From assembly GCA_020072785.1 (NCBI GenBank), contig JAIQGG010000002.1:1116001-1180000 (forward strand): a stretch of DNA of 64,000 nt, read 5' to 3'. The notes under the pieces were generated by a model. It did no database searches, was not told where the DNA came from, and saw only the letters and a program-made list of their open reading frames with translations. Positions 1 through 64,000 of this stretch are shown here, piece by piece (position 1 is the first letter of the stretch; each line of letters opens with the position of its first letter). This DNA comes from Terriglobia bacterium (GTDB lineage: Bacteria; Acidobacteriota; Terriglobia; Acidiferrales; UBA7541). Position numbers and translations under genes: made by a program.

Positions 1-2
1 TC

Positions 3-149
3 GCCAGTCTGGCCGGGCCGCAGCACTTTTCTGAAGCCGTATTCGAGGACAAACGCATCCCGCGAGATGGTTTTGCCGCCAGGGAGAGCGCAGGCGCGGT
101 GATCTACCGGCGGACAGTAAGCGCAAAGAGAGGTGCAAGGTGGCAGTGA
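3..149 (+). CDS. C-terminal end of an unidentified CDS (cut by left edge)
   Basis: This frame is open from the window edge to a TGA that overlaps the first codons of the CoA ligase by 10 nt. About 48 residues are visible, beginning ASLAGPQHFSEAVF and ending KRGARWQ. No motif identifies it. The overlap is of the kind seen between the other genes of this operon, so it is probably the preceding operon gene. From recalled gene order of 2-aminobenzoyl-CoA (abm-type) clusters it might be the end of a CoA-ester monooxygenase or similar enzyme, but nothing in the visible residues proves that. Confidence 0.4.
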   Translation, partial: ASLAGPQHFSEAVFEDKRIPRDGFAARESAGAVIYRRTVSAKRGARWQ

Positions 150-1738
150 CCGTGGAAGTCAGCGCCGAGGGTATCCCGCGGCTGCGCTTTCCCGAGCCGT
201 TCAATGCCGCCGAGCACTTCGTGGACCGTCATCTTGCGGAAGGACGCGGCAATAAAATTGCGGTGCGCACACTCGACCGGGAAGTGAGCTACAGCGAGCT
301 GGTGGAGAGCGTCAACCGCTTCGGCAACACCCTTGCGGACCTGGGGATGAAGCGCGGGGAGCGGGTCCTGATGGTGGTCAATGATTGTCCCGAATTCTTT
401 TTCCTTTTCTGGGGCGCCCTGAAGATCGGCGTGATTCCCGTGCCGCTGAACGCGTTACTCCGAGCCAACGAATTTGCGTTCATCATCCGGGATTCGCAGT
501 GCGCCGGTCTGGTGTACTCGTCCGAGTTCGCGGAGGAGGTGGAAGCCGCCCTGGAAGCCTCTTCGTGGCGGCCCCGCGTCGTGCTGCGCCTGAAGGGTAG
601 CGCGGACGCGCTGACGGAGCGGGCACGGAACGCTTCGCCGGAGCTCCAGGCAGTTCCCACAAGCGCCGACGACGATGGTTACTGGCTCTATTCCTCGGGT
701 ACCACCGGACGGCCGAAAGGGGTGGTCCACACCCACGGGGACCTCGCCGTCTGCAGTCAGTTGTACACCGTGGGAGTGCTCGGCGCCGAAGAGAGCGATG
801 TCTTTTTTTGCGTGCCGCGGCTGTTCTTTTCGTATGGCCTGGGGGCGGCCATGTGCGCTCCCTTGTGGGTCGGCGGCACGACCATCCTCGACGAGCGGCG
901 GCAGACGCCGGAGACGGTGATGGAGGTGTTTCGGCGCTACTCGCCCACGCTGTTCGCCGCCGTGCCCACGTTCTTCGCCAGGATTCTGGCTGCCAAGGTG
1001 CTGACAAGGGCTGCCGTTCCGCGGCTGCGCCGGTGCATGTCCGCTGCCGAGCCACTGCCCCCTGAATTGCATCGCCTGTGGCTGGAAGTGACCGGGGTAC
1101 CGATCATGGAGGGCATCGGCTCGACCGAGGTGGGGCACATTTACATCTCCAACCGCTGCGACGATATCCGGCCGGGCACGTCCGGCAAGCCGGTCCCCGG
1201 CTACCAGGTTCGCATCGTGGACGATGCCGGGAACGATGTCGGCGAAGAGATGCCCGGGCGCCTGCTGGTCAAGGCCCAGTCGGTGACGCGGCGCTACTGG
1301 AACGAACCGGAGAGGACAGCCAAGGCCATCGTGAACGGCTGGTTTGATACCGGGGACACCTTCCGCCGGGACAAGGAAGGCTACTATGTCTTCTGCGGAC
1401 GGGGCGACGATATGCTCAAGATCAGCGGCAGGTGGATCTCGCCGTTCGAAATCGAATCCGCCCTTGTGGAGCATCCCAAGGTGCTCGAAGCGGCGGTGGT
1501 CGGCCGGACCGACGAAAACGGCCTGATGAAGACCGAGGCCTGGGTAGTGCTGAAAGACCCCGCGCAGGCTTGCGAGCTGACCGCCCAGGAGGTCCGGGTG
1601 TTCTGCAAGGGCAAGCTTTCCCCTTACAAGTCTCCCGCATGGATTCATTTCGTGGAGCATTTGCCGAAGACGGCAACCGGAAAGATCCAGCGGTATAAGC
1701 TGCGCGCCACCCAGCAAGAAGAGGTGGGACACGCGTGA
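140..1738 (+). CDS. Benzoate/2-aminobenzoate-type CoA ligase
   Basis: ANL-superfamily acyl-CoA synthetase of 532 residues that activates a carboxylate through an acyl-adenylate to the CoA thioester in the cytoplasm. The AMP-binding P-loop YSSGTTGRPKG lies near residues 184-194, GSTEVGH is the A5-type motif, TGD lies near 404, and the C-terminal PKTATGKIQR carries the adenylation lysine. The length and the N-terminal FNAAEHFVDRHL pattern fit the benzoate-CoA ligase subfamily (BadA/BclA/AbmG type). The start is GTG, with GAGAGG 5 nt upstream. It heads a tight operon of CoA-ester enzymes, which supports an aromatic acid as substrate. Benzoate versus 2-aminobenzoate or a related acid cannot be decided from sequence. 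Confidence 0.88.
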   Translation: MAVTVEVSAEGIPRLRFPEPFNAAEHFVDRHLAEGRGNKIAVRTLDREVSYSELVESVNRFGNTLADLGMKRGERVLMVVNDCPEFFFLFWGALKIGVIPVPLNALLRANEFAFIIRDSQCAGLVYSSEFAEEVEAALEASSWRPRVVLRLKGSADALTERARNASPELQAVPTSADDDGYWLYSSGTTGRPKGVVHTHGDLAVCSQLYTVGVLGAEESDVFFCVPRLFFSYGLGAAMCAPLWVGGTTILDERRQTPETVMEVFRRYSPTLFAAVPTFFARILAAKVLTRAAVPRLRRCMSAAEPLPPELHRLWLEVTGVPIMEGIGSTEVGHIYISNRCDDIRPGTSGKPVPGYQVRIVDDAGNDVGEEMPGRLLVKAQSVTRRYWNEPERTAKAIVNGWFDTGDTFRRDKEGYYVFCGRGDDMLKISGRWISPFEIESALVEHPKVLEAAVVGRTDENGLMKTEAWVVLKDPAQACELTAQEVRVFCKGKLSPYKSPAWIHFVEHLPKTATGKIQRYKLRATQQEEVGHA

Positions 1739-2517
1739 GCAGGAAGCTGGGAGAGATGCTTTCGGTGGAACGGATTGGCCGGGTCGCGGTGGCCACGCTC
1801 TGCCGTCCTCCCGTCAACGCGCTCAGTGACGAGTTACTCGCGCGCCTCGAAGTCGTGCTCGAGCAGGTAGCCGGCGACGACGCCATCTCGGTCCTGCACA
1901 TCCGCAGCGACCAGAAAGCGTTCTGCGCCGGCGCCGACCTCGCCCTGATGCACGCCTGTTTTGCCACTCCCGAGGGGCCGGATGCCATGCTGGAAGTGGT
2001 GCGCCGCATGCAGCGGCTCTTCGCGCGCATCGAGGCGGCATCCGTGGTGACCCTCGCCGAGATCGGGGGAGCAGCGATCGGGGGCGGGTTGGAGCTGGCG
2101 CTGGCTTGCGATCTGCGGGTCGCGGCGCGGGAGGCCAAGCTGGGCCTATCGGAAGTGCGGCTGGGCCTGCTGCCGGGCGCTGGCGGCACGCAGCGGCTGA
2201 CGCGGCTGTGCGGCCACGGCGTTGCCAGCCGTCTGATCCTCGGCGGCGAGGTGATCGACGGAGCCCTGGCCGAACGCCTGGGCGTTGTGCAATGGGCGCA
2301 GCCACGCGAGCAACTGGCTGCTTGGACCGGCGAGCTGGCGGCGCAGGTGGCCAGCGCGCCGAGGGCCGCGCTGGCGGCGAACAAGCGGTGCATCGCCGCG
2401 GCCGGCGATCCGGCGCAAGACGGTTACGCCGAGGAACTCGCCGGGACGCGGCGCCTGTACGGCCATCCGGAAACCCGCCGGAGGGTTTCCGATTTCCTGA
2501 GCCGGAAGGGAAGCTGA
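1735..2517 (+). CDS. Enoyl-CoA hydratase/isomerase family protein
   Basis: Crotonase-fold protein of 260 residues. AFCAGADL forms the first oxyanion-hole loop and [19 protein letters not shown] the second; [17 protein letters not shown] contains the expected catalytic glutamate. It should hydrate or hydrolyse an enoyl- or cyclic acyl-CoA intermediate in the cytoplasm. The GTG start overlaps the ligase stop (GTGA), so translation is probably coupled. With the BadH-like SDR downstream, a ring-modification or beta-oxidation-like role in aromatic-acid breakdown is a reasonable inference. The exact reaction of crotonases cannot be read from sequence. Confidence 0.85.
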
Positions 2518-2572
2518 TGTCCAGGGCTTCGAGTTTTCGTAACTTCTTTTACGCCGCAGTTCGGGAGGAAGC

Positions 2573-3319
2573 ATGAAGTTCAACGGCAAGACTGCCATTG
2601 TTACCGGGGCCGCCTCGGGCATCGGCCTGGCAACCGCCGAGGCCTTTGCCGAGGCGGGAGCGCGGGTATTTCTGGCCGACATCGCCCGGGAGAAGGGCGC
2701 GGCCGCCGCAGCGGCCATCCGCGCGAAGGGCCAGGGGGCGGAATATGTTCCGCTGGACGTGACCGATGACGCTTCCATCGCCGCCTGCGCCGAGGCCGTC
2801 CAAGGCCGGATCGGAGCGGTGGACATCATCGTCAACGGGGCCGGCTGGGGAAAGGTGACGCCGTTCTGGGAAACCACGCCGGAGTTCTGGAGCAAAGTGA
2901 TCGAACTTAACTTCGTCGGCCCGATGAGGGTGGTGAAGGCGTTTCTGCCCAAGATGATGGAGCGCAAGAGCGGCAAGATCGTCAACATCAGCAGCGATGC
3001 CGGGCGCGTAGGCAGCCTGGGTGAGACCATCTATTCCGGCGCCAAGGGCGGCCTCCTGGCCTTTACCAAGTCGCTGGCCCGCGAAACGGCGCAGTACAAC
3101 ATCAACGTCAACTGCATATGCCCGGGCCCCACCGATACGCCGCTCTTGAGTGCGGTGCCGGAGAAGCATCTGGAGGCCTTCAAGCGCGCCATTCCCTTCC
3201 GGCGCTTCGCGAAACCCCAGGAAGTCGCCGATGCTATACTTTTTTTCGCCAGCTCGCGCTCGGACTACATCACGGGCCAGGTTTTGAGCGTCAGCGGCGG
3301 CCTGACGATGGTTGGCTGA
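2573..3319 (+). CDS. SDR-family oxidoreductase, BadH-like (2-hydroxycyclohexanecarboxyl-CoA dehydrogenase type)
   Basis: Classical short-chain dehydrogenase of 248 residues. It has the NAD(P) motif TGAASGIG (11-18), the SDR asparagine near 113, S140, and the Y154-x3-K158 catalytic pair in [29 protein letters not shown] and [12 protein letters not shown] closely resemble BadH of Rhodopseudomonas as I remember it, an enzyme that oxidises a hydroxyacyl-CoA in anaerobic benzoate degradation. A strong ribosome site, GGGAGGAAGC, precedes the ATG after a 55 nt gap. The substrate is probably a 3-hydroxyacyl-CoA made by one of the neighbouring crotonases. Confidence 0.85.
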
Positions 3320-3350
3320 TCTTTCCATTTCCGCTGCGAGAAAGGGGAAT

Positions 3351-4169
3351 ATGAAGCAAGTTCAGATGGCAAGCTACAAGGCCGCGCATTTCGGGTGGTC
3401 GGTTTCCGGGAAGGTGGCCACGATTACGCTCAACCGCCCCGACCGCAAGAATCCGCTGACCCTGGAATCCTATGCCGAGCTGCGGGACCTGTTCCGCGAA
3501 TTGGCGTACGCCACCGACATCAAGGCGGTGGTGTTCACCGGGGCGGGCGGAAATTTCTGCTCCGGCGGGGACGTCCACGACATCATCGGCAAGCTGGTGA
3601 AGATGGACATGACGCAGTTAATGGCGTTCACGCGCATGACCGGCGACTTGGTCAAGGCTATGCGCGCCTGCCCGCAGCCCATCGTGGCCGCGATTGACGG
3701 AATTTGCGCCGGAGCGGGTGCCATGATTGCGTGCGCTTCCGATATGCGTTTGGGCACGGCGCGGAGCAAAGTAGCCTTCCTTTTCGTGCGCGTGGGGCTG
3801 GCGGGGTGCGACATGGGCGCGTGCACGCTGTTGCCGCGGCTGATTGGGCTGTCCCGCGCCGCCGAATTGCTGTTCACGGGGCGGGTGATGGGCGGCGAGG
3901 AAGCGGACCGCTTCGGCTTCTACAGCCGGTTGGCGGACCCGGAGAAGCTGCTGGACGAAGCCAGTGCGCTGGCCAAAACGCTCGCCGATGGCCCCACCTT
4001 CGCTCATGGCATGACCAAGACGATGCTCTTTCAGGAGTGGAGCCACGGCCTCGACGAGTGTATCGAGGCCGAGGCCCAGGCGCAGGCCATCTGCATGCAG
4101 ACCAAGGACTTCGAACGCGCCTATAACGGCTTTGTGGCCAAGCAGACGCCGGTTTTCGAGGGCAACTGA
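3351..4169 (+). CDS. Enoyl-CoA hydratase family protein of an aromatic-CoA pathway
   Basis: Second crotonase of the operon, 272 residues from the ATG at 3351, which has AAGGGG 5 nt upstream. A TTG at 3312 would add 13 residues, but it overlaps the previous gene and lacks a ribosome site. [11 protein letters not shown] is the first CoA/oxyanion loop, [20 protein letters not shown] the second, followed by [19 protein letters not shown]. This pattern recurs, from memory, in crotonases encoded with 2-aminobenzoyl-CoA or salicylyl-CoA hydroxylase-like enzymes. It differs clearly from the crotonase at 1735, so the two probably act on different intermediates. Its TGA overlaps the next ATG by one base. 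Confidence 0.84.
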
Positions 4170-5377
4170 TGGCTGACAAGAGCTTCCTCAGCTGGCCGTT
4201 TTTCGACGACGGCCATCGGGAACTGGCCCGCGAATTGGAGCGCTGGGCGGGAGCTGTCCTCCCGCCGCTGCTCGAAGGCGCCGAGGAAAGCTTGGATGCC
4301 GTCTATGCGTGCGTGGGCCGGCTGGTGCCCGAACTCGGCAAGGCGGGGCTACTGCGTGCCTGCGTCCCAAGCCTGTACGGAGGATTGCGCGAAAACCTCG
4401 ATGTGCGCAGCCTGTGCCTGGCGCGCGAGATCCTGGGGCGGGCTTCGGGGCTGGCCGACTTCGCCCTGGCCATGCAGGGTTTGGGCAGCGCTCCCATCAC
4501 GCTCTACGGCCGCGAGGAACAGAAACGCGCCATCCTGCCGCAGGTGGCTGCAGGCACCGCGATTGCCGCTTTTGCGCTGTCGGAACCGGACGCCGGTTCG
4601 GACGTCGCGGCCATTGCCACGACGGCCACCCGCGACGGCGGCTTTTGGCGCCTGGACGGAACGAAGACGTGGATCTCCAACGCCGGCCTCGCCGCCTTCT
4701 ATGTGGTCTTTGCCCGCACGGGCGAGGGGCCGGGAACCAAGGGCCTGTCCGCGTTCATCATCGATGCCGGAACACCCGGCCTGGACGCCTCGGAGCGCAT
4801 CGACGTCATCGCACCCCACCCTCTGGGCACGCTGCGTCTGACCGGCTGCCGCATTCCCGCCGACCGCCTGCTGGGAAAGCCGGGCGAGGGATTCCGGATC
4901 GCCATGGCCACGCTGGACATCTTCCGCTCCTCGGTCGGCGCCGCCGCCCTGGGCTTGGCCCGCCGGGCGCTGGACGAAGCCGCCGCGCGGACGCTCCACC
5001 GGCGGATCTTCGGCAAAGCGCTGGCCGAGTTCCAGTTGACGCAAGGCAAGCTCGCAGACATGGCGGTTTCGATAGACGCCGCGGCGCTGATGATTTATCG
5101 TGCCGCGTGGACCAAGGATGTCGTGGGCGGGCGGGTCACGCGGGAAGCCTCGATGGCCAAGCTGTTCGCCACCGAATCAGCCCAGCAAGTGATCGACGCG
5201 GCGGTACAGATTTTCGGCGGCCTGGGCGTAGTACGGGGAATGACGGTGGAACGGCTGTACCGCGAGATCCGGGCGCTGCGCATCTATGAAGGCACCAGCG
5301 AGGTGCTGAAGTTGATCATCGCCTCCAAGGTGCTGGAGACGGCGGAAGGCGGCGCCGGGGGTTCCGGCGGTGCATGA
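4169..5377 (+). CDS. Acyl-CoA dehydrogenase family protein
   Basis: FAD-dependent acyl-CoA dehydrogenase of 402 residues, the usual length. The middle beta domain shows [14 protein letters not shown] and the WISNAG flavin loop. The C-terminal helical domain ends in RIYEGTSEV, the position of the catalytic base (E) in many members. It should introduce a double bond next to a CoA thioester and pass electrons to an electron-transfer flavoprotein, which is not encoded here. The start overlaps the crotonase stop (TGATG), so it is translationally coupled. It completes a ligase, dehydrogenase, hydratase, hydroxyacyl-dehydrogenase set. Confidence 0.9.
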
Positions 5378-6198
5378 TTGAAGAAAGGCGCCGGGGTCTT
5401 ATGCCAGCAAACAGCAAAGCTCCACTCGCCGGCCAGCACGCCGTAATCACCGGCGGAGGACGGGGCATTGGCGCGGCCATCGCCGAGGCGCTGGCTCGCT
5501 TGGGCGCCTGCGTCTCCCTCATTGGCCGGAACGCCGCAGTCCTGGAGGCCACGAAGAAGCGCATCGTCACGGAACACGGCGTCCCGGTGGCCACGGCACC
5601 CGCTGACGTGACGGACGAAGCGGCGGTGCACAATGCCCTGGCCAGTTTGCGCAGCGCGCTCGGTTCCCCGACGATTCTGGTCAACAACGCGGGCATTGCC
5701 GTATCGGCGCCGTTCCTCAAGTCGGACGCGGCGTTCTGGCGCAAGGTGCTCGATGTTGACCTGATGGGCGCGGTCTATTGCACCCAGGCGGTTCTGCCGG
5801 CCATGCTGGAAGCCAACTGGGGCCGGATCATCAATATCGCTTCCATCGCCGGACTGGCGGGGAGCGCTTACGTCACCACCTATTGCGCGGCCAAGCACGG
5901 CATGATTGGTCTGACCCGGGCTCTGGCGCTCGAAATGGCGCGCACGGGCGTCACGGTCAATGCCGTGTGTCCGGGATACACCGACACGGATATGACCGCC
6001 AACAGTATCGCCACGATCACCCAGAAAACCGGCCGGAGTCGCGAGGAGGTTATGGCCACGCTGCTGGCGCGCAATCCGCAAGGGCGTCTCATTCAGCCCG
6101 CGGAGGTGGCGGATACAGTGGCCTGGCTGTGCGGCAAAGGCGCCGCGTCAGTGACCGGGCAGAGCATCGTTCTTGCCGGTGGCGAGTTGATGCCATGA
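5374..6198 (+). CDS. SDR-family oxidoreductase (3-oxoacyl reductase-like)
   Basis: Short-chain dehydrogenase of 274 residues: TGGGRGIG (26-33), NNAG (104-107), S157, and Y170-x3-K174. [10 protein letters not shown] is the usual substrate-loop start and the end, [13 protein letters not shown], is a normal SDR C-terminus. The ATG at 5374 overlaps the acyl-CoA dehydrogenase stop (ATGA). An ATG at 5401 (MPANSK) is an alternative that would remove a basic nine-residue leader. It is the last clear member of the operon. It probably works on a hydroxy- or oxo-acyl-CoA alongside the BadH-like enzyme. Confidence 0.85.
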
Positions 6199-6256
6199 AA
6201 AGCGTTCTTGCACAGCCCAGACTGTTCCTGCACGTTTCCGCCAGACGGGCACGTCC

Positions 6257-6415
6257 ATGAGAAGACGGCGCAAGAAGACGCTGGAAGCCGGCCGGGAGGC
6301 GCGGCGCCTTGCGCGCAAGGCAGCCGCCAAGCCCGCCGCAACCCAGGTGATTGAAGACAAGCGCCGGCGCCCGGCCAAACACAAAAAGGGCTGGATCGAA
6401 AAAGAGCTGGAGTAG
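6257..6415 (+). CDS. Possible small basic protein, 52 residues
   Basis: Short reading frame downstream of the SDR, ending just before a terminator hairpin. The product begins MRRRRKKTLEAGREAR, is rich in Lys, Arg and Ala, and ends GWIEKELE. There is no good Shine-Dalgarno sequence. I recognise no family. Its position between the operon and its terminator makes a small co-transcribed gene plausible, but chance coding in GC-rich DNA is also possible. Confidence 0.35.
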   Translation: MRRRRKKTLEAGREARRLARKAAAKPAATQVIEDKRRRPAKHKKGWIEKELE

Positions 6416-6455
6416 CGTGGCGGCGCGGTGGGAGCGCGGCTGGTTTCGGTGACGA

Positions 6456-6478
6456 AGGTCCGACCGGACCTAGTTTTT
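6456..6478 (+). terminator. Rho-independent terminator of the aromatic-CoA operon
   Basis: AGGTCC and GGACCT form a perfect stem (extendable to AGGTCCG/CGGACCT), followed by TAG and a run of five T. It lies between convergent genes: the aromatic-acid operon on plus and the redoxin gene on minus, whose stop is at 6485. Confidence 0.7.
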
Positions 6479-6484
6479 CGAGCC

Positions 6485-7027
6485 TCAACCGGGCTTGTTT
6501 GCGGGAATAACCTCGTCGGGCTTGAAGAGCGGCGTGCGCGACATCTTGCGGCGCTCGGCGAGCTGGGCTGCGATGGTTTCCAGGTCCTTCTTGCCGAAAC
6601 CCATGCAACTGACCTTCACTTTGCCCCCGGTGTCCACCAAGAAGATGGTCGGCACATGCGTCAGGCCGTAGGCATTTGAAACCGGATAATCCTTTTCGTC
6701 CGTCACTACGGGGAAGGTGATGCCGAACTCCTGGCAGAAGTCCTTCGTATCGCGGGGATTATCCTGGGAAATCCCGAGAATCGTCACGCCGTCACCGGCG
6801 TAACGCTTATGAATCCGTTCCAGAAAAGGCAAGGTGAACTGGCAGACGGGGCAGGAGATTTTGAAGAACGCCGCCACCACGGGTCCGCGTTCCAGCAGGG
6901 CACTGAGCAAATAGTCCTTTCCATCGAGAGCTTTGAGCCGGAAATCGGGTGCAGTTTGCCCCACTGCGATTTTAGTCATCGGATCCACCGTCCCCATCCA
7001 GCGGGAGATTCGCCGCAACAATCCCAT
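6485..7027 (-). CDS. Redoxin (peroxiredoxin/TlpA-like) domain protein
   Basis: Thioredoxin-fold protein of 180 residues. VGQTAPDFRLKALDG is the typical AhpC/Redoxin opening, and FKISCPVCQF holds the active-site pair C-P-V-C. GITFPVVTD and the cis-proline segment THVPTIFLVD follow. There is no signal peptide or membrane anchor, so it is probably a cytoplasmic thiol oxidoreductase or peroxiredoxin-like enzyme. The ATG at 7027 (MGLLRR) is preferred to an upstream TTG at 7033. A later in-frame Met (MTKIAVGQ) would match the domain boundary better. It lies 50 nt after the VWA gene on the same strand and may be co-transcribed. Confidence 0.82.
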   Translation of the reverse strand: MGLLRRISRWMGTVDPMTKIAVGQTAPDFRLKALDGKDYLLSALLERGPVVAAFFKISCPVCQFTLPFLERIHKRYAGDGVTILGISQDNPRDTKDFCQEFGITFPVVTDEKDYPVSNAYGLTHVPTIFLVDTGGKVKVSCMGFGKKDLETIAAQLAERRKMSRTPLFKPDEVIPANKPG

Positions 7028-7077
7028 AAGCAAAGTTTAGCGCAGAGCGGGATACTCGGCCACCTGCAACGCGCGCT

Positions 7078-8355
7078 TCAGTGAATCTGCCGTGTCTTCC
7101 GGCTCATGTAGTCCATCAGCAGATACTGGCCGAGCGTATAGGGCGTAGTGAAGTAGGCCTTGCCGCGGCACATCGCGGTGATCTTCTGGACGAATTGCAC
7201 CAGGCTGTAATCGCTGGCGAGCATGAAGGTGTTGATGAGGATGCCCGCGCGCTTGCACTTGTTCACTTCCTCGAGCGTTTGGGAGACGACGAAGGGGTCG
7301 AGGCCGAAGGCGTTCTTGTAGATGCGCCCGTCCTCCATGGTCAGCGCGGAGGGCTTGCCGTCGGTGATCATGACGATCTGGCGCATGTCCTTTTTCTGGC
7401 GCAGCAGGATGCGCTGGGCGAGGCGCAGGCCCTCGCGGGTGTTGGTGTAGTAGGGGCCCACCTGGATGCGCGCCAGCCCGCCGAGCGGGACCTCTTCGGC
7501 GCTGTCGTGGAAGAGCACCAGGCTGAGGGTGTCCCCGGGGAATTGCGTGCGGATCAGGTGCGAAAGGGCCATGGCCACGCGCTTGGCGGGGGTGAAGCGG
7601 TCCTCGCCGTAGAGGATCATGCTGTGGCTGCAATCGAGGAGCAGCACGGTGGCGCAGGAACTCTGATATTCGCACTGGTGCACGGTGAGGTCGGAATACT
7701 CGAGATTCAGCGGGACGCGGAGGCCCTCGCGGCGCACGGCGTTGCAGAGCGTCTGGCTCACGTCGAGGTTCAGCGTGTCGCCGAATTCGTAGGGGCGGGA
7801 GACGCCGCCGGATTCGACGCCGGTGGCCAGGTCGCGGGTGTCGTGGCGGCCGAAACTGCTGCGCCCCAGCGAGCCGAGCAGGTCCTGCAGGGTCTTGAAG
7901 CCCAGGAAGTCGATGGTTTTGTCGGTGATGTCGAAGCGCGCTTCGATGTTGCGCGGCTGCGGCTGGCCGAGCTGCCCGCCGGGGGTCTGCTGCGGCGGGG
8001 GAGTGACCTGCGGCGGCGGCTGCGGATTGACGTAGCCTTCCTGTGCGAGGCGCTCGACGAGCTTGTCGAGGAGATCCTGGATGGAAGCGTCGCTGGCCGC
8101 CGCGGGATCCTGGAGCAGGCGGCGCAGCTCCTCGGACATGGCGTTATCCGGGAGCAACTCGCCTCCCTGCAACGCGCGGAGAATGGCCTCGCGCAGCGCC
8201 TCCATCGAGCGCTCCGGGTCCATCTCCGAGATGCCGTAGAACTGCGAATCGAAGCCGCTCTGCAGGAAGAAATCGCCGAGGCGACGCACCAGCTCTTCGA
8301 GGTCCACCGCGTCGGCGGGCTCGCCGGTGTATTTTCCGTAACGGATGAGTTTCAT
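7078..8355 (-). CDS. VWA-domain protein, partner of a MoxR-type AAA+ ATPase
   Basis: Protein of 425 residues. Residues 1-110 form a helical, acidic N-terminal part and 110-135 a Pro/Gln linker. From about 233 a von Willebrand factor A domain carries the MIDAS motif DCSHS (241-245), a threonine in the YYTNTREG segment and ITDGKPS. The intact MIDAS residues indicate Mg2+-dependent protein binding. No signal peptide is visible, so it is cytoplasmic. It starts 24 nt after the AAA+ gene, and MoxR-type ATPase/VWA pairs are known to act as chaperone or metal-cofactor insertion systems. The client is unknown; no methanol dehydrogenase or chelatase gene lies nearby. Confidence 0.85.
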
Positions 8356-8379
8356 CTTCGCTTGCTCCAGACGGCACGC

Positions 8380-9888
8380 TCAATTGAACTGGCGGCGCGG
8401 GCGGCTGGGCGCCTCGCGCGTTTCCGCGGGACGCGGCTTCTCGCCGTAAAAGCCGCGCTCTTCGCTGCGCCCGATCCGGCGGTGCGCCCACAGGCCTTCG
8501 AGGATCATCTCCGCCGCGGCCGCCGCGGCGGCTGCGTCCTTGCGGTCGGAGACGCCGAACCGCGCGATGTGCTCGTAAAGCCCCTGAATGCGCGAAAGCT
8601 GCTGCTGGCGCTCGGCGGCGGTGGAGAGCTCGGGCAGCTTCAGCTCGCCGCCCATCTCGAACCACTGCACCACGGACTGCACGTCCGCGCCGCCCATATG
8701 TTTGCTGTAAACGCGGCCGATGGCGGCGCGGACCAGTTCGCGGGCCACGGTCTCCGCCCCCTTCAGCTCGCCCTCGTATTCCAGCTCGAGCTTTCCGGTG
8801 ATGGCCGGGAGCGCGGCATAGATGTCGGCCACGCGGGCGACGCCGCGCTTCTCGCCGGTGCGCGCGGCGCGCTGCTCGGCGCTGCTGACCGTGCTTTCCA
8901 GCGCGGTGATGGGCAGACGCTGGCTGACGCCGGAGCGGCGATCCACGCGCTTGTCCTCGCGCGCCTGGAAGGCGATCTCTTCCACGACCTCGCGCAGGTA
9001 GGCGGGCACTTCGATCTGGCGGCCGGAATCGCGCTCCAGCCAGGCCTCCTGGCCGGTGATGAGCATGCCTTCCTCGACCGACGAGGGGTAGTGCGTGCGG
9101 ATCTCCGCGCCGATGCGGTCCTTCAGCGGGGTGACGATCTTCCCGCGCGCGGTGTAGTCCTCGGGATTGGCGGTGAACACGAGGAGCACGTCGAGCGGCA
9201 GGCGCAGCGGGTAGCCCTTAATCTGGATGTCGCCTTCCTGCATGATGTTGAACAGGCCGACCTGGATCTTGCCGGCGAGATCGGGCAGCTCGTTGATGGC
9301 GAAGATGCCGCGGTTGGCGCGGGGCAGCAGGCCGTAGTGAATGGTGAGCTCGTCGGAGAGGTCGCGGCCGCCGCGCGCGGCCTTGATGGGGTCGAGGTCG
9401 CCGAGGATGTCGGCGATGGTGACGTCGGGGGTGGCCAGTTTTTCGACGTAGCGCAGGTCGCGCGAAAGCCAGGCGATGGGCGTGGCGTCTCCCTCGGCGG
9501 CGATGCGTTCGCGGCAGGCGCGGCAGATGGGGCGCAGCGGGTGATCGTTGATCTCGCAGCCGGCGACGACGGGAATGGCGTCGTCAAGGAACTGCAGCAG
9601 GCCGCGCAGGATGCGGCTCTTGGCCTGTCCGCGCAGACCCAGCAGGATGAAATTGTGCCGGGAGAGCAGGGCATTGATGATCTGCGGGATGACCGTCTCT
9701 TCGTAGCCGTGAATTCCGGGAAAGAGCGGCTCGTTGGCCTCCAGCATGCGCAGAAGATTCGCGCGCATCTCTTCCTTGACGGAGCGCGCCGGCGCGCCGG
9801 GCTGGAAACCCGGCAGGCGGCGCAGCTCGCCGAGCGTCGCGGGCCGGCCGCGCCCCGCGGAGGGATGCAGTGAAGCGCTTGCGGTCAT
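8380..9888 (-). CDS. MoxR/magnesium chelatase-like AAA+ ATPase
   Basis: AAA+ protein of 502 residues from the ATG at 9888 (MTASASLH); upstream in-frame starts would extend into intergenic DNA. The P-loop is GLRGQAKS (84-91), with QAK where GxGK is usual. The Walker B equivalent is IFAINEL (N199, E200), with Asn for Asp. Sensor-1 is TANPEDYT (N241) and the arginine finger region is TPLKDR. An insertion at 111-125 has three cysteines (C111, C122, C125), a possible metal site. The C-terminus is a lid with an Ala-rich helix. The VWA gene 24 nt downstream suggests that the two form one remodelling complex. Confidence 0.83.
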   Translation of the reverse strand: MTASASLHPSAGRGRPATLGELRRLPGFQPGAPARSVKEEMRANLLRMLEANEPLFPGIHGYEETVIPQIINALLSRHNFILLGLRGQAKSRILRGLLQFLDDAIPVVAGCEINDHPLRPICRACRERIAAEGDATPIAWLSRDLRYVEKLATPDVTIADILGDLDPIKAARGGRDLSDELTIHYGLLPRANRGIFAINELPDLAGKIQVGLFNIMQEGDIQIKGYPLRLPLDVLLVFTANPEDYTARGKIVTPLKDRIGAEIRTHYPSSVEEGMLITGQEAWLERDSGRQIEVPAYLREVVEEIAFQAREDKRVDRRSGVSQRLPITALESTVSSAEQRAARTGEKRGVARVADIYAALPAITGKLELEYEGELKGAETVARELVRAAIGRVYSKHMGGADVQSVVQWFEMGGELKLPELSTAAERQQQLSRIQGLYEHIARFGVSDRKDAAAAAAAAEMILEGLWAHRRIGRSEERGFYGEKPRPAETREAPSRPRRQFN

Positions 9889-9995
9889 GGTTGCCCCAAT
9901 CGGCGCGCCGTCTGCCGCGGCTCGCCAGAACTCTTTCGAAGAGATGCGCGATGCGAGCGGAGGGTTACTCCGCAGGGCGTGAGCCCGGCAGGGGA

Positions 9996-10325
9996 TCAGC
10001 CCAATTCGCCGAGAAGGCCTTCCATCTCGGAGCGGGCGTGCGCATCGCCCTTCTTCGCGGCCATGGCGACGCCCGCGTGCAGCAACTGGCGAGCCTCGTC
10101 CGGGCGGGCATCGCGGACCAGAAGCTGCGCGTACATCAGATAGCCGGGCACGTACTCGGGGTTCATCTCCAGCAGCTTGCGGAAATGGGCGTCGGCAGCG
10201 GGGGTTTCCCCGGCATTCATGCACTCCAGCGCCAGGCCGTAGCGGGAAAAGGCGTCGGCCGGCTGCGCGGCCACGAATTCCTCGAGCACCTGGCGGCGTG
10301 TTTTCCTCTGGGGCTGGTTGGTCAT
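9996..10325 (-). CDS. Small TPR-like protein
   Basis: Protein of 109 residues made of tetratricopeptide-like helices: ADAFSRYGLALECMNAGE, AADAHFRKLLEMNPEYVPGYL and ARQLLHAGVAMAAKKGD. TPR proteins are protein-interaction scaffolds; no catalytic motif is present. The ATG at 10325 follows TATAAT by only 7 nt, so the transcript may be leaderless. It is 107 nt upstream of the AAA+ gene on the same strand and may be the first gene of that operon. Confidence 0.72.
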   Translation of the reverse strand: MTNQPQRKTRRQVLEEFVAAQPADAFSRYGLALECMNAGETPAADAHFRKLLEMNPEYVPGYLMYAQLLVRDARPDEARQLLHAGVAMAAKKGDAHARSEMEGLLGELG

Positions 10326-10327
10326 CT

Positions 10328-10342
10328 CCCGTATTATACGGG
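10328..10342. promoter_or_regulatory. 15-bp palindrome with back-to-back -10 elements
   Basis: CCCGTATTATACGGG is a perfect palindrome about a central T. Read on minus it contains TATAAT (10333-10338), 7 nt before the TPR ATG. Read on plus it contains TATTAT (10332-10337), about 50 nt before the thioesterase ATG. It could be a shared operator, a bidirectional -10, or both. No strong -35 is visible on either side. Confidence 0.45.
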
Positions 10343-10388
10343 GCAGGTCCGTTGTGTGCGGAAAATTCGCGCAGGAAGCGAGGCAGCG

Positions 10389-10925
10389 ATGAAGCGGCCG
10401 AAGAAAATTGCAGCGAACCGGGAGAGGGGAGAGCGCCTTGCCGGAAAGCCGGTCAGCGCGTCGCGCTCGGAGATGACCGAGATGGTGCTGCCCAGCGAGA
10501 CCAATCCGCTCGGCAAATTGCTCGGCGGGCACGTGATGCACCTCGTGGATATGGTCGGGGCGATGGCCGCGCACCGCCATTCGAACAGCGTGGCCATGAC
10601 CGTCTCGGTGGACTATCTGGATTTCCGGAATTCCGTCAGCGTGGGCGAGATTGTCAATCTGAAGTCGCAGGTCAATCGGGCGTTTCACACCTCGATGGAG
10701 GTGGGCGTCGAAGTCTATTCCGAGAATTTCCTGACCGGGGAACGCAAACACACCACTTCCGCCTACGTCACATTTGTGGCCATGGATGAACACACCAGGC
10801 AGCCCAAGGCTATTCCGCCGCTGATCCTGAAGACGGCGGAGGAGCGGCGGCGCTTTCGCGAGGCCGGGGAGCGGCGAAAGATCCGCCTCGCGCACCGCTA
10901 CGGCAAGAAGAAGTACACGTTCTGA
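10389..10925 (+). CDS. Acyl-CoA thioesterase (hotdog fold)
   Basis: Protein of 178 residues. TNPLGKLLGGHVMHLVDMVG and AMTVSVDYLDFRNSV are the hotdog-helix and strand pattern of acyl-CoA hydrolases of the YciA/BACH type, and ERKHTTSAYVTFVAMD is the following strand pair. It should release CoA from acyl-CoA in the cytoplasm. The ATG at 10389 has GAGG 6 nt upstream. The C-terminal tail (about 40 residues) is strongly basic and ends KKKYTF. It is divergent from the TPR/AAA+ genes and shares their promoter palindrome. Confidence 0.85.
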   Translation: MKRPKKIAANRERGERLAGKPVSASRSEMTEMVLPSETNPLGKLLGGHVMHLVDMVGAMAAHRHSNSVAMTVSVDYLDFRNSVSVGEIVNLKSQVNRAFHTSMEVGVEVYSENFLTGERKHTTSAYVTFVAMDEHTRQPKAIPPLILKTAEERRRFREAGERRKIRLAHRYGKKKYTF

Positions 10926-10943
10926 CGGAGAGGGAGACAGCGG

Positions 10944-11519
10944 CTAGCCGAGGGGGCCGGCCCAGCGGGGCGGGCTGGTCGGCTGGGGGCTGCCGCCGGC
11001 GGGCTCTTCGGTAATGGCCAGGGCCCTGGTGCCGGCGAGAGAGCCGGGCGGACTGGCCAGCAGCAGAACGAATTTCCCATCCAATTGAGGACGCAGGAGG
11101 CCCGCGGAAAGAGGCCGCTGGCCCGGGGCTTGTGGCAGGAGCCACACTTGCAGCGTATGGCCCGGCGCAAGAGGCGGGACGCGCGCGCCGGCCACAACGA
11201 GGCCGAGGCGGGGGTGCCAGTAGGCACGCAGCGCAGGAGCGTCTTTCTGCTGCTGCGGCCACAGCGAAACCTGCCGTGAGGCCGGATCGTTGAGGATCGC
11301 GGCGGATTGCCGGGCATCGGCAAATTCCTTCGCGAGTTCCGCGCGCTCCCGCAGGACTGCCGCGGACTGCCTCTGAAATTGCGCGAGATCCCGGCGGAGG
11401 CGCTGCGCCTGCCAGCCCATGTACAGGCTGAGAACGCCGAGCACGGCCACGCCCGTCCACAGCCAGAAGGGCAGACGGTATGGGGGCGGCGCTTGCGGTT
11501 GCTTGCGTGGGGGCTGCAT
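10944..11519 (-). CDS. Anti-sigma-K (RskA) C-terminal-like membrane protein
   Basis: Protein of 191 residues with a proline-rich N-terminus, one membrane helix (about 19-36, WLWTGVAVLGVLSLYMGW), a short coiled coil, and a C-terminal domain. The motifs VSLWPQ, HTLQVWLLPQ and ALAITEEPAGGSPQP match the RskA-type anti-sigma extracytoplasmic domain. The N-terminal zinc-binding sigma-factor domain is absent and no sigma factor gene is adjacent, so it may not be a true anti-sigma factor. Its ATG overlaps the hemG stop (TGATG), so it is expressed with the haem genes. Confidence 0.7.
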   Translation of the reverse strand: MQPPRKQPQAPPPYRLPFWLWTGVAVLGVLSLYMGWQAQRLRRDLAQFQRQSAAVLRERAELAKEFADARQSAAILNDPASRQVSLWPQQQKDAPALRAYWHPRLGLVVAGARVPPLAPGHTLQVWLLPQAPGQRPLSAGLLRPQLDGKFVLLLASPPGSLAGTRALAITEEPAGGSPQPTSPPRWAGPLG

Positions 11520-12916
11520 CAGGAGTGCGGGCCCGCCGCCGGCGCCGTGGAACCGGCCAGGATTGCCGCGGCTGTCTCCAGGCCGAATTCAGTGCACGCG
11601 CCGACCGCCGGACCATTCCAGTAGTTGCCGGCAAACCACAGGCCGGGAAAGGTTGCGCGCAATTTCTCCAGCCGGGCGAGGCGCGCAGAGTGGCCCAGGT
11701 TGTACTGCGGCAGCGCGCGGGGATAGACGCGCACATGGGAAAAGACCGGCTGCTGCTGGATCTGCAGAAGCGGCGCGAGTTCGCGGTGCGCCAGATCGGC
11801 AAGAGCCGCGGAGGAAAGCGAGGCGATGCCCGGATCGGTGGCCCCGCCGAGGAAGCTGGTCATCAGAACTTGCCCCTCCGGCGCGCGGCCGGGAAAAAGC
11901 GAGGAATTCCAGACGGTGCCGAGAATGCGCAGCCCTGCGGAGCGCGGCACGAGAAAGCCGAAGCCGTTTACGTCCCGGGCGATGTGCTGTTTCTCGTAGC
12001 CGAGGGAAACCACGGCCACGGCGGCAAACTCGATCCCGCCGAGATGCGTCTCGAACGCCGGATCGAGGCCTGCGAGCAAGCGTCCGGCAGTATCCGGCGG
12101 GGTGGCGACCACCAGCCGCTCGCAGGAAAGGGTTTCGCTGTGGCCGTTGCGCGTCACCTCGAGAGAAAAGCGCCGCGTGGCGGAGGAATTGTTCTTCTCG
12201 ATGCGGGCCACTTCGGTCTTGAGCCACAGGGCATCGCCGAGACGTTCCGCCAGGGCCTGGGGGAGCATTTCGTTGCCTTCGCGGAAACTAAGCAGAGTGG
12301 GGCGCTCGCGGGGGCCTTGCGTTTTTTTCGCGGTGGCCAGCATGCCGCGAATGAGGCTGCCTTTGGCGACTTCCGCGGCGTGCAGTTGCGGAAACGCGCT
12401 GCGCAGGCTCAGGCGCTCGGGATCGCCGGCGTATACACCGGAGACAAACGGCCCGACGAGTTTTTCCAGCAGCTCGGCGGAAAATTTACGGCGGATAAAC
12501 TGGGCGATGGATTCGTCCTCGGCGGGCGGATAACTGCGGCCGAAGAGGTCGCGCAGGATGCTGAGCTTGGTGCCCCAGCCGAAGAGGGAACTGCCGAAGA
12601 AGGCTGCAGGGTTGAGCGGAGCACGCTCCAACGCGCCATGGACCAGGACAAAGCGCGGGGCGCGGGGGTCGCCGCGCACGATCTGCTCTTCCAGGCCGAT
12701 CTCGCGGATCAGGCCGAGCAGCGGCCCCGTGGCCGTGAAGCTCTGCGGGCCGTGTTCGAAGAGCCAGGCGTCGCGGCGTTCGGAGCGAATGACCCCGCCC
12801 GGGCGGTCCGAAGATTCGAGGAGCACCGCGTCGAGGCCCGCGCGGCGCAAGGCATAGGCGCAGACCAGGCCGGAAATCCCGCCACCGACCACCACGACAG
12901 AGTGAGATGCGGTCAT
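11519..12916 (-). CDS. hemG: Protoporphyrinogen oxidase (FAD-dependent)
   Basis: Protein of 465 residues from the ATG at 12916; a GTG at 12928 would add four. The N-terminal dinucleotide fold VVVVGGGISGLVCAYALRRAG is followed by ESSDRPGGVIRSE, typical of the HemG/HemY oxidases. The C-terminal FAD segment is LPQYNLGHSARL...GLWFAGNYWNGPAVG. It should oxidise protoporphyrinogen IX to protoporphyrin IX at the membrane surface. It follows hemN by 25 nt, the pathway order. A coproporphyrinogen III substrate (CgoX-type) is possible, but the adjacent HemN argues for the protoporphyrin route. Confidence 0.9.
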   Translation of the reverse strand: MTASHSVVVVGGGISGLVCAYALRRAGLDAVLLESSDRPGGVIRSERRDAWLFEHGPQSFTATGPLLGLIREIGLEEQIVRGDPRAPRFVLVHGALERAPLNPAAFFGSSLFGWGTKLSILRDLFGRSYPPAEDESIAQFIRRKFSAELLEKLVGPFVSGVYAGDPERLSLRSAFPQLHAAEVAKGSLIRGMLATAKKTQGPRERPTLLSFREGNEMLPQALAERLGDALWLKTEVARIEKNNSSATRRFSLEVTRNGHSETLSCERLVVATPPDTAGRLLAGLDPAFETHLGGIEFAAVAVVSLGYEKQHIARDVNGFGFLVPRSAGLRILGTVWNSSLFPGRAPEGQVLMTSFLGGATDPGIASLSSAALADLAHRELAPLLQIQQQPVFSHVRVYPRALPQYNLGHSARLARLEKLRATFPGLWFAGNYWNGPAVGACTEFGLETAAAILAGSTAPAAGPHS

Positions 12917-12941
12917 CGCCGGATGCACCCGCGCCAGGCGT

Positions 12942-14354
12942 TCACAACGTTTTCGAAAAAAGAGGCCGCTCGGCCAGGTGCTGCTGCTCGAGATACGGGT
13001 CGAAGATCATGGCCAGGTTGCGGATGAAGATGCGGCCGAGCCACGTGGTTTCGATCTCGTCCTTGCCGAGAACCACCAGGCCGTCGTCCTGCATAGGAGC
13101 GAGGCGGCGCAGCTCCGCGGCGAAGTACTCGTCAAAGTTGATGCCGAATTCCTGGTTGACCTCGGCCTTGGGGATGACCGTGTGACAGAGCAGGCGGCTG
13201 ATGACCGCGCCGCGCAGGCGGTCTTCCGCGGTCAGGGTGTAGCCGCGCATGGTGGCGATGCCGCGTTCGGCCACGGCCTTCGAATACTCCGGTACCTCGC
13301 GGGGATTCTGCGCGTAGCGCGACTGCACGGAACTGATGGCGCTGACGCCCAGGCCGTAGAGGTCGGCGCCGGCCTTCGTCGTGTAGCCCTGGAAATTGCG
13401 GTGCAGCGTGCGCTGCTGCTGCGCCACGGCCAGCTCGTCGCCGGGTTTGGCAAAATGGTCCATGCCGATATACAGGTAGCCGCCTTCGATGAACTTCTCC
13501 AGGCCGGTGCGGAAGATTTCGAATTTCTCCGCGCCCTGCGGCAAGTGCGCCGCAAAGGAACCCTGCTGCTTTTTGAGCCAGGGCACGTGCGCGTAGCTGA
13601 AGAGCGCGATGCGGTCCGGGGCCAGGGTGAAGATCTGGTCCACGGTATGGGCGAAGCGCTCGGGAGTCTGATAGGGCAGGCCGTAGATCAGGTCCACGTT
13701 GATGCTTTCGAAGCCCAGGCGGCGCGCCTCGAAGAGCAAGTCGCGGGTCATCTCATAGGGCTGGACGCGGTGAATGGTCTTCTGCACTTCGGGATGGAAG
13801 TCCTGGATGCCCATGCTGAGGCGATTGAAGCCCAGCTTGCGCAGGGTCTCCAGGTGTTGGAAGGAGGTGACGCGCGGGTCCACTTCGATGCCGATTTCGG
13901 CGTCCGGAGCGAAGGTGAAATGCTCGCGGGTGAAGCCGAAGAGATCGTCGAGCTGTTCCGGGGTGAGGTAGGTTGGCGTACCGCCGCCCCAGTGAAACTG
14001 CACGACCGGGCGGCTGCGCGAAACGTTGCCGCTGATGCGCGCCATCTCGTGCTTCAGCGTGTCGAGATAGGGAAGGGCCACGCTCTTGTCCTTCTGGATC
14101 ACCACGTTGCAGGCGCAGAACAGGCACAGGCTGGTGCAGAAGGGAATGTGCAGGTACAGCGAAACGGGAGAGGCGGCGCGTTCGGCGTCGGCGTGCGCCG
14201 CTTCCAGGTCGGCCGGGCCAAAATGGTCGTTCCAGACGGGCGCGGTGGGATAGCTGGTGTAGCGCGGCCCGGGACGGTTGTAGCGCGCGAGAAACTCCGG
14301 TGTGACATGAAAGTCGCGCCGCAGTTGTTCGAGTGTGGGATAGCTCGCGGACAT
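12942..14354 (-). CDS. hemN: Oxygen-independent coproporphyrinogen III oxidase
   Basis: Radical SAM enzyme of 470 residues. The cluster motif PFCTSLCLFCACN gives C73-x3-C77-x2-C80-x-C82, the true HemN pattern, and the N-terminus has RPGPRYTSYPTAP, which separates HemN from HemW-type paralogues. FHWGGGTPTYL is the SAM-binding GGGTP. It decarboxylates coproporphyrinogen III to protoporphyrinogen IX. The ribosome site GAGGTGA lies across the hemE stop, 5 nt before the ATG, so the two genes are coupled. No oxygen-dependent HemF is in the window, which fits low-oxygen haem synthesis. Confidence 0.95.
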   Translation of the reverse strand: MSASYPTLEQLRRDFHVTPEFLARYNRPGPRYTSYPTAPVWNDHFGPADLEAAHADAERAASPVSLYLHIPFCTSLCLFCACNVVIQKDKSVALPYLDTLKHEMARISGNVSRSRPVVQFHWGGGTPTYLTPEQLDDLFGFTREHFTFAPDAEIGIEVDPRVTSFQHLETLRKLGFNRLSMGIQDFHPEVQKTIHRVQPYEMTRDLLFEARRLGFESINVDLIYGLPYQTPERFAHTVDQIFTLAPDRIALFSYAHVPWLKKQQGSFAAHLPQGAEKFEIFRTGLEKFIEGGYLYIGMDHFAKPGDELAVAQQQRTLHRNFQGYTTKAGADLYGLGVSAISSVQSRYAQNPREVPEYSKAVAERGIATMRGYTLTAEDRLRGAVISRLLCHTVIPKAEVNQEFGINFDEYFAAELRRLAPMQDDGLVVLGKDEIETTWLGRIFIRNLAMIFDPYLEQQHLAERPLFSKTL

Positions 14355-14359
14355 GGGGT

Positions 14360-15451
14360 TCACCTCTGCTTCACCGGCTGCTCTAGGCGAATCGGAGTGG
14401 TCTGTCCGGTGCGGATGAAAAGCTGCGCGTTCTCTACCGGTGTGGCCGGGAGAATGCCGTGGCCCAGGTTCAAAATGTGGCCGGCGCCCTGCAATTCGCC
14501 GATGGCCTCGGCGACGGCGCTGCGGATCTTTTCCGCGGGGGCGAAGAGCACGGCGGGATCGACGTTCCCCTGGATAGCGATGCGTGGCCCGGCCAATTCG
14601 CGCAGTTCGCGCAGCGATACGCGCCAGTCCACGCTCAGGACGTCGGCGCCGGAGCGGGCCACGGCCGGCAGCAGGTGGTGCGAGGCCTTGGTGTAGAGGA
14701 TGACCGGTGTGGCGTCCGATTTCACGGCGCGGATCACTTCCTGCGTAGCGGGCAGGGCGAACTCCTGGTAGTCGCGGAGGTTCAGCTCGCCGCACCAGGT
14801 GTCGAAGAGTTGCACAGCGGCGGCGCCGGCGGCGATCTGCGCCTTCAGGTACGGCACGGTGGCCTGGGCGATCTTGCTGAGCAGGACGCGGAAGGTGCGC
14901 GGGTCTTCGTAAAGAAAGTTTTTCACCGTCGCGAAACCTTCGCGCGTGCGGCCCTCCACCATGTAGCAAGCCAGCGTCCAGGGCGCGGCGGCGAAGCCGA
15001 GCACGGGCACGCCGGGCCCCAGCGCGCGGTGCAGGCGGCGAATCGCTTCGGGGAGGAAGCCGGTCTCCCGCTCGGGATCGAAGATGCGCAGCTTGGCGAC
15101 GTCCGCCGCGCTGCGTACCGGCTCGGGAAGATTGGGTCCCGCGTCGCCCAGTTCGAGCTTCAGGCCCATTGCTTCGGCGGGGATGAGGATGTCGGAAAAG
15201 ACGATGACGGCGTCCATGGCCAGGCGGCGGTAGGGCTGCAGGGAAACCTCGACGGCCAAGTCGGGATTCTTGCACACTTCCAAAAAGGCATGCTTGGCGC
15301 GCAGTTCGCGGTATTCCGGGAGATAGCGGCCGGCCTGGCGCATCATCCAGACAGGCACGCGCGGCACCTCCTGGCAGCGGCAGGCGCGGCGGAAAAGCTC
15401 GGCCCGGCTCAATTCCGCGGGCGGTTTGGCATCTTCGTGAGGGAGAGGCAT
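14360..15451 (-). CDS. hemE: Uroporphyrinogen decarboxylase
   Basis: Protein of 363 residues from the ATG at 15451. PVWMMRQAGRYLPEYRELR carries the substrate-binding arginines and the family signature. FSDILIPAEAMGL and GFAAAPWTLACYMVEG follow, and the C-terminal region has the typical GHGILPATPVEN. It converts uroporphyrinogen III to coproporphyrinogen III. An upstream ATG at 15490 would add 13 residues not expected in the family; neither start has a clear ribosome site. It is the first gene of hemE-hemN-hemG and is divergent from the hemX operon across a 170 nt AT-richer spacer. Confidence 0.94.
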   Translation of the reverse strand: MPLPHEDAKPPAELSRAELFRRACRCQEVPRVPVWMMRQAGRYLPEYRELRAKHAFLEVCKNPDLAVEVSLQPYRRLAMDAVIVFSDILIPAEAMGLKLELGDAGPNLPEPVRSAADVAKLRIFDPERETGFLPEAIRRLHRALGPGVPVLGFAAAPWTLACYMVEGRTREGFATVKNFLYEDPRTFRVLLSKIAQATVPYLKAQIAAGAAAVQLFDTWCGELNLRDYQEFALPATQEVIRAVKSDATPVILYTKASHHLLPAVARSGADVLSVDWRVSLRELRELAGPRIAIQGNVDPAVLFAPAEKIRSAVAEAIGELQGAGHILNLGHGILPATPVENAQLFIRTGQTTPIRLEQPVKQR

Positions 15452-15535
15452 ATCGGTACGCACTAAAAGAATATCATTAGTCACAAGCATATGCAGAGAG
15501 ATACGCTGCAGATGTTTTGGCCTCCCGCAGTGGGC

Positions 15536-15541
15536 TATAAT
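15536..15541 (+). promoter_or_regulatory. -10 element of the hemX-hemA operon promoter
   Basis: A perfect TATAAT lies about 80 nt upstream of hemX in the divergent hemE/hemX spacer. The best -35 at 17 nt spacing is TGTTTT, which is weak, so another activator may help. The assignment rests on the perfect -10 and on its position. Confidence 0.45.
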
Positions 15542-15621
15542 GCGGGGAGAGCAGGAATGCCAGGCAGGGCATTGCGACCCTGGATCGTCCGGACATCCGG
15601 CTCCTGGTTCAAACGGACTTG

Positions 15622-16437
15622 ATGACCACACCCCTTGCCATCCTCACCATTCTGGCCTACGCCGCGAGTCTCGTGCTGTATTTCCGGCTGCTTTACACCA
15701 GCCAGGCGCTCGTGGGGCGCGCCGCGACGCTGCTGCTGGCGTGCGGGCTGGGGCTGCACTATCTGCTGCTGTTGGAGCGCTCGCGGATGCTGCACTCGGT
15801 GCCCTATCAGGATTTGTACGGCGCGATGTCCCTGTTCGCCTGGCTTTTGGCCCTGACCTATCTGGCCCTGGAGCTGTTTCACCGGCAGCGTACGCTGGGA
15901 GCCTTCCTGCTGCCGATCGTCCTGCTGCTTCTCCTGGCAGCGACGCTGACGCGTCCGGCCGTGCCGCCGGGGCCGCCACCCGTGCACGGCGCGGTGTTTG
16001 CCCTGCACGTGACCCTCAGCATTCTCGCCTATGCCGCATTCGGACTCTCCTTCGTGCTGAGCCTGATGTTCATCGCCGAAGAGACGCTGCTGCGCCGGCA
16101 CAAGCTGGGCTCCATCGTGTGGCGCTTTCCCGCGCTGGAGCTTCTGGAGCGCATGGCGCGGAGCAGCGTGCTGGTGGGTCTGGTGGCGATCTGCGTCGGG
16201 ATGTCGCTGGGCTTTGTTTCGGTGGACCGGCTGACGGGCCGGGTATGGCGCTACGACCCGAAATACCTGGTGACGCTGCTGGTGGTGGCGCTGTATGCGG
16301 CGTATCTGTACCTGGGGCGGACGACGAAATGGCGCGGGGCGCGGGCGTCCAAGCTGTGCATCTTCAATTTCGTGGTTATTCTGTTGAGCGTTACGGTGGT
16401 GAATCTGTTTTTATCGCGGTGGCACCGCTTCTTCTAG
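15622..16437 (+). CDS. HemX-like cytochrome c assembly (CcsA-family) membrane protein
   Basis: Integral membrane protein of 271 residues with about eight hydrophobic segments, including LAILTILAYAASLVLYF, LLACGLGLHYLLLL, SLFAWLLALTYLALE and VHGAVFALHVTLSILAYAAFGLSFVL. It belongs to the CytC_asm/HemX family. In Bacillus subtilis hemX lies in hemA-hemX-hemC-hemD-hemB-hemL and negatively affects HemA amount; the same gene set is present here with hemX first. The tryptophan-rich haem-handling motif of CcmC/CcsA is not obvious. That favours a HemX role over haem export, though the latter is possible. The ATG at 15622 is preferred to TTG at 15619. Confidence 0.8.
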   Translation: MTTPLAILTILAYAASLVLYFRLLYTSQALVGRAATLLLACGLGLHYLLLLERSRMLHSVPYQDLYGAMSLFAWLLALTYLALELFHRQRTLGAFLLPIVLLLLLAATLTRPAVPPGPPPVHGAVFALHVTLSILAYAAFGLSFVLSLMFIAEETLLRRHKLGSIVWRFPALELLERMARSSVLVGLVAICVGMSLGFVSVDRLTGRVWRYDPKYLVTLLVVALYAAYLYLGRTTKWRGARASKLCIFNFVVILLSVTVVNLFLSRWHRFF

Positions 16438-16453
16438 GAGTGCGGGGAACCGG

Positions 16454-17728
16454 ATGGAGATCGTTCTCGTCGGATTGAATCACCGCACGGCGCCCGTCGA
16501 GGTGCGCGAACGGGTGTCGTTTACCGTGGAACAGGCCAAGCGCGCCGCGGAAGAGCTGCGCACGCGCGGAATTCTGGAAGAGACGCTGGTGCTTTCCACC
16601 TGTAATCGCAGCGAACTCTACGGCGTCCCCCCGGAGAGCGTGCAGGAAACCGCGGGCGCGCTCTACGCCTACCTGAGCACCTTCCATGCGGTACGCCCGG
16701 ATGATTTGCACCGCTCCCTCTATCACCATCACGACCGCGACGCGATCCGCCACCTGTTCCGGGTGGCCGCGGGTCTGGACTCCATGCTGCTCGGCGAAGC
16801 GGAAATCCTGGGGCAGGTGCGCGAGGCCTACCGCGCGGCGCACGAATTTGGAGCCACCGGGCCGGTGCTCAACCGGCTGTTTCAGGGCGCGCTGGAAGTC
16901 GGCAAGCGGGTGCGCACGGAGACGGAATTGGGGACGCGGCCGATGTCGGTGGCCTCCGCCGGCATGAAGCTGGCCGAGCGCATCTTCGGAAAACTGGCGG
17001 AGCGTACGGCTCTGGTGCTCGGCGCGGGAACGATCAGCGAGCAGGTCGTCAACCAGTTGCGCGACCGGGGCATCGGGCGGCTGCTGGTGATGAACCGTTC
17101 GCGGGACCGCGCGGAAGAGATGGCCCAGCGCTTTGGCGGGCGGGTCCTGGATTGGGCGGATTGGCAGACGGCGCTGGCCACGCCGGATATCGTCGTGTCT
17201 TCCGTGTCCGCGGAGGCGGTGCTGAGCCGCGAAGCGGTGCGCCAGGCCATGGCCGCGCGCGGCAATCGCGCCCTCCTGCTCATGGACCTGGGCGTGCCCC
17301 GCAACATCGATCCGGCGGCCGCCAGCCTTTACAACGTCTATCTCTACAACATTGACGAGCTGACGGACATCGTGGAGCAGAACCGGCGCGCGCGCGAAAC
17401 CGAAGTGCCGCGCGCGGAGTCCATCGTCGAAGAGCACGTCGGAAAATTTCTTTCCTGGCAGAGCAGCGTCGAGCTGGTCGGAGTGCTGGAATCGCTGCGC
17501 TCGCGCCTGCACGAGGAGCGCGCGGCGTTTCTGCAGGGGCATCTGCAGGGCATGACGCACCTGAGCGGCGCCGAGCGGGAACGCATCGAAGCCCTGATGG
17601 ACGGCCTGCTGGAAAAACTGCTGCTGCATCCCGCCGAACGGCTGCGCGGCGAGCGCGACCTGCGCCGGAAAATTCAGAACGTCGAAGCCTTGCGCGACCT
17701 CTTCCTGCCCGGCCGGGAGAAGCCGTGA
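16454..17728 (+). CDS. hemA: Glutamyl-tRNA reductase
   Basis: Protein of 424 residues, normal for the family. GLNHRTAPVEVRE opens the catalytic domain and STCNRSE contains the nucleophile C50. SMLLGEAEILGQVR is the family signature and ALVLGAGTISEQVVNQL is the NADPH-binding fold, followed by a C-terminal dimerisation helix. It reduces glutamyl-tRNA to glutamate-1-semialdehyde, the first committed step of C5-pathway tetrapyrrole synthesis. It starts 16 nt after hemX, and its TGA overlaps the GTG of hemC. Confidence 0.97.
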   Translation: MEIVLVGLNHRTAPVEVRERVSFTVEQAKRAAEELRTRGILEETLVLSTCNRSELYGVPPESVQETAGALYAYLSTFHAVRPDDLHRSLYHHHDRDAIRHLFRVAAGLDSMLLGEAEILGQVREAYRAAHEFGATGPVLNRLFQGALEVGKRVRTETELGTRPMSVASAGMKLAERIFGKLAERTALVLGAGTISEQVVNQLRDRGIGRLLVMNRSRDRAEEMAQRFGGRVLDWADWQTALATPDIVVSSVSAEAVLSREAVRQAMAARGNRALLLMDLGVPRNIDPAAASLYNVYLYNIDELTDIVEQNRRARETEVPRAESIVEEHVGKFLSWQSSVELVGVLESLRSRLHEERAAFLQGHLQGMTHLSGAERERIEALMDGLLEKLLLHPAERLRGERDLRRKIQNVEALRDLFLPGREKP

Positions 17729-18651
17729 GGCCGCTGCGCATTGGCACGCGCGGCAGCCTGCTCGCCAAATGGCAGGCGGAGCATGTGCGCAAACAGCTTT
17801 TCCAGTCCGCCGGGGTGGAAGCCGAACTCATCATCATCAAGACCTCCGGGGACAAGATGTTGCAGTCGCCCCTCTCTCAGATCGGCGGGAAGGGCATCTT
17901 CATCAAGGAGCTGGAAGAGGCGCTGATCGGCGGAACGATCGACCTGGCCGTGCACAGCGTCAAGGACGTGCCCACGGAGACGCCGCCGCAGCTGTTTTTC
18001 CCCGCGGTGCTGCGCCGCGAGGATGTGCGCGATTGCCTGGTGGCCGGCAATGGCGCGACGCTGGCTACGCTGCGCCAGGGCGCGCGCATCGGCACGGGGA
18101 GTTTGCGGCGCCAGGCGCAATTGCGCCGCCTGCGCCCGGATCTGGATGTGCGCGAACTGCGCGGCAACGTGGATACGCGGCTGCGCAAGGCGGAGAGCGG
18201 CGAGTACGAGGCCGTGGTGCTCTCCAAAGCCGGGCTGGACCGCCTGGGCTGGAGCCAGCGCATCAGCGAAGCGCTCTCTCCCGAGGTGTGCCTGCCCGCG
18301 GTGGGACAGGGCGCCATCACCATCCAATCGCGGAGCGCCGATGCGGAGATCGCCGAGGTGCTCGGCCAGCTCGATGATCTGGAATCGCGCAATGCGGTGA
18401 TTGCCGAGCGCTCTCTGCTGCGCACGTTGCAGGGCGGCTGCCAGGTGCCGCTGGGCGCCTGGGCGCGCATGGAGCGGGAGGATCTGGTGCTGGAGGCTTG
18501 CGTGGTGTCGGTGGACGGCACGGAATATTTCCGGGAGCGGGCCAGCGCGGAGCCGGAGCAGGCCGCGGAGCTGGGCAAAGAAGTGGGCAAGCGGCTGCTG
18601 GAAGCGGGAGCCGGACGCATTCTGGAGCAGGTGGGGCGTCAGCGTGGATAA
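17725..18651 (+). CDS. hemC: Hydroxymethylbilane synthase (porphobilinogen deaminase)
   Basis: Protein of 308 residues. Near the N-terminus are RIGTRGSLLAKWQ and HSVKDVPTE. GSLRRQAQL is the substrate-arginine region, and LQGGCQVPLG carries C239, which binds the dipyrromethane cofactor. It condenses four porphobilinogens to hydroxymethylbilane. The GTG start overlaps the hemA stop (GTGA). The following hemD start lies inside the last codons of this gene. Confidence 0.97.
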   Translation: MRPLRIGTRGSLLAKWQAEHVRKQLFQSAGVEAELIIIKTSGDKMLQSPLSQIGGKGIFIKELEEALIGGTIDLAVHSVKDVPTETPPQLFFPAVLRREDVRDCLVAGNGATLATLRQGARIGTGSLRRQAQLRRLRPDLDVRELRGNVDTRLRKAESGEYEAVVLSKAGLDRLGWSQRISEALSPEVCLPAVGQGAITIQSRSADAEIAEVLGQLDDLESRNAVIAERSLLRTLQGGCQVPLGAWARMEREDLVLEACVVSVDGTEYFRERASAEPEQAAELGKEVGKRLLEAGAGRILEQVGRQRG

Positions 18652-19453
18652 CGGCACGTCAGCGCTGGCCGGAAAGCGCGTGGTGGTGACGCGCGCCGCG
18701 GAGCAGTGCGAGGCGCTGTGCCTGGAATTGAAAGCGCTCGGCGCGACACCCCTGATGCTGCCGCTGGTGGCCTTCGCTGCGCCGGAGAATACTGCGCCGC
18801 TCGATGCGGCGCTGCGCGAGCTGGCGGAATTCGACTGGATGCTGCTGACCAGCCAGAACGCGGTGCCGGCGCTGGCCGCGCGCTGCGAGACGCTGGGCAT
18901 TTCCCTGGCCGCTGCAGCGGGCTCTCTGCGCATCGCGGCTGTGGGACCCGCTACGGCCGAGGCCGCCGAGAAGGCGGGGTTGAAGGTTGTCCATGTGGCC
19001 GCGACGCATCACGGCGTGGCCCTGGCGGAGGATCTGGGTGGGCAAGTGCGCGGGTGCCGCATCTTTCTTCCGCGCAGCGACCGCGCCAACCCGGCGCTGC
19101 CGGAAGCGCTGGTACGGCTCGGGGCGCGGGTTACGGAAGTGGTCGCTTACCGCACGCTGGCGGCTTCTCCCGCGGAAGTGGAGGTCCGGCGGCAGATGGA
19201 GCGGGGCGAAGCGGAAGCCGTGCTCTGTTTCAGCCCTTCGGCGGTGCAGCACCTGGCGGACCTTCTGGGAGCGGAGCGCATGCGCGCGCTGCAGAAACAG
19301 ATGGTGTTTGCGGCGATCGGCCCGGTGACGGCGGCGGCGCTGCGAAAAGCGGGTGTCGAGCACGTGGTGGTCGCCCCGGATGCCAGCGTGGCGGGAATTC
19401 TGGCGGCGTTGGCGGTGCACTGGCAGGCGCACGCGGGAGTGAGGCAAGGATGA
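18644..19453 (+). CDS. hemD: Uroporphyrinogen-III synthase
   Basis: Protein of 269 residues from the GTG at 18644, which overlaps hemC by 8 nt. The start was chosen because the domain begins at once with [18 protein letters not shown]. The family is poorly conserved. [51 protein letters not shown] and [12 protein letters not shown] are characteristic segments of the two-lobed fold. It closes and inverts ring D of hydroxymethylbilane to uroporphyrinogen III. Its position between hemC and hemB supports the call. The stop overlaps the hemB ATG (ATGA). Confidence 0.92.
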
Positions 19454-20427
19454 GCTTTCCAACGCAACGGCCGCGGCGGCTGCGGCGCAGCGAAACGCTG
19501 CGCGGCCTGGTCCGTGAAACGCGGCTGACCGCCGCCGGGCTGGTCTATCCGCTGTTCGTGTGCCCGGGCGCGAAGGTGCGGCAGGAAGTCGGCTCGATGC
19601 CGGGCGTCTTCCAGTTGTCGGTGGACCAGATCGTGGAAGAGTGCCGGCAAGTGGAAGCGCTGGGGATTCCGGCGGTGATTCTCTTCGGGTTGCCGGAAAC
19701 GAAGGACGCGCGGGGCAGTTCCTCGCTGGCGGCCACGGGGGTAGTGCAGCGCGCGATCGAGGCCATCCGCAAGGCCAAGATGCGCTTGCTGGTGATGACG
19801 GACGTCTGCCTGTGCGAGTACACCGATCACGGGCACTGCGGCGTGATTGAAAACGGGGAAGTGGCCAACGACGCCACGCTGCCGATTCTGGCGGAGCAGG
19901 CGCTCTCGCACGCGCGGGCCGGCGCGGACATTGTGGCGCCCTCGGACATGATGGACGGGCGCGTGGCGGCGATCCGTGGCGCGCTCGACGGCAACGGCTT
20001 TGCCGACGTCGCGATTCTGTCCTATGCGGCCAAGTACTGCTCCGGCTTCTACGGGCCGTTCCGCGAGGCGGCGGATTCCACACCGCAGTTCGGAGACCGC
20101 CGAAGCTACCAGATGGATCCTGCCAACGCCTGCGAGGCGCTCAAGGAAGTGGAGCAAGACCTGGCCGAGGGCGCGGACATGGTCATGGTCAAGCCGGCGC
20201 TGCCCTATCTGGATATTATCCGGCGCGTGCGCGAACAGGTGCATGTGCCGGTGGCGGCGTACAACGTCAGCGGGGAATACTCCATGGTCAAGGCCGCGGC
20301 GCAGAAGGGCTGGCTGGACGAGAAGCGCGTGGTGCTGGAGCTGCTCACGGGGATTCAGCGCGCCGGGGCCAGCATTATCCTGACCTACCACGCGAAGGAT
20401 GCCGCGCGCTGGCTGAAGCAATCGTGA
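19450..20427 (+). CDS. hemB: Delta-aminolevulinic acid dehydratase (porphobilinogen synthase)
   Basis: Protein of 325 residues. The Schiff-base lysines are K195 in [13 protein letters not shown] and K248 in [13 protein letters not shown]. The cysteines of [14 protein letters not shown] (C120, C122, C130) indicate a zinc-dependent active site. It condenses two aminolevulinate molecules to porphobilinogen. The ATG overlaps the hemD stop (ATGA) and is preceded by GAGGCAAGG. hemL follows 13 nt downstream. Confidence 0.97.
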
Positions 20428-20440
20428 GGAGCAAGAGGCC

Positions 20441-21757
20441 ATGAGTGCAACCAAGGCGACGTTGAATCCGGAGCGGCGGCGTTCGCGCGAGATTTTCCAG
20501 CGCGGGGAGAAGGTGCTGGTCGGCGGCGTGAACAGTCCGGTACGGGCCTTCCGCTCGGTGGGCGGCGACCCGCTGATCATCGAGCGGGGCCGCGGCGCGC
20601 GCATTTTTGACGCGGACGGCAACGAATATCTGGATTACATCGGCTCGTGGGGAGCGATGCTGCTGGGGCACGCGCATCCGGCGGTAACCGCGGCGATTGC
20701 CGAGCAGGCGCAGCGCGGCACCAGCTTCGGCGCGACGACCGAGCTGGAGATCGAGCTGGCCACGCGGATTACCCGGGCTGTTCCGTTCCTCGAGAAGATC
20801 CGCTTCGTCTCCAGCGGCACGGAAGCCACGATGAGCGCGCTGCGGCTGGCGCGGGCCTTCACCAAGCGCGACCTGCTGGTGAAGTTCGAAGGCTGCTACC
20901 ACGGGCATGCCGACAGCTTTCTCTCGCAGGCGGGTTCCGGACTGGCCACGCTGGGAATCGCGGCGTGTCCGGGCGTGCCGCAGGGGCTGGCGGAGCTTAC
21001 GCTCAACGTGCCGTACAACGATCTGAACGCGGTCGAGCGCTTGTTCGCGCAACATGCCGGGAAGATTGCCGCGGTCATCGTCGAGCCCATCGCCGCGAAT
21101 ATGGGCGTGGTCCTGCCGGAGCCGGGCTTCCTCGCCGGGCTGCGGGAGCTGACGCGCAAGCACGGCGCGCTGCTTATCGTGGACGAAGTCATCACCGGCT
21201 TCCGCCTGCACCATGGCGCGGCGCAGACCCTGCTGGGGGTTGAAGGCGACCTCACCACGCTGGGAAAAATCATCGGCGGGGGCTTGCCCGCCGCGGCTTA
21301 CGGCGGCCGCGCGGAGATCATGAATCACGTGGCCCCGCTCGGAGCGGTCTACCAGGCCGGAACGCTGGCCGGAAATCCGCTGGCCATGCGCGCGGGAATC
21401 GCCACGTTGCAGGAATTGAGCGCGCCGGGGAAGTATGAAGCGCTGAACGCGCTGGCCGAAAAATTCGTTGCGGACCTGAAGCGAGCGCTCGCGGAAAGCG
21501 GCGTCCAGGGGCACATCAATGCCCGCGGCTCGCTGGCCACCCTGTTCTTCTGTGCCGGGCCGGTCCGCAACTACGACGACGCGAAGCGCTCGGACACCGC
21601 GCGCTACGCACGGTTCTTCCGGGAGATGCTCAACCGCGGAGTCTTCCTCTCGCCGGCGCAGTTCGAAGCGCTGTTCGTCTCCATGGCGCACACGCCGGCC
21701 GATCTGGCCGCCACCATCGCTGCCGTGCGGGAAAGCCTGCAGGCCGCGAGCGCCTAA
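20441..21757 (+). CDS. hemL: Glutamate-1-semialdehyde 2,1-aminomutase
   Basis: PLP-dependent class III aminotransferase-fold enzyme of 438 residues. VGGVNSPVRAF is the HemL-specific N-terminus, VSSGTEATMSALRLAR lies near the phosphate site, and K276 in LGKIIGGGLPAAAYGG is the PLP lysine. It converts glutamate-1-semialdehyde to 5-aminolevulinate, completing the HemA route. It is the last gene of the operon. No clear terminator hairpin is visible in the 36 nt before the convergent DUF421 gene. Confidence 0.97.
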   Translation: MSATKATLNPERRRSREIFQRGEKVLVGGVNSPVRAFRSVGGDPLIIERGRGARIFDADGNEYLDYIGSWGAMLLGHAHPAVTAAIAEQAQRGTSFGATTELEIELATRITRAVPFLEKIRFVSSGTEATMSALRLARAFTKRDLLVKFEGCYHGHADSFLSQAGSGLATLGIAACPGVPQGLAELTLNVPYNDLNAVERLFAQHAGKIAAVIVEPIAANMGVVLPEPGFLAGLRELTRKHGALLIVDEVITGFRLHHGAAQTLLGVEGDLTTLGKIIGGGLPAAAYGGRAEIMNHVAPLGAVYQAGTLAGNPLAMRAGIATLQELSAPGKYEALNALAEKFVADLKRALAESGVQGHINARGSLATLFFCAGPVRNYDDAKRSDTARYARFFREMLNRGVFLSPAQFEALFVSMAHTPADLAATIAAVRESLQAASA

Positions 21758-21793
21758 CCTTTCCGTTTTCCTTTAAATTCAAGCAATCTGTAA

Positions 21794-22381
21794 TCAGTGG
21801 GATGCCGCGGGCTCTCCCCCGCGCTTGCGCGTCAACTCCGCCGTCAATTGGTCCAGCCGCGCCAGCAGTTCGAGGTGCCGCTTCTCGTCGGGCTGCGGCT
21901 TCTTCCCGATGAATACCAGGGTCCCGCCGGGTTCCAGGACGCACTGCTGAACATCGGAGAGGGATTCGAATCCCTGTCTGTGTGCGGCGGCTTCAAGTTC
22001 GGCGATGGTGATGAGCTCGCGGCGGAGGTTGCGGGTGCGCACCTTGCCGTCTTCGATCAGGATGTCCGGGGAACCTTCGACGAATTCATCGAGCTTGCGG
22101 TGATTATAGAGAAAGCGGACGACCAGGGCGTTGATCAGGAGCAGCGCCGAAGCGCCGATAATCCCTCCGGTCACGCTGTTGTCGTCGCCGATGATGGCAT
22201 TCTGCACGGTATTGGAAAGCGTCAGCAGGACGACCAGGTCGAAGGGATTGAGCTGGGCGAGCTCCCGCTTTCCGGCGAGGCGCAGACTGATCACCAGAAA
22301 GGCGTAGACGATTACCGGGCGCAAGACCTTCTCCAGCACGGGTAGCCCCAGGACAAACATGTGGCTCAGGATGAGGTGCAT
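21794..22381 (-). CDS. DUF421 (YetF-like) membrane protein
   Basis: Protein of 195 residues with three N-terminal membrane helices (around 18-35, 45-63 and 70-92) and a soluble C-terminal domain. RLAGKRELAQLNPFDLVVLLTLSNTVQNAI is the DUF421 signature region, followed by GSPDILIEDGKV and the strand LEPGGTLVFIGK. The AGGAGG site 9 nt upstream of the ATG at 22381 supports the start. The biochemical role of the family is not established; Bacillus members affect spores. It does not appear linked to the haem genes. Confidence 0.85.
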   Translation of the reverse strand: MHLILSHMFVLGLPVLEKVLRPVIVYAFLVISLRLAGKRELAQLNPFDLVVLLTLSNTVQNAIIGDDNSVTGGIIGASALLLINALVVRFLYNHRKLDEFVEGSPDILIEDGKVRTRNLRRELITIAELEAAAHRQGFESLSDVQQCVLEPGGTLVFIGKKPQPDEKRHLELLARLDQLTAELTRKRGGEPAASH

Positions 22382-22746
22382 CGCTTCGAAACCTCCTCGA
22401 AAAAGAGACGGCTGGTCAGCACGGTAAAAAACGCGCCGCCTGCCGCCGCGGGTGCCGCAAGCCTAGCATGAGGCCCGGGCGGGGTGAAGGAGATGGGAAA
22501 AAAGCCATGGCCGGAAGGGCATGTTGTGGCATTATGCTTTGGAAACATTTGTTCCCGTGGCAGTTCCAAAGTGGGAAAAAGGTTTAAGATAAAAGTATCG
22601 ATTATCACGTAGTGCTGTAGGCTAGTGGGTCATCCGAGCTTCACACGGGCCAATTTCGACGTTAAGGTAAGTGGCTAAAGAGGATACTGCGCAAAAGCCT
22701 TGTCCGCCGTTGGCTGTGCGCGTCGGACAGAGGTTTTCGCGACTCT
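22382..22746. other. 365-nt intergenic region upstream of the hybrid kinase
   Basis: No gene is visible. The part around 22550-22620 is AT-richer than the surroundings and is the likely promoter area for the plus-strand kinase. No convincing -35/-10 pair was found. A short stem TGTCCG (22701-22706) / CGGACA (22724-22729) lies in the presumed 5' leader. Confidence 0.4.
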
Positions 22747-25164
22747 ATGGCACATCGCGTCTCCCAAGACTCTGGAATCCAGCCCCGGGCCGAACAGCTC
22801 TTTGCCCTGGTCAAGAGTTCACGCAATCTGTTCGTGCTGCTTGGCGCGGATGGAACGCTCCTCTACATAAACCCTGCGTTTACAACGATTTTAGGATATT
22901 CCCCGGAAGAGATCCTGGGAACCAGCATCCTCTCTTTACTCCACCCCAAGGAGCTGGCCGCGGCACGCCTGAGCTTTCAGTCCCTGGCCAATCAGGCTGG
23001 TGCGGAGATGAATGGGCGCTGCCGATTGCTCTGCAAGGACGGGTCGTGGCGGCAGTTCGAAGCCGTCGGACAAAGCTATCTGCACGAGCCCGCCATCGGG
23101 GCCATCGTCGCCAACTATCGGGATGTCACCGAGCGCCTTCGCATGGAGTCCGAGCGGCGGGTCATCGCGGAAGTCATCCACGCGCTGAACCAGACCAGCA
23201 ACCTCGATGAGCTGCTCGCGCGCATTCACCAGGCTTTGAAAAAGGTGCTCTACGCGGAGAACTGTTTTATCGCCCTGCATGATCCGGAAACCGGCACCTT
23301 TCAGTTTCCTTTCTTTGTGGACCGTTTCGATACCGCGCCGCCGCCGCAGAAGATCGGGCGGAGCTGTACGGCTTATGTGTTTCGCACCGGGCGCGCGGAG
23401 CTTATCCCCCAGGCGAAGTTTGACCGCCTGGTGGAGTCCGGCGAAGTGGAGCTGGTGGGCTCGCCGTCGCCGGCCTGGCTGGGCGTGCCGCTGAAGACGC
23501 CGACGGCTACGATCGGCGTGCTGGTGGTGCAGCATTACGAGCAGGAAGACGTTTACGACAAGCGCGATCTGGAATTTCTCGATTCCGTGGGCGGCACCAT
23601 CGCGCTGGCCATTGAGCGGCGCCGCGCGGAAGACGCGCTGCGCAAAAGCGAATTGACGTTCCGTCTCCTGTTCGCGCATAACCCGATCCCTACCTGGGTT
23701 TTCGATTTCGATACCCTGCTCTTCATCGAAGTGAACGAATCCGCGGAGAAGCAGTACGGATTTACGGCGGATGAGTTCCGCCAGATGACCGTAATGGGAA
23801 TCTGCGCAGAGGAAAACCCCCAGCTGGTGTTGCGGCGGATGGCGGAATCGCTAGCCATGGGCGGCGGGCGTTTCGCAGGCAACTTCAAGCACCGCAGGAA
23901 AGACGGGAAGGTGATTGAAACCGAAGTGATCGCGCACGAACTGGAATACGGGGGACGTCACGTGTGTCTGGTCGTGGCACGGGATATCACCGAGCGCCAG
24001 CTTCTGGAACAGCAGTTGCGCCAGGCGCAGAAGATGGAAGCGGTGGGGCGGCTGGCAGGCGGCGTGGCGCACGATTTCAACAACTTGCTGATGGTCATCA
24101 AGGGGCATACGGAACTCCTGCTCAGCTCGCTGGCGGCGACGCCGCAGGCCTCCCGCAAGATCGAGCAGATCGACCGCGCGGCGGACCGCGCCGTGTCCCT
24201 CACGCGGCAACTCCTGGCTTTCAGCCGCATGCAGGTGCTGCAGCCGCGGGTCTTGAACCTCAACCAGATCGTTGTGGAGATGGGCAAGCTTTTGCCGCGG
24301 CTGATCGGGGAAGATATCGAGCTGGTGGTCCACGAGCAGGCGGATCTCGGCTCGATTCGCGCGGACGCCAGCCAGATGGAACAGATCATCATGAATCTGG
24401 CGGTCAACGCGCGGGACGCCATGCCCTCCGGCGGCCGGCTGCTGATCGAGACGGGCAACGTGGATCTGGACGGACATTACAATGCGACCCATCCGATGGT
24501 GCAGCCGGGACGCTACGTCCTGCTGGCCGTCTCGGATACCGGCACGGGCATGGATGCGGAAACGCAGGCGCACATCTTCGAGCCCTTTTTCACCACCAAG
24601 GAGCAGGGAAAGGGAACTGGCCTGGGGCTGGCGACCGTCTATGGCGTGGTCAAGCAGAGCGGCGGCTGGATCTGGGTGTACAGCGAACTGGGCAAGGGCA
24701 CCACTTTCAAGATCTATCTGCCGCGCGTGGATCAGCCGGTGGAGCAGACCGGCGCCTCGGTGAAAGTCGCGGAGATTCCCCGCGGCACCGAGACCATCCT
24801 GCTGGCTGAAGACGAGCAGGACGTGCGCGAGGTAGCTCGCGAGTTCCTGGAGTCCGGCGGCTACGTGGTGCTGGAGGCCGGCGACGGCGAAGAAGCCCTG
24901 CGCCTCGCGGAGCGACACGCCGGCGCGATCGACTTGCTGGTGACGGACATGGTCATGCCGGGAATGACCGGACGGGAACTGGCGGAGCGCATGCAGGCGC
25001 TGCGTGCCGTGGGCCGCGTGATCTTCATGTCCGGTTATACGGAGCAGGCAGCGGCGCAGTCTCAGTTGCAAGGCGACTGTTCGAAACTGCTCACCAAGCC
25101 GTTCGGCCGCGCGACCATGCTCCGCGCCGTACGCGAACTGCTCTCCCGGTCCCTTCCCTCCTAA
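22747..25164 (+). CDS. Hybrid histidine kinase (PAS-GAF-PAS-HisKA-HATPase-REC)
   Basis: Soluble sensor kinase of 805 residues with no membrane helix. Order: PAS (about 15-130), GAF (about 150-292), PAS (about 300-418), HisKA with H442 in GGVAHDFNNLL, HATPase (DTGTGMD and KGTGLGLATVYG), then a C-terminal receiver with acidic pocket AEDEQ and phospho-acceptor in LLVTDMVMPG. The dimerisation motif HDFNN is typical of large hybrid kinases. It probably senses a cytoplasmic or small-molecule signal through PAS/GAF. No partner regulator is adjacent, so the output is unknown. Confidence 0.92.
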   Translation: MAHRVSQDSGIQPRAEQLFALVKSSRNLFVLLGADGTLLYINPAFTTILGYSPEEILGTSILSLLHPKELAAARLSFQSLANQAGAEMNGRCRLLCKDGSWRQFEAVGQSYLHEPAIGAIVANYRDVTERLRMESERRVIAEVIHALNQTSNLDELLARIHQALKKVLYAENCFIALHDPETGTFQFPFFVDRFDTAPPPQKIGRSCTAYVFRTGRAELIPQAKFDRLVESGEVELVGSPSPAWLGVPLKTPTATIGVLVVQHYEQEDVYDKRDLEFLDSVGGTIALAIERRRAEDALRKSELTFRLLFAHNPIPTWVFDFDTLLFIEVNESAEKQYGFTADEFRQMTVMGICAEENPQLVLRRMAESLAMGGGRFAGNFKHRRKDGKVIETEVIAHELEYGGRHVCLVVARDITERQLLEQQLRQAQKMEAVGRLAGGVAHDFNNLLMVIKGHTELLLSSLAATPQASRKIEQIDRAADRAVSLTRQLLAFSRMQVLQPRVLNLNQIVVEMGKLLPRLIGEDIELVVHEQADLGSIRADASQMEQIIMNLAVNARDAMPSGGRLLIETGNVDLDGHYNATHPMVQPGRYVLLAVSDTGTGMDAETQAHIFEPFFTTKEQGKGTGLGLATVYGVVKQSGGWIWVYSELGKGTTFKIYLPRVDQPVEQTGASVKVAEIPRGTETILLAEDEQDVREVAREFLESGGYVVLEAGDGEEALRLAERHAGAIDLLVTDMVMPGMTGRELAERMQALRAVGRVIFMSGYTEQAAAQSQLQGDCSKLLTKPFGRATMLRAVRELLSRSLPS

Positions 25165-25234
25165 TTTTAGATTCGGCCAGCCTGTGCTTCTTCGGCAGAT
25201 GCTTTGCCAGGAAGGGTATTCCTGTCTGTCCCGC

Positions 25235-26644
25235 TTAGGCGATCCGCGGATGCTTGCGGTGCCAGTTCGTTCTCTGCTGGAAGGTGCGCGCCGCTTGAAT
25301 GACCGCCAGGTCGTCTCCGGCGCGGCCCACCAGTTGCAACCCTACGGGCAGATTGTCCGCGGTGAATCCGCAGGGTACGGAAAGCGCGGGCAGGCCGCAG
25401 AGATTGCCAATGCCCCCGAGAGGGTCGGCAAAGGTCAGGCCGGTCTCGAGGTTGAGGTCCAGCTTGTTGGCGGCGACGGGCTCGGCCGCGGTGGCCAGGA
25501 CGTCGTAGGACTGGAAGAGGTCGTCCATCTTGTGCTGGAGGACGTCGCGCACGCGCAGCGCCGTGACGTAGTCGCTCGCCGGAATGAATTCGTTGACGTA
25601 GCCCGCGATCTGTCCCAGCGGGTCGGTCAGCTCCGCGACGCGCCCGGAGTGCAGAAGATCGCGAAACGCCGAAGCCCCTTCGACTCCGATGATCACGCTG
25701 CCGGCCGCTTCGAACGGCCCTTCAGGCAGCTCCGCGTCCTTCGTTCCCGGGAAAAGCTTGCGGATTACGTGCTCGGTCTCGTTCATTACCTTGGCCACCC
25801 CCAGTTCCATCTCCTTCCAGGCGTTGGTCAGCCAGCCGATGCGCAACGGGCCGCGGAGACGCTCGGTGGCCGGGGAATAGGTGAAGGCGGCGCGGTCCAC
25901 GGCCAGCGTGCTGCGGTCGTTGCTATCGTGTCCGGCCAGGACCGCAAAGACCCGCGCGCAATCCTCGGCGCTGCGCCCGAGGGGGCCGATCTTGTCCATC
26001 GAGTAGGAGAGCGCCATGGCCCCGTAACGGCTCACCCGGCCGTACGTGGGGCGCAGCCCGCTGACCCCGCAATAGGACGCCGGGCAAACGATGGAGCCCC
26101 AGGTTTCCGTGCCGAGCGCGAAGGCCGCCAGCCCGGCGGCCATGATGGCCCCCGAGCCGGAAGAGGACCCGCACGTCCAGCATTCGGTGTTCCAGGGATT
26201 CTTGGCCGCGCCGGTCAGCGAGGCGGAGGCAAAGCGGTAGCCCATTCCTCCAGCCAGCTCGATCATGGCGGATTTCCCCAGCAGGACGGCTCCGGCGCGG
26301 TTCAGGTGTTCGATGACCGTGGCGTTGTAGGCAAAGGTCTGCTCGGCATAGGGTTTTGCGCCCCAGGTAGTGGGATAGCCCTTCACCGCCAGGAGATCCT
26401 TTGCCGCGTAGGGCATGCCGTGCAAGGGCCCGCGATAGTGGCCCCCGCGGATTTCCTTTTCCGCTTTGTGGGCCTGTTCCAGCGCCAGATCCGGCGTGAG
26501 CCGGGCGTAGGCATTGAAACGCGGCCCCAGCTTTTCACTGCGCGCCAGATAGCTTTCGGTCAGCTCGACCGGGGACAGTTGCTTGGCTTCGATGCGCTTG
26601 GCCAGTTCCGTCAGGGACAGGTAGAGAATTTCCTCGCCGAGCAT
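25235..26644 (-). CDS. Amidase (amidase-signature family)
   Basis: Protein of 469 residues. The Ser-cisSer-Lys triad is visible: K82 in PYAAKDLLAVKG, the serine cluster of CGSSSGSG (159-165) and S184 in GTETWGSI. It hydrolyses or transfers an amide. It resembles GatA in the core, but no gatB is adjacent, so an amidohydrolase role is more likely than tRNA amidation. The ATG lies one base after the stop of the upstream Tat-signal gene, and GGAAGGGG sits 8 nt before it. The enzyme has no signal peptide of its own. Confidence 0.87.
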   Translation of the reverse strand: MLGEEILYLSLTELAKRIEAKQLSPVELTESYLARSEKLGPRFNAYARLTPDLALEQAHKAEKEIRGGHYRGPLHGMPYAAKDLLAVKGYPTTWGAKPYAEQTFAYNATVIEHLNRAGAVLLGKSAMIELAGGMGYRFASASLTGAAKNPWNTECWTCGSSSGSGAIMAAGLAAFALGTETWGSIVCPASYCGVSGLRPTYGRVSRYGAMALSYSMDKIGPLGRSAEDCARVFAVLAGHDSNDRSTLAVDRAAFTYSPATERLRGPLRIGWLTNAWKEMELGVAKVMNETEHVIRKLFPGTKDAELPEGPFEAAGSVIIGVEGASAFRDLLHSGRVAELTDPLGQIAGYVNEFIPASDYVTALRVRDVLQHKMDDLFQSYDVLATAAEPVAANKLDLNLETGLTFADPLGGIGNLCGLPALSVPCGFTADNLPVGLQLVGRAGDDLAVIQAARTFQQRTNWHRKHPRIA

Positions 26645-26645
26645 G

Positions 26646-27098
26646 TCAGTTGCCCCTTCCGGACTTGCGCGTCTTGGCCCGCGCCGCGGGCGGCGCCGGG
26701 CGCTTTTCCCGTTCGACCAGCGGCTTGAGATAAAGGGCCGGTGAATCTCCGTTGTCCAGGGGATAGGCGCGCAGCGCGTCGAGCGGGGTCTGCAGCACCA
26801 GCGAAAGGCGGCGGACATCCGCCTTCTGGGCCTCGGAGAGACGTTCTCCGTAGCGCGACAGGATCGCTTGGGTCCGCGTTTCGGCTTCGGCCTGGCTCGC
26901 GGGAGCGAGCTTGGGCGTGCTGGCGGGCTCTTGCGGGCTGGCCACGGCCACCTCTTGTGCGCCGGGTGTGGCCAGCAGCGCGCCCGGAACCAGCGTGCTG
27001 GCCGCCGAGGCCAGAGCCGCGCGCACCGCGAATTCGCGGCGCGAGATGGCCTGCCCCCGCCCGGAGGCCGGCTCCGGGATTTGTTTTTCGTCAGACAT
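26646..27098 (-). CDS. Tat-signal small protein, possible GatC-like partner of the amidase
   Basis: Protein of 150 residues with a twin-arginine signal: SRREF followed by the hydrophobic stretch AVRAALASAASTLVPGALLA. A Pro/Ala linker follows, then a helical domain (about 75-135) with LSEAQKADVRRL and LRAYPLDNGDSPALYLKPL. The last segment recalls the C-terminal belt of GatC-type amidotransferase subunits. It is one base upstream of the amidase, so the two are co-translated. The partner role is inference. ATG at 27098 was chosen because it gives a normal signal peptide n-region. Confidence 0.65.
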   Translation of the reverse strand: MSDEKQIPEPASGRGQAISRREFAVRAALASAASTLVPGALLATPGAQEVAVASPQEPASTPKLAPASQAEAETRTQAILSRYGERLSEAQKADVRRLSLVLQTPLDALRAYPLDNGDSPALYLKPLVEREKRPAPPAARAKTRKSGRGN

Positions 27099-27418
27099 AA
27101 AGTGTCCCTCCCCGAAGGCGCATAAAATTGCCACTGCGAGGCTACTGAATCATCGCAAAACGGTCAACCGGGGAAGTTGACACGCACTTGCACATGCACT
27201 TGCACTCCGCTTGCAGACATTCGCCCGCGCATTCGCGCAAGTAGCTGCTCTGCTAGCGGCGGCGCCATTTATCCCGCCCCGGCCGGGACGCTGTCACCTT
27301 CGCCGCCCGGCCACTCCTCTCTGTGAGACGCCCTTTAGCAAGTGTCAACTGGCATTAGAGATAACGCTCGGGTAGAATCTCGCCGGGCGGAACTTCCGTC
27401 CTTTCGCGGGAGCGCTTC
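27099..27418. other. 320-nt intergenic region left of the restriction-modification island
   Basis: No gene is visible. It holds a direct repeat of GCACTTGCAC (27184-27193 and 27196-27205), a single TGAGACG (27324-27330), and a -10-like TAGAAT (27373-27378) 40 nt before the mod start. No good -35 accompanies the TAGAAT. Confidence 0.4.
27184..27205. repeat. Short tandem direct repeat GCACTTGCAC
   Basis: Two exact 10-nt copies are separated by AT. They lie outside the left end of the restriction-modification genes. GCAC-rich short repeats also occur on the right side (33208-33338). Whether the two sides are related is not clear. Confidence 0.5.
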
Positions 27419-30064
27419 GTGGCCAAACAGAAACGACCAAAAGCACAGACCGACGTAAAATCCAGGAAACGCCCCATCGAACAGTACGACCACAAGGACA
27501 AAACCCGCGTCAACAATCCCCCCGTCGGCCTGGTCACTCCGCAGACCGATCCGCCCGTCACCTCGCGCAAGACCTACGAATACGACCCCCACCTCGACCC
27601 GCAGCTCGTCTGGGCCGGCAAGAAAGAGCACACCTCCTTCGAAATCCCCACCGTCTCCCTTCACGTCCACGAGCGCATTGACCCCCGCACGATCATCGAA
27701 GCCGTCCGCAAGCGCAACGGCGTCCCGCTCAAGCCCGCCCAGGGCTACCTCTTCGAAACCCGCGAAGAAAACCCGCCCCTCCGCGAAGCCGTGGACTTCT
27801 ACCGCCATCCCCACGGCTGGACCAACCGCCTCATCGCCGGTGACTCTCTCCTCGTCATGAACTCCCTCCTCGAAAAAGAAGGCATGGCCGGCCAGGTCCA
27901 AATGGTCTATATCGACCCGCCCTACGGCATCCGCTACGGCTCCAATTTCCAGCCCTTCGTCAATCGCCGCGACGTCAAAGACGGCAAGGACGAAGACCTC
28001 ACCCAGGAACCTGAAATGGTCCGCGCCTTTCGCGACACCTGGGAGCTCGGCATCCACTCCTATCTCACCTACCTCCGCGACCGCCTCCTCCTCGCCCGCG
28101 AACTCCTCCACGAATCCGGCTCCTGCTTCGTCCAAATCTCCGATGAAAACGTGCACTATGTCCGAGCATTGATGAATGAAGTTTTTGACAAAAAGAATTT
28201 CTGCGGCCTAATCGCTTTCAGAACTACCGGTGGCCAAAGCTCGCTGCTGCTCGCCTCATCGACAGACTACCTTGTGTGGTTCGCAAAGGACCGGGAACTC
28301 GCCGCACGCCGCTTTCGTCAGCCGACGCAGACGAAGGAGGGCGGCTTCGGTGGAACCGGACAGTACACCCTCGTCGAACCGCGTGACGGTAGCGGCGAGC
28401 CTCGTCAGATGACGAAGGTAGAGCTCCGGGATCCAGAATCCATTTCGCCGACACTACGAATCTTGGCACACGACACACTCTATTCGCAGGGCGCACCTTC
28501 CGATCCTGCCGATCGCATTTTTGAATTTCGTGGCAAGAAATACCAATGTCCGCCGAACACTCATTGGAAGACGAGTGTCAAGAACGGAGGCATGGATCGT
28601 CTTGCGAGGGCAAACCGAATACTGGTGCTCAGTGAAACGCTCCGCTATAAGCGGTACCTCGAAGATTATCCCGTATCGGAGCTAGACAACGTCTGGGAAG
28701 ACACCGGGACAAGCGGATTCGCCAGAAAAAAACAATTCGTAGTTGAGACGAACCCGAAGGTAATAGAGCGCTGCATCCTCATGACCACCGACCCCGGCGA
28801 CCTGGTCTTCGATCCAACCTGCGGCTCCGGCACAACCGCCTTTGTCGCGGAACAATGGGGCCGCCGCTGGATCACCTGCGACACTTCCCGCGTCGCCACC
28901 ACTCTCGCCAAACAACGCTTCATGGGCGCCACCTTCGACTACTACAAACTCGCGCATCCAGACGAAGGCGTCGGCAGTGGCTTCGAATACAAGAAAGTCC
29001 CCCACGTCACCCTCAAATCCATCGCCAACAACGAACCTCCCGGCGAGGAAACCCTATACGACCAGCCGCTCGTCGACAACTCCCGCGCCCGTATCTCCGG
29101 CCCCTTCACCGTTGAAGCCGTCCCCGCCCCCAACGTCAAATCCATTGACGACCTCCCTGTGGTTTGTCATCCCGAGCGCAGCGAGGGATCTGCTTTTTCC
29201 TCATCCCATTCCTCCGCCACCCCGCCGCAGCCCGCCGACGCCTCCATCGCCCGTTCCGGCTCCACTCTCCGCCAATCCGACTGGCGCGACGAACTACTCA
29301 AAACCGGCCTCCGCGGCAAAGGCGGCCAGATGATCAACTTCTCCCGCGTCGAGCCTCTCGGCGGCACCCGCTGGCTCCACGCCGATGCCGAAACCAAGGG
29401 AACAAACCCCGAACGCGTCGTCATCTCCTTCGGCCCCGACTACGCCCCGCTCGAACAGCGCCAGGTCGAATTGGCCTGGGAAGAAGCCCGCACCCTCCAT
29501 CCCAAACCGGAAATCCTCGTCTTCGCCGCCTTCCAGTTCGACCCCGAAGCCGCCAAGGACATCGACGACCTCACCAGGGAAAAAAGCGGCATGACCTTCC
29601 TCACCGCCCAGATGAACGCCGATCTCCTCACCGACGACCTCAAGAAAAAACGCTCCAGCAACCAATCCTTCTGGCTCGTCGGCCGCCCCGACGTGGATCT
29701 CCGCCAAATCAAATCCGGGGACGGCAAAGGCAAATACCAGGCCGAGGTCCGCGGCTTCGACTACTACAACACCCGCACCGGCGCCATCGAATCCGGCGAC
29801 ACCGCGAAGATCGCCATGTGGCTCCTCGATACTGACTACGATGGCCGCAGCCTCTATCCCCGTCAGGTCTTCTTTCCCCTGGCCGACGAAGACGAAGGCT
29901 GGGCCAAGCTGGCCAGAAATCTGAAAGCCGAAATCGATCCCGAACTGATCGAAGCCTATCGCGGCACCGTCTCTTTACCGTTTGCCCCGGGCGAACACAA
30001 ACGCATCGCCGTAAAAGTGATCGACGACCGCGGCATCGAAAGCCTGAAGGTTTTGCAGTTGTGA
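27419..30064 (+). CDS. Site-specific DNA methyltransferase (type III Mod-like, beta class)
   Basis: Protein of 881 residues, probably an N6-adenine or N4-cytosine methyltransferase. DPPY (166-169, MVYIDPPYGIRYGS) comes before the SAM motif FDPTCGSGTTAFVAEQWGRR (about 464-484), the beta-class order typical of type III Mod. Between them (about 243-455) lies the target-recognition region, whose base composition differs from the flanks. After residue 530 there is a further C-terminal domain, and residues about 583-593 (VCHPERSEGSAF) are encoded by an interspersed repeat. The start is GTG. Codon use is C-ending (CTC, CCC), unlike neighbours, which suggests transfer. The res gene follows at 175 nt. 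Confidence 0.9.
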   Translation: MAKQKRPKAQTDVKSRKRPIEQYDHKDKTRVNNPPVGLVTPQTDPPVTSRKTYEYDPHLDPQLVWAGKKEHTSFEIPTVSLHVHERIDPRTIIEAVRKRNGVPLKPAQGYLFETREENPPLREAVDFYRHPHGWTNRLIAGDSLLVMNSLLEKEGMAGQVQMVYIDPPYGIRYGSNFQPFVNRRDVKDGKDEDLTQEPEMVRAFRDTWELGIHSYLTYLRDRLLLARELLHESGSCFVQISDENVHYVRALMNEVFDKKNFCGLIAFRTTGGQSSLLLASSTDYLVWFAKDRELAARRFRQPTQTKEGGFGGTGQYTLVEPRDGSGEPRQMTKVELRDPESISPTLRILAHDTLYSQGAPSDPADRIFEFRGKKYQCPPNTHWKTSVKNGGMDRLARANRILVLSETLRYKRYLEDYPVSELDNVWEDTGTSGFARKKQFVVETNPKVIERCILMTTDPGDLVFDPTCGSGTTAFVAEQWGRRWITCDTSRVATTLAKQRFMGATFDYYKLAHPDEGVGSGFEYKKVPHVTLKSIANNEPPGEETLYDQPLVDNSRARISGPFTVEAVPAPNVKSIDDLPVVCHPERSEGSAFSSSHSSATPPQPADASIARSGSTLRQSDWRDELLKTGLRGKGGQMINFSRVEPLGGTRWLHADAETKGTNPERVVISFGPDYAPLEQRQVELAWEEARTLHPKPEILVFAAFQFDPEAAKDIDDLTREKSGMTFLTAQMNADLLTDDLKKKRSSNQSFWLVGRPDVDLRQIKSGDGKGKYQAEVRGFDYYNTRTGAIESGDTAKIAMWLLDTDYDGRSLYPRQVFFPLADEDEGWAKLARNLKAEIDPELIEAYRGTVSLPFAPGEHKRIAVKVIDDRGIESLKVLQL
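29166..29192. repeat. Interspersed palindromic repeat, copy inside mod
   Basis: The copy begins GTCATCCCGAGCG, continues CAGCGAGGGATCTG, and matches the 30207 copy at 23 of 27 positions. It is read in frame as VCHPERSEGS, a peptide often seen where this repeat lands inside genes. Confidence 0.75.
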
Positions 30065-30075
30065 TGTTCTTGTAG

Positions 30076-30096
30076 GGGCACGGCACTGCCGTGCCC
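30076..30096. repeat. 21-nt perfect inverted repeat after mod
   Basis: GGGCACGGCA and TGCCGTGCCC are exact reverse complements around a single C, preceded by TGTAG. The unit starts 12 nt after the mod stop. No T-run follows, so it looks like an interspersed palindromic repeat rather than a terminator. Confidence 0.7.
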
Positions 30097-30129
30097 GCTC
30101 TTTGGTTTTTGTTTTTGCCTTATGTAGAT

Positions 30130-30181
30130 GCCGGGCTTTCGCGTTTTCTGCGTCCCGGCGCTTTTAGCCGGGAAGCCCGGC
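30130..30181. repeat. Nested inverted repeat between mod and res
   Basis: Outer arms are GCCGGGCTT (30130-30138) and AAGCCCGGC (30173-30181). Inner arms are CCCGGC (30154-30159) and GCCGGG (30167-30172). The region could fold as a branched hairpin, as in REP/BIME-type mobile palindromes. Confidence 0.65.
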
Positions 30182-30206
30182 TCTTGGTTGGTCTTTTGCT
30201 GTTGCC

Positions 30207-30233
30207 GTCATTCCGAGCGGAGCGAGGAATCTC
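30207..30233. repeat. Interspersed palindromic repeat, copy just before res
   Basis: The copy begins GTCATTCCGAGCG, continues GAGCGAGGAATCTC, and is related to the copy inside mod. It ends 6 nt before the res ATG. GAGGA within it (30224-30228) is the only Shine-Dalgarno-like sequence for res. Confidence 0.75.
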
Positions 30234-30239
30234 TCTTCG

Positions 30240-33047
30240 ATGTCTGCACCATCCAGAACCATCGACCAGCTCATCATCAACTCCCCATACGAAGAGCCGC
30301 GCGAATACTGGAAACGCGACGCTGCATCCAAACTCTTTTCCCGAATCCCCGGCCGCCGCCCCGCGGGCTACATACGCGCAACGGAATCCTCAAAGGCCAT
30401 CGATGACCCCGGAATTTTTATCGAACTCCCTCTCCCCAACAAAATTCGTCCTCGCGTGAACGCCTGGCGCGAAGCCGACTACCCCGGCGTCTCCGGCATC
30501 ACCAAACGTCTCCTCAAACATTGGCGCGATCCTGAACAACGCGAAAACCGCCGCCTCTTCTTCTGCCAGCTCGAAGCCATCGAAACCTTAATCTGGCTCA
30601 CCGAGGCCCCCGCCTCAGAACGCGTAGGCATTATCATCCCCTCCGACGGCGGCGACTTCCCCCGCCTCTGCTCCAAAATGGCCACCGGTTCCGGCAAGAC
30701 CATCGTCATGGCCATGCTCATCGCCTGGCAGGTCTTAAACAAAGTCACCTACCCCCAGGACAAACGCTTCTCCAAGAACATTTTCATTGTCGCACCGGGA
30801 TTGACTGTCAAAAGCCGCCTTCAAGTCCTCAGTCCCGGCCCGAACGATTATTACAGGGAATTCAGCCTCATTCCGTCTGGCCTTGAGGACCCTCTTCGCC
30901 AGGGCAAATTCAAAATTGTCAATTGGCACAAACTTGATTGGGAATCTGAAGAACGTATCGCCAAACGGAAATCCGTCGATAAACGCGGCGCGCTAAGCGA
31001 CGAAGCCTACGTCCGCGAAGTCCTCGAAGACATGGCTACGGCCCAAAATATCGTCGTCATCAACGACGAAGCCCACCACGCTTGGCGCATCGCGCCCAAG
31101 TCCACCATCAAGGGCGTGGCCAAGGAGGACATTGAAGAGGCCACCAAGTGGGTCGGCGGCCTCGACCGCATTAACCGCACGCGGGGAATTCTCTCCTGCT
31201 TCGACTTTACAGCCACGCCCTTTGCGCCCACCGGCAAACGCAGCGGCGAGGAAACTCTGTTCCAGTGGATCGTCAGCGACTTTGGCCTCAATGACGCCAT
31301 CGAATCCGGCCTCGTCAAAACACCTCGCGTCGTCATTCGGGATGACGCCAAGCTCGGGAAAGACTTCAAATCCCGCCTCTACCATATCTACGCAGACCAG
31401 AGCGTCAAGGAGGACATCAATCAGAAAGTCGAACCTCATGTGCCTCTTCCGGATCTCGTAAATACCGCCTATACCATCCTGGGAAATGACTGGGACGAGA
31501 CTCGCAAGCGCTGGGAAAGCGAAGGTGCTCCCACGCCTCCCGTCATGATTACTGTCGCCAATCTCACGCACACCGCCGCACGCGTCGGGTACGCGCTGTC
31601 CCACAAGAAAATCCCCATTGAAAAACTCGGCGAACTGGAAGGGATCCTTCACATCGATTCCAAAGTCCTTGGCGAAGCCGAAGCCCAGGAAGAAGCTCCG
31701 GAAATCGAAACGAACGCTGCCGCCGAAGAGAGTTCTGAGGAAGAAACGGAAATACCCGCCAAAAAGCAGACGAAACAGCAGCGCGCTGAAACACTTCGCC
31801 GGATCGTCGACACGGTTGGCCAGGTAGGCCAGCCCGGCGAACAAATCCATGCCGTCATTTCCGTCGGCATGCTTTCGGAAGGTTGGGACGCCAAGACGGT
31901 TACGCACATCATGGGTCTTCGCGCATTCACCTCACAGCTTCTCTGCGAGCAGGTCGTAGGCCGGGGCCTCCGCCGCACCTCTTATGACGTGGATGCGAAA
32001 ACAGGCCTTTTCACCGCCGAATACGTCAACATTTTCGGCGTGCCTTTCACCTTCATGCCTCACGAAGGAGATGAGGACGCTCTTCCCCCGCCTCCACCGC
32101 AGCCCACTTCAAAAATTCAGCCTCTCCCCGAGCGCAAGGGCCTCGAAATCTCATGGCCGAACATCATTCGCATCGATCACGAGTACCGCCCGGAACTGAC
32201 CCTCGATCTTTCAAAGACCAAACCTCTGACTCTCGACGCGTACGAAACTCCAACGATTGCCGACCTTGCTCCCGTCATCGACGGTAAACCGGACGTCACG
32301 AAACTCACCAGTATTGATGTCGAAAAACTAGGCAGAGAACAGCGCATGCAGCGTGTCATTTTCCAGTCCGCCGCCGAAGTCTACGACCTGATGAAGCCCA
32401 ATTGGAAAGCCAATCGCGAATACCTTCTCGCTCAGGTCATTCGCCTCACGGAAAAATATCTTACTAGCGGCCAGATTGTCGTCTCCCCGCCGCTCTTCAG
32501 CCAGGACGAAGTCCGTCGCCGCATCCTCTACACCTTAAACATGACCAGGATCGTCCAGCATCTCTGGGAAGCCATCCGTTTTGAAAACGCGCTCGCCGTT
32601 GTTCCTGTCTTCGACAAGGAACGCCCCATCCGCTCCACCGGCGACATGCAGCCCTGGTTTACTCGCCGCCCCTGCGAGCCCGCTGTCCGTTCTCACATCA
32701 ATCTCTGCGTATTCGATTCCCGCTGGGAAGCCAGCGAAGCATTTGAGCTTGACCGCAATTCCAATGTCGCGGCGTGGGTCAAAAACGACCATCTGGGCTT
32801 TGAGGTCCTTTATGTTTTCAAAGGTGTCGTCCTCAAGTACCGCCCCGACTACCTCATCCGCCTCTCGAACGGCAAGATGTTGGTCCTCGAAGTCAAAGGC
32901 CAGGAAGGTCAGCAAGACGGGACCAAACGGGATTTCCTGCGGGAATGGGTTCAAGCCGTGAATGCCCACGGTGGCTTCGGCGTTTGGGATCACGATGTAT
33001 CCAGGTCCCCAGCCGATCTCGCTGGCATCCTGCAGCGCCACAACTAG
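30240..33047 (+). CDS. Type III-like restriction endonuclease subunit (DEAD/DEAH helicase plus nuclease)
   Basis: Protein of 935 residues. The superfamily 2 helicase core has Walker A ATGSGKT (148-154), DEAH box VVINDEAHHAW (about 273-283) and motif VI CEQVVGRGLRRTSYD. The C-terminus has a PD-(D/E)xK nuclease: RPDYLIRLSNGKMLVLEVKG (about 866-887), with D before and E-x-K after. An acidic Glu-rich insert lies near 475-510. It should translocate on and cut unmodified DNA together with Mod. The opening INSPYEEPREYW recalls the BPTD_3080-type restriction enzymes, from memory. Confidence 0.9.
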   Translation: MSAPSRTIDQLIINSPYEEPREYWKRDAASKLFSRIPGRRPAGYIRATESSKAIDDPGIFIELPLPNKIRPRVNAWREADYPGVSGITKRLLKHWRDPEQRENRRLFFCQLEAIETLIWLTEAPASERVGIIIPSDGGDFPRLCSKMATGSGKTIVMAMLIAWQVLNKVTYPQDKRFSKNIFIVAPGLTVKSRLQVLSPGPNDYYREFSLIPSGLEDPLRQGKFKIVNWHKLDWESEERIAKRKSVDKRGALSDEAYVREVLEDMATAQNIVVINDEAHHAWRIAPKSTIKGVAKEDIEEATKWVGGLDRINRTRGILSCFDFTATPFAPTGKRSGEETLFQWIVSDFGLNDAIESGLVKTPRVVIRDDAKLGKDFKSRLYHIYADQSVKEDINQKVEPHVPLPDLVNTAYTILGNDWDETRKRWESEGAPTPPVMITVANLTHTAARVGYALSHKKIPIEKLGELEGILHIDSKVLGEAEAQEEAPEIETNAAAEESSEEETEIPAKKQTKQQRAETLRRIVDTVGQVGQPGEQIHAVISVGMLSEGWDAKTVTHIMGLRAFTSQLLCEQVVGRGLRRTSYDVDAKTGLFTAEYVNIFGVPFTFMPHEGDEDALPPPPPQPTSKIQPLPERKGLEISWPNIIRIDHEYRPELTLDLSKTKPLTLDAYETPTIADLAPVIDGKPDVTKLTSIDVEKLGREQRMQRVIFQSAAEVYDLMKPNWKANREYLLAQVIRLTEKYLTSGQIVVSPPLFSQDEVRRRILYTLNMTRIVQHLWEAIRFENALAVVPVFDKERPIRSTGDMQPWFTRRPCEPAVRSHINLCVFDSRWEASEAFELDRNSNVAAWVKNDHLGFEVLYVFKGVVLKYRPDYLIRLSNGKMLVLEVKGQEGQQDGTKRDFLREWVQAVNAHGGFGVWDHDVSRSPADLAGILQRHN

Positions 33048-33605
33048 GTCGAAATACCACTAATCTATATAGACTCTGAGTACATTCTGCGTTATAGTGA
33101 TTCTGGTTTTGGCGCGGAGGAGATCGGACCTCGCCCCTTGTCCGTGCCACCGCCCGCCCCGCAACACTCCTTCCCCCTCCCACAACCCCTTTCAAATCAG
33201 CACTTCCGCACTCTTTCGTATCAACGGAAATCTACACGACTTAAAATTCTTTCGTTTCATACTCTTGCGCACTCTTTTGCACTGATTCGCACACAGCGCA
33301 ACACAACTCCCAATAAATCAATCTTTTGCGCACTCTTTGCTAAAAACACGGGGGGTGGGGGTAGTCTTGCTCCCTCTACCCAAAATCTTTTTCTTGGAAA
33401 AGGTCTCTCTGCCGAAACCCCTTCAACTCGTTTCTTTTCAGGGATGCTCGGGGCGTTCCGCCTGCGTTTCGGCGGTCTGCAGCGGGGAGACCACTTCGGG
33501 GTTGGCCCTGCGGATCGGCGCGCCTTCGCCGCCGCGGCTCCGGCTCTCCAAATGGAAATCGGCGCCGCACGCGCCACGGCGACACCAGCCCCCCGGGAGC
33601 GAGGA
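33048..33605. other. 558-nt gene-free region right of the restriction-modification island
   Basis: Base composition is markedly lower in GC than the surroundings (33185-33345 especially). It holds three copies of GCACTCTTT at exact 61-nt spacing and a G-rich run GGGGGGTGGGGG around 33350-33361. Neither strand has a reading frame with a start, ribosome site and plausible composition. It probably marks the right boundary of the island. Confidence 0.5.
33208..33338. repeat. Three GCACTCTTT repeats at 61-nt spacing
   Basis: Copies lie at 33208-33216, 33269-33277 and 33330-33338. The extended form is CTTGCGCACTCTTT with one or two mismatches in the outer copies. The intervening DNA is not clearly repeated. 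Confidence 0.55.
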
Positions 33606-34406
33606 CTACTCGGATTCCTGCAACGTGTGGATGTGCTGTTCGAGTGCCTGACAATATTCGCGCTCGATTTGCAGCTCGGTCTGCAGCTTTTTCACCAGCA
33701 TCTCCAGGCGCATGATCTCCGAGCGCAGCCGCTGGACCTCATGGCCGGCAGGCGCGGTCGGGCGCTGCGGCATGGGGAAGCTCGCAGGGCGCTGCGAGGG
33801 AGCAGAATGCACCGGCGGCGCGGCCGCCGGAGCGTGCGAGAAAGCGTCCGCGAGGGCGCGGGGCCAGGCCGACTCGCTCGCGTGCGTGGGCGGAGGCGGA
33901 GGAGCATAAGCGGGCGGCGGAGCGAAAAGATTGCTCAGCGCGTGTGGCGCTTGCGCGGATGCGTGCGCGGGCGGCGCGGCCGGGGCTTCCCCTGGGAACA
34001 GAAACGCCTTTACCCGGGCGATGAGCTCCTGCGGCTGAAAGGGCTTGCGGATCAATTCGTCGGCCTTCACGGCCACGGCCCTGTCGGCCACGCTCTTATT
34101 GACCACGCCCGACATCAGCAGCACGGGCGTCGCGCTGTAGAGTGGATTCTCCTTGATCTGACTGCACACGGAATAGCCGTCCTGATCGGGCATGATGACG
34201 TCGGTGATGACCGCGTCGGGAGGCGTGGCCTCGAATTGCGCCAGGGCCGAAGCCGCATCCGCGCAGGTGATGACGTGGATGTTCTCCTTGCGGAAAGCGA
34301 TCTTGATCACTTCGCGCATGGTGGCGCTGTCGTCGATGAAATAGACGGTCGGCGCGCGCTTCACGCCGGGATCTCCGGCGGGCGGCAAGGTAAACGTTTC
34401 GCTCAT
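33606..34406 (-). CDS. Response regulator with Pro/Ala linker and C-terminal coiled coil
   Basis: Protein of 266 residues. The receiver domain is about 18-132, with FIDDS as the acidic pocket, D69 in VITDVIMPD as phospho-acceptor and RKPF near its end. A Pro/Ala/His-rich linker (about 137-210) follows, then a heptad-like coiled coil (about 218-266, RLRSEIMRLEMLVKKLQTELQIE). There is no DNA-binding domain. Receiver-coil proteins such as FrzS act in polar motility control, which is a parallel rather than proof. It is the last gene of the Pil-Chp-like operon; its ATG overlaps the preceding stop (ATGA). Confidence 0.85.
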   Translation of the reverse strand: MSETFTLPPAGDPGVKRAPTVYFIDDSATMREVIKIAFRKENIHVITCADAASALAQFEATPPDAVITDVIMPDQDGYSVCSQIKENPLYSATPVLLMSGVVNKSVADRAVAVKADELIRKPFQPQELIARVKAFLFPGEAPAAPPAHASAQAPHALSNLFAPPPAYAPPPPPTHASESAWPRALADAFSHAPAAAPPVHSAPSQRPASFPMPQRPTAPAGHEVQRLRSEIMRLEMLVKKLQTELQIEREYCQALEQHIHTLQESE

Positions 34407-35176
34407 GGCGCTTCCTTGTCTGCCATGTCGCGCTGGCTCTCGTCGAACTCGCGCATGGCGTCGAGCATCAAGTCGGTCGAGGAACGCAGAACCGTGCGTT
34501 GCCCGGAGCTGGAGCCGTACAGGAACTTGTACACGCCCTCTCCGTTCTGCACGCAGCTCTTCAGTATGTGGATGACGGCTTCGTCGCCGAACAACGCGCC
34601 GCACTCCGCGTGGCAGATCTCCCCGGCATCGAAAAAAATTACCCCGTCGAGCCCGGTGGCGTTGATGTGCAGCGCCCCCGTCTGGCGGGCCTGCACCAGG
34701 AGCTGGATGACGCCGGGAAGATCGTGGTGCGTGAGGCTGCCGCTCAGGCTGGTATCGGCCTGCGGCAGCATCTGCGTGGGCTGGAAGCCCTCGATCTTGC
34801 TGACCAGGAGGCTCTTGATGTGCGCGGCGATGACCGCGGGGCTGCGCTTGCGGTCGATATAGTCCTCGCAGCCCGCCTGGAAAGCCTCCATCAGGGCGCG
34901 CTGGTTGCCGTCGCCCAGAGCGATGACCGGCAGGGTGGCGTTCTTCGGATCGGCATGGACGATCTGCGCGATTTCCAGAGCGCCCATCTCGCGCAGGTTC
35001 GTGGCGCAGAGAATCGCCGCGGGCGTGTCGTACTCGAGCATGGTGAGGGCGTAGGCCGGCTGCGTGGAGCTCACCACATCAAAGCCTTCCTGTTTCAGCG
35101 CGTCCCCCAGGCGCTTCGCGAAATAGACATTCGTGTCGATCAAAAGAATTTTGGGCGGGCGTCCGGGCAGGCTCAT
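34403..35176 (-). CDS. Pseudo-receiver plus DUF4388 (PatA-like) protein
   Basis: Protein of 257 residues. The first 120 residues have a receiver-like fold (ILLIDTNVYFAKRLGDALKQ), but the phospho-acceptor position reads ILCATN, with no aspartate near residue 58. It therefore should not be phosphorylated by the normal route. Residues about 145-235 match DUF4388: SGSLTHHDLPGVIQLL, GALHI and GVIFFDAGEICHAECG. DUF4388 domains occur in PatA-type and type IV pilus-associated regulators. It overlaps the CheW upstream and the receiver-coil gene downstream by 4 nt each. Confidence 0.82.
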   Translation of the reverse strand: MSLPGRPPKILLIDTNVYFAKRLGDALKQEGFDVVSSTQPAYALTMLEYDTPAAILCATNLREMGALEIAQIVHADPKNATLPVIALGDGNQRALMEAFQAGCEDYIDRKRSPAVIAAHIKSLLVSKIEGFQPTQMLPQADTSLSGSLTHHDLPGVIQLLVQARQTGALHINATGLDGVIFFDAGEICHAECGALFGDEAVIHILKSCVQNGEGVYKFLYGSSSGQRTVLRSSTDLMLDAMREFDESQRDMADKEAP

Positions 35177-35652
35177 GGCCGGGCCTCCGGCGCGGGCGCA
35201 ACGCCTTCCGGAGTTGCAAACAACTCGGGCCCCGGGAGGAGATGGTCCAACTGCAACACCTCGATGACATTGCCGGCGTTGGAAAGCCAGCCCTGCACAT
35301 GCGGCGGATGCTCCCCTTCCGCGGCGGTCATCTCCGTGGTAATCAGTTCGCACTCTCCCGTCACCGGGATGGCCACGGTTTCCACGCCTGCGGCGTAGTG
35401 GCGCAAGGCCAGAAGATAGAGGCGCCGGCTGGTCATGCGCCGGCCGGTGAGCATTTCCGAGACGTCGCAGACCGGCACGATGCGCCCGCGGCGCAGGATC
35501 ACGCCTTCGAGTTGCGGGGTGCGGTGCGGGAAGTGAAAGACGCGGCTCGCCGGCACCAGCTCCCCGATGCGTTCGGCCGGCAGCGCAAACTGCCGGTCGC
35601 CGAGCCGCAGGAGCACGAACGACTGTGCGCCGGTTTCGAGTGTCGCGTTCAT
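35173..35652 (-). CDS. CheW-domain protein (ChpC-position)
   Basis: Protein of 159 residues with a single CheW domain: SFVLLRLGDRQFALPAERIGELVP, LEGVILRRGRIVPVCDVSEML, then AIPVTGECELI. As an adaptor it should couple receptor and kinase or compete for them at the membrane array. The ATG at 35652 overlaps the stop of the other CheW gene (ATGA). Two consecutive CheW genes follow CheB, in the position of chpC in the Pseudomonas Pil-Chp cluster. Confidence 0.85.
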   Translation of the reverse strand: MNATLETGAQSFVLLRLGDRQFALPAERIGELVPASRVFHFPHRTPQLEGVILRRGRIVPVCDVSEMLTGRRMTSRRLYLLALRHYAAGVETVAIPVTGECELITTEMTAAEGEHPPHVQGWLSNAGNVIEVLQLDHLLPGPELFATPEGVAPAPEARP

Positions 35653-36329
35653 GCCGGATCCTGCCCGTCCGCGTCCTCCGCGGGGTATTCCATGGCGGCT
35701 TCTTGCAGAACGCCGCTCTCCGAGGATTCGCTTTCCCCGTCGAGCAGCTCCGCTGCGCCGTCGCCTTCCGCGGCGGCCTCTTCTGCCGCTGCGCTTTCCG
35801 GGACCGCTGCAAGCTCCGCCGCCGCGCTTTCCGCCGCGGCTGGTTCGACGCCGGCGTCCAACTGGGCAATTTCCTGCGCGAGCAGCAGGCCGTCGGGATT
35901 CACCACCGGGATTACGGCGTTTTCCATGGTCACGAAGCCGCGATACCAGTTGCGTTCCTCGTTGCAAAAAGCCTGCGGCACCGCTTGCAGCCGCGTGATC
36001 GCCGCCATGCGATCGATGGCATCCACCAGCAACGCTGCACGGCGATTGCGGAACAGGAAAACCAGCGTCGCCTGCGAAGGCGGCAGTCCGAAAAGCGTCC
36101 CGCCATGCACGAGATACAGCGTGCGCTGCCCGCGGCGCACGTGCGAGCGTACCTTGCGCAATCCGGGCTGCTGAATGTCCGCCGCCGCGCTGGCGACGCT
36201 GTCCGCGCTGCGAATTTCCTGCACCACGCTGGCGGAAATGGCAAACAGCTGGCTGCCGATGCGGAACAGGATCATCTGTTCGGGGCGGATCGCCCGGCCC
36301 TTGGCGGCAGGCTGTGACGCAAAATTCAT
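35649..36329 (-). CDS. CheW-domain protein with acidic Ala/Glu-rich tail
   Basis: Protein of 226 residues. Residues 15-155 form a CheW-like domain (MILFRIGSQLFAISASVVQEIR, TLYLVHGGTLFGL, ENAVIPVVNPDGLL). The last 65 residues are low complexity, rich in Ala, Glu, Ser and Asp, and probably disordered. The tail is unusual for CheW and could be a tether or a mimic binding a basic partner. The ATG overlaps the CheB stop by one base (TGATG). Confidence 0.82.
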   Translation of the reverse strand: MNFASQPAAKGRAIRPEQMILFRIGSQLFAISASVVQEIRSADSVASAAADIQQPGLRKVRSHVRRGQRTLYLVHGGTLFGLPPSQATLVFLFRNRRAALLVDAIDRMAAITRLQAVPQAFCNEERNWYRGFVTMENAVIPVVNPDGLLLAQEIAQLDAGVEPAAAESAAAELAAVPESAAAEEAAAEGDGAAELLDGESESSESGVLQEAAMEYPAEDADGQDPA

Positions 36330-37456
36330 CAGCGCGCTCCGACCGGCATGGGGCGGGTCAGTGCGATGACGCGCTTCTCGATCGCCCCGTAAATTTCGTC
36401 AATCGGCAGAACCTGGTCCACGACGTTTAGCTTGATCGCTTCTGCCGGCATGCCAAAGATCACGGAAGTGGCCTCGTCCTGGGCCAGAACCAGCCCGCGG
36501 GCCGTCCGGATGGCTTTGGCGCCCTGTGCGCCGTCGGCGCCCATTCCGGTCAGCACCGCGCCGATGGTCATGGCCCCGGCGTACGCCGCGATGCTTTCCA
36601 TGGAAACGTCGATGCACGGCAGATAGCCGTTGATGCGCCCGCTGATGTCGTCGAGCTGGACGCGGCCCCTCGGCGTGACGCGCAGGTGCTTCGAGCCGGG
36701 GCAGACGTACAGCGTGCCGGTCTGCAGCGCCTCGTTGTGTTCGGCCTCCTTGACGCGGATGCCGGTGAATTCCGCGAGCTGCACTGCGAACTGGGTCGTA
36801 AAAGCCTGCGGCATGTGCAAAACGAGCACGATCGCGGCAGGGAAGTCGCGCGTAAAGCCGGGCGCCAGGCGCATCACGGTGGCGGGGCCGCCGGTGGACG
36901 CGCCGATGACCACGACCGGAAAGCGCTGATCGGCGGAAGCCGCCAGAACCGGATGCTCGCCCGCCCCGGGTTTTGCGGTGTCCTCCCCGCCGCTGGCTGG
37001 CACCGGAACGCGTTTCGCGCGGGCCACCGTGCGCACCACGCGCACCTTGGCGGCCATGCGCACCTTGCGCAGCAGGTCTTCCTTGACGCTGTGCATGTCC
37101 AGGTCGATGCCGCTCGAGGGCTTGGAGACGAACTCGATCGCGCCGAGTTCGAGCGCGCGCAGCGTTCCGCCAGTGCCTTCCTTCGACTCCGACGTGACGA
37201 TCACGATCGGCCGCGGGTTAGAGGACATGATCTTTTCCGTGGCTTGCAATCCGTTCATGTGCGGCATGTTGATGTCCATGGTGATGACATCAGGCTGCAG
37301 CGACTCCGCCAGAGCGACAGCCTCCCGGCCGTCCTTGCACTGACCGATCACCTGGAAGTTCGGTTCGCTGCAGAAAATGGTCTCCAGCACCTTACGCATG
37401 AAGGTGGAATCGTCCACGATCAGGAGGCGAATCTTTTTGTCCGCTTCTGCGCTCAT
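36329..37456 (-). CDS. cheB: Chemotaxis protein-glutamate methylesterase CheB (ChpB position)
   Basis: Protein of 375 residues from the ATG at 37456. The receiver (8-125) has VDDS and D61 in ITMDINMPHMNG; the methylesterase domain has GASTGGP, VLVLHMPQAF and TGMGADGAQGAKAI, carrying Ser, His and Asp of the catalytic triad. It removes methyl groups from receptor glutamates when phosphorylated. It is 7 nt after the CheA gene and in the order CheA-CheB-CheW seen in Pil-Chp operons. Confidence 0.93.
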   Translation of the reverse strand: MSAEADKKIRLLIVDDSTFMRKVLETIFCSEPNFQVIGQCKDGREAVALAESLQPDVITMDINMPHMNGLQATEKIMSSNPRPIVIVTSESKEGTGGTLRALELGAIEFVSKPSSGIDLDMHSVKEDLLRKVRMAAKVRVVRTVARAKRVPVPASGGEDTAKPGAGEHPVLAASADQRFPVVVIGASTGGPATVMRLAPGFTRDFPAAIVLVLHMPQAFTTQFAVQLAEFTGIRVKEAEHNEALQTGTLYVCPGSKHLRVTPRGRVQLDDISGRINGYLPCIDVSMESIAAYAGAMTIGAVLTGMGADGAQGAKAIRTARGLVLAQDEATSVIFGMPAEAIKLNVVDQVLPIDEIYGAIEKRVIALTRPMPVGAR

Positions 37457-37463
37457 TGTCCGC

Positions 37464-40457
37464 TCACGCCACCGGCACCGTATGTTGCTGCGCTTCGGTG
37501 CCAATCAGCTGCTCGACCGCATGGATCAATTGATCTTCCTGCACGGGCTTGGTCAGAAAGGCCACGGCGCCTTCCTTGATGGCGCGTTCGCGGTGTTTGG
37601 CGCCCGCGCGCGAAGTCACGACCATCACGGGGATGCGCCGCGTGGAAGGACTCTGGCGCAATTGCGCCATCAGCTCGTAGCCGGTCATGCGCGGCATTTC
37701 CAGATCGGTGATGACCAGATGGCATCCTTGCTGGGCGATGAGCTCGGCGGCCTCCAGACCGTCGGAGGCAAGTTTCACGCGATAGCCGGCCTTCTCGAGC
37801 ATGCGTCCGACGAATTTGCGCACGCTGATGGAATCGTCCACGATGACCACCACACGCTCCTGTTGCACCCGGTCGATGGCGTCGGAAGGGATGGAGCCGC
37901 GGGCGATGGCCGCGGAACCCGGCGCGAAGACCCGCGCGGCGCTGGCACTGACCTGCACGGAGCGGCGTTCGCTCGGATCGCTGGCGATCATGCGGTTGAG
38001 GTCGATGAGCAGAATGAGGCTGCCATCCGGAGCGATGGTGGTGCCGGAGAAGAGTTTCACCCGGCGCAGATACTCGCCCAGGTTCTTGATGACGATTTCG
38101 TCCTTGCCCAGAACTTCTTCGATAACCAGCCCGATCTGGCGGTCGCCGGCATTGGCGACGACCATGCGGAAATAGCCGTTCACAGGCTCGAGCGGCGGCA
38201 GACCCAGATAGGAATCGAGGCGCACGACTTCGGTGACCACGTCGCGCACCTTGGTCAGCAGTTTGCCCCCGACATCATCGATCTCGTCCGCGCGCAGGCG
38301 GCGGATCTCTTCGACCACGGCCAGCGGCAGAGCGAAGATGGTTGTGCCGCAACGCACAAAAAGCGCCGGGGAGATGATCAGGGTCAGAGGCACCTTGAGC
38401 GTGAAGCGTGTGCCTTCGCCCTGCTTGCTGTAAATTTCGATTTCGCCATTGAGCGTGGTGAGATTGGCGCGCACCACGTCCAGGCCCACCCCGCGCCCGG
38501 CCAGCTCGGTTTTGGCCGAGGCCGTCGAAAAGCCCGGGTGGAAGAGCATCTCCCGCAGGTCGCGCTCCGTCAGCCGCCCAGCGGTTTCCGGCGAGACCAG
38601 CCCGCGGTCGATCGCGCTTTGCTTCACGCGCTCGTAATTGATCCCGCTTCCGTCATCCCCGACCTCGATGTAGATGTGATTGCCGCGATGATACGCGCGC
38701 AGGAAAACCTTTCCGGTTTCCGGCTTCCCGGCGGCAGCGCGGTCCTCCACGGATTCGATGCCGTGCGCCACGGCGTTGCGCACCAGGTGCACCAGCGGGT
38801 CGGCAATCTGCTGAATAATGTTGTTGTCCAGCTCCGTATCTCCGCCGGTCATCTCCATTTCCACGAGTTTCCGGGCGGATTTTCCGGCGTCCCGCACCAC
38901 GCGGGTGAGCATGGAGAAGAGCGTCTCGATGGGCACCATGCGCGCCGCGGTAATTTCATCCTGCAGGCGGTGCGCCAGTTTGGTGAATTCGTCGATATCT
39001 CCTTCGACGCGGCCAATGAAGCCTTCGAGCTGCGAGAGGACTTCGTTTACGTCGGCGGAAATCTCCGTCATGGAGCGCGACAGGATGTTGACGTCGTCGT
39101 AGCGGTCCATTTCCAGCTCGCTGAAGTCCGAGAGGAACGAGGACTTGTCGCCCGCTGCAAAGCCGGAAATTGGATTCGCGTCCGGCGGGCCGCCGCGGCC
39201 GCTGGGGAAGGACGTGCCCAGGCGAGCGGAGCTGACCCGGTTGAATTCGTATTTTTCCTGGAACTCCGTGACTTTGCCGTGCAGCCGCTCTTTCGAGAAA
39301 CCCAGCGTGTCCACGAGCTTCTGCAGCTCTCCGACGCGGCCCACCATGCGCGTGCGGTTGATCACCAACTCGCCGACGTTGTTCATCAGTCGGTCGAGGC
39401 GCCCCAGCGAAATGCGCACGGACTTTGCCGTGGGCGAGCCCTGCGGGGAGGGGTTTTTCTTCTGCCGCGGCGCCGGCTTCCCAAGCGGCTCGGCGGACGC
39501 GGTTTCCACCGCCTGCGCGGGGCTTGCGGCGTCCGGCGCGGCCTCCTCTTCTTCGGCCTCTTCGGGAGCAAATTCGGCAACGCGCGCGAGCAGGGCGTCC
39601 ACGCCGGCGCGCATGTCGGCTTCGCCTGCCCACTGCTGGTGCAGGGTCTTGTTCAGGACGTCCACGGATTCCAGGCAAACGTCCACGACGCTGGGAGAAG
39701 CTTCCAGCAGGCCGTCGCGCAGGCGCCCGACCAGATCCTCGATGCGGTGCGCGATGGCGCCCAGGCGGCGCAGGCCGACCTGCGCCGCGGAACCCTTCAC
39801 CGTGTGAATGGCGCGGAACAGGCGGTTGATCTCTTCCGGATTGCGCGAGCCTTCGAGCGCCAGCAGGCAATCGCTGATGATCTGCAGATGCTCTTCCGCT
39901 TCCGGCTGGAAGAATTCGAGAATTTCAGGGGGGATTTCGTCATCGGCCGGCAAACGGTCGAAATAGGAGCCCGTCGCGGCGCGCTCTTCCATTTCGCAGG
40001 CCTGCGCGAGGGAGGGAACCGGCTCGTGTTGCGCCTCGGCCTGCAAGTTGAGCGGCGGCGGCTCGCTGGGAAAAGCAAAGCGATAGCGCTCTTTGAACGC
40101 GGCGATATCCTCGGAGACCTCGTTGCCCGTGTCGCTGATCTCCAGCAGGTTGCTTTCCAGCAGGGAGATGGCATCGGAGAGGAATTCGGTCAGCGGCCCG
40201 TAGAGATCCGAGCCCAGCGGGGCGTTGAGCGCGTACTGGAAAATGTGCGCCAGCTTCCCGGCGACTTCCGAGAAGCGCGGAAAGCCGTAGCTGGCCGACG
40301 TGCCGGCGAGCGTGTGCGCAGCGATGTACAGGCGCTCGATGTCCTCGCGCTGCACGCCGGTCTCTCCGAGAATGCTCGAGTACTCCCGCAGATACTGGAG
40401 GTGCTCCGAGGCTTCCTGGAGAAAGAGATCCACGGCTTCGCGTTCGGGAGTGCTCAC
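37464..40457 (-). CDS. cheA: CheA-type hybrid histidine kinase with two Hpt and a REC domain (ChpA/PilL-like)
   Basis: Protein of 997 residues from the GTG at 40457, overlapping the CheR stop (GTGA). There are two Hpt domains with H48 (AAHTLAGTSASYGF) and H218 (AIHTVKGSAAQVGL). A linker and dimerisation region follow (GELVINRTRMVG), then the kinase domain (HLVRNAVAHGIE, GDDGSGI, GRGVGLDVV), a CheW-like domain (VPLTLIISPALFVRC) and a C-terminal receiver (about 872-990, IVDDS, VITDLEMPRMTG). This layout is that of ChpA/PilL in type IV pilus twitching systems, with fewer Hpt domains than Pseudomonas ChpA. Confidence 0.94.
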   Translation of the reverse strand: MSTPEREAVDLFLQEASEHLQYLREYSSILGETGVQREDIERLYIAAHTLAGTSASYGFPRFSEVAGKLAHIFQYALNAPLGSDLYGPLTEFLSDAISLLESNLLEISDTGNEVSEDIAAFKERYRFAFPSEPPPLNLQAEAQHEPVPSLAQACEMEERAATGSYFDRLPADDEIPPEILEFFQPEAEEHLQIISDCLLALEGSRNPEEINRLFRAIHTVKGSAAQVGLRRLGAIAHRIEDLVGRLRDGLLEASPSVVDVCLESVDVLNKTLHQQWAGEADMRAGVDALLARVAEFAPEEAEEEEAAPDAASPAQAVETASAEPLGKPAPRQKKNPSPQGSPTAKSVRISLGRLDRLMNNVGELVINRTRMVGRVGELQKLVDTLGFSKERLHGKVTEFQEKYEFNRVSSARLGTSFPSGRGGPPDANPISGFAAGDKSSFLSDFSELEMDRYDDVNILSRSMTEISADVNEVLSQLEGFIGRVEGDIDEFTKLAHRLQDEITAARMVPIETLFSMLTRVVRDAGKSARKLVEMEMTGGDTELDNNIIQQIADPLVHLVRNAVAHGIESVEDRAAAGKPETGKVFLRAYHRGNHIYIEVGDDGSGINYERVKQSAIDRGLVSPETAGRLTERDLREMLFHPGFSTASAKTELAGRGVGLDVVRANLTTLNGEIEIYSKQGEGTRFTLKVPLTLIISPALFVRCGTTIFALPLAVVEEIRRLRADEIDDVGGKLLTKVRDVVTEVVRLDSYLGLPPLEPVNGYFRMVVANAGDRQIGLVIEEVLGKDEIVIKNLGEYLRRVKLFSGTTIAPDGSLILLIDLNRMIASDPSERRSVQVSASAARVFAPGSAAIARGSIPSDAIDRVQQERVVVIVDDSISVRKFVGRMLEKAGYRVKLASDGLEAAELIAQQGCHLVITDLEMPRMTGYELMAQLRQSPSTRRIPVMVVTSRAGAKHRERAIKEGAVAFLTKPVQEDQLIHAVEQLIGTEAQQHTVPVA

Positions 40458-41338
40458 GCGTGGCCCTCCGTCACAAGCTCCGGCTGCGGCAGGTCGCCCG
40501 CCGCCGGCTTGCGGTACAGGATGCATTCGTTCAGCACGATGGCCTGAAACTTGACGGGAATCTTGGACAACGATTCCGAGTGGCCGAGGAGCAGGTATCC
40601 GCCGGGCTCCAGCGTGTCGTAGAAGCGCTGGATCAGGGCGCGGCGGCGCTCTTCGGTGAAATAGATCATGACGTTCATGCAGAAGATCATGTCCATGCGG
40701 CCCATATAGACGGCCGAGGCCAGATTCATCTGCGCGAAGGTGACCAGCTTGCGGATGCGGGGCTTTACCTGGTAGCCCGCGCCGGTCTTGGTGAAGTGTG
40801 CCGCGAGCTGGTCCGCAGTGACGCTGGCAATTCTCTGCCCGCTGTACACGCCGGTCTCGGCGATCTTCAGCGCCTGGCGCCCCACATCCGTGGCCATGAT
40901 CTCGACGTTCCAGGCCTCCGCGGAATTGAGGGTCTCGGCGATGGTGATGGCGATGGAGTAGGGCTCTTCACCGGTGGAACACCCCGCGCTCCACACCCGC
41001 AAAGTCCGCGGACTGTTCCAGAATTTCTTGACGTGCAGCTCCGGCAGGACGCGCTTGCGCAGCGCGTCATACACCGCGGGGTAGCGGAAGTAGGAGGTTT
41101 CCTGCGTGAGCAGCCGCTCCAGCAGCCCTTCGTATTCGACGTTGGAGCGCCGCGCGGCCCGCAGCAGGTCCGAACCGCGGGCAAAGCCCTTCTGCTGCAT
41201 CTGTTCGAGCACCCGGGTGGAGACGAAGCGCAGGCGCGATTTGTCGAAATGGATTCCCGTGCGTTCCTCGATCAGCAAGCGGATCTCGGAGAGCTCGTGG
41301 TCCGTCAATTCCGGCTTCGGATTGTGGCGTTCGGTCAT
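40454..41338 (-). CDS. cheR: Chemotaxis protein methyltransferase CheR (PilK position)
   Basis: Protein of 294 residues. The N-terminal helical domain has LIEERTGIHFDKSRLRF. The SAM domain has LRVWSAGCSTGEEPYSIAI, EIMATDV, FCMNVMIYF and GGYLLLGHSESL. It methylates receptor glutamates. ATG at 41338 is preferred to a GTG at 41347. It lies between the MCP and CheA genes, the place of pilK in Pil-Chp clusters. Confidence 0.94.
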   Translation of the reverse strand: MTERHNPKPELTDHELSEIRLLIEERTGIHFDKSRLRFVSTRVLEQMQQKGFARGSDLLRAARRSNVEYEGLLERLLTQETSYFRYPAVYDALRKRVLPELHVKKFWNSPRTLRVWSAGCSTGEEPYSIAITIAETLNSAEAWNVEIMATDVGRQALKIAETGVYSGQRIASVTADQLAAHFTKTGAGYQVKPRIRKLVTFAQMNLASAVYMGRMDMIFCMNVMIYFTEERRRALIQRFYDTLEPGGYLLLGHSESLSKIPVKFQAIVLNECILYRKPAAGDLPQPELVTEGHA

Positions 41339-41389
41339 CGTCGGCACGTTTCCGCGCTGGCTTTCTCACCAGGGCAGGAAGTCGTTGTC

Positions 41390-42829
41390 TTACCGAAGCG
41401 CGCCCGCCGGGACCGCCGGCTCGGGCGCCTCCCCGGCGGCGGGTTTGCCCGGTGCGCGAAACTGCGCCAGCGCTTCATTGAGCTGGTCGTTGAGTTTCAC
41501 CAGCTGGCTGACCGTGCTGACCGTCTGCCGGACGCCCTGCGAAGTCTGGCGCGTAATTCCGGAGATGATCTGCATGGCGTGGGCCACGCCTTCCGTGCCG
41601 CGCACCTGCTGTTTGGAAGCCAGGGAAATTTCCTGGACGAGTTCCGCCGACTGGCGGACCACGCTGGAAATCGCGTCCAGAGCGCGTCCCGCCTGATCGG
41701 CGAGTTGCGCCCCGCCCTCCACTTCCTTGGTGCCTTCTTCCATGACCACCACGGCTTCGTTCGTCTCGGCCTGAATGGCCTTGATGAGCGCGGCGATGTC
41801 CTTGGTGGCGCTGCGCGAGTGCTCGGCCAGCTTGCGGACTTCGTCGGCGACCACCGCGAATCCGCGGCCCGCTTCCCCGGCGCGCGCTGCTTCGATGGCC
41901 GCGTTGAGGGCCAGCAGGTTGGTCTGCTCGGTGATGTCGTTAATCACGTTGATGATTTCCGAAATCTCCAGAGAACGGTCACCGAGAGACTTGATCTTCT
42001 TGGCGGTGGCCTGCACGGAGGCGCGGATGCGCTGCATGCCTTCGAGGGTGTCGCGCACGGCCCGGTTGCCCTGTTCGGCGGCGTCCAGGGCGCGGCGCGC
42101 GGCTTCGGCGCTGGCTTCGGCGTTGTTGGACACCTGCTTCATGGAGACCGTCAGCTCTTCCACGGCCGAGGAGGTGTTGGTGATTTCCTGGTCCTGCTGG
42201 GTCGCTCCGGCCTGCATCTCATCGGCAGCCGTGAGAATGTTGTGGGCGCTGCCGCTGACTTCCATGGCGGCCTTGCGCACGCGCTCGAGCACCTTGGAGA
42301 AGTTGTCGAGCATGTAGTTGATGGAGTCCACCACGTTGCCGAGGGCGTCGTTGGTGACCTTGCCGCGCAGCGTCAGGTCGCCGCGCGCCACCTGGTTGAT
42401 GACCGCGAGCAGGTCGGTGATGCTGCGTTGCAGCAGCTCACTGGCTTCCTGATTGGAGGTGGCTTTGGATACGCGCAGGACGGCGCGGTTGAGATTCTCC
42501 GCGATATAGCCGAGGTCGTCATTCCCGGAGACTTCCACGCGCGCGCGCGGATCGCCGACAGCCAGGCGCTCGGAAAATTCCGCGAGATCCTGCACTGGGG
42601 TGACAATCCGCTTGCCCAGCGTCATAGCCAGCGCCAGTGTCGTGCCCAGGGCCAGCAGCACGGCGATCAGCACCATTCCGCCCGCGCCACCGGACATGGC
42701 GGCGAACTCGAAGATAGCCGCCCCGCCGGCCGTGCGGCCCGCGTGATAGGCCAGCAGCAGGACGCCGAACAGCGCCACTCCGGTCCACAGGATCAGCATC
42801 CAGATTGTGGAACTCAAACGACCTTTCAT
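41390..42829 (-). CDS. Methyl-accepting chemotaxis protein with minimal periplasmic part (PilJ-like)
   Basis: Protein of 479 residues from the ATG at 42829, preceded by a perfect GGAGGAAGTT site. Two close membrane helices (about 10-30 and 46-70) leave only about 15-20 residues outside, so there is no periplasmic ligand domain. Two HAMP-like segments follow (about 72-125 and 160-215), then the cytoplasmic signalling domain with the conserved tip [19 protein letters not shown]. It probably senses an intramembrane or protein-partner signal, for example pilus status. It occupies the pilJ position. Confidence 0.9.
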
Positions 42830-42897
42830 AACTTCCTCCCGTTTCCCTGTGGACGCCCGGCCCCCCGGGCCGGCATCCATGACCGATGCAAATTCGT

Positions 42898-43455
42898 TCA
42901 GATTGCAGGCCCCGGAAAAACTTCCAGCAGGCGCCGCAAATCGATCATCAGCGCCAGGCGGTCGTCGTGCCGGAGCATGCCGATACAGTGCGGCACGTTT
43001 TCCGGCGCGTGCTCCAGCATGTCCTCGGAAGCCGCGGAATAGGTGCCCACGACTTCGTCGGCGGCAATCCCGATACGCACATCCTCGTGATGCGCGTCGC
43101 CGCGCAGCGAGGCCACGACCACGTGTTTCGGCAGAAGACCCGAACGGCGGCCTTCGGTCATGGCGATATCAATCAGCGGCACAATCGCGCCGCGCAGATT
43201 GAAAATACCCATCAGGTACGCCGGCCCCAGCGGCAGCCGAGTCACCAGCGGAAATTCCACGACCTCTTCCACGTCCAGCACGGGCAGGCAGAAACGCTCG
43301 CGTCCGCTGCGAAACACGCAGTGCTGCTGCTCCGGCGGGCTGTGCTCGATCGGCCCGGCGGCTTCCAGCAGGTCGCCGGTGTCCACGTCGCCCGATACCG
43401 GTGTGAGCTGGTAGCCGTCTTCCATCGTTTCGAATTGGTTTGTCAGGTCGCTCAT
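42898..43455 (-). CDS. cheW: CheW-domain adaptor (PilI position)
   Basis: Protein of 185 residues: a 45-residue N-terminal leader, then a CheW domain with [40 protein letters not shown] and [14 protein letters not shown]. It should link the neighbouring MCP and CheA. The start overlaps the stop of the upstream receiver gene (ATGA). A GC hairpin without a T-run (42855-42870) lies between it and the MCP gene. Confidence 0.9.
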
Positions 43456-43820
43456 GCAAACCGCCGAACCGCGCGCAACAACTCTTCCCGCGTAAAAGGC
43501 TTGGTGATGTAATCGTCCGCGCCTTGCTGCTGGCCCCAGAACTTGTCGCTGGCCGTGCCCTTGGAGGTCACCAGAATCACCGGGATGCCGCGGAACTCTG
43601 CGTTGTTCTTCAGTTCGCGGCAGAGTTGAAAGCCGTTGCGGTCCGGCATGACCACGTCCAGCAGGATGACGCAGGGACGCTCGCTGGTGATGGTCTCCTC
43701 GACCTTGTGCGGGTCGCTCAGACCGACGGGGCGGTAACCTTCATGCACGAGCAGATCCTGCATGAGTCGCACCTGCGACGGCGAGTCGTCCACGATCAGA
43801 ATTTTCTTGTCCACGCGCAC
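43452..43820 (-). CDS. Single-domain response regulator (PilG/PilH position)
   Basis: CheY-like receiver of 122 residues: LIVDDSPS acidic pocket, D55 in VILLDVVMPDRNG, the switch Thr/Ser in VILVTSKG and the lysine in ITKPFTREELL. GTG at 43820 is the longest start; a GTG at 43814 has the better distance (9 nt) to AGGAG, giving 120 residues. It lies directly before the CheW/MCP/CheR/CheA genes, like pilG-pilH. Confidence 0.9.
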   Translation of the reverse strand: MRVDKKILIVDDSPSQVRLMQDLLVHEGYRPVGLSDPHKVEETITSERPCVILLDVVMPDRNGFQLCRELKNNAEFRGIPVILVTSKGTASDKFWGQQQGADDYITKPFTREELLRAVRRFA

Positions 43821-43851
43821 AAACTCCTGAGAGTAATCCGCACCTTAGAGA

Positions 43852-43867
43852 AGCACGTCGGCGACCA
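43852..43867 (-). promoter_or_regulatory. Possible sigma-54 type element upstream of the receiver gene
   Basis: Minus-strand TGGTCGCCGACGTGCT has GG and GC separated by 10 nt. It lies 32 nt upstream of the 43820 start. No CGTCTCA site lies nearby, and GG-N10-GC is not rare in GC-rich DNA, so this is weaker than the other two sigma-54 candidates. Confidence 0.25.
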
Positions 43868-43946
43868 GCCAGGGCACTCTTTCGACCATCCGTGCTCTCT
43901 TGTGGAAGTAGTGTACATTCAAAGAGATACGGGAAAGCGCTGGCCC

Positions 43947-44630
43947 TCAACCCCGCCTCGAGCTCCCCGCTGGGCTCACTTCCGTCTCACCTTGAGATAC
44001 TTTCTCAGCCTCCCGAATCTCGCTTGCCAGCGATGAGAATCGCTGCATGATCTCGTTGATGCGCAAGGCCATGCTGTGCATGGTCTTGATCTGGTCGAGG
44101 GATTGCGTGGAAAGCTGCCCGGGCTCGAGCAGCAGCAATTCCGCATTGCCCAGCACGCTGGTTAGGGCATTGTTGAGGCTGTGGCGCATCTCCAGCATGT
44201 AGCGGCCCAGAGTGGCGTGATAGGCGTTCTCGGAAGCCTCGCGCTGCGACTGCCGCGCTCTGCGCAGTGCTTCCGTGCGCCGCAGGGATTCCCCGGCGAC
44301 GAGCAGCAGCGTCTGCGCCCAGTCTTCGCGCAGGGGAATGTGTACCAGGCGCGGATAGCGCGCGCGGAGTTCGGCGAGTTCCCGCGGGTCGCCCCGCACG
44401 CAGAGAATCACCGCCGCGACGGAGTCCAGAGTGTGCAGGATGCCCGTGAGGTTTGCGTCGCGCAGCGGCCCGATCACCACCAGGTCCCAGGAGGGCCGTT
44501 GCTGGCGCTTCCACAGTTCGCTACTTAGAATGGTCAGGGCTGGCACCTGCCGCTCGCCCTGCCAGCACGCTGTCAGGAGCCGCGCGAAATCATTTTCATC
44601 GGTAAGAATGACGACGTTTGTGTCTCGCAA
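43947..44630 (-). CDS. HisKA-like dimerisation/phosphotransfer protein without kinase domain
   Basis: Protein of 227 residues, start TTG at 44630. The N-terminal 115 residues look like a degenerate receiver (VVILTDENDFARLL, WDLVVIGPL) without phospho-acceptor. The C-terminal part (about 130-205) is a HisKA-type helical hairpin, with H150 in YMLEMRHSLNNALTSVLGNAELLLL. There is no HATPase domain and the gene stops soon after. It may act as a phosphotransfer or dimerising scaffold between the kinase and the regulators of this operon. I know no named family for this layout. Confidence 0.72.
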   Translation of the reverse strand: MRDTNVVILTDENDFARLLTACWQGERQVPALTILSSELWKRQQRPSWDLVVIGPLRDANLTGILHTLDSVAAVILCVRGDPRELAELRARYPRLVHIPLREDWAQTLLLVAGESLRRTEALRRARQSQREASENAYHATLGRYMLEMRHSLNNALTSVLGNAELLLLEPGQLSTQSLDQIKTMHSMALRINEIMQRFSSLASEIREAEKVSQGETEVSPAGSSRRG

Positions 44631-44683
44631 CGAAGAACCCGCTCCCCATCGAGTGTCCGGCGCAATGCCGGGAGTGCCGGCGG

Positions 44684-46204
44684 CTACAGCTTCTCCGCTT
44701 CATCCAGCGCGGAGATCAACCGCTTCGTGCTCATGCTCAAGTTGACCGCCACTTCCGTGTCTTTCGCCTGCTTGGCGATGTCCACGCGTTCCTGCAGGCG
44801 GGAAGCCTCGACGCGCGCAATGCTGATGGCTCGCTCGAGGCTGGAGGCATTCCCGGTTTCCTTGGCTGCTTCCAATGCCGTGGTGACCAGCGCGCGGGCC
44901 ACCACCGCCCGGCGCAGATCTTCGGCGGAGGGGCCATCTTCGCTGACGAACGCGGTGACTTCCCAGGAGGGCAGCAGTACCCGGGCGGTCCCCAGGGAGA
45001 TGGTCGTCATCGAGCGGCCGCGGGTGGGTGGCGCTGCGATGAGTTGCTCCCAGATCTTCTCCATGCAGGTTTCGAAATCCAGCTCGGGGATGAGTGCTGC
45101 TGCAGGCTTTTCCCTGCGCGCGGCCGGCAGGTCGCTTTTCTGTGCCGCGGGCTTCGCACTGTCCGGCTTGGCGGCCGGTGCAGCCGGTGGCGAACCTTTC
45201 TTCGCCGCCGCGGGATGGGCGGCCGGCGGAACTGTTTTCGCAGCCGGTGCGGCGGCTGCGGGGGCGGGCTTGCCGCTCACGCGAGCCATGGCGCGCTCCA
45301 CGTCGCTGCGCAGGGCCAGCAGTTTTTCAAAGGCCTGGTTGACGGTGCGCTCGGTGTAGTCCTTCTGAAAAGGCTGCTTCCATTCGTCGGCGATCTGCCG
45401 GATCCTGGCCAGCGGCTCGGACGCGCTGAGGCCGAACTTCGTGCAATCCACCGTGCGCTCATGGGCCGCTTCTAGCTGGGTCAGCCCGCAGCGAATGGCG
45501 GTCAGGTCGGCATGCATCAGCTCGATCAGGGTCCTCCGCAGCATGAAATTGAAACGGATGAAGGCTAGCAGGGCGGAGGGATCGTAGAACATGTTGCCGG
45601 CGGAATCCTTCACGCGGCGGCCCTGCTCGATGAAATTGGTTTTCAGCATCGCGCCGAGGCTGCGCAGCGTGCCCAGGGTCTCGATGATGGTTTCGAGCGG
45701 CGCGCACCATTCCAGGGGAGCGGAGTCGACCTCGCCCAGGACCGGTTTCATCACCTGGGCCACGTCCTCGAGTTCGATTTTTGCGTGATAGGTCTTGGGC
45801 GGCGCGCACAGCGCGAAATACTGCACCAGCAGAAAATCGATCTTGTGGCGGTCGGTGTCGGACTTGATGGCCTTGCGCAGGTGCCGCAGGATCATCGCCC
45901 GCAGGCCGCCTTCATTGGCATTCAGCGAGGTCATCTGCAGCAGGTGGCGAAGCTGGTGGACCTGCACCTGGGTATCCACGGTATTGAGCCAGACGGTGAC
46001 CTGGTCGAAGATCTCGAGGCTGACGGTTTCCGGAAGAGCGGTCTTGTCCGGACCGAACAGCGGCTTTATCCCCACCTGCTTGGCGATGGCCATGTAGATC
46101 GGGAAGAGCGAGCGGGCTTCCGCCCACTGCCGGTCGCGCCCCGGATTGACGCGGGGGGCAGGCTTGCCGGCCGGCGAGGGCAGGGTTCTGGAAACAGTGG
46201 TCAC
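44684..46204 (-). CDS. Uncharacterised protein of 506 residues in the chemosensory operon
   Basis: I do not recognise a family. The start is GTG at 46204, overlapping the PilZ-like stop (GTGA). Residues about 25-300 are mostly helical, with FPIYMAIAKQVGIKPLF, LRHLLQMTSLNANEGGLRAMILRHLRK and FIRFNFMLRRTLIELMHADL. A long Ala/Pro/Lys-rich linker spans about 312-385. The last 115 residues form a second domain (ISLGTARVLLPSWEVTAF, then a coiled-coil-like helix). There is no signal peptide or membrane helix. Coupling to the PilZ-like gene and location before the receiver gene suggest a cytoplasmic adaptor of the array. Confidence 0.72.
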   Translation of the reverse strand: MTTVSRTLPSPAGKPAPRVNPGRDRQWAEARSLFPIYMAIAKQVGIKPLFGPDKTALPETVSLEIFDQVTVWLNTVDTQVQVHQLRHLLQMTSLNANEGGLRAMILRHLRKAIKSDTDRHKIDFLLVQYFALCAPPKTYHAKIELEDVAQVMKPVLGEVDSAPLEWCAPLETIIETLGTLRSLGAMLKTNFIEQGRRVKDSAGNMFYDPSALLAFIRFNFMLRRTLIELMHADLTAIRCGLTQLEAAHERTVDCTKFGLSASEPLARIRQIADEWKQPFQKDYTERTVNQAFEKLLALRSDVERAMARVSGKPAPAAAAPAAKTVPPAAHPAAAKKGSPPAAPAAKPDSAKPAAQKSDLPAARREKPAAALIPELDFETCMEKIWEQLIAAPPTRGRSMTTISLGTARVLLPSWEVTAFVSEDGPSAEDLRRAVVARALVTTALEAAKETGNASSLERAISIARVEASRLQERVDIAKQAKDTEVAVNLSMSTKRLISALDEAEKL

Positions 46205-46542
46205 GGCTGAACCATCCAATCGCAAGAGCCTTTCAGAAAGCGCACGGCCACAGCCTTCGAACCCTCGTGGTATTGCACTGCGATCACCGCAGCCTCTGCC
46301 GTTTTTCCGGTGCCGTTCTGTTCGACGCGGATGCGCTCGTCGAACTCGAGCGGCAGAGTGCAGCAGAAGATGGCGTGTTCGCTGGCGCTATACTCCACGA
46401 CGATCCGTTCCCGGAGACGTGCCTGGCCCGGCCGCAACGCGGTAATCTGCACCGCAATGCGAACCGGCAGGGCGCGTGGAAAAAAGCGCGCCAGCTGCTC
46501 CGCACAACTGCGTGCGGTCTCCGCGGCCAGTATTCCACCCAT
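46201..46542 (-). CDS. PilZ-like domain protein (degenerate), first gene of the Pil-Chp-like operon
   Basis: Protein of 113 residues from the ATG at 46542. LPVRIAVQITALRPGQARLRERIVVEYSASEHAIF, LEFDERIRVEQ and AAVIAVQYHEGSKAVAVRF have the strand pattern of PilZ barrels. The c-di-GMP motifs RxxxR and (D/N)xSxxG are not clear, so binding may be lost. It would be a protein-interaction form of PilZ, as in the type IV pilus PilZ protein. A sigma-54 type promoter lies about 104 nt upstream. Confidence 0.55.
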   Translation of the reverse strand: MGGILAAETARSCAEQLARFFPRALPVRIAVQITALRPGQARLRERIVVEYSASEHAIFCCTLPLEFDERIRVEQNGTGKTAEAAVIAVQYHEGSKAVAVRFLKGSCDWMVQP

Positions 46543-46645
46543 GCGTTTCACGTGGTCTCTCGCTTTACGTATCGTGCCGCTCGCCGCCCGGCCGCGTTCG
46601 AAACACACGAACCCGGCTTGGGCAGAGAAGCACCGCAGAGAAGCG

Positions 46646-46661
46646 TGCACGCTGCGCGCCA
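46646..46661 (-). promoter_or_regulatory. Sigma-54 (-24/-12) promoter of the Pil-Chp-like operon
   Basis: Minus-strand TGGCGCGCAGCGTGCA fits TGGCACG-N4-TTGCA with two changes, and has the required GG-N10-GC spacing. It points at the PilZ-like gene (start 46542), and two tandem CGTCTCA sites lie about 80-110 nt upstream. No better sigma-70 promoter is visible in this gap. Confidence 0.55.
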
Positions 46662-46742
46662 AAGTTCCAGATCCGGAAAAATTCATTAACTGGCTGAAAG
46701 GGCAAGGCTTAGAGAAGAGCTTTGGCAGGACTGTGGCTCACG

Positions 46743-46770
46743 CGTCTCAGGATGACACAGCGGCGTCTCA
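46743..46770. promoter_or_regulatory. Tandem enhancer-like sites CGTCTCA, 21 nt apart
   Basis: CGTCTCA occurs at 46743-46749 and 46764-46770, two helical turns apart, with a related GTCTC at 46772-46776. They lie upstream of the sigma-54 type promoter at 46646-46661 and are shared with the intergenic region at 51026-51185. This is the layout expected for an NtrC-type activator site. Confidence 0.5.
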
Positions 46771-46828
46771 GGTCTCGCCTCAGCCCTCACGCATTCTCGC
46801 AGGCTGGAGAGGGTCAATGCGGGACCGC

Positions 46829-48244
46829 TCAAGAGGCCGGGTCGGCGGCGGAGGTCACACCGGCGGCGGACTTTACCCCGATATTGTAACGTTTCAGCTT
46901 GCGATAGAGCGTGGCCCGGCTGATGCCGAGCATCTTGCCGGCCAGGGCTTTATCACCGTGCGCCTGTTCGAAAACGCGCACGATGGTCATGCGCTCCATT
47001 TCGGCCAGGGCCATGGTGGACAGGGCGGCATCGGCCGGCGCGGCGCTGCTGCCGTCGGCGGAGGCCTGCTCGGAGCGGATCGCCGGCGGAAGGTCGCCGC
47101 TGTCGATCGTGCGGCGGTCGCCCAGGGTCACGGCGCGGGCGACACAGTTTTCGAGCTCGCGAACGTTCCCCGGCCAATCGTACTGCAGCAGGCTCTTCAT
47201 CGCCGCGGCAGTCACCTGGATGTTCTCGCCGGGGGCGAAGCGGTCCAGAAAATGGTGCACGAGCATGGGAATATCCGAGCGGCGCTCGCGCAGGGAAGGG
47301 ATGTGCACGGTCACGACATTCAAGCGGAAATAGAGATCCTTCCGGAAGGTGCCGTCGCGATAGGCGGCTTCGAGGTCGCGGTTGGTCGCGGCAATGACCC
47401 GGACGTCGGTGGACACGCGGTCGTTGCTGCCGACGGGCCGCACTTCCTTTTCCTGGAGAACGCGCAGGAGTTTGGCCTGCATTTCCAGAGGCAGCTCGCC
47501 GATCTCGTCGAGGAAAATGGTGCCGCCGTTGGCCGCCTGGAAAAGGCCGGCCTTGGACTTGATGGCGCCGGTAAAGGCGCCCTTCTCATAGCCGAACAGC
47601 TCGCTTTCCATCAGCGTGGGCACCAGGGAGCCGCAGTCCACGGCGACGAAAGGGGTCTGAGCCAGCGAACCGCGGAAATGAATGGCCCGGGCCACCAGTT
47701 CTTTTCCCGTGCCGCTCTCGCCGAATATCAGCACCGGTGTGCGCGTGTCCTGCAGGCGGGAGATCATGCGCAGCACGTCCTGGATCTTGGCCGAAGTGCC
47801 CACGATTCCGCCCAGGCTTTCTTCGGCGTTTACACGCTCGCGCAAGAACTGGTTTTCCGCGACCAGGCGCACCTTCTCGGCCATGCGCTGCAGCAGCAGG
47901 CGCAGCTTCTCCACGCGGAAGGGCTTCTCGATGTAATCGTAGGCCCCGATCTTCATGGCGTCCACGGCCGATTCAATCGAGCCGTGCCCGGTCATGATGG
48001 CCACCTCGGTGCGCGGCAGTATGGCGCGGGCTTGGCGCAGCAGTTCCACGCCGGAGAGACTGGGCAGCTTGAGGTCGGTGAGAATCAGGTCGGGGGTGGC
48101 CGTGTCCAGCCTGGCGAGGGCTGCCTCCGCGCTCTCCGCCTCGGAGCAGGTAAAACCGAGGGTTTGGCCAATGGTCATGCACAGACGGCGGATGCTCTGT
48201 TCGTCGTCCACAATCAACAAACGGATTTTCAGATCGTCGCTCAT
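46829..48244 (-). CDS. NtrC-family sigma-54-dependent response regulator
   Basis: Protein of 471 residues. The receiver (7-120) has VDDEQ and D57 in LILTDLKLPS. The AAA+ domain (about 145-375) has Walker A GESGTGKE, GAFTGA in the sigma-54 contact loop, Walker B TIFLDEIGELP and the WPGNVRELEN lid. The Fis-type helix-turn-helix is near the C-terminus (DKALAGKMLGISRATLYRKLKRY). It should activate sigma-54 promoters when phosphorylated. It is the last gene of a kinase-receiver-regulator operon; candidate sites and promoters flank that operon on both sides. Confidence 0.95.
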   Translation of the reverse strand: MSDDLKIRLLIVDDEQSIRRLCMTIGQTLGFTCSEAESAEAALARLDTATPDLILTDLKLPSLSGVELLRQARAILPRTEVAIMTGHGSIESAVDAMKIGAYDYIEKPFRVEKLRLLLQRMAEKVRLVAENQFLRERVNAEESLGGIVGTSAKIQDVLRMISRLQDTRTPVLIFGESGTGKELVARAIHFRGSLAQTPFVAVDCGSLVPTLMESELFGYEKGAFTGAIKSKAGLFQAANGGTIFLDEIGELPLEMQAKLLRVLQEKEVRPVGSNDRVSTDVRVIAATNRDLEAAYRDGTFRKDLYFRLNVVTVHIPSLRERRSDIPMLVHHFLDRFAPGENIQVTAAAMKSLLQYDWPGNVRELENCVARAVTLGDRRTIDSGDLPPAIRSEQASADGSSAAPADAALSTMALAEMERMTIVRVFEQAHGDKALAGKMLGISRATLYRKLKRYNIGVKSAAGVTSAADPAS

Positions 48245-48639
48245 GGTTTTCCGAAGGTCTTCTCCACGACAGAAAGTAAGTGCTGGACTCGAAAAGGCTT
48301 TTCGATGCAGGGCGTGTCGCTGTTCTCGAGCAGTTCTTGGGTTTCGCTGTTGGCCGTATCCCCGCTGATCAGAATGATGCGCGCCGCCAGGTCCGGGCGG
48401 TTCTGGCGGATCCAGGCGTGCACTTCGGCGCCGTTGACGCTGCCGGGCATGCGAATGTCCGAAATGACGCCCCTGTAGTGGCCGTTCACAAGCTGCTGCA
48501 ATCCTTCCACGCCCGAGCAGACGGGAACGACGGAGTAGCCCCGGCGTTCCAGCGCGGCGCGGACGAACGCGATCACCGCAGCCTCGTCCTCGATCAGCAG
48601 AATGGGCAGGGAAGTGCGCGCCGCGGCGCTTACGCTCAT
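48241..48639 (-). CDS. Single-domain response regulator between kinase and NtrC-type regulator
   Basis: Receiver-only protein of 132 residues: LLIEDEA acidic pocket, D61 in GVISDIRMPG, Ser switch in IILISGD and lysine in CIEKPF. It overlaps the kinase stop and the regulator start by 4 nt each (ATGA). It could be a phosphate sink or a second output of the same kinase. Confidence 0.9.
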   Translation of the reverse strand: MSVSAAARTSLPILLIEDEAAVIAFVRAALERRGYSVVPVCSGVEGLQQLVNGHYRGVISDIRMPGSVNGAEVHAWIRQNRPDLAARIILISGDTANSETQELLENSDTPCIEKPFRVQHLLSVVEKTFGKP

Positions 48640-51002
48640 CGCCCAGCCTCCATCGCAGTTGCGGAGAGAGACGCCGCCCCGGCGGCGGGGATGCGCACGG
48701 CAAAGGTGCTGCCCTGGCCCCCGGCGTTATTCCAGCACTGAATCTCGCCGCTGTGGGCGCGCACAATCCCGTAGCAGATGCTTAGGCCCAGGCCGGTGCC
48801 TTTGCCAACCTGCTTGGTGGTGAAGAAGGGGTCGAAAATGCGGTCCGGATCGGAGATGCCCGTGCCGTTGTCGCTGATGGCCACCTCGATGTCCGGGCCC
48901 ACCCGGGAGGTGCGGATTTCGATCTTCCCCGGACGCTGCGCCTCCTGCACGGCGTCGTAAGCATTGTTCAGGATGTTCAGGAAGACTTGCTGGAGCTGCT
49001 GCGCATCGCCCAGCACCGGATCGAGATTCTCCTGCAGGGACTCCCGGACTTCGACGCCGTGGCTGGCGAAATCGTAGCTGCGCAGCTTGAGGGTCTGCCG
49101 CAGCACGGCATTGAGGTGCACGGGTTCGCGGCGCGCCGTGCGTTGCCGGGCGAAGCTGAGCAGGTCCTGTACGATTTCCTTGGTGCGCTGGGTCTCCTGC
49201 AGAATGATCTCCAGGTCCTGTCTGACCACGGCCGGGAGATCGGTATTTTCCAGCAGCAGGTCGGTGAAGCCGAGGATCGCCGCCAGGGGATTGTTGACCT
49301 CGTGGGCCACTCCGGAAACCAGCCGGCCCAGAGTGGCCATTTTCTCGGAGTGCGCCAGCTTGGCCTGCAGAATCGCCGCGTCGGTGATGTCCGTCATAAC
49401 CACGACAATGTTGTTTACCACGCCCTGCTCATCGCGCATGGGACTGAGGCTGACGGAAAAATGGCCCAGAGTGGCGTCCCCGCGGCGCATGCGCAGCTCG
49501 AGGTTTTCCATCTGCTGCCCGTGCGCGGTGGTCCCCAGGGCGGCGTCGAATTCCCGGCGCTGTGCGGGCTCCACCCAGTCCACCAGGCGGCGGCCGATCA
49601 ATTCGTTCTCGCGGTAGCCGGCGTCGTAGCAGCGGCGGTTGGCGTAGGTGATGAGCCCCGCCGTATCCAGCACCAGAATCATGCTCTGCGTGGCATTCAG
49701 GATCTTCTGGTTGAAATCCCGCTCGCGTTGCAGTTGCGCCTGGAAAATGCGCTGCTCGGTCACGTCCAGCATCAGCCCGCGGATTTGTGCGATCTCTCCC
49801 TGGGCATTGCGCACGGCGGTGATGTTTTGCAGGGTATGCAGCAGGGAGGCGTCCTTGCGCCGCAACGTCTCTTCGTAATTGCGCAGCACGCCGTGCTGGC
49901 GCAGGGTCAGCAGGACGCGTTCCCGCGAGGCCGGATCAGGATACAGGTGGCGGCTGACGTCGGCTCGCAGCAACTCGTCGCGCGAGCTGTACCCCAGCAT
50001 GCGCACCATGGCGTCATTCACATCCAGGAATTGCCCGCCCGGTGTGGCAAAGAACAATCCTTCCTGGATGCTGTTGAAGAGATCGCGGTAGCGCCGCTCG
50101 GCTTCCAGGCGGTCGGTGATGTCCCGGAGAACGTGAATCGTGCGCACGTCCTGGCCGGCGGCGCCGGGAGTTCGCGAGGTGGAGACCAGGTAGGTCCGCT
50201 CCTGCCCTGCCAGCATGTATTCCTCGCGGGCGCGCTGCGGATCCCGGCACAGCGGGCAGGGCAGCCCGCTGCCTTCCTCGGCAATCTGCCGCAGGCGGCT
50301 CATGGGCTCGCCGACCAGGGCCACTGGCGGCGCACCCAGTTCCGAAGCCAGCGAGCGATTGGTCCGCACGATCCTCCAGGATTGGTCATGGACCACGATG
50401 TAATCGGTGATGGCATCGATGTCTTCGACCCACTGGCGCTTGGAGCGCTCCAATTGCGAAAAGCGCCGGAAATTCACCAGCGAGAGGGAGGCATGGGAGG
50501 CCAGGGCCCGGAGCAGCCTCCGCTCGGATTCATCCAGGTGCTGCGCCGCGCGCACCACGCAGACGCAGCCGAACCGTTCGCCATCCCCGGAAACGATCTG
50601 CAGGAGAATGGTCTCCAGATTCTTTCGCGGAGCCTGCACCGCGGAAAATAGCACCCGGTCGAAGGGCAGCACGGCGATCTCTTCCGCTGCCGCGTCGGCC
50701 GTCTGGAGAATGGCCTTGGCGAGAAGTTTCTGGCGCGGATCCGCCTCGCGGCGCGGGGGCTCGTTGGAATAGAGCTCCGCATCCTCGCCCTGGAAAACGG
50801 CCACGGCGCACCAGTGGGCCTGCAGCAGGCGCGCGGCGCGCACGGCAAATTTTTGCAGGAATTCCGGAAGATTGCCGGACTGCACGGCGTCGAGCGCCAG
50901 GTCCATGAGTTCTTCGGCGCGGCGCGAGGCGGCGCGGACACCCGAAACTCCTCCCCGGCCGGAGGGAGTACGGCGAGACGAGAGGGCTTTAGCGCCACGC
51001 AT
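48636..51002 (-). CDS. Soluble PAS/GAF sensor histidine kinase
   Basis: Protein of 788 residues without membrane helices. Order: GAF-like (about 25-185), PAS (about 195-300) with a CxxC (LPCPLCRDP) that could bind metal or sense redox, a second PAS (about 303-420), a third PAS (about 430-545), HisKA with the histidine of GVAHEVNNPLAAILGF near 566, and HATPase (NAYDAV, DNGTGI, KGTGLGLSICYG). It is the probable phosphodonor for the receiver and NtrC-type regulator it is co-transcribed with. A sigma-70-like pair TTGACT-N16-GATAAC lies 55-82 nt upstream. Confidence 0.93.
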   Translation of the reverse strand: MRGAKALSSRRTPSGRGGVSGVRAASRRAEELMDLALDAVQSGNLPEFLQKFAVRAARLLQAHWCAVAVFQGEDAELYSNEPPRREADPRQKLLAKAILQTADAAAEEIAVLPFDRVLFSAVQAPRKNLETILLQIVSGDGERFGCVCVVRAAQHLDESERRLLRALASHASLSLVNFRRFSQLERSKRQWVEDIDAITDYIVVHDQSWRIVRTNRSLASELGAPPVALVGEPMSRLRQIAEEGSGLPCPLCRDPQRAREEYMLAGQERTYLVSTSRTPGAAGQDVRTIHVLRDITDRLEAERRYRDLFNSIQEGLFFATPGGQFLDVNDAMVRMLGYSSRDELLRADVSRHLYPDPASRERVLLTLRQHGVLRNYEETLRRKDASLLHTLQNITAVRNAQGEIAQIRGLMLDVTEQRIFQAQLQRERDFNQKILNATQSMILVLDTAGLITYANRRCYDAGYRENELIGRRLVDWVEPAQRREFDAALGTTAHGQQMENLELRMRRGDATLGHFSVSLSPMRDEQGVVNNIVVVMTDITDAAILQAKLAHSEKMATLGRLVSGVAHEVNNPLAAILGFTDLLLENTDLPAVVRQDLEIILQETQRTKEIVQDLLSFARQRTARREPVHLNAVLRQTLKLRSYDFASHGVEVRESLQENLDPVLGDAQQLQQVFLNILNNAYDAVQEAQRPGKIEIRTSRVGPDIEVAISDNGTGISDPDRIFDPFFTTKQVGKGTGLGLSICYGIVRAHSGEIQCWNNAGGQGSTFAVRIPAAGAASLSATAMEAGR

Positions 51003-51028
51003 CGGGGATCAGGGGGCTCTGCGTGCGT

Positions 51029-51044
51029 CTCAATGGTTATGCCA
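51029..51044 (-). promoter_or_regulatory. Imperfect sigma-54-like element before the kinase operon
   Basis: Minus-strand TGGCATAACCATTGAG has the TGGCA and TTG halves at correct spacing, but GA instead of GC at -12. It overlaps the CGTCTCA site at 51026-51032, so binding there could block it. It would start transcription about 15-20 nt before the kinase ATG. Confidence 0.3.
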
Positions 51045-51137
51045 GAGCATACCCACGTTATCTGTCAATCTCAAACTGAGTCAATCAAAGTTGAGACGCC
51101 TGGTGTTGAATCAACCACTCGCAGGAATCACCGCCAA

Positions 51138-51185
51138 CGTCTCACGCTGAGACCAATTGCCGTCTTTCCTCGACCCCTTGAGACG
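51138..51185. promoter_or_regulatory. Enhancer-like palindrome and third half-site
   Basis: CGTCTCACGCTGAGACC (51138-51154) is an inverted repeat, GTCTCA-N3-TGAGAC, and TGAGACG repeats at 51179-51185. They lie about 120-165 nt upstream of the plus-strand sigma-54-like promoter at 51304, a normal distance for an NtrC-type enhancer. Confidence 0.5.
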
Positions 51186-51303
51186 CTCGCGGGGTTTCTT
51201 CGGTGCGAGTTCTGGATCGGCTCCCTCTCCTAACTTGCAGTCCGAAAACAGCTTGTTTGCGATTTACGGAAATGCCGCGGGGTTTACCGCGCCTTTCGCG
51301 GCC

Positions 51304-51319
51304 TGGCCCTCGACGTGCC
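51304..51319 (+). promoter_or_regulatory. Sigma-54-like promoter of the second chemosensory operon
   Basis: TGGCCCTCGACGTGCC has GG and GC with 10 nt between them and TGC at -12. Transcription would start near 51331, 25-35 nt before the TonB-C gene. Upstream CGTCTCA/TGAGACG sites support it. Confidence 0.45.
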
Positions 51320-51364
51320 TTTCCATCCACGGGTGCGTTTCGTTCCTAAGGAGATATGACGGCA

Positions 51365-51709
51365 ATGAGAAATAAGTGGGCAGGTATCCTGATGGCAGTT
51401 CTGGTCTTAGGCCTTGCGGCGTCGGCTGGTTTTGCGCAGCACGGGACTGTCGAAGAAACGAAACGCAAGGTTCGTCTCAGAGTTGCTCCTTCGTATCCCG
51501 AGCTTGCTCAGCGCATGAACATCTCCGGCAAGGTCAAGCTGGAAATCGTGGTCGCACCGGATGGGGAAGTGCGGACCTCGCGAGTGATTGGCGGCCACCC
51601 CTTGCTGGTCAAGGCAGCGCAGGATGCCGTCAAGGAATGGAAGTTCGTTCCGGCCGCGGAAGAAACGACGGTGATAGTGGTATTCGAGTTCAATAGTCCG
51701 GCCAGGTAA
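51365..51709 (+). CDS. Small TonB C-terminal-domain protein with signal peptide
   Basis: Protein of 114 residues from the ATG at 51365 (AAGGAG 11 nt upstream); an ATG at 51356 lies only 2 nt after it and would add three residues. A signal peptide (MRNKWAGILMAVLVLGLAASAGFA) is followed by a TonB-C fold: YPELAQRMNISGKVKLEIVV, GEVRTSRVIGGHPLL, AAQDAVKEWKF. There is no TonB membrane anchor beyond the signal and no ExbBD, so it is a periplasmic or outer-membrane interacting module. It is the first gene before the MCP and might be a ligand or envelope partner for it. Confidence 0.82.
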   Translation: MRNKWAGILMAVLVLGLAASAGFAQHGTVEETKRKVRLRVAPSYPELAQRMNISGKVKLEIVVAPDGEVRTSRVIGGHPLLVKAAQDAVKEWKFVPAAEETTVIVVFEFNSPAR

Positions 51710-51786
51710 TCGAGAGACAATCCCCGAAGGGTAACGGCAGAGTAGCAGGGGGAAACGCGGTTTCACAGGAGTGGAGGGTTCCGGCA

Positions 51787-53793
51787 ATGACGATTGGCAA
51801 GAGACTCTATCTGGGCTTCGGGGCCATTCTGGCCTTTCTGGCCGTGCTTTTCATCTTGAACTCGGTGGCCGTGCTGAAAGAACGCTCGGTCCGCGCCGAT
51901 GCCGCTAACGCGCTGGAAAACGTGCGCGCCATCGAGGCCGTGCGCTTCCAGATCATGACCAACCGCGTGAACCTCGACAATTTCCTGCTCAGCGGGGATC
52001 CCCGCGATGAGGAGAAAGTCACGCGCGGGATCGCCGAGCTCGGCGAGCTGATCAAGCGCAGCGAAACGCAAGCCGTTGGCGACTTGGTGCACACCGCCCT
52101 GATCCAGGTCGAAGGCACCGAACAGAACTGGAGCGAAACTTTTGCCAAACCGCTTCTGGCCAAGCGCCATCAGGTGGACTCCGGAGACGCGTCCGTTTCC
52201 GATCTGCAGGTCTTCTACCTGCAGAAGGACCCCAGCGGCTGGCTGACGAAGTCTTCGAGCGTGCTGGACCAGACGACGCGCGATATCAGCGACAACCTGC
52301 AGGAGATAACCAAGGCTGCTTCCCGCGCCACCACGGTCACAACCATTTTGAGCACTGCCGGCACCTTGATTGCCCTGCTCCTGGGCATCGGCATCGCCTA
52401 CTACACGGCCAAGTCCATCTCCGAACCGCTCAAGCACCTGATCACGGTGGCGCGGGAGATCGGGGACTCCGGTGACCTGGACCAGAACATCGACATTCAC
52501 CGCGACGACGAGATCGGGGCCCTGGCCACGACCTTCAATAACCTGGTCTCCTACCTCAAGGAGATCGCGGCCATCTCCATGGCCGTGGCTGCAGGGGATC
52601 TCACTGTGGAAGTGGAGCCGCGCTCCAAGCGCGACACCCTGGGCAACGCCTTCGTGCAGATGTCTGAGGGCTTGCAGCAGTTGGTGCGCCAGGTCCGGGA
52701 AAGCGCCTCGCAGGTTGCCTCGGGCTCGAGCCAGGTTGCCGGTGCTTCCAGTGAATCGGCGCGGGTCAGCGTGCAGGCCTCTACGGCCATCGAGGAAGTT
52801 ACCAGCACCATGCATGAGATGAGCATCAACGTGCAGAACGTGGTGAAAAACACGCAGGTGCAGGCCTCCAGCGTCGCGGAAACTTCGGCGTCCATCGACG
52901 AAATGGTCACCTCAATCCAGCGCGTGGCGGATACCGCCAAGGTGCTGCTGGACATTGCCAACCGCTCGCGCGAGGAAGTCGGCACCGGCATCGCCACCAT
53001 GGAAAAGGCCACGGACGGCCTGAACCGCACCAATATGGCCATCCAGACCTCGGCGGAGATCATCAACGTCCTCGGGCATCGCGCCGACGACATCGGCAAG
53101 ATCATTGAAGTGATCGACGACCTCGCGGAACAAACCAACCTGCTGGCCCTGAACGCCGCCATCGAAGCGGCCCGCGCCGGGGAGCACGGCTTGGGCTTCG
53201 CGGTGGTCGCGGACGAAGTGCGCAAACTGGCGGAGAAGTCCACGCAGTCCACCAAGGAAATCGCCGACCTCATTCAAAGCATCCAGCGCGAGGCCCGGCA
53301 GGCCGTGGAAAATATGGAACGCAGCACGCGCATTGTCGAGGAAGGGCTGTCGCTCGGCAATGACTTGAACTCGGCGTTGCACAAGATCTCCAACGTGGTC
53401 ACCGAAGTCTATAAATTTTCGCAGGAGATCGGCGCGGCCACCAACGAGCAGTCCGTCGGATCCTCGCAGATCGCCAAGGCCACCAGCCGCCTCACGGAAA
53501 TCACCCAGGAAATCAACTCCGCGGTCGAGGAGCAGGCTTCGGGGGCGCAGGCGGTGGTGCGCGCCATGGATAAAATGCGCGAACTCGTGCAGCAGTCGGC
53601 CTCCAGCTCGACCGAGCTTTCGGCGGCTGCCGACCAGATGCTCAAGCTTTCCGGGCATCTGCTCAGCTCCATGGACCGCTTCGCCATCGATCGGGTGGCC
53701 CCGCGGGCCCACCAGGAATACGCCAAGGCGCGGCAGAATTCCGAAGCGATGCGTGTGCGCAGCAGGGAATACGCGGAAGTCTCGCGTTCCTGA
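51787..53793 (+). CDS. Methyl-accepting chemotaxis protein with four-helix periplasmic domain
   Basis: Receptor of 668 residues. TM1 is about 7-27. The extracytoplasmic region (about 30-182) is helical, with AIEAVRFQIMTNRVNLDNFLLSG, typical of 4HB/CHASE3-like modules. TM2 is about 186-206, HAMP follows (SISEPLKHLI, EIGALATTFNNL), then the signalling domain with tip [24 protein letters not shown] lies 9 nt before the ATG. It is followed by CheW, CheR, CheA, CheB, CheY and CheX, so it is the dedicated receptor of that system. Confidence 0.94.
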   Translation: MTIGKRLYLGFGAILAFLAVLFILNSVAVLKERSVRADAANALENVRAIEAVRFQIMTNRVNLDNFLLSGDPRDEEKVTRGIAELGELIKRSETQAVGDLVHTALIQVEGTEQNWSETFAKPLLAKRHQVDSGDASVSDLQVFYLQKDPSGWLTKSSSVLDQTTRDISDNLQEITKAASRATTVTTILSTAGTLIALLLGIGIAYYTAKSISEPLKHLITVAREIGDSGDLDQNIDIHRDDEIGALATTFNNLVSYLKEIAAISMAVAAGDLTVEVEPRSKRDTLGNAFVQMSEGLQQLVRQVRESASQVASGSSQVAGASSESARVSVQASTAIEEVTSTMHEMSINVQNVVKNTQVQASSVAETSASIDEMVTSIQRVADTAKVLLDIANRSREEVGTGIATMEKATDGLNRTNMAIQTSAEIINVLGHRADDIGKIIEVIDDLAEQTNLLALNAAIEAARAGEHGLGFAVVADEVRKLAEKSTQSTKEIADLIQSIQREARQAVENMERSTRIVEEGLSLGNDLNSALHKISNVVTEVYKFSQEIGAATNEQSVGSSQIAKATSRLTEITQEINSAVEEQASGAQAVVRAMDKMRELVQQSASSSTELSAAADQMLKLSGHLLSSMDRFAIDRVAPRAHQEYAKARQNSEAMRVRSREYAEVSRS

Positions 53794-53812
53794 TGTATCC
53801 GGAGCTTGTGTG

Positions 53813-54289
53813 ATGGAAAAAGATCTCCAGGTTGTGGGCTTTCGCATCGGGGACGAGACGTACGGCGTGCGCATCTCCGCCGTGCGCGAGATCGTGCGCG
53901 TTCCGGACATCACCATCGTCCCCAACGCCCCGGAGATGATCGAAGGGGTGATCAATCTTCGCGGAAAAATCATCCCCGTGATGGACCTGCGCAAACGGTT
54001 CCGGCAGGCCGAGATTCGCGCGGATAAGAAAAACCGCATTCTGGTGGTCGAACTCAATGACCGGCTCCTGGGGCTGATTGTCAATTCCGCGTCGGAAGTG
54101 CTGAAGCTTCCGCCATCGGAGATCGAAGCGCCGGGGAATATGTTCTCCGACGGGGAATCGGGATATGTGACGGGTGTGGGCAAACTGAACGGGCGGCTGA
54201 TCATTCTGCTGGATATCGCAAAACTGCTGCACCGCCCGGAATTCGGGCGCATCGAGGAGGCCGCGGAACCCGTTGCCAGCATGCGCTGA
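53813..54289 (+). CDS. cheW: CheW chemotaxis adaptor protein
   Basis: Protein of 158 residues from the ATG at 53813, with GGAG 9 nt upstream. VVGFRIGDETYGVRISAVREIVRVPDIT, MIEGVINLRGKIIPVMDLRKRF, VVELNDRLLGLIVNSASEVL and GKLNGRLIILLDIAKLL are full CheW signatures. It couples the upstream MCP to the CheA at 55249. Confidence 0.95.
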   Translation: MEKDLQVVGFRIGDETYGVRISAVREIVRVPDITIVPNAPEMIEGVINLRGKIIPVMDLRKRFRQAEIRADKKNRILVVELNDRLLGLIVNSASEVLKLPPSEIEAPGNMFSDGESGYVTGVGKLNGRLIILLDIAKLLHRPEFGRIEEAAEPVASMR

Positions 54290-54346
54290 CGCGGGGCAGT
54301 TGCCCCGTGTTGTGGCCGACGGCCGGAGCCGCCCCAGGAATCCCCT

Positions 54347-55252
54347 ATGGAAACCGCCATCGCACAGGTTCCCCTGACCGACGCGGAATTGAAACTGCTG
54401 CAAACCCTCATTTACCAGGAATGCGGAATGTACTTCGATGAACGCCGCGCCCATTTCCTGAAAGACCGGCTGCAGCGCCGCCTGAAGGTCTGCCAACTGG
54501 ACTCCTTCTACGCCTACTATCGGCTGCTTACGAGCCGGGAAGGCAAGCAGGAACTGGCTTTGCTGCTCGAAAATCTTACCGTCAACGAGACCAGTTTTTT
54601 CCGCAACAAGCCGCAGCTGGATCTGCTGCAGAAAACGGTTCTGGAAGATCTGCTGCACCGCAAGCAGGAACGTCGCGACTGGACGATGCGCGTCTGGAGC
54701 GCGGGCTGCTCGACGGGGCAGGAGCCGTATTCGGTGGCCATCCTCTTCTGCGACGCGCTGGCCTACTATTACCTGCGCAATCCGCTGCCCTTCGAAGTGC
54801 CCTCGCCCAAGCCGCTCATCCCCCCGCCGTGGAAGCTCGAGGTGCTGGCCTCGGACATGAGCTACGCGGCGCTGCGCTCGGCGCAGGAAGGCGCCTATTC
54901 GGAAACGCACATGGAGCCGGTGGACTACACCACGCGGCTGCGCTATTTCGAAAAAGCCGGCGACAAGTACGCCGTGAAGCACGCCCTGAAGGAACTCGTA
55001 CAGTTCGACTTTCATAACCTGAAAACGGAATTTCTGCCGCGCCGCAACGACATCATCCTGTGCCGCAACGTCATGATCTATTTCGATGAAGCGGAGCAGA
55101 AGCGGCTCATCGAGAAGTTCTGGCACTGCCTCAATCCGGGAGGCTACCTGTTCGTGGGGCACGCGGAGAGCCTGTTCGGGTTGAGTACGAAATTCCGCAT
55201 GATCCACGAGAACAACGGCACGGCCTACCAGCGTCTGGAGGCGGCCACGTGA
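54347..55252 (+). CDS. cheR: Chemotaxis protein methyltransferase CheR
   Basis: Protein of 301 residues. ECGMYFDERRAHFLKDRLQRRL is the N-terminal domain; MRVWSAGCSTGQEPYSVAI, EVLASDMS, LCRNVMIYF and GGYLFVGHAESL are the SAM domain. A Pro-rich insert (FEVPSPKPLIPPPWKL) precedes the EVLASD strand. It methylates the operon receptor. Its stop overlaps the CheA GTG (GTGA). Confidence 0.95.
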   Translation: METAIAQVPLTDAELKLLQTLIYQECGMYFDERRAHFLKDRLQRRLKVCQLDSFYAYYRLLTSREGKQELALLLENLTVNETSFFRNKPQLDLLQKTVLEDLLHRKQERRDWTMRVWSAGCSTGQEPYSVAILFCDALAYYYLRNPLPFEVPSPKPLIPPPWKLEVLASDMSYAALRSAQEGAYSETHMEPVDYTTRLRYFEKAGDKYAVKHALKELVQFDFHNLKTEFLPRRNDIILCRNVMIYFDEAEQKRLIEKFWHCLNPGGYLFVGHAESLFGLSTKFRMIHENNGTAYQRLEAAT

Positions 55253-57333
55253 GTCATCCGCTCGATGATCGCGGCGGGGATCTGCGCGCGCTCTTCTTCG
55301 AGAGCGCTTACGAACTGCTGCAGACATTGAACGATGCAGGGCTCGAGCTGGAAGCGCATTCGGCCGATCCCGAAGTGATTCGCCGCGTGCGCCGCGTCGT
55401 GCACACCCTGAAGGGCGATTCCGCCGCCTGCGGCTATCTGGGCTTGAGCGACCTGGCGCACGAGTTGGAGAACGTGCTGTTGCCGGAGATCGGCGAGAGC
55501 CGGGGTCCGCAGCTTGCGGAAGTCGTGCTGGCGGCTGCCGACGGGATTGATTCGCTGCTCAGCGCCTATCGTCAGAATGCGGAGCCTCCGTCCACGGAGC
55601 CGCTGCGGGATCAAATCCGTTTGTTCCTGAAGACCGCCACGGACACGCCCGCTTCCGCGCCGGTCGAAAACCGGCCGGCGGCGCGGTTCGTCTGGAGCGA
55701 ATACGAGCAGCTGATGATTTCCGAGGCCCTGCACCGCGGGGAGAACGTTTACAACCTTGCGCTGCGCATCGACCCCCTGAGCGCCATGCGGGCCGCGGCC
55801 TTTCAACTGGTGCGCAACGTGCTCCACGGCCTGGGTACGGTGATCGCTCTGCATCCCGAAGACAACAGCACGGCCGCGACCGTGGAAGTCATCGAGGCCG
55901 CGCTCGCCTGTACCCAGACGGAAGAGACCATCGCTCGCCGCTGTAAGATTCCTGCGATTATCGCGGACCTGGTGATTACGCGCGCGACCCCGGCCGAAAC
56001 CCCCGAGCACGACCTGCTCAGCGAGCTCCTCGAGGCCCAGGCCACCGTAGCCGGGGGCGCAGCGGCTCCAGCGGAAGGCGCGTCACCGCAGCGCCCCGGC
56101 GGCAGCGCCTCCGCGGTCAATGCCGTGGTGGAGAGCACGCTCCGCGTCGAGACCGCGCGCATCGATTCCGTGATGAACCTGGTCGGCGAGCTCATCATTG
56201 GCAAGTCCATGCTGAACCGCGCCATCGTCGAATTTGACCGGCGCCACGCCCACGACCCCCTGCACGCCAAGCTCCTGGACGCTCTCGCTTTTCAGGCTCG
56301 CGTGCTGGACGAGCTGCACAAGTCGGTTCTGAAGATCCGCATGGTTCCCGTGGAGCAGCTTTTCCGCCGCTTCCCGCGCGTCGTGCGCGACGTCGCCAAG
56401 CAGTGCAACAAGGATGTGGCCCTCGAGCTGGCCGGGCAGAATACGGATCTCGACAAAGGCATCCTCGACGCCCTGGCCGAGCCCATCACGCACCTGGTGC
56501 GCAACGCCGTGGATCACGGCATTGAGCCGCCCGAGGCGCGGCTGGCCGCCGGCAAACCCGCCCGTGGCACGGTCTATCTCAACGCCTACCACCAGGGTGC
56601 GCAGGTCGTCACCGAGGTGCGCGATGACGGGCGCGGCATTGACGTCGCGCGTCTCCGCGCCAAGGCTGTCGCGCGCGGCCTCCTTTCGGCAAAGGATGCG
56701 GAGCGTCTCAGCGACGCCGATGCCCTCAATTTGATCTTTGAGCCCGGCCTCAGCACCGCTGCGGAAGTGACCGAAATCTCCGGCCGCGGCGTGGGCATGG
56801 ACATCGTGCGCAGCGTGCTCGATCGCCTGAAAGGCACCGTGCAGCTCTCCTCGCAGCTCGGCCAGGGGACCCTGTTTCAGCTCCGCGTGCCGCTGACCCT
56901 GGCGAGCATCCAGGCCCTCATGTTCCGCGTGAATAACCGTCTTTTTGCCGTGCCGCTCTCTTCGGTCATGGAGATCACGCGGGTTTCCGAGGCCGAAATC
57001 CACCGCGTGGATCAGCGGGAGGTTCTGCAGCTGCGCGACCACATCCTGTCCCTGGTGCGCCTCAGCAGCCTTGAGCGCATTCACACCGTGGAGGCGCGCA
57101 AGCGTTCCTTCGTGGTTGTCATTGGAACGGGGGAACGCCGCTTCGGCCTGCTGGTGGACAGTCTGGTGGGAGAAGAAGAACTGGTGATCAAGGCGCTTCC
57201 GGAAGAAATCGTCACCAGCGATCTGGTGAGCGGGGCATCCATTCTGGGTGATGGAACGGTGGTGCTGATTCTCAACGTGTCCGCGGTGCTGGCGCGCCTG
57301 TCGCGCGCCCCGGCCCTGGGAGCCATCGCATGA
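55249..57333 (+). CDS. cheA: Chemotaxis histidine kinase CheA
   Basis: Protein of 694 residues. The P1 Hpt domain carries H52 (VVHTLKGDSAACGY). A region of about 145-260 stands in the place of the P2 domain. Dimerisation helices follow (GELIIGKSMLNRAI), then the kinase core (HLVRNAVDHGIE, RDDGRGID, GRGVGMDIVRSVL) and the C-terminal CheW-like domain (VPLTLASIQALMFRVN). It has no C-terminal receiver, unlike the CheA at 37464. It phosphorylates CheB and the CheY at 58502. Confidence 0.95.
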   Translation: MSHPLDDRGGDLRALFFESAYELLQTLNDAGLELEAHSADPEVIRRVRRVVHTLKGDSAACGYLGLSDLAHELENVLLPEIGESRGPQLAEVVLAAADGIDSLLSAYRQNAEPPSTEPLRDQIRLFLKTATDTPASAPVENRPAARFVWSEYEQLMISEALHRGENVYNLALRIDPLSAMRAAAFQLVRNVLHGLGTVIALHPEDNSTAATVEVIEAALACTQTEETIARRCKIPAIIADLVITRATPAETPEHDLLSELLEAQATVAGGAAAPAEGASPQRPGGSASAVNAVVESTLRVETARIDSVMNLVGELIIGKSMLNRAIVEFDRRHAHDPLHAKLLDALAFQARVLDELHKSVLKIRMVPVEQLFRRFPRVVRDVAKQCNKDVALELAGQNTDLDKGILDALAEPITHLVRNAVDHGIEPPEARLAAGKPARGTVYLNAYHQGAQVVTEVRDDGRGIDVARLRAKAVARGLLSAKDAERLSDADALNLIFEPGLSTAAEVTEISGRGVGMDIVRSVLDRLKGTVQLSSQLGQGTLFQLRVPLTLASIQALMFRVNNRLFAVPLSSVMEITRVSEAEIHRVDQREVLQLRDHILSLVRLSSLERIHTVEARKRSFVVVIGTGERRFGLLVDSLVGEEELVIKALPEEIVTSDLVSGASILGDGTVVLILNVSAVLARLSRAPALGAIA

Positions 57334-58472
57334 GCGAGCGCATTCGAGTCCTGGTGGTGGACGACTCCGCGCTGATGCGCAAGTTGATCCCGCGCATCCT
57401 CGAAGCGGATTCCTCCATCGAGGTGGTGGGGACGGCCATGGACGGTGCGTTTGCCCTGAGGAAGATCGAGGAGCTGCGCCCGGATGTGATCACGCTGGAT
57501 CTGGAGATGCCGCGGATGGACGGGCTGGAAGCGCTGCGCATGATCACCAAGGAACACCAGGTTCCGGTGATCGTCTGCAGCACGCATTCCCGGGAGGGCG
57601 CTTATTCTACGTTCAAAGCCCTGGCCTTCGGCGCCATCGACTTCGTCGCCAAGCCCAAAGACGCCGCCGCCGGCCGCCTGGAAACCATCGCCGGTGACTT
57701 GATCCAGAAGATCAAGGTGGCCAGCCGCGTCAAGGCCCGGCGAAGCGCGGCGCAAGTGTCTGCGGAGCCGCCGCCGGTGGCGAAAAACCGCGTGCGCGCC
57801 GCCACCGCGCCGAACCGCATCATCGCCATCGGCATTTCCACGGGCGGGCCGAATGCTCTGCAGTATGTCCTGCAACAGATTCCACCGGATTTTCCCGCCT
57901 GCATTCTGGTGGTCCAGCACATGCCCGAAGGCTTTACGGAAATGTTCGCCAAGCGCCTGAACGAGTGCTGTGCGTTGGAGATTTCCGAGGCGCGTTCCGG
58001 TGATTTGCTGCTGGCCGGGCGGGTGCTGATCTGTCCCGGCAACCGCCATCTGCTGGCGCGCCACATGCCCCGCGGGGATATGGCGGTGCTTTCGGATAGT
58101 CCGCCGGTGAACGGACATCGCCCCTCGGTGGACGTGCTGTTTCATTCCGTGGCTCAGGAGTTTGGCCCCAGCGCCGTGGGGCTGCTGATGACCGGGATGG
58201 GCGAGGACGGCGCCGACGGACTGGGCGCCATCAAGAACGCCGGTGGACCGACGATCGCCCAGAGTGAGGAAAGTTGCGTGGTAAGCGGGATGCCCCGCGC
58301 CGCCATGGAAAAGGGCTTTGTGGGGACCATCGTTCCGTTGGAAAAAATCGGCGCGTATCTCGTCAGCCACTACGGGGGCACTCGCCGGAACTCCGAAAAA
58401 ACGGACGAGGTTGAAAAGACGGAAAAGAACGAAACGCGAAGAAGGATACCGGTTTCATCCTCGCGCACCTGA
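57330..58472 (+). CDS. cheB: Protein-glutamate methylesterase CheB
   Basis: Protein of 380 residues. The receiver has VVDDSALMRK and D57 in VITLDLEMPRMDG. The esterase domain has GISTGGPNALQ, LVVQHMPEGF and TGMGEDGADGLGAI, carrying the Ser-His-Asp triad. The last 35 residues are charged (Lys/Glu/Arg) and low complexity. The ATG overlaps the CheA stop (ATGA). It provides adaptation together with CheR. Confidence 0.95.
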   Translation: MSERIRVLVVDDSALMRKLIPRILEADSSIEVVGTAMDGAFALRKIEELRPDVITLDLEMPRMDGLEALRMITKEHQVPVIVCSTHSREGAYSTFKALAFGAIDFVAKPKDAAAGRLETIAGDLIQKIKVASRVKARRSAAQVSAEPPPVAKNRVRAATAPNRIIAIGISTGGPNALQYVLQQIPPDFPACILVVQHMPEGFTEMFAKRLNECCALEISEARSGDLLLAGRVLICPGNRHLLARHMPRGDMAVLSDSPPVNGHRPSVDVLFHSVAQEFGPSAVGLLMTGMGEDGADGLGAIKNAGGPTIAQSEESCVVSGMPRAAMEKGFVGTIVPLEKIGAYLVSHYGGTRRNSEKTDEVEKTEKNETRRRIPVSSSRT

Positions 58473-58501
58473 ATCGGTGCCTGGGGAATAAGGAGAAGGC
58501 C

Positions 58502-58957
58502 ATGCCGCAATTTGCCGCTCTGCTTCGAAAAGATAGCCAGCCGGTCCGCTACCTTGTGGTGGACGATTCGGTCTTCGCGCGTAAGAACCTCATCAAGATG
58601 ATTGAGCTGTTCGGCGGCGAGGTGGCCGGTGAAGCGGGTGACGGCCTGACGGCCATCGCGGAATACAACCGCGTCAGGCCCGACGTCGTCCTCATGGACA
58701 TCACCATGCCGCAGATGGAAGGCATCGAGGCGGTGGAGCGCATCGTGCGCCAGCACGCCGAGGCCCGCATCATCATGGTCTCCTCGGTCGGTTACCAGGA
58801 AAACATTCTGGCGGCGCTGCAGAAGGGGGCCAAGCACTTCGTGCAGAAGCCCGTCAAACCCGACGGCTTGTACGAAATCTTGCGCTACGTCCTGAGCGAT
58901 GAGGCCGGCAGCACGTCCGCCGCTCCGGTCGCCGCGGGGGAGGAGTTCGACCAATGA
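58502..58957 (+). CDS. cheY: CheY-type response regulator
   Basis: Protein of 151 residues: a receiver with VVDDSVFARKNL, D66 in VVLMDITMPQMEG, the Ser pair in IIMVSSVG and K in VQKPVKPDGL. A short Ala/Glu tail follows. With no flagellar genes nearby, its target (motor, pilus or other) is open. The stop overlaps the CheX start (ATGA), linking the regulator to its probable phosphatase. Confidence 0.93.
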   Translation: MPQFAALLRKDSQPVRYLVVDDSVFARKNLIKMIELFGGEVAGEAGDGLTAIAEYNRVRPDVVLMDITMPQMEGIEAVERIVRQHAEARIIMVSSVGYQENILAALQKGAKHFVQKPVKPDGLYEILRYVLSDEAGSTSAAPVAAGEEFDQ

Positions 58958-59457
58958 AAATGGAGCTGATCCAGCCCTTCATTGACGCCGCGGACGCCGT
59001 CTTCGCCGAAGCCCTGCAGGCGCCCACCAACATCCTCGACCTGTCCATGGATGAGGAGACCTATCGCCGCAAGGGCGTCGCGGCTCTCATTCTGATTAAG
59101 GGCGAGATCGAGGGCCGGGTGATTCTCGATCTGGCGCCGGACGTGGCCATGAAAGTGGCCAGTCATCTCGCGGGAAGCGATCTGCCGGAAAGCGAGCAGG
59201 TGGTCCGCGAGACGGTCTGCGAGCTCGCCAACATGATCATCGGCAATTCCGTAACCCTCCTGAATGACCAGGGATTCCGCTTCAAGATCTATCCCCCGGA
59301 GATTCACGGCAAGGAGGTGGGTCTGGAGGGCAACGCGGATACCGAAGCCATGGTTCTGTGCATTGAGACGCCCTGCGGCGAGGTCTATCTCAACATCGCC
59401 ATGCATTACCTGCGCCGGCGGCGCGTGGAACGCGCTGTCCTGCCGGCGGTGGAATAA
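58954..59457 (+). CDS. cheX: CheX-like chemotaxis phosphatase
   Basis: Protein of 167 residues. FIDAADAVFAEAL is the N-terminal helix, ILIKGEIEGRVILDL the sheet, and ETVCELANMIIGNSV holds the E and N of the CheC/CheX/FliY active-site helix. CheX proteins dephosphorylate CheY-P. It is translationally coupled to cheY, which fits. It is the last gene of the plus-strand chemosensory operon. Confidence 0.9.
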   Translation: MKMELIQPFIDAADAVFAEALQAPTNILDLSMDEETYRRKGVAALILIKGEIEGRVILDLAPDVAMKVASHLAGSDLPESEQVVRETVCELANMIIGNSVTLLNDQGFRFKIYPPEIHGKEVGLEGNADTEAMVLCIETPCGEVYLNIAMHYLRRRRVERAVLPAVE

Positions 59458-59478
59458 ACGGCAGTGGCACTCCCCGAA

Positions 59479-60309
59479 CTATTTGAGGTAGGCCGCACCG
59501 TGACGGTAAAGCCCGGCGGCGGGAATCAGCCGGGAGGACACGATGCGAATGGGCACAAAGATGGCGCTGTTGCCCGGCGTGAACGGCACGGCAATTTCCA
59601 GCCGCGTGCCTTCCGCGTATTGATTCCGGCTGCGGAACGCCAGGCCGCCCCGCGAGAGATCCTCGCATACGGCGATCTCTTCCTGGAAGCCGCGGCGGCG
59701 AATGCAGGCCAAAACGCGGGCCTTGATGCGCGCCCGATTGCGGGAGGGTTGCACTTGCTCTGCAGGGAGAAAAAGATCGGCGGAATCGGCCTGTTCCGGG
59801 CTGCTGCGCTCGTCCGAGCGCGCCTCGGTCCAGATGGAAGGGGCGTTGCAGTGCTTACAGATGCGCGCGACGCACTTGCGCACTTCGAACGACTTCAGCT
59901 CCAGCTCGTTCAGGTACACGATTTCGCGCCGCCGGCAAAAGCTGCACTCCATGAGCATGCGCGCCAGGGCGTCAGCGGCCTGGGCCGGCGTCGGAAAGTC
60001 GATGTCCCAGAAATCCGGCTGGGGATCGCGGATGGCCACGGCATAGATGAAGCCCCGGGGATCGCGGTCAATTTCCGTGACCACCGTGGCGTGCGCCGTT
60101 TTGCAGACGGTGTCGCTCATATGCCGCTGCAGGAGCACTTCCTGCCCGGTGGCCAGCTGTTCGGCGAGCCGCAGCACGGCTCCCCCGCGGCTGATCAGCA
60201 GCGTTTCCACGGTCTGGGCCACGGGCTGGCCGCTGCTGTTGTACCAGGAGGCTTCGACCGGTACGCGCAGGGCCACGCGATCGCTTTGACGGATTTTATC
60301 GGTGCTCAT
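59479..60309 (-). CDS. Double PilZ-domain protein with central zinc-finger-like cysteines
   Basis: Protein of 276 residues. The N-terminal PilZ domain has RVALRVPVEASWY and ISRGGAVLRL. A central segment has CSFCRRR and ICKHCNAPSIW, two CxxC pairs that could bind zinc. The C-terminal PilZ domain has RNRARIKARVLACI and EDLSRGGLAF, close to the c-di-GMP motifs RxxxR and (D/N)xSxxG. It should be a cytoplasmic c-di-GMP receptor. It is convergent with the chemosensory operon, ending 22 nt from the cheX stop. Confidence 0.82.
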   Translation of the reverse strand: MSTDKIRQSDRVALRVPVEASWYNSSGQPVAQTVETLLISRGGAVLRLAEQLATGQEVLLQRHMSDTVCKTAHATVVTEIDRDPRGFIYAVAIRDPQPDFWDIDFPTPAQAADALARMLMECSFCRRREIVYLNELELKSFEVRKCVARICKHCNAPSIWTEARSDERSSPEQADSADLFLPAEQVQPSRNRARIKARVLACIRRRGFQEEIAVCEDLSRGGLAFRSRNQYAEGTRLEIAVPFTPGNSAIFVPIRIVSSRLIPAAGLYRHGAAYLK

Positions 60310-60460
60310 GGTTTGTCTTCGTGCCCAGAGAGAAGCAACACCGAGAGACTAGCACATTTCCCTGCACGACCCGCCGCTGACGATGGGGCGTTTGCCCATC
60401 TCACAAATCCCCCGCGGGATTTCGCCGATACGCTTCTGCCAGGGGTGCCGGCAGACCAGG

Positions 60461-60829
60461 ATGTTTCGCATGGGCAAGCCAACTGAGGACCGCCTCTCGG
60501 CCGAAACCGCGATTCGCGACCGCCGCTATACCATTCGCTATGCCTTTACTGCGAATGCCGAGCTGCTGGACCTCGAATCGGGTTCCCGCTCCACCGGCAT
60601 CACCTCGGACATTTCCCTGGGCGGATGCTTCGTGTGCACCAACCGGCCTCTTACCGTGCGCATGCGCGTGCGCTTGACGCTGACCTTCAAGGGCGAACAG
60701 GCGGACATCCTGGCCACGGTTCGCGCAGTCAAGCCGCGCGTAGGCATGGGCATCGAATTCCTGGACGTCGAAGGAAACTCCTACACCACCCTTGTGCGCT
60801 GGATTGAAGAGCTCCGGCGCTCTCGCTGA
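60461..60829 (+). CDS. Single PilZ-domain protein
   Basis: Protein of 122 residues from the ATG at 60461; ATG at 60470 is an alternative with AGG 9 nt upstream. DRRYTIRYAFTANAEL and TSDISLGGCFV resemble the c-di-GMP motifs, with SDISLGG intact and the Arg motif present as RRYTIR. VRLTLTFKG and GMGIEFLDVEG complete the barrel. It is divergent from the double PilZ gene and next to the chemosensory block, so it may modulate the same surface behaviour. Confidence 0.78.
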   Translation: MFRMGKPTEDRLSAETAIRDRRYTIRYAFTANAELLDLESGSRSTGITSDISLGGCFVCTNRPLTVRMRVRLTLTFKGEQADILATVRAVKPRVGMGIEFLDVEGNSYTTLVRWIEELRRSR

Positions 60830-61064
60830 CCGCAAGCCTTTCCACCCTCCACGCCAGCCGCAGTTCGCAGCCGTCGCCCGCGACCCCACGGGGCCTCACC
60901 ACGACGCGCGTTTCCCGCACGCCGTGCTTCCTCTCGGCCCGAACTGCCCCGTCACACGCAAGAATTCTTCCAGGGATGTGCGCCGGCGTACGATTATTCT
61001 GCGGGGTGTGCTAGGGTACCCGCACGACCGGTGCCGTGATGCCGGAAGGGCAGGGAGGGAATCG

Positions 61065-61553
61065 TTGAGCGAGCGGCCAGCCTGGTGGAACCGCCAGTAC
61101 ATCGAGCCGTACCGCCTGAGCGACGCGGAGGCCTGGAAGCTCATCGAGAGCCCGCCCTTCTATTGCGTTTTCGCCTGGGTCACGCGGGAGCCTGCGCCGG
61201 TGGCCTGCGCCATGGCCTACGTGGTGCTCGACGGCTGCGTGATGCTCACCTCCACTGCCAACCGCGACAAGGTCAAGGCCATCCTCCGAAATCCCGCCGT
61301 GTGCCTCTGCTTTCACCGCGGTTTGCGCCAAGTGACTCTGCGTGGCCGCGCCGAAGTTTCCTCCGATCCCCAGTTCGTCGCCCGCTGGGTCTCCGCGCAT
61401 CTCGATACCTGGGACCGCCCGCTTACCCCACAGCAGCGCGCCGCCGAAACCCAGCGCTTCCTGAGCCCTGACCGCGTCATGATCGTCGTGCGCGCGGAAA
61501 AGCTGCGCAGCTTCGACGGCGCAGAGATGTTCCGCGCGGAGACAATCGGCTGA
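61065..61553 (+). CDS. Pyridoxamine 5'-phosphate oxidase-like flavoprotein
   Basis: Protein of 162 residues from a TTG at 61065, which has GGAGGG 6 nt upstream. The split-barrel pattern includes YCVFAWVTREPAPVACAMAYVV, CVMLTSTANRDKVKAILRNPAVCL and VTLRGRAEVSSDPQFV. Such proteins bind FMN or F420, or handle haem and other ligands; the substrate is unknown. The TTG was chosen because no in-frame ATG or GTG lies near the domain start. Confidence 0.75.
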   Translation: MSERPAWWNRQYIEPYRLSDAEAWKLIESPPFYCVFAWVTREPAPVACAMAYVVLDGCVMLTSTANRDKVKAILRNPAVCLCFHRGLRQVTLRGRAEVSSDPQFVARWVSAHLDTWDRPLTPQQRAAETQRFLSPDRVMIVVRAEKLRSFDGAEMFRAETIG

Positions 61554-61628
61554 AGAGTTTGTCCGGCGCTTCGCTGCAAAGATGGCTTTGTAGCTCCGCG
61601 CGGAATTTATCCCGTCAGAACGCGCTGC

Positions 61629-62078
61629 TTATCGTTTTATGGCGATGCCCTTGACCTCAAACCGCGCGCCGAACAGCAGCGGGCCGGAGCCGAGGAAGGC
61701 GCGCGCCGGGAAGTCGTGCGTGAAGTACGTGCGGTAGACGGCATTGAACTTGTCGTAGTTGGCCACATCCGGACAGTGCACCTCCACGGCAACCAGGTCG
61801 TCCATGGTCATGTCCGCCTTGGCCAGCGTGTCGCGGATGGTGTCGAGAGCCAGCCGCGCTTCCTGCTCCACTTCGCCGGCCGGGCGGCCGGTCTTCGGGT
61901 CCAGGCCGATGCTCCCGGCCACATACAGGGTGTTGCCCACCAGCACGCCGTTGCTGAACGGCAGCTTGGATTCGGCATTCAGCTTGATATAGCGCCGCTC
62001 CGTCTTCTGCTCCGTGCCCGCCAGCGTTACCAAGCCGCAAACCAGCAATCCCGCGAACAGCCACGTTGCTCTCTTCAT
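61629..62078 (-). CDS. RidA-family protein with N-terminal signal peptide
   Basis: Protein of 149 residues. The first 22 residues (KRATW, then the hydrophobic LFAGLLVCGLVTLAG) form a signal peptide or anchor. The RidA domain follows: VGNTLYVAGSIGLDPKTG, EQEARLALDTIRDTLAKADM, VAVEVHCPDVANYDKFN and DFPARAFLGSG with the conserved Arg, then FEVKGIAI. RidA proteins usually deaminate reactive enamines or imines in the cytosol; an exported form would have another job. GGGAGGCGGGCA precedes the ATG. Confidence 0.85.
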   Translation of the reverse strand: MKRATWLFAGLLVCGLVTLAGTEQKTERRYIKLNAESKLPFSNGVLVGNTLYVAGSIGLDPKTGRPAGEVEQEARLALDTIRDTLAKADMTMDDLVAVEVHCPDVANYDKFNAVYRTYFTHDFPARAFLGSGPLLFGARFEVKGIAIKR

Positions 62079-62332
62079 TGCCCGCCTCCCGTTGCGCTCT
62101 CCCGCGTGGCCGCGATTATAGCCGGGTCCCGAAAACCGGCGTAATGAATTTCTGGGGCAGACCGGGCAATCGTGCACGCACTGTACCGGCGGATCCAGGG
62201 AGCATGGAGAAGTTTGGCCAGACTCCTTGACAGGTCCCGGCTTCCAGTATTGAATCTCCTGCATTCGGCAGAATCGCGGGAGTGCCGCTGGGCCTGTTTC
62301 TGCCGGCAAGTGTCCGGAGCAGGGAGGCTGCC

Positions 62333-63466
62333 ATGAAGCCGAGGCAGAAAGTGTTGGGAGGGCGGGCCAGCGTGAAGGTGGCTGTTGTGCAGACGCCGCC
62401 GGTGTTCCTGGACCTGGACAAGAGCATCGACCGCGCCTGCCAGAAGATCGCCGAGGCCGCCGGCAACGGCGCGGAACTCGTGGCCTTTACGGAAACCTGG
62501 CTGGCCGGGTATCCGTATTGGGGTGAGGGCTGGGAATCGAAGCTGCAGAACTGGATTCCCGTGCGGGTCCGCTTTTACGACAACGCCTTGCTCATTCCGG
62601 GCGAGGATACCGAGCGCCTTTGCCAGGCGGCCGCCCGGGCCAATACCCACGTGGTGATCGGCTGCAACGAGATGGACTCCCGGCCCGGCGTCCACACCAT
62701 TTACAATACCCAGCTGTTTATCGGCCGCTCCGGAAGAATCCTGGGCCGGCACCGCAAAACTATGCCCACGTTCGTCGAGCGCGCGGTGTGGGGCAATGGC
62801 GATGGCAGCGATCTGGTCAGTTACGAAACCGATATCGGCCGGATCGGCGGGCTCATCTGTGGGGAGCATCTGATGCCCCTGATCCGCGCGCGCATGATCG
62901 AGCAGGGAGAGGATTTCCACATTGCTGCGTTCCCGGGCGCGTTTGCCCTGCATAGCGGGCCAAAGCTGGAAGAGGCCGACTCCGAGGGCCGATACTTCTG
63001 GGGGCACACCTTGACGCGCGCACATGCGCTGGAGGCCGGAGCGTTTGTGCTGTCAGCGGCGGGCTACATGACGCGGCGGGACCTCCCGGCGGATTTTCCG
63101 CTGGTGGAAACAGTGAACGTGGACTACGCGCACGGCGGCAGCCAGATTGTGGGGCCCCTCGGCGTTCCGCTGGTTCCACCGACCTCCGGCGACACGATCC
63201 TTTACGCCGAATGCCAAGCGGACATGATCAAGGTCTGGAAGGCCATCATTGACACCGTGGGGCATTATTCCCGGCCGGACATCGTCCGCTTGCAGTACCT
63301 GGGAGGGGAGCAGATGGGCTTGGCGGACCTGGCGGTCCGGGCGGTCGAGAAGACTGCGCCCGGGGAACTGGAGCGAATCGCGGAGAAGCATGAAGTGGCC
63401 CGTGCGCAGATGGATGCGGCCGTGGAGCAACTTGCCAGGAAAACCGGGAGCGGCAGCCCATCGTAA
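62333..63466 (+). CDS. Nitrilase family carbon-nitrogen hydrolase
   Basis: Protein of 377 residues from the ATG at 62333, with GGGAGG 6 nt upstream. The catalytic triad is E54 (AFTETWLAGYPYWG), K142 (GRHRKTMPTFVERAVWGNGDG) and C176 (GGLICGEHLMPL). Length, the PYWG motif and ERAVWG-type loop fit true nitrilases, which hydrolyse nitriles to acid and ammonia, more than general amidases. CGEH replaces the CWEN common in characterised nitrilases. The substrate is unknown; an aliphatic or arylaceto-nitrile is possible. Confidence 0.88.
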   Translation: MKPRQKVLGGRASVKVAVVQTPPVFLDLDKSIDRACQKIAEAAGNGAELVAFTETWLAGYPYWGEGWESKLQNWIPVRVRFYDNALLIPGEDTERLCQAAARANTHVVIGCNEMDSRPGVHTIYNTQLFIGRSGRILGRHRKTMPTFVERAVWGNGDGSDLVSYETDIGRIGGLICGEHLMPLIRARMIEQGEDFHIAAFPGAFALHSGPKLEEADSEGRYFWGHTLTRAHALEAGAFVLSAAGYMTRRDLPADFPLVETVNVDYAHGGSQIVGPLGVPLVPPTSGDTILYAECQADMIKVWKAIIDTVGHYSRPDIVRLQYLGGEQMGLADLAVRAVEKTAPGELERIAEKHEVARAQMDAAVEQLARKTGSGSPS

Positions 63467-63709
63467 GAATCATCCACGAATAGCCCGCAGTATCGTTTTC
63501 CGGCGGATCGGCGGAATAATAGATTCGCGGCGTTGCCCGCGGATCGTCATTCGTATGCGGAACGCCTTCCTGGCTGAGGGGGTTCCGCTGGAGATCCCCC
63601 GGGGCGCGGGAGATGCTTCCCCGTCTGGAGCGGCTGATCCGCTTCGCGCGCGGCTGCGGGATGCCTATCGCCCGCCGTTCGGCGGCCAGAATATGGCTCC
63701 GCTCCGTAT

Positions 63710-64000
63710 TCAGCTTCCGCAGTTTGTCAGCGGCGCAGCGGGCAACAAATCTGGGCCCACTACAAAAGGAATAACAGTGATATTCCGTCCAAAGTCTTCT
63801 GGTTTTAGACAGCGTAACTCCGGGAAATGCCTCGGCAGTTCCTTGCCGACAGTGTCTCCCCAACCAGCTTGAAAGACCCAAACTCGATCCCCGGGTTTTA
63901 AGCCGTAGGTATGTGCCATTTGTTCGAACTGCGGCGAGAAATTCCCGCTTATCAGCTTCCATATATGGAGGGAGACGATGGAATACCCGTTACAACTAAA
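63710..64000 (-). CDS. C-terminal part of an unknown protein entering from the right edge
   Basis: The frame is open from the last base of the window to a TGA at 63710, 96 residues. It includes ISGNFSPQFEQMAHTYGLKPGDRVWVF, QAGWGDTVGKELP and FGRNITVIPFVVG. Composition is lower in GC than the neighbours. An ATG at 63919 would give 69 residues alone, but the open frame upstream argues for a longer gene. The text resembles the soluble tail of membrane glycosyltransferases as I recall them, which is a weak impression only. From 63467 to 63709 I see nothing certain. Confidence 0.45.
   Translation of the reverse strand, partial: FSCNGYSIVSLHIWKLISGNFSPQFEQMAHTYGLKPGDRVWVFQAGWGDTVGKELPRHFPELRCLKPEDFGRNITVIPFVVGPDLLPAAPLTNCGS

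Follow-up and report, generated by a model that had tools for sequence, protein, structure and literature searches.

A conserved Pil-Chp-like chemosensory operon with accessory genes and an apparent sigma-54 promoter in Candidatus Acidiferrum-like Acidobacteriota

Analysis of the window, that is, the whole 64,000-nucleotide stretch of Terriglobia bacterium DNA, showed a cluster of 13 genes at 33606-46548, all on the minus strand, whose starts were placed by comparison with 20 relatives. Every gene was confirmed at the position and strand given in an earlier note on this DNA, and a profile search returned the same Pfam domains for the che genes as had been noted there. In order of transcription, the core comprises a CheY-like single receiver in the PilG/PilH position (43452-43820; Response_reg, 1.8e-25), a CheW in the PilI position (42898-43455; CheW, 1.2e-21), an MCP in the PilJ position (41390-42829), a CheR in the PilK position (40454-41338; CheR, 9.6e-58), a CheA in the ChpA position (37464-40457), a CheB in the ChpB position (36329-37456; CheB_methylest, 3.3e-56, plus REC), a divergent CheW-like protein (35649-36329; CheW, 2.3e-9) and another CheW-like protein in the ChpC position (35173-35652; CheW, 1.9e-14). 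Most neighboring genes of the operon abut or overlap. The 13-gene order, accessory genes included, was identical in all 20 genomes sampled from the same genus (Candidatus Acidiferrum-like, Acidobacteriota), where the histidine kinase and NtrC-family genes upstream were likewise syntenic; in other genera the contigs retain the order within their reach, with the 506-aa accessory protein at about 47% identity. Such agreement across and beyond the genus excludes chance, and the operon is genuine, confirming the earlier observation. Rfam and tRNA scans of the 64-kb window gave no matches.

The claimed Pil-Chp-like order was borne out by an annotated P. aeruginosa plasmid cluster, which reads RR-CheW-MCP-CheR-CheA-CheB, and collinearity with pilG/H-I-J-K-chpA-B-C was also found against an A. 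baumannii cluster. With the Pil-Chp system of Pseudomonas aeruginosa (pilGHIJK-chpABC), a circuit by which Pseudomonas senses surfaces through its pili, the operon shares the order RR-CheW-MCP-CheR-CheA(multi-Hpt, REC)-CheB-CheW, a receptor signaling domain that appears PilJ-like and of the 40H type, and a genome that carries genes for type IV pili. In contrast, the window CheA has two Hpt domains where that of Pil-Chp has eight or more, the receptor is without the PilJ periplasmic sensing domain, two CheW genes lie downstream, there is one stand-alone CheY instead of two (PilG and PilH), the second active receiver being fused to a coiled coil, and the operon adds three 5′ and two 3′ genes as well as a sigma-54-type promoter with an adjoining activator gene. 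The genome search found PilB, PilT, PilC, PilS, PilR and pilins, with pil genes lying about 0.36 Mb from the che operon on the same contig. All 62 genomes carrying this CheA have PilT, as do 28 of the 33 genomes that lack the CheA (counts uncorrected for kinship); co-occurrence of the che system with pili is therefore weak evidence, since 28 genomes lacking the system have PilT too. Literature searches returned no paper on pili and no experiment for this lineage, nor any description of pilus-type chemosensing in soil Acidobacteriota.

The MCP consists of a HAMP, a second HAMP-like unit and the signaling domain, preceded by two hydrophobic segments that are separated by a loop of about 15-20 residues in the window protein and all 20 relatives, so that the earlier description of a receptor without ligand domain holds throughout. 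Since it has no external domain, this single receptor probably receives its signal from a partner, either in the membrane or in the pilus machinery, or by way of its own cytoplasmic stalk. Its signaling hairpin aligns without gaps with that of A. baumannii PilJ and exceeds the hairpins of shorter, 36H-like receptors by 14+14 residues, and from the comparison with A. baumannii PilJ the heptad class is predicted to be 40H. Signaling domains of the 40H class are not exclusive to Tfp systems.

Domain calls gave the CheA architecture as Hpt-Hpt-extended dimerization domain-HATPase-CheW-REC, with both Hpt histidines invariant in an alignment of 10 rows and no Pfam match to a P2 domain. Multiple Hpt domains, a C-terminal REC and no P2 match are the architecture of the Tfp class; CheA proteins with multiple Hpt and REC are reported to predominate in Tfp systems and to occur in ACF systems too (PMC10782961). 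The extended dimerization hairpin, with its F..LExDxY motif, is common to the window CheA and the A. baumannii ChpA-type, cyanobacterial and Deinococcus proteins, and was seen in none of the flagellar or Wsp-type CheA references. In AU tests, grouping of the CheA with flagellar references was rejected (p 5e-5); FliM was also not found in the genome, and together these results rule out flagellar control. Grouping with the Wsp-type references was rejected at p 0.013 (the ACF rows being two Wsp-type references), which disfavors membership of the Wsp-type ACF class. A single clade of this CheA, three Tfp references and Deinococcus was not rejected (p 0.144), but was not recovered either: in the careful tree the window clade is sister to Deinococcus, the nearest CheA found (support 98/97), with the gammaproteobacterial and cyanobacterial Tfp references outside, and A. 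baumannii ChpA joins the Wsp-type rows weakly, which blurs the class borders. Strict assignment to the Tfp class is favored by architecture and MCP type but not decided by the CheA tree.

The output of Wsp-type ACF systems is a diguanylate cyclase. An ACF-type array, Wsp- or Frz-like, would act on transcription, polysaccharide or a second messenger instead of pili, and we consider such a role for this operon unlikely. In its favor are the ACF examples of multi-Hpt CheA-REC mentioned above, the placement of A. baumannii ChpA beside Wsp-type rows, the distance of the pil genes from the operon and the receiver-coil and pseudo-receiver proteins, which recall Frz-type effectors. The window system does resemble the Wsp type in its C-terminal CheA REC and in CheR/CheB adaptation; however, its CheR is without the TPR of the Wsp-type reference, its dimerization hairpin is different, the operon includes no gene for an enzymatic output such as GGDEF, and the rejected CheA grouping, the PilJ-like receptor and the DUF4388 partner likewise argue against this role.

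The DUF4388 partner is encoded at the 3′ end of the operon (34403-35176; DUF4388, 3.8e-13) and joins a pseudo-receiver, whose phospho-acceptor Asp is substituted in 13 of 13 rows, to a PATAN-type domain; the DUF4388 model also matches a cyanobacterial regulator, at the domain in the PATAN position, and the fusion of DUF4388 with a receiver qualifies the protein as a PATAN/DUF4388 regulator. The last gene (33606-34406) encodes, from alignment, a phosphorylatable receiver with invariant catalytic Asp and Lys, a Pro-rich linker and a short coiled coil. DUF4388 regulators accompany related systems in cyanobacteria and Deinococcus. The Deinococcus megaplasmid che clusters (D. radiodurans DRR11 plasmid 3, D. 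radiophilus pRadio1) have the order RR-CheW-MCP-CheA(multi-Hpt, REC)-pseudoREC-DUF4388-RR, in which the last two genes directly follow a related CheA. The two 3′ genes are therefore not lineage-specific, and of the five extra genes for which lineage specificity had been suggested, only the three at the 5′ end look so. The Deinococcus clusters are unlike the window in that they have two or three MCPs, no annotated CheR or CheB and none of the three 5′ genes, and the last receiver ends in a weakly Roadblock/LC7-like C-terminus instead of a coil. The cyanobacterial Pix/Tax/Hmp systems, which control type IV pili in the characterized cases, share a CheA-REC with an LEMDRY hairpin and a DUF4388/PATAN domain joined to a receiver; there PATAN comes before a normal receiver and the gene is 5′-terminal in the cluster, whereas in the window DUF4388 comes after a dead receiver, in a gene on the 3′ side. 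The receiver-coiled-coil architecture might also suggest a pilus-independent gliding or polarity system with an FrzS/AglZ-like polarity factor, and genes for PATAN proteins occasionally lie close to MglA/MglB genes (PMC4316618). The coil in the window protein is short, however, and FrzS has a pseudo-receiver (PMC11580455) while the window receiver retains its catalytic residues; this reading is in our view very improbable.

Of the three 5′ accessory proteins, the first (46201-46548) is a small protein conserved among relatives and formerly labeled PilZ-like, a label for which no support emerged: the window protein has no Pfam match, one of 16 members matches PilZ at E 0.18, the RxxxR and (D/N)xSxxG motifs are absent from the alignment, profile comparison with the PilZ proteins of relatives was not significant and PDB sequences gave no support. 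It is possible that it is a very divergent member of the PilZ fold. The second, the 506-aa orphan (44684-46204), has a helical N-terminal domain, a Pro/Ala linker and a conserved C-terminal domain according to alignment and model, with no strongly hydrophobic segment. Its description as unknown was upheld: neither Pfam nor PDB sequences gave a match, and fold searches gave no clear one; Foldseek and VIA-align returned nothing but designed or generic helical proteins, for the most part over residues 367-506 and barely covering the N-terminal domain. The idea of a FimL-like protein, homologous to the Hpt region of CheA, was tested and gave no signal. Across the order, the 506-aa protein and this CheA were both present in 61 genomes, discordant in 4 and both absent in 30. 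In other families, distant homologs of the N-terminal part of the 506-aa protein sit away from che loci. The third protein (43947-44630) had been described as HisKA-only. The HisKA signal stands (E 1.5e-5; 25.4 bits, just below the curated cut-off of 26.9), with H150 present in 15 of 16 members, but the model and fold comparison also point to an N-terminal receiver-like part, so that the protein looks like a pseudo-receiver plus DHp without ATPase; the fold similarity is modest and no HATPase was seen. NCBIfam added nothing further on the accessory proteins.

Upstream of the operon, conservation marks a sigma-54-type -24/-12 element, TTGGCGCGCAGCGTGCA (46646-46662, minus strand), the pattern being present in 33 of 33 genomes as against 0.5% of shuffled upstream regions. 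A window-wide search with the sigma-54 consensus alone gave a frequency at chance level, and therefore only the conservation of the element counts. An enhancer-like dyad, TGAGACG-N4-(C/T)GTNTCA (46753-46770, minus strand), is likewise conserved, and another TGAGAC half site lies at 46744-46749; almost all of the 33 relatives have the TGAGAC pair at a distance of 20-22 bp, its first member preceding the -24/-12 element by 106-109 bp. The exact dyad was searched for in 10 genomes and occurs once, at the che promoter, in 7 of them; one genome (G018) has one extra, and the window genome carries a variant. The adjoining gene encodes an NtrC-family sigma-54 activator with a receiver (46829-48250, minus strand; Sigma54_activat, 6.1e-69, REC, HTH_8), followed further upstream on the same strand by a stand-alone receiver (48241-48639; Response_reg, 1.5e-17) and a GAF-PAS histidine kinase, identified by Pfam and synteny (48636-51002, start approximate). 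The che operon is thus apparently under its own dedicated sigma-54 promoter, and the NtrC-family protein is the likely regulator.

Taken together, we think it probable that the operon encodes a Pil-Chp-like array governing the activity of type IV pili, and that it is transcribed as a single unit from a dedicated sigma-54 promoter. We infer each signaling step, the function of the promoter and the pilus target as follows. The local kinase and NtrC-family activator would act at the TGAGAC sites to turn the operon on. The receptor would drive CheA autophosphorylation, with CheR/CheB methylation tuning the response, and the two Hpt histidines would hand phosphate on to CheY and to the receiver-coil protein, while the receiver of CheA would act as a brake. 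PixG interacts with PilB1 and PilC (PMC12288463); like this cyanobacterial protein, the outputs, aided by the pseudo-receiver-DUF4388 protein, may act on the pilus motor (PilB/PilC). The 506-aa and pseudo-receiver-DHp proteins may serve as cytoplasmic scaffold or phospho-relay partners. More tentatively, the 506-aa protein, together with the pseudo-receiver-DHp protein, could be the actual unit for signal input or polar scaffolding in an array whose receptor has no sensing domain, and so a new kind of input module among Tfp-like systems; the DUF4388-receiver pair would then be an old output module of pilus chemosensing, common to Acidobacteriota and Deinococcota and present in a different arrangement in Cyanobacteria. 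As a non-exclusive sub-case of pilus control, the array might conceivably serve DNA uptake or adhesion more than surface motility or sensing, in favor of which we count the A. baumannii literature (PMC10519157); against it, the enzymes of adaptation and the number of response regulators fit dynamic control better than a simple on-off switch, a point that is not decisive.

The system is nearly invariant in the genus, with one receptor without ligand domain, one CheA and three added uncharacterized proteins, of which the 506-aa one co-occurs with CheA across the order; it thus offers a simple setting in which the input of pilus status to an array can be tested. The recurrence of the DUF4388 regulator in such clusters across three phyla suggests an output module of general use in pilus control, and the conserved promoter offers a way to learn when the system is produced.

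The genome measures 3.73 Mb and is 98.9% complete; the window is part of its contig C2. All 13 ORFs of the earlier note were found on the minus strand of the window (33606-46548), with the che-gene domains as claimed and with start sites set by comparison with relatives. When the window genes were compared by tblastn with 20-kb regions of 20 same-genus genomes, a single order was found in 20/20: HK (48636..51002), NtrC-family activator (46829..48250), 'PilZ' (46201..46548), 506-aa protein (44684..46204), HisKA-like protein (43947..44630), CheY, CheW, MCP, CheR, CheA, CheB, CheW, CheW, REC-DUF4388 (34403..35176) and REC-coil (33606..34406). Gene lengths were very stable, the HisKA-like protein having 227 residues and CheR 294 in all 20 relatives. 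Same-genus contigs that carry names are mostly Acidobacteria gp2 or Candidatus Acidiferrum metagenome-assembled genomes. Named contigs kept this order up to the contig ends, also those of other genera in which the 506-aa protein was ~47% identical. Across the order, 68 of 95 genomes carried the 506-aa family (64 without four distant partial matches) and 62 carried operon-type CheA. The suggestion that the extra genes accompany this che order held for the 506-aa family: in raw counts that ignore kinship, both the 64 and CheA occurred in 61 genomes, 4 were discordant and 30 had neither, and several genera of the same family lacked both. Downstream of the operon and convergent with it, in a lower-GC stretch (58%), lies a gene pair (27419-33047, +) whose sequence motifs resemble those of the methyltransferase and helicase of a type III restriction-modification system.

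The Pil-Chp-like core order proposed earlier was the same in a Pseudomonas plasmid Chp-type cluster. CheA comprises two Hpt domains (with an invariant histidine in each), an extended dimerisation domain, HATPase, CheW and REC; a 2023 survey (PMC10782961) reports that multi-Hpt CheAs with REC predominate in the Tfp class and also occur in ACF. Reference CheAs were taken from plasmid-collection records and represented A. baumannii (ChpA-type), the Pseudomonas plasmid (Chp-type), Allocoleopsis, Deinococcus, flagellar Burkholderia and Komagataeibacter, and a Cupriavidus Wsp-type cluster identified through its CheR-TPR. An F..LExDxY hairpin motif was common to the CheAs of the operon and its relatives (the window clade), A. 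baumannii, cyanobacteria and Deinococcus, and none was seen in the flagellar or Wsp-type references. In the CheA core tree the window clade was sister to Deinococcus (98/97). Forced grouping of this clade with flagellar CheAs was rejected (p 5e-5), as was grouping with the Wsp-type (p 0.013), whereas grouping with the Tfp references plus Deinococcus was not (p 0.144); the Tfp class is therefore favoured by these comparisons, though not proven.

The MCP was confirmed to have no ligand domain, with a ~15-20-residue loop between two hydrophobic segments in the window and 20 relatives; it also carries a HAMP domain followed by another HAMP-like unit. The signalling hairpin of the MCP could be aligned with that of A. 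baumannii PilJ with no gaps, and each of its arms exceeds those of the shorter (36H-like) receptors by 14 residues. Since each of the three CheA genes in the genome has one of three MCP genes in its neighbourhood, the array probably has one dedicated receptor. The third CheA and MCP (G000:C9:30114-37792) form a locus (L128) where CheA is preceded by the 3' end of an NtrC-type activator gene and by a receiver that stands alone. The second, divergent cluster (51787-59457, +) reads MCP-CheW-CheR-CheA-CheB-CheY-CheX and is syntenic with the operon across genera, although FliM was not found in the genome; MCP2-CheW2-CheR2-CheA2 lie divergently upstream in many named contigs too. Beside its CheX end are two true PilZ domains (59530-59742, -, and 60521-60808, +; Pfam E 3e-7 and 5e-12).

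The PilZ-like nature ascribed to the operon's first protein could not be demonstrated. Neither family nor PDB-sequence searches gave a match for the 506-aa protein, fold comparison gave no clear one, and the protein has no strongly hydrophobic segment. Its N-terminal part is helical, and a disordered linker connects this to a C-terminal part that is very conserved. Distant homologues of its N-terminal domain occur outside che loci, in tandem between truB-like and guaB-like genes (L059 9100-11856) and near a sigma factor-like gene (L057 9385-10812). A model of moderate confidence (pLDDT 71) gives the HisKA-like protein a receiver-like fold and then a long DHp-like hairpin. Among its structural matches, the hybrid response regulator LvrB spans most of the protein (211 residues, Z 8.3, rmsd 7.7), and the DHp domains of CpxA and ERS1 also appear, Z values of such size being possibly generic; its presumed acceptor histidine was missing in 1/16.

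At the 3' end, REC-DUF4388 has no phospho-acceptor Asp, and REC-coil retained the phosphorylation residues in 13/13 rows. This pair is no lineage-specific addition, as had been supposed, because Deinococcus megaplasmids carry a pseudo-receiver-DUF4388 gene and a receiver gene directly 3' of a related CheA (pairwise E 1e-12 and 1e-27). In the Deinococcus cluster, the C-terminus of the final receiver (L114 12575-13354, L121 12561-13319) weakly matches Roadblock/LC7 (MglB-like; E 0.006-0.065). The Allocoleopsis cluster begins with a DUF4388(PATAN)-receiver gene, and PixG, a PATAN regulator of Synechocystis, interacts with PilB1 and PilC (PMC12288463), an analogy that offers the main mechanistic lead towards a possible pilus-motor output. 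Type IV pilus genes expected from the earlier reading are present on the same contig, ~0.36 Mb off (PilB, PilT, PilC, PilS, PilR and two pilins), and PilT was found in 62/62 genomes with operon-type CheA and 28/33 without. We infer that the type IV pilus is the target of the array.

The intergenic DNA 5' of the first gene is divergent apart from conserved blocks, namely TGAGAC half sites at a distance of 20-22 bp (46744-46770, -), the first forming a dyad with CGTTTCA, and TTGGC(N7)GTGCA (46646-46662, -), in which GG and GC are spaced as in a sigma-54 -24/-12 element. This pattern, picked after viewing an alignment of 21 same-genus sequences, was present in 33/33 genomes, including 12 other-genus contigs that served as the independent check, and in 0.5% of shuffled regions; in nearly all 33 it lay 106-109 bp after the first of the paired TGAGAC sites. 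The adjoining NtrC-family activator is the obvious candidate to bind the conserved sites. The exact dyad occurred once per genome, at the operon promoter, in 7/10 genomes searched, one of them with one extra site, and the window genome has a variant; this near-uniqueness suggests a one-promoter regulon for the activator.

Together, the operon encodes a Pil-Chp-like, probably Tfp-related array of Candidatus Acidiferrales, distinguished by a receptor without a ligand domain, by an output module that Deinococcus shares, by three accessory proteins that are orphans and by what is probably a sigma-54-type promoter of its own.
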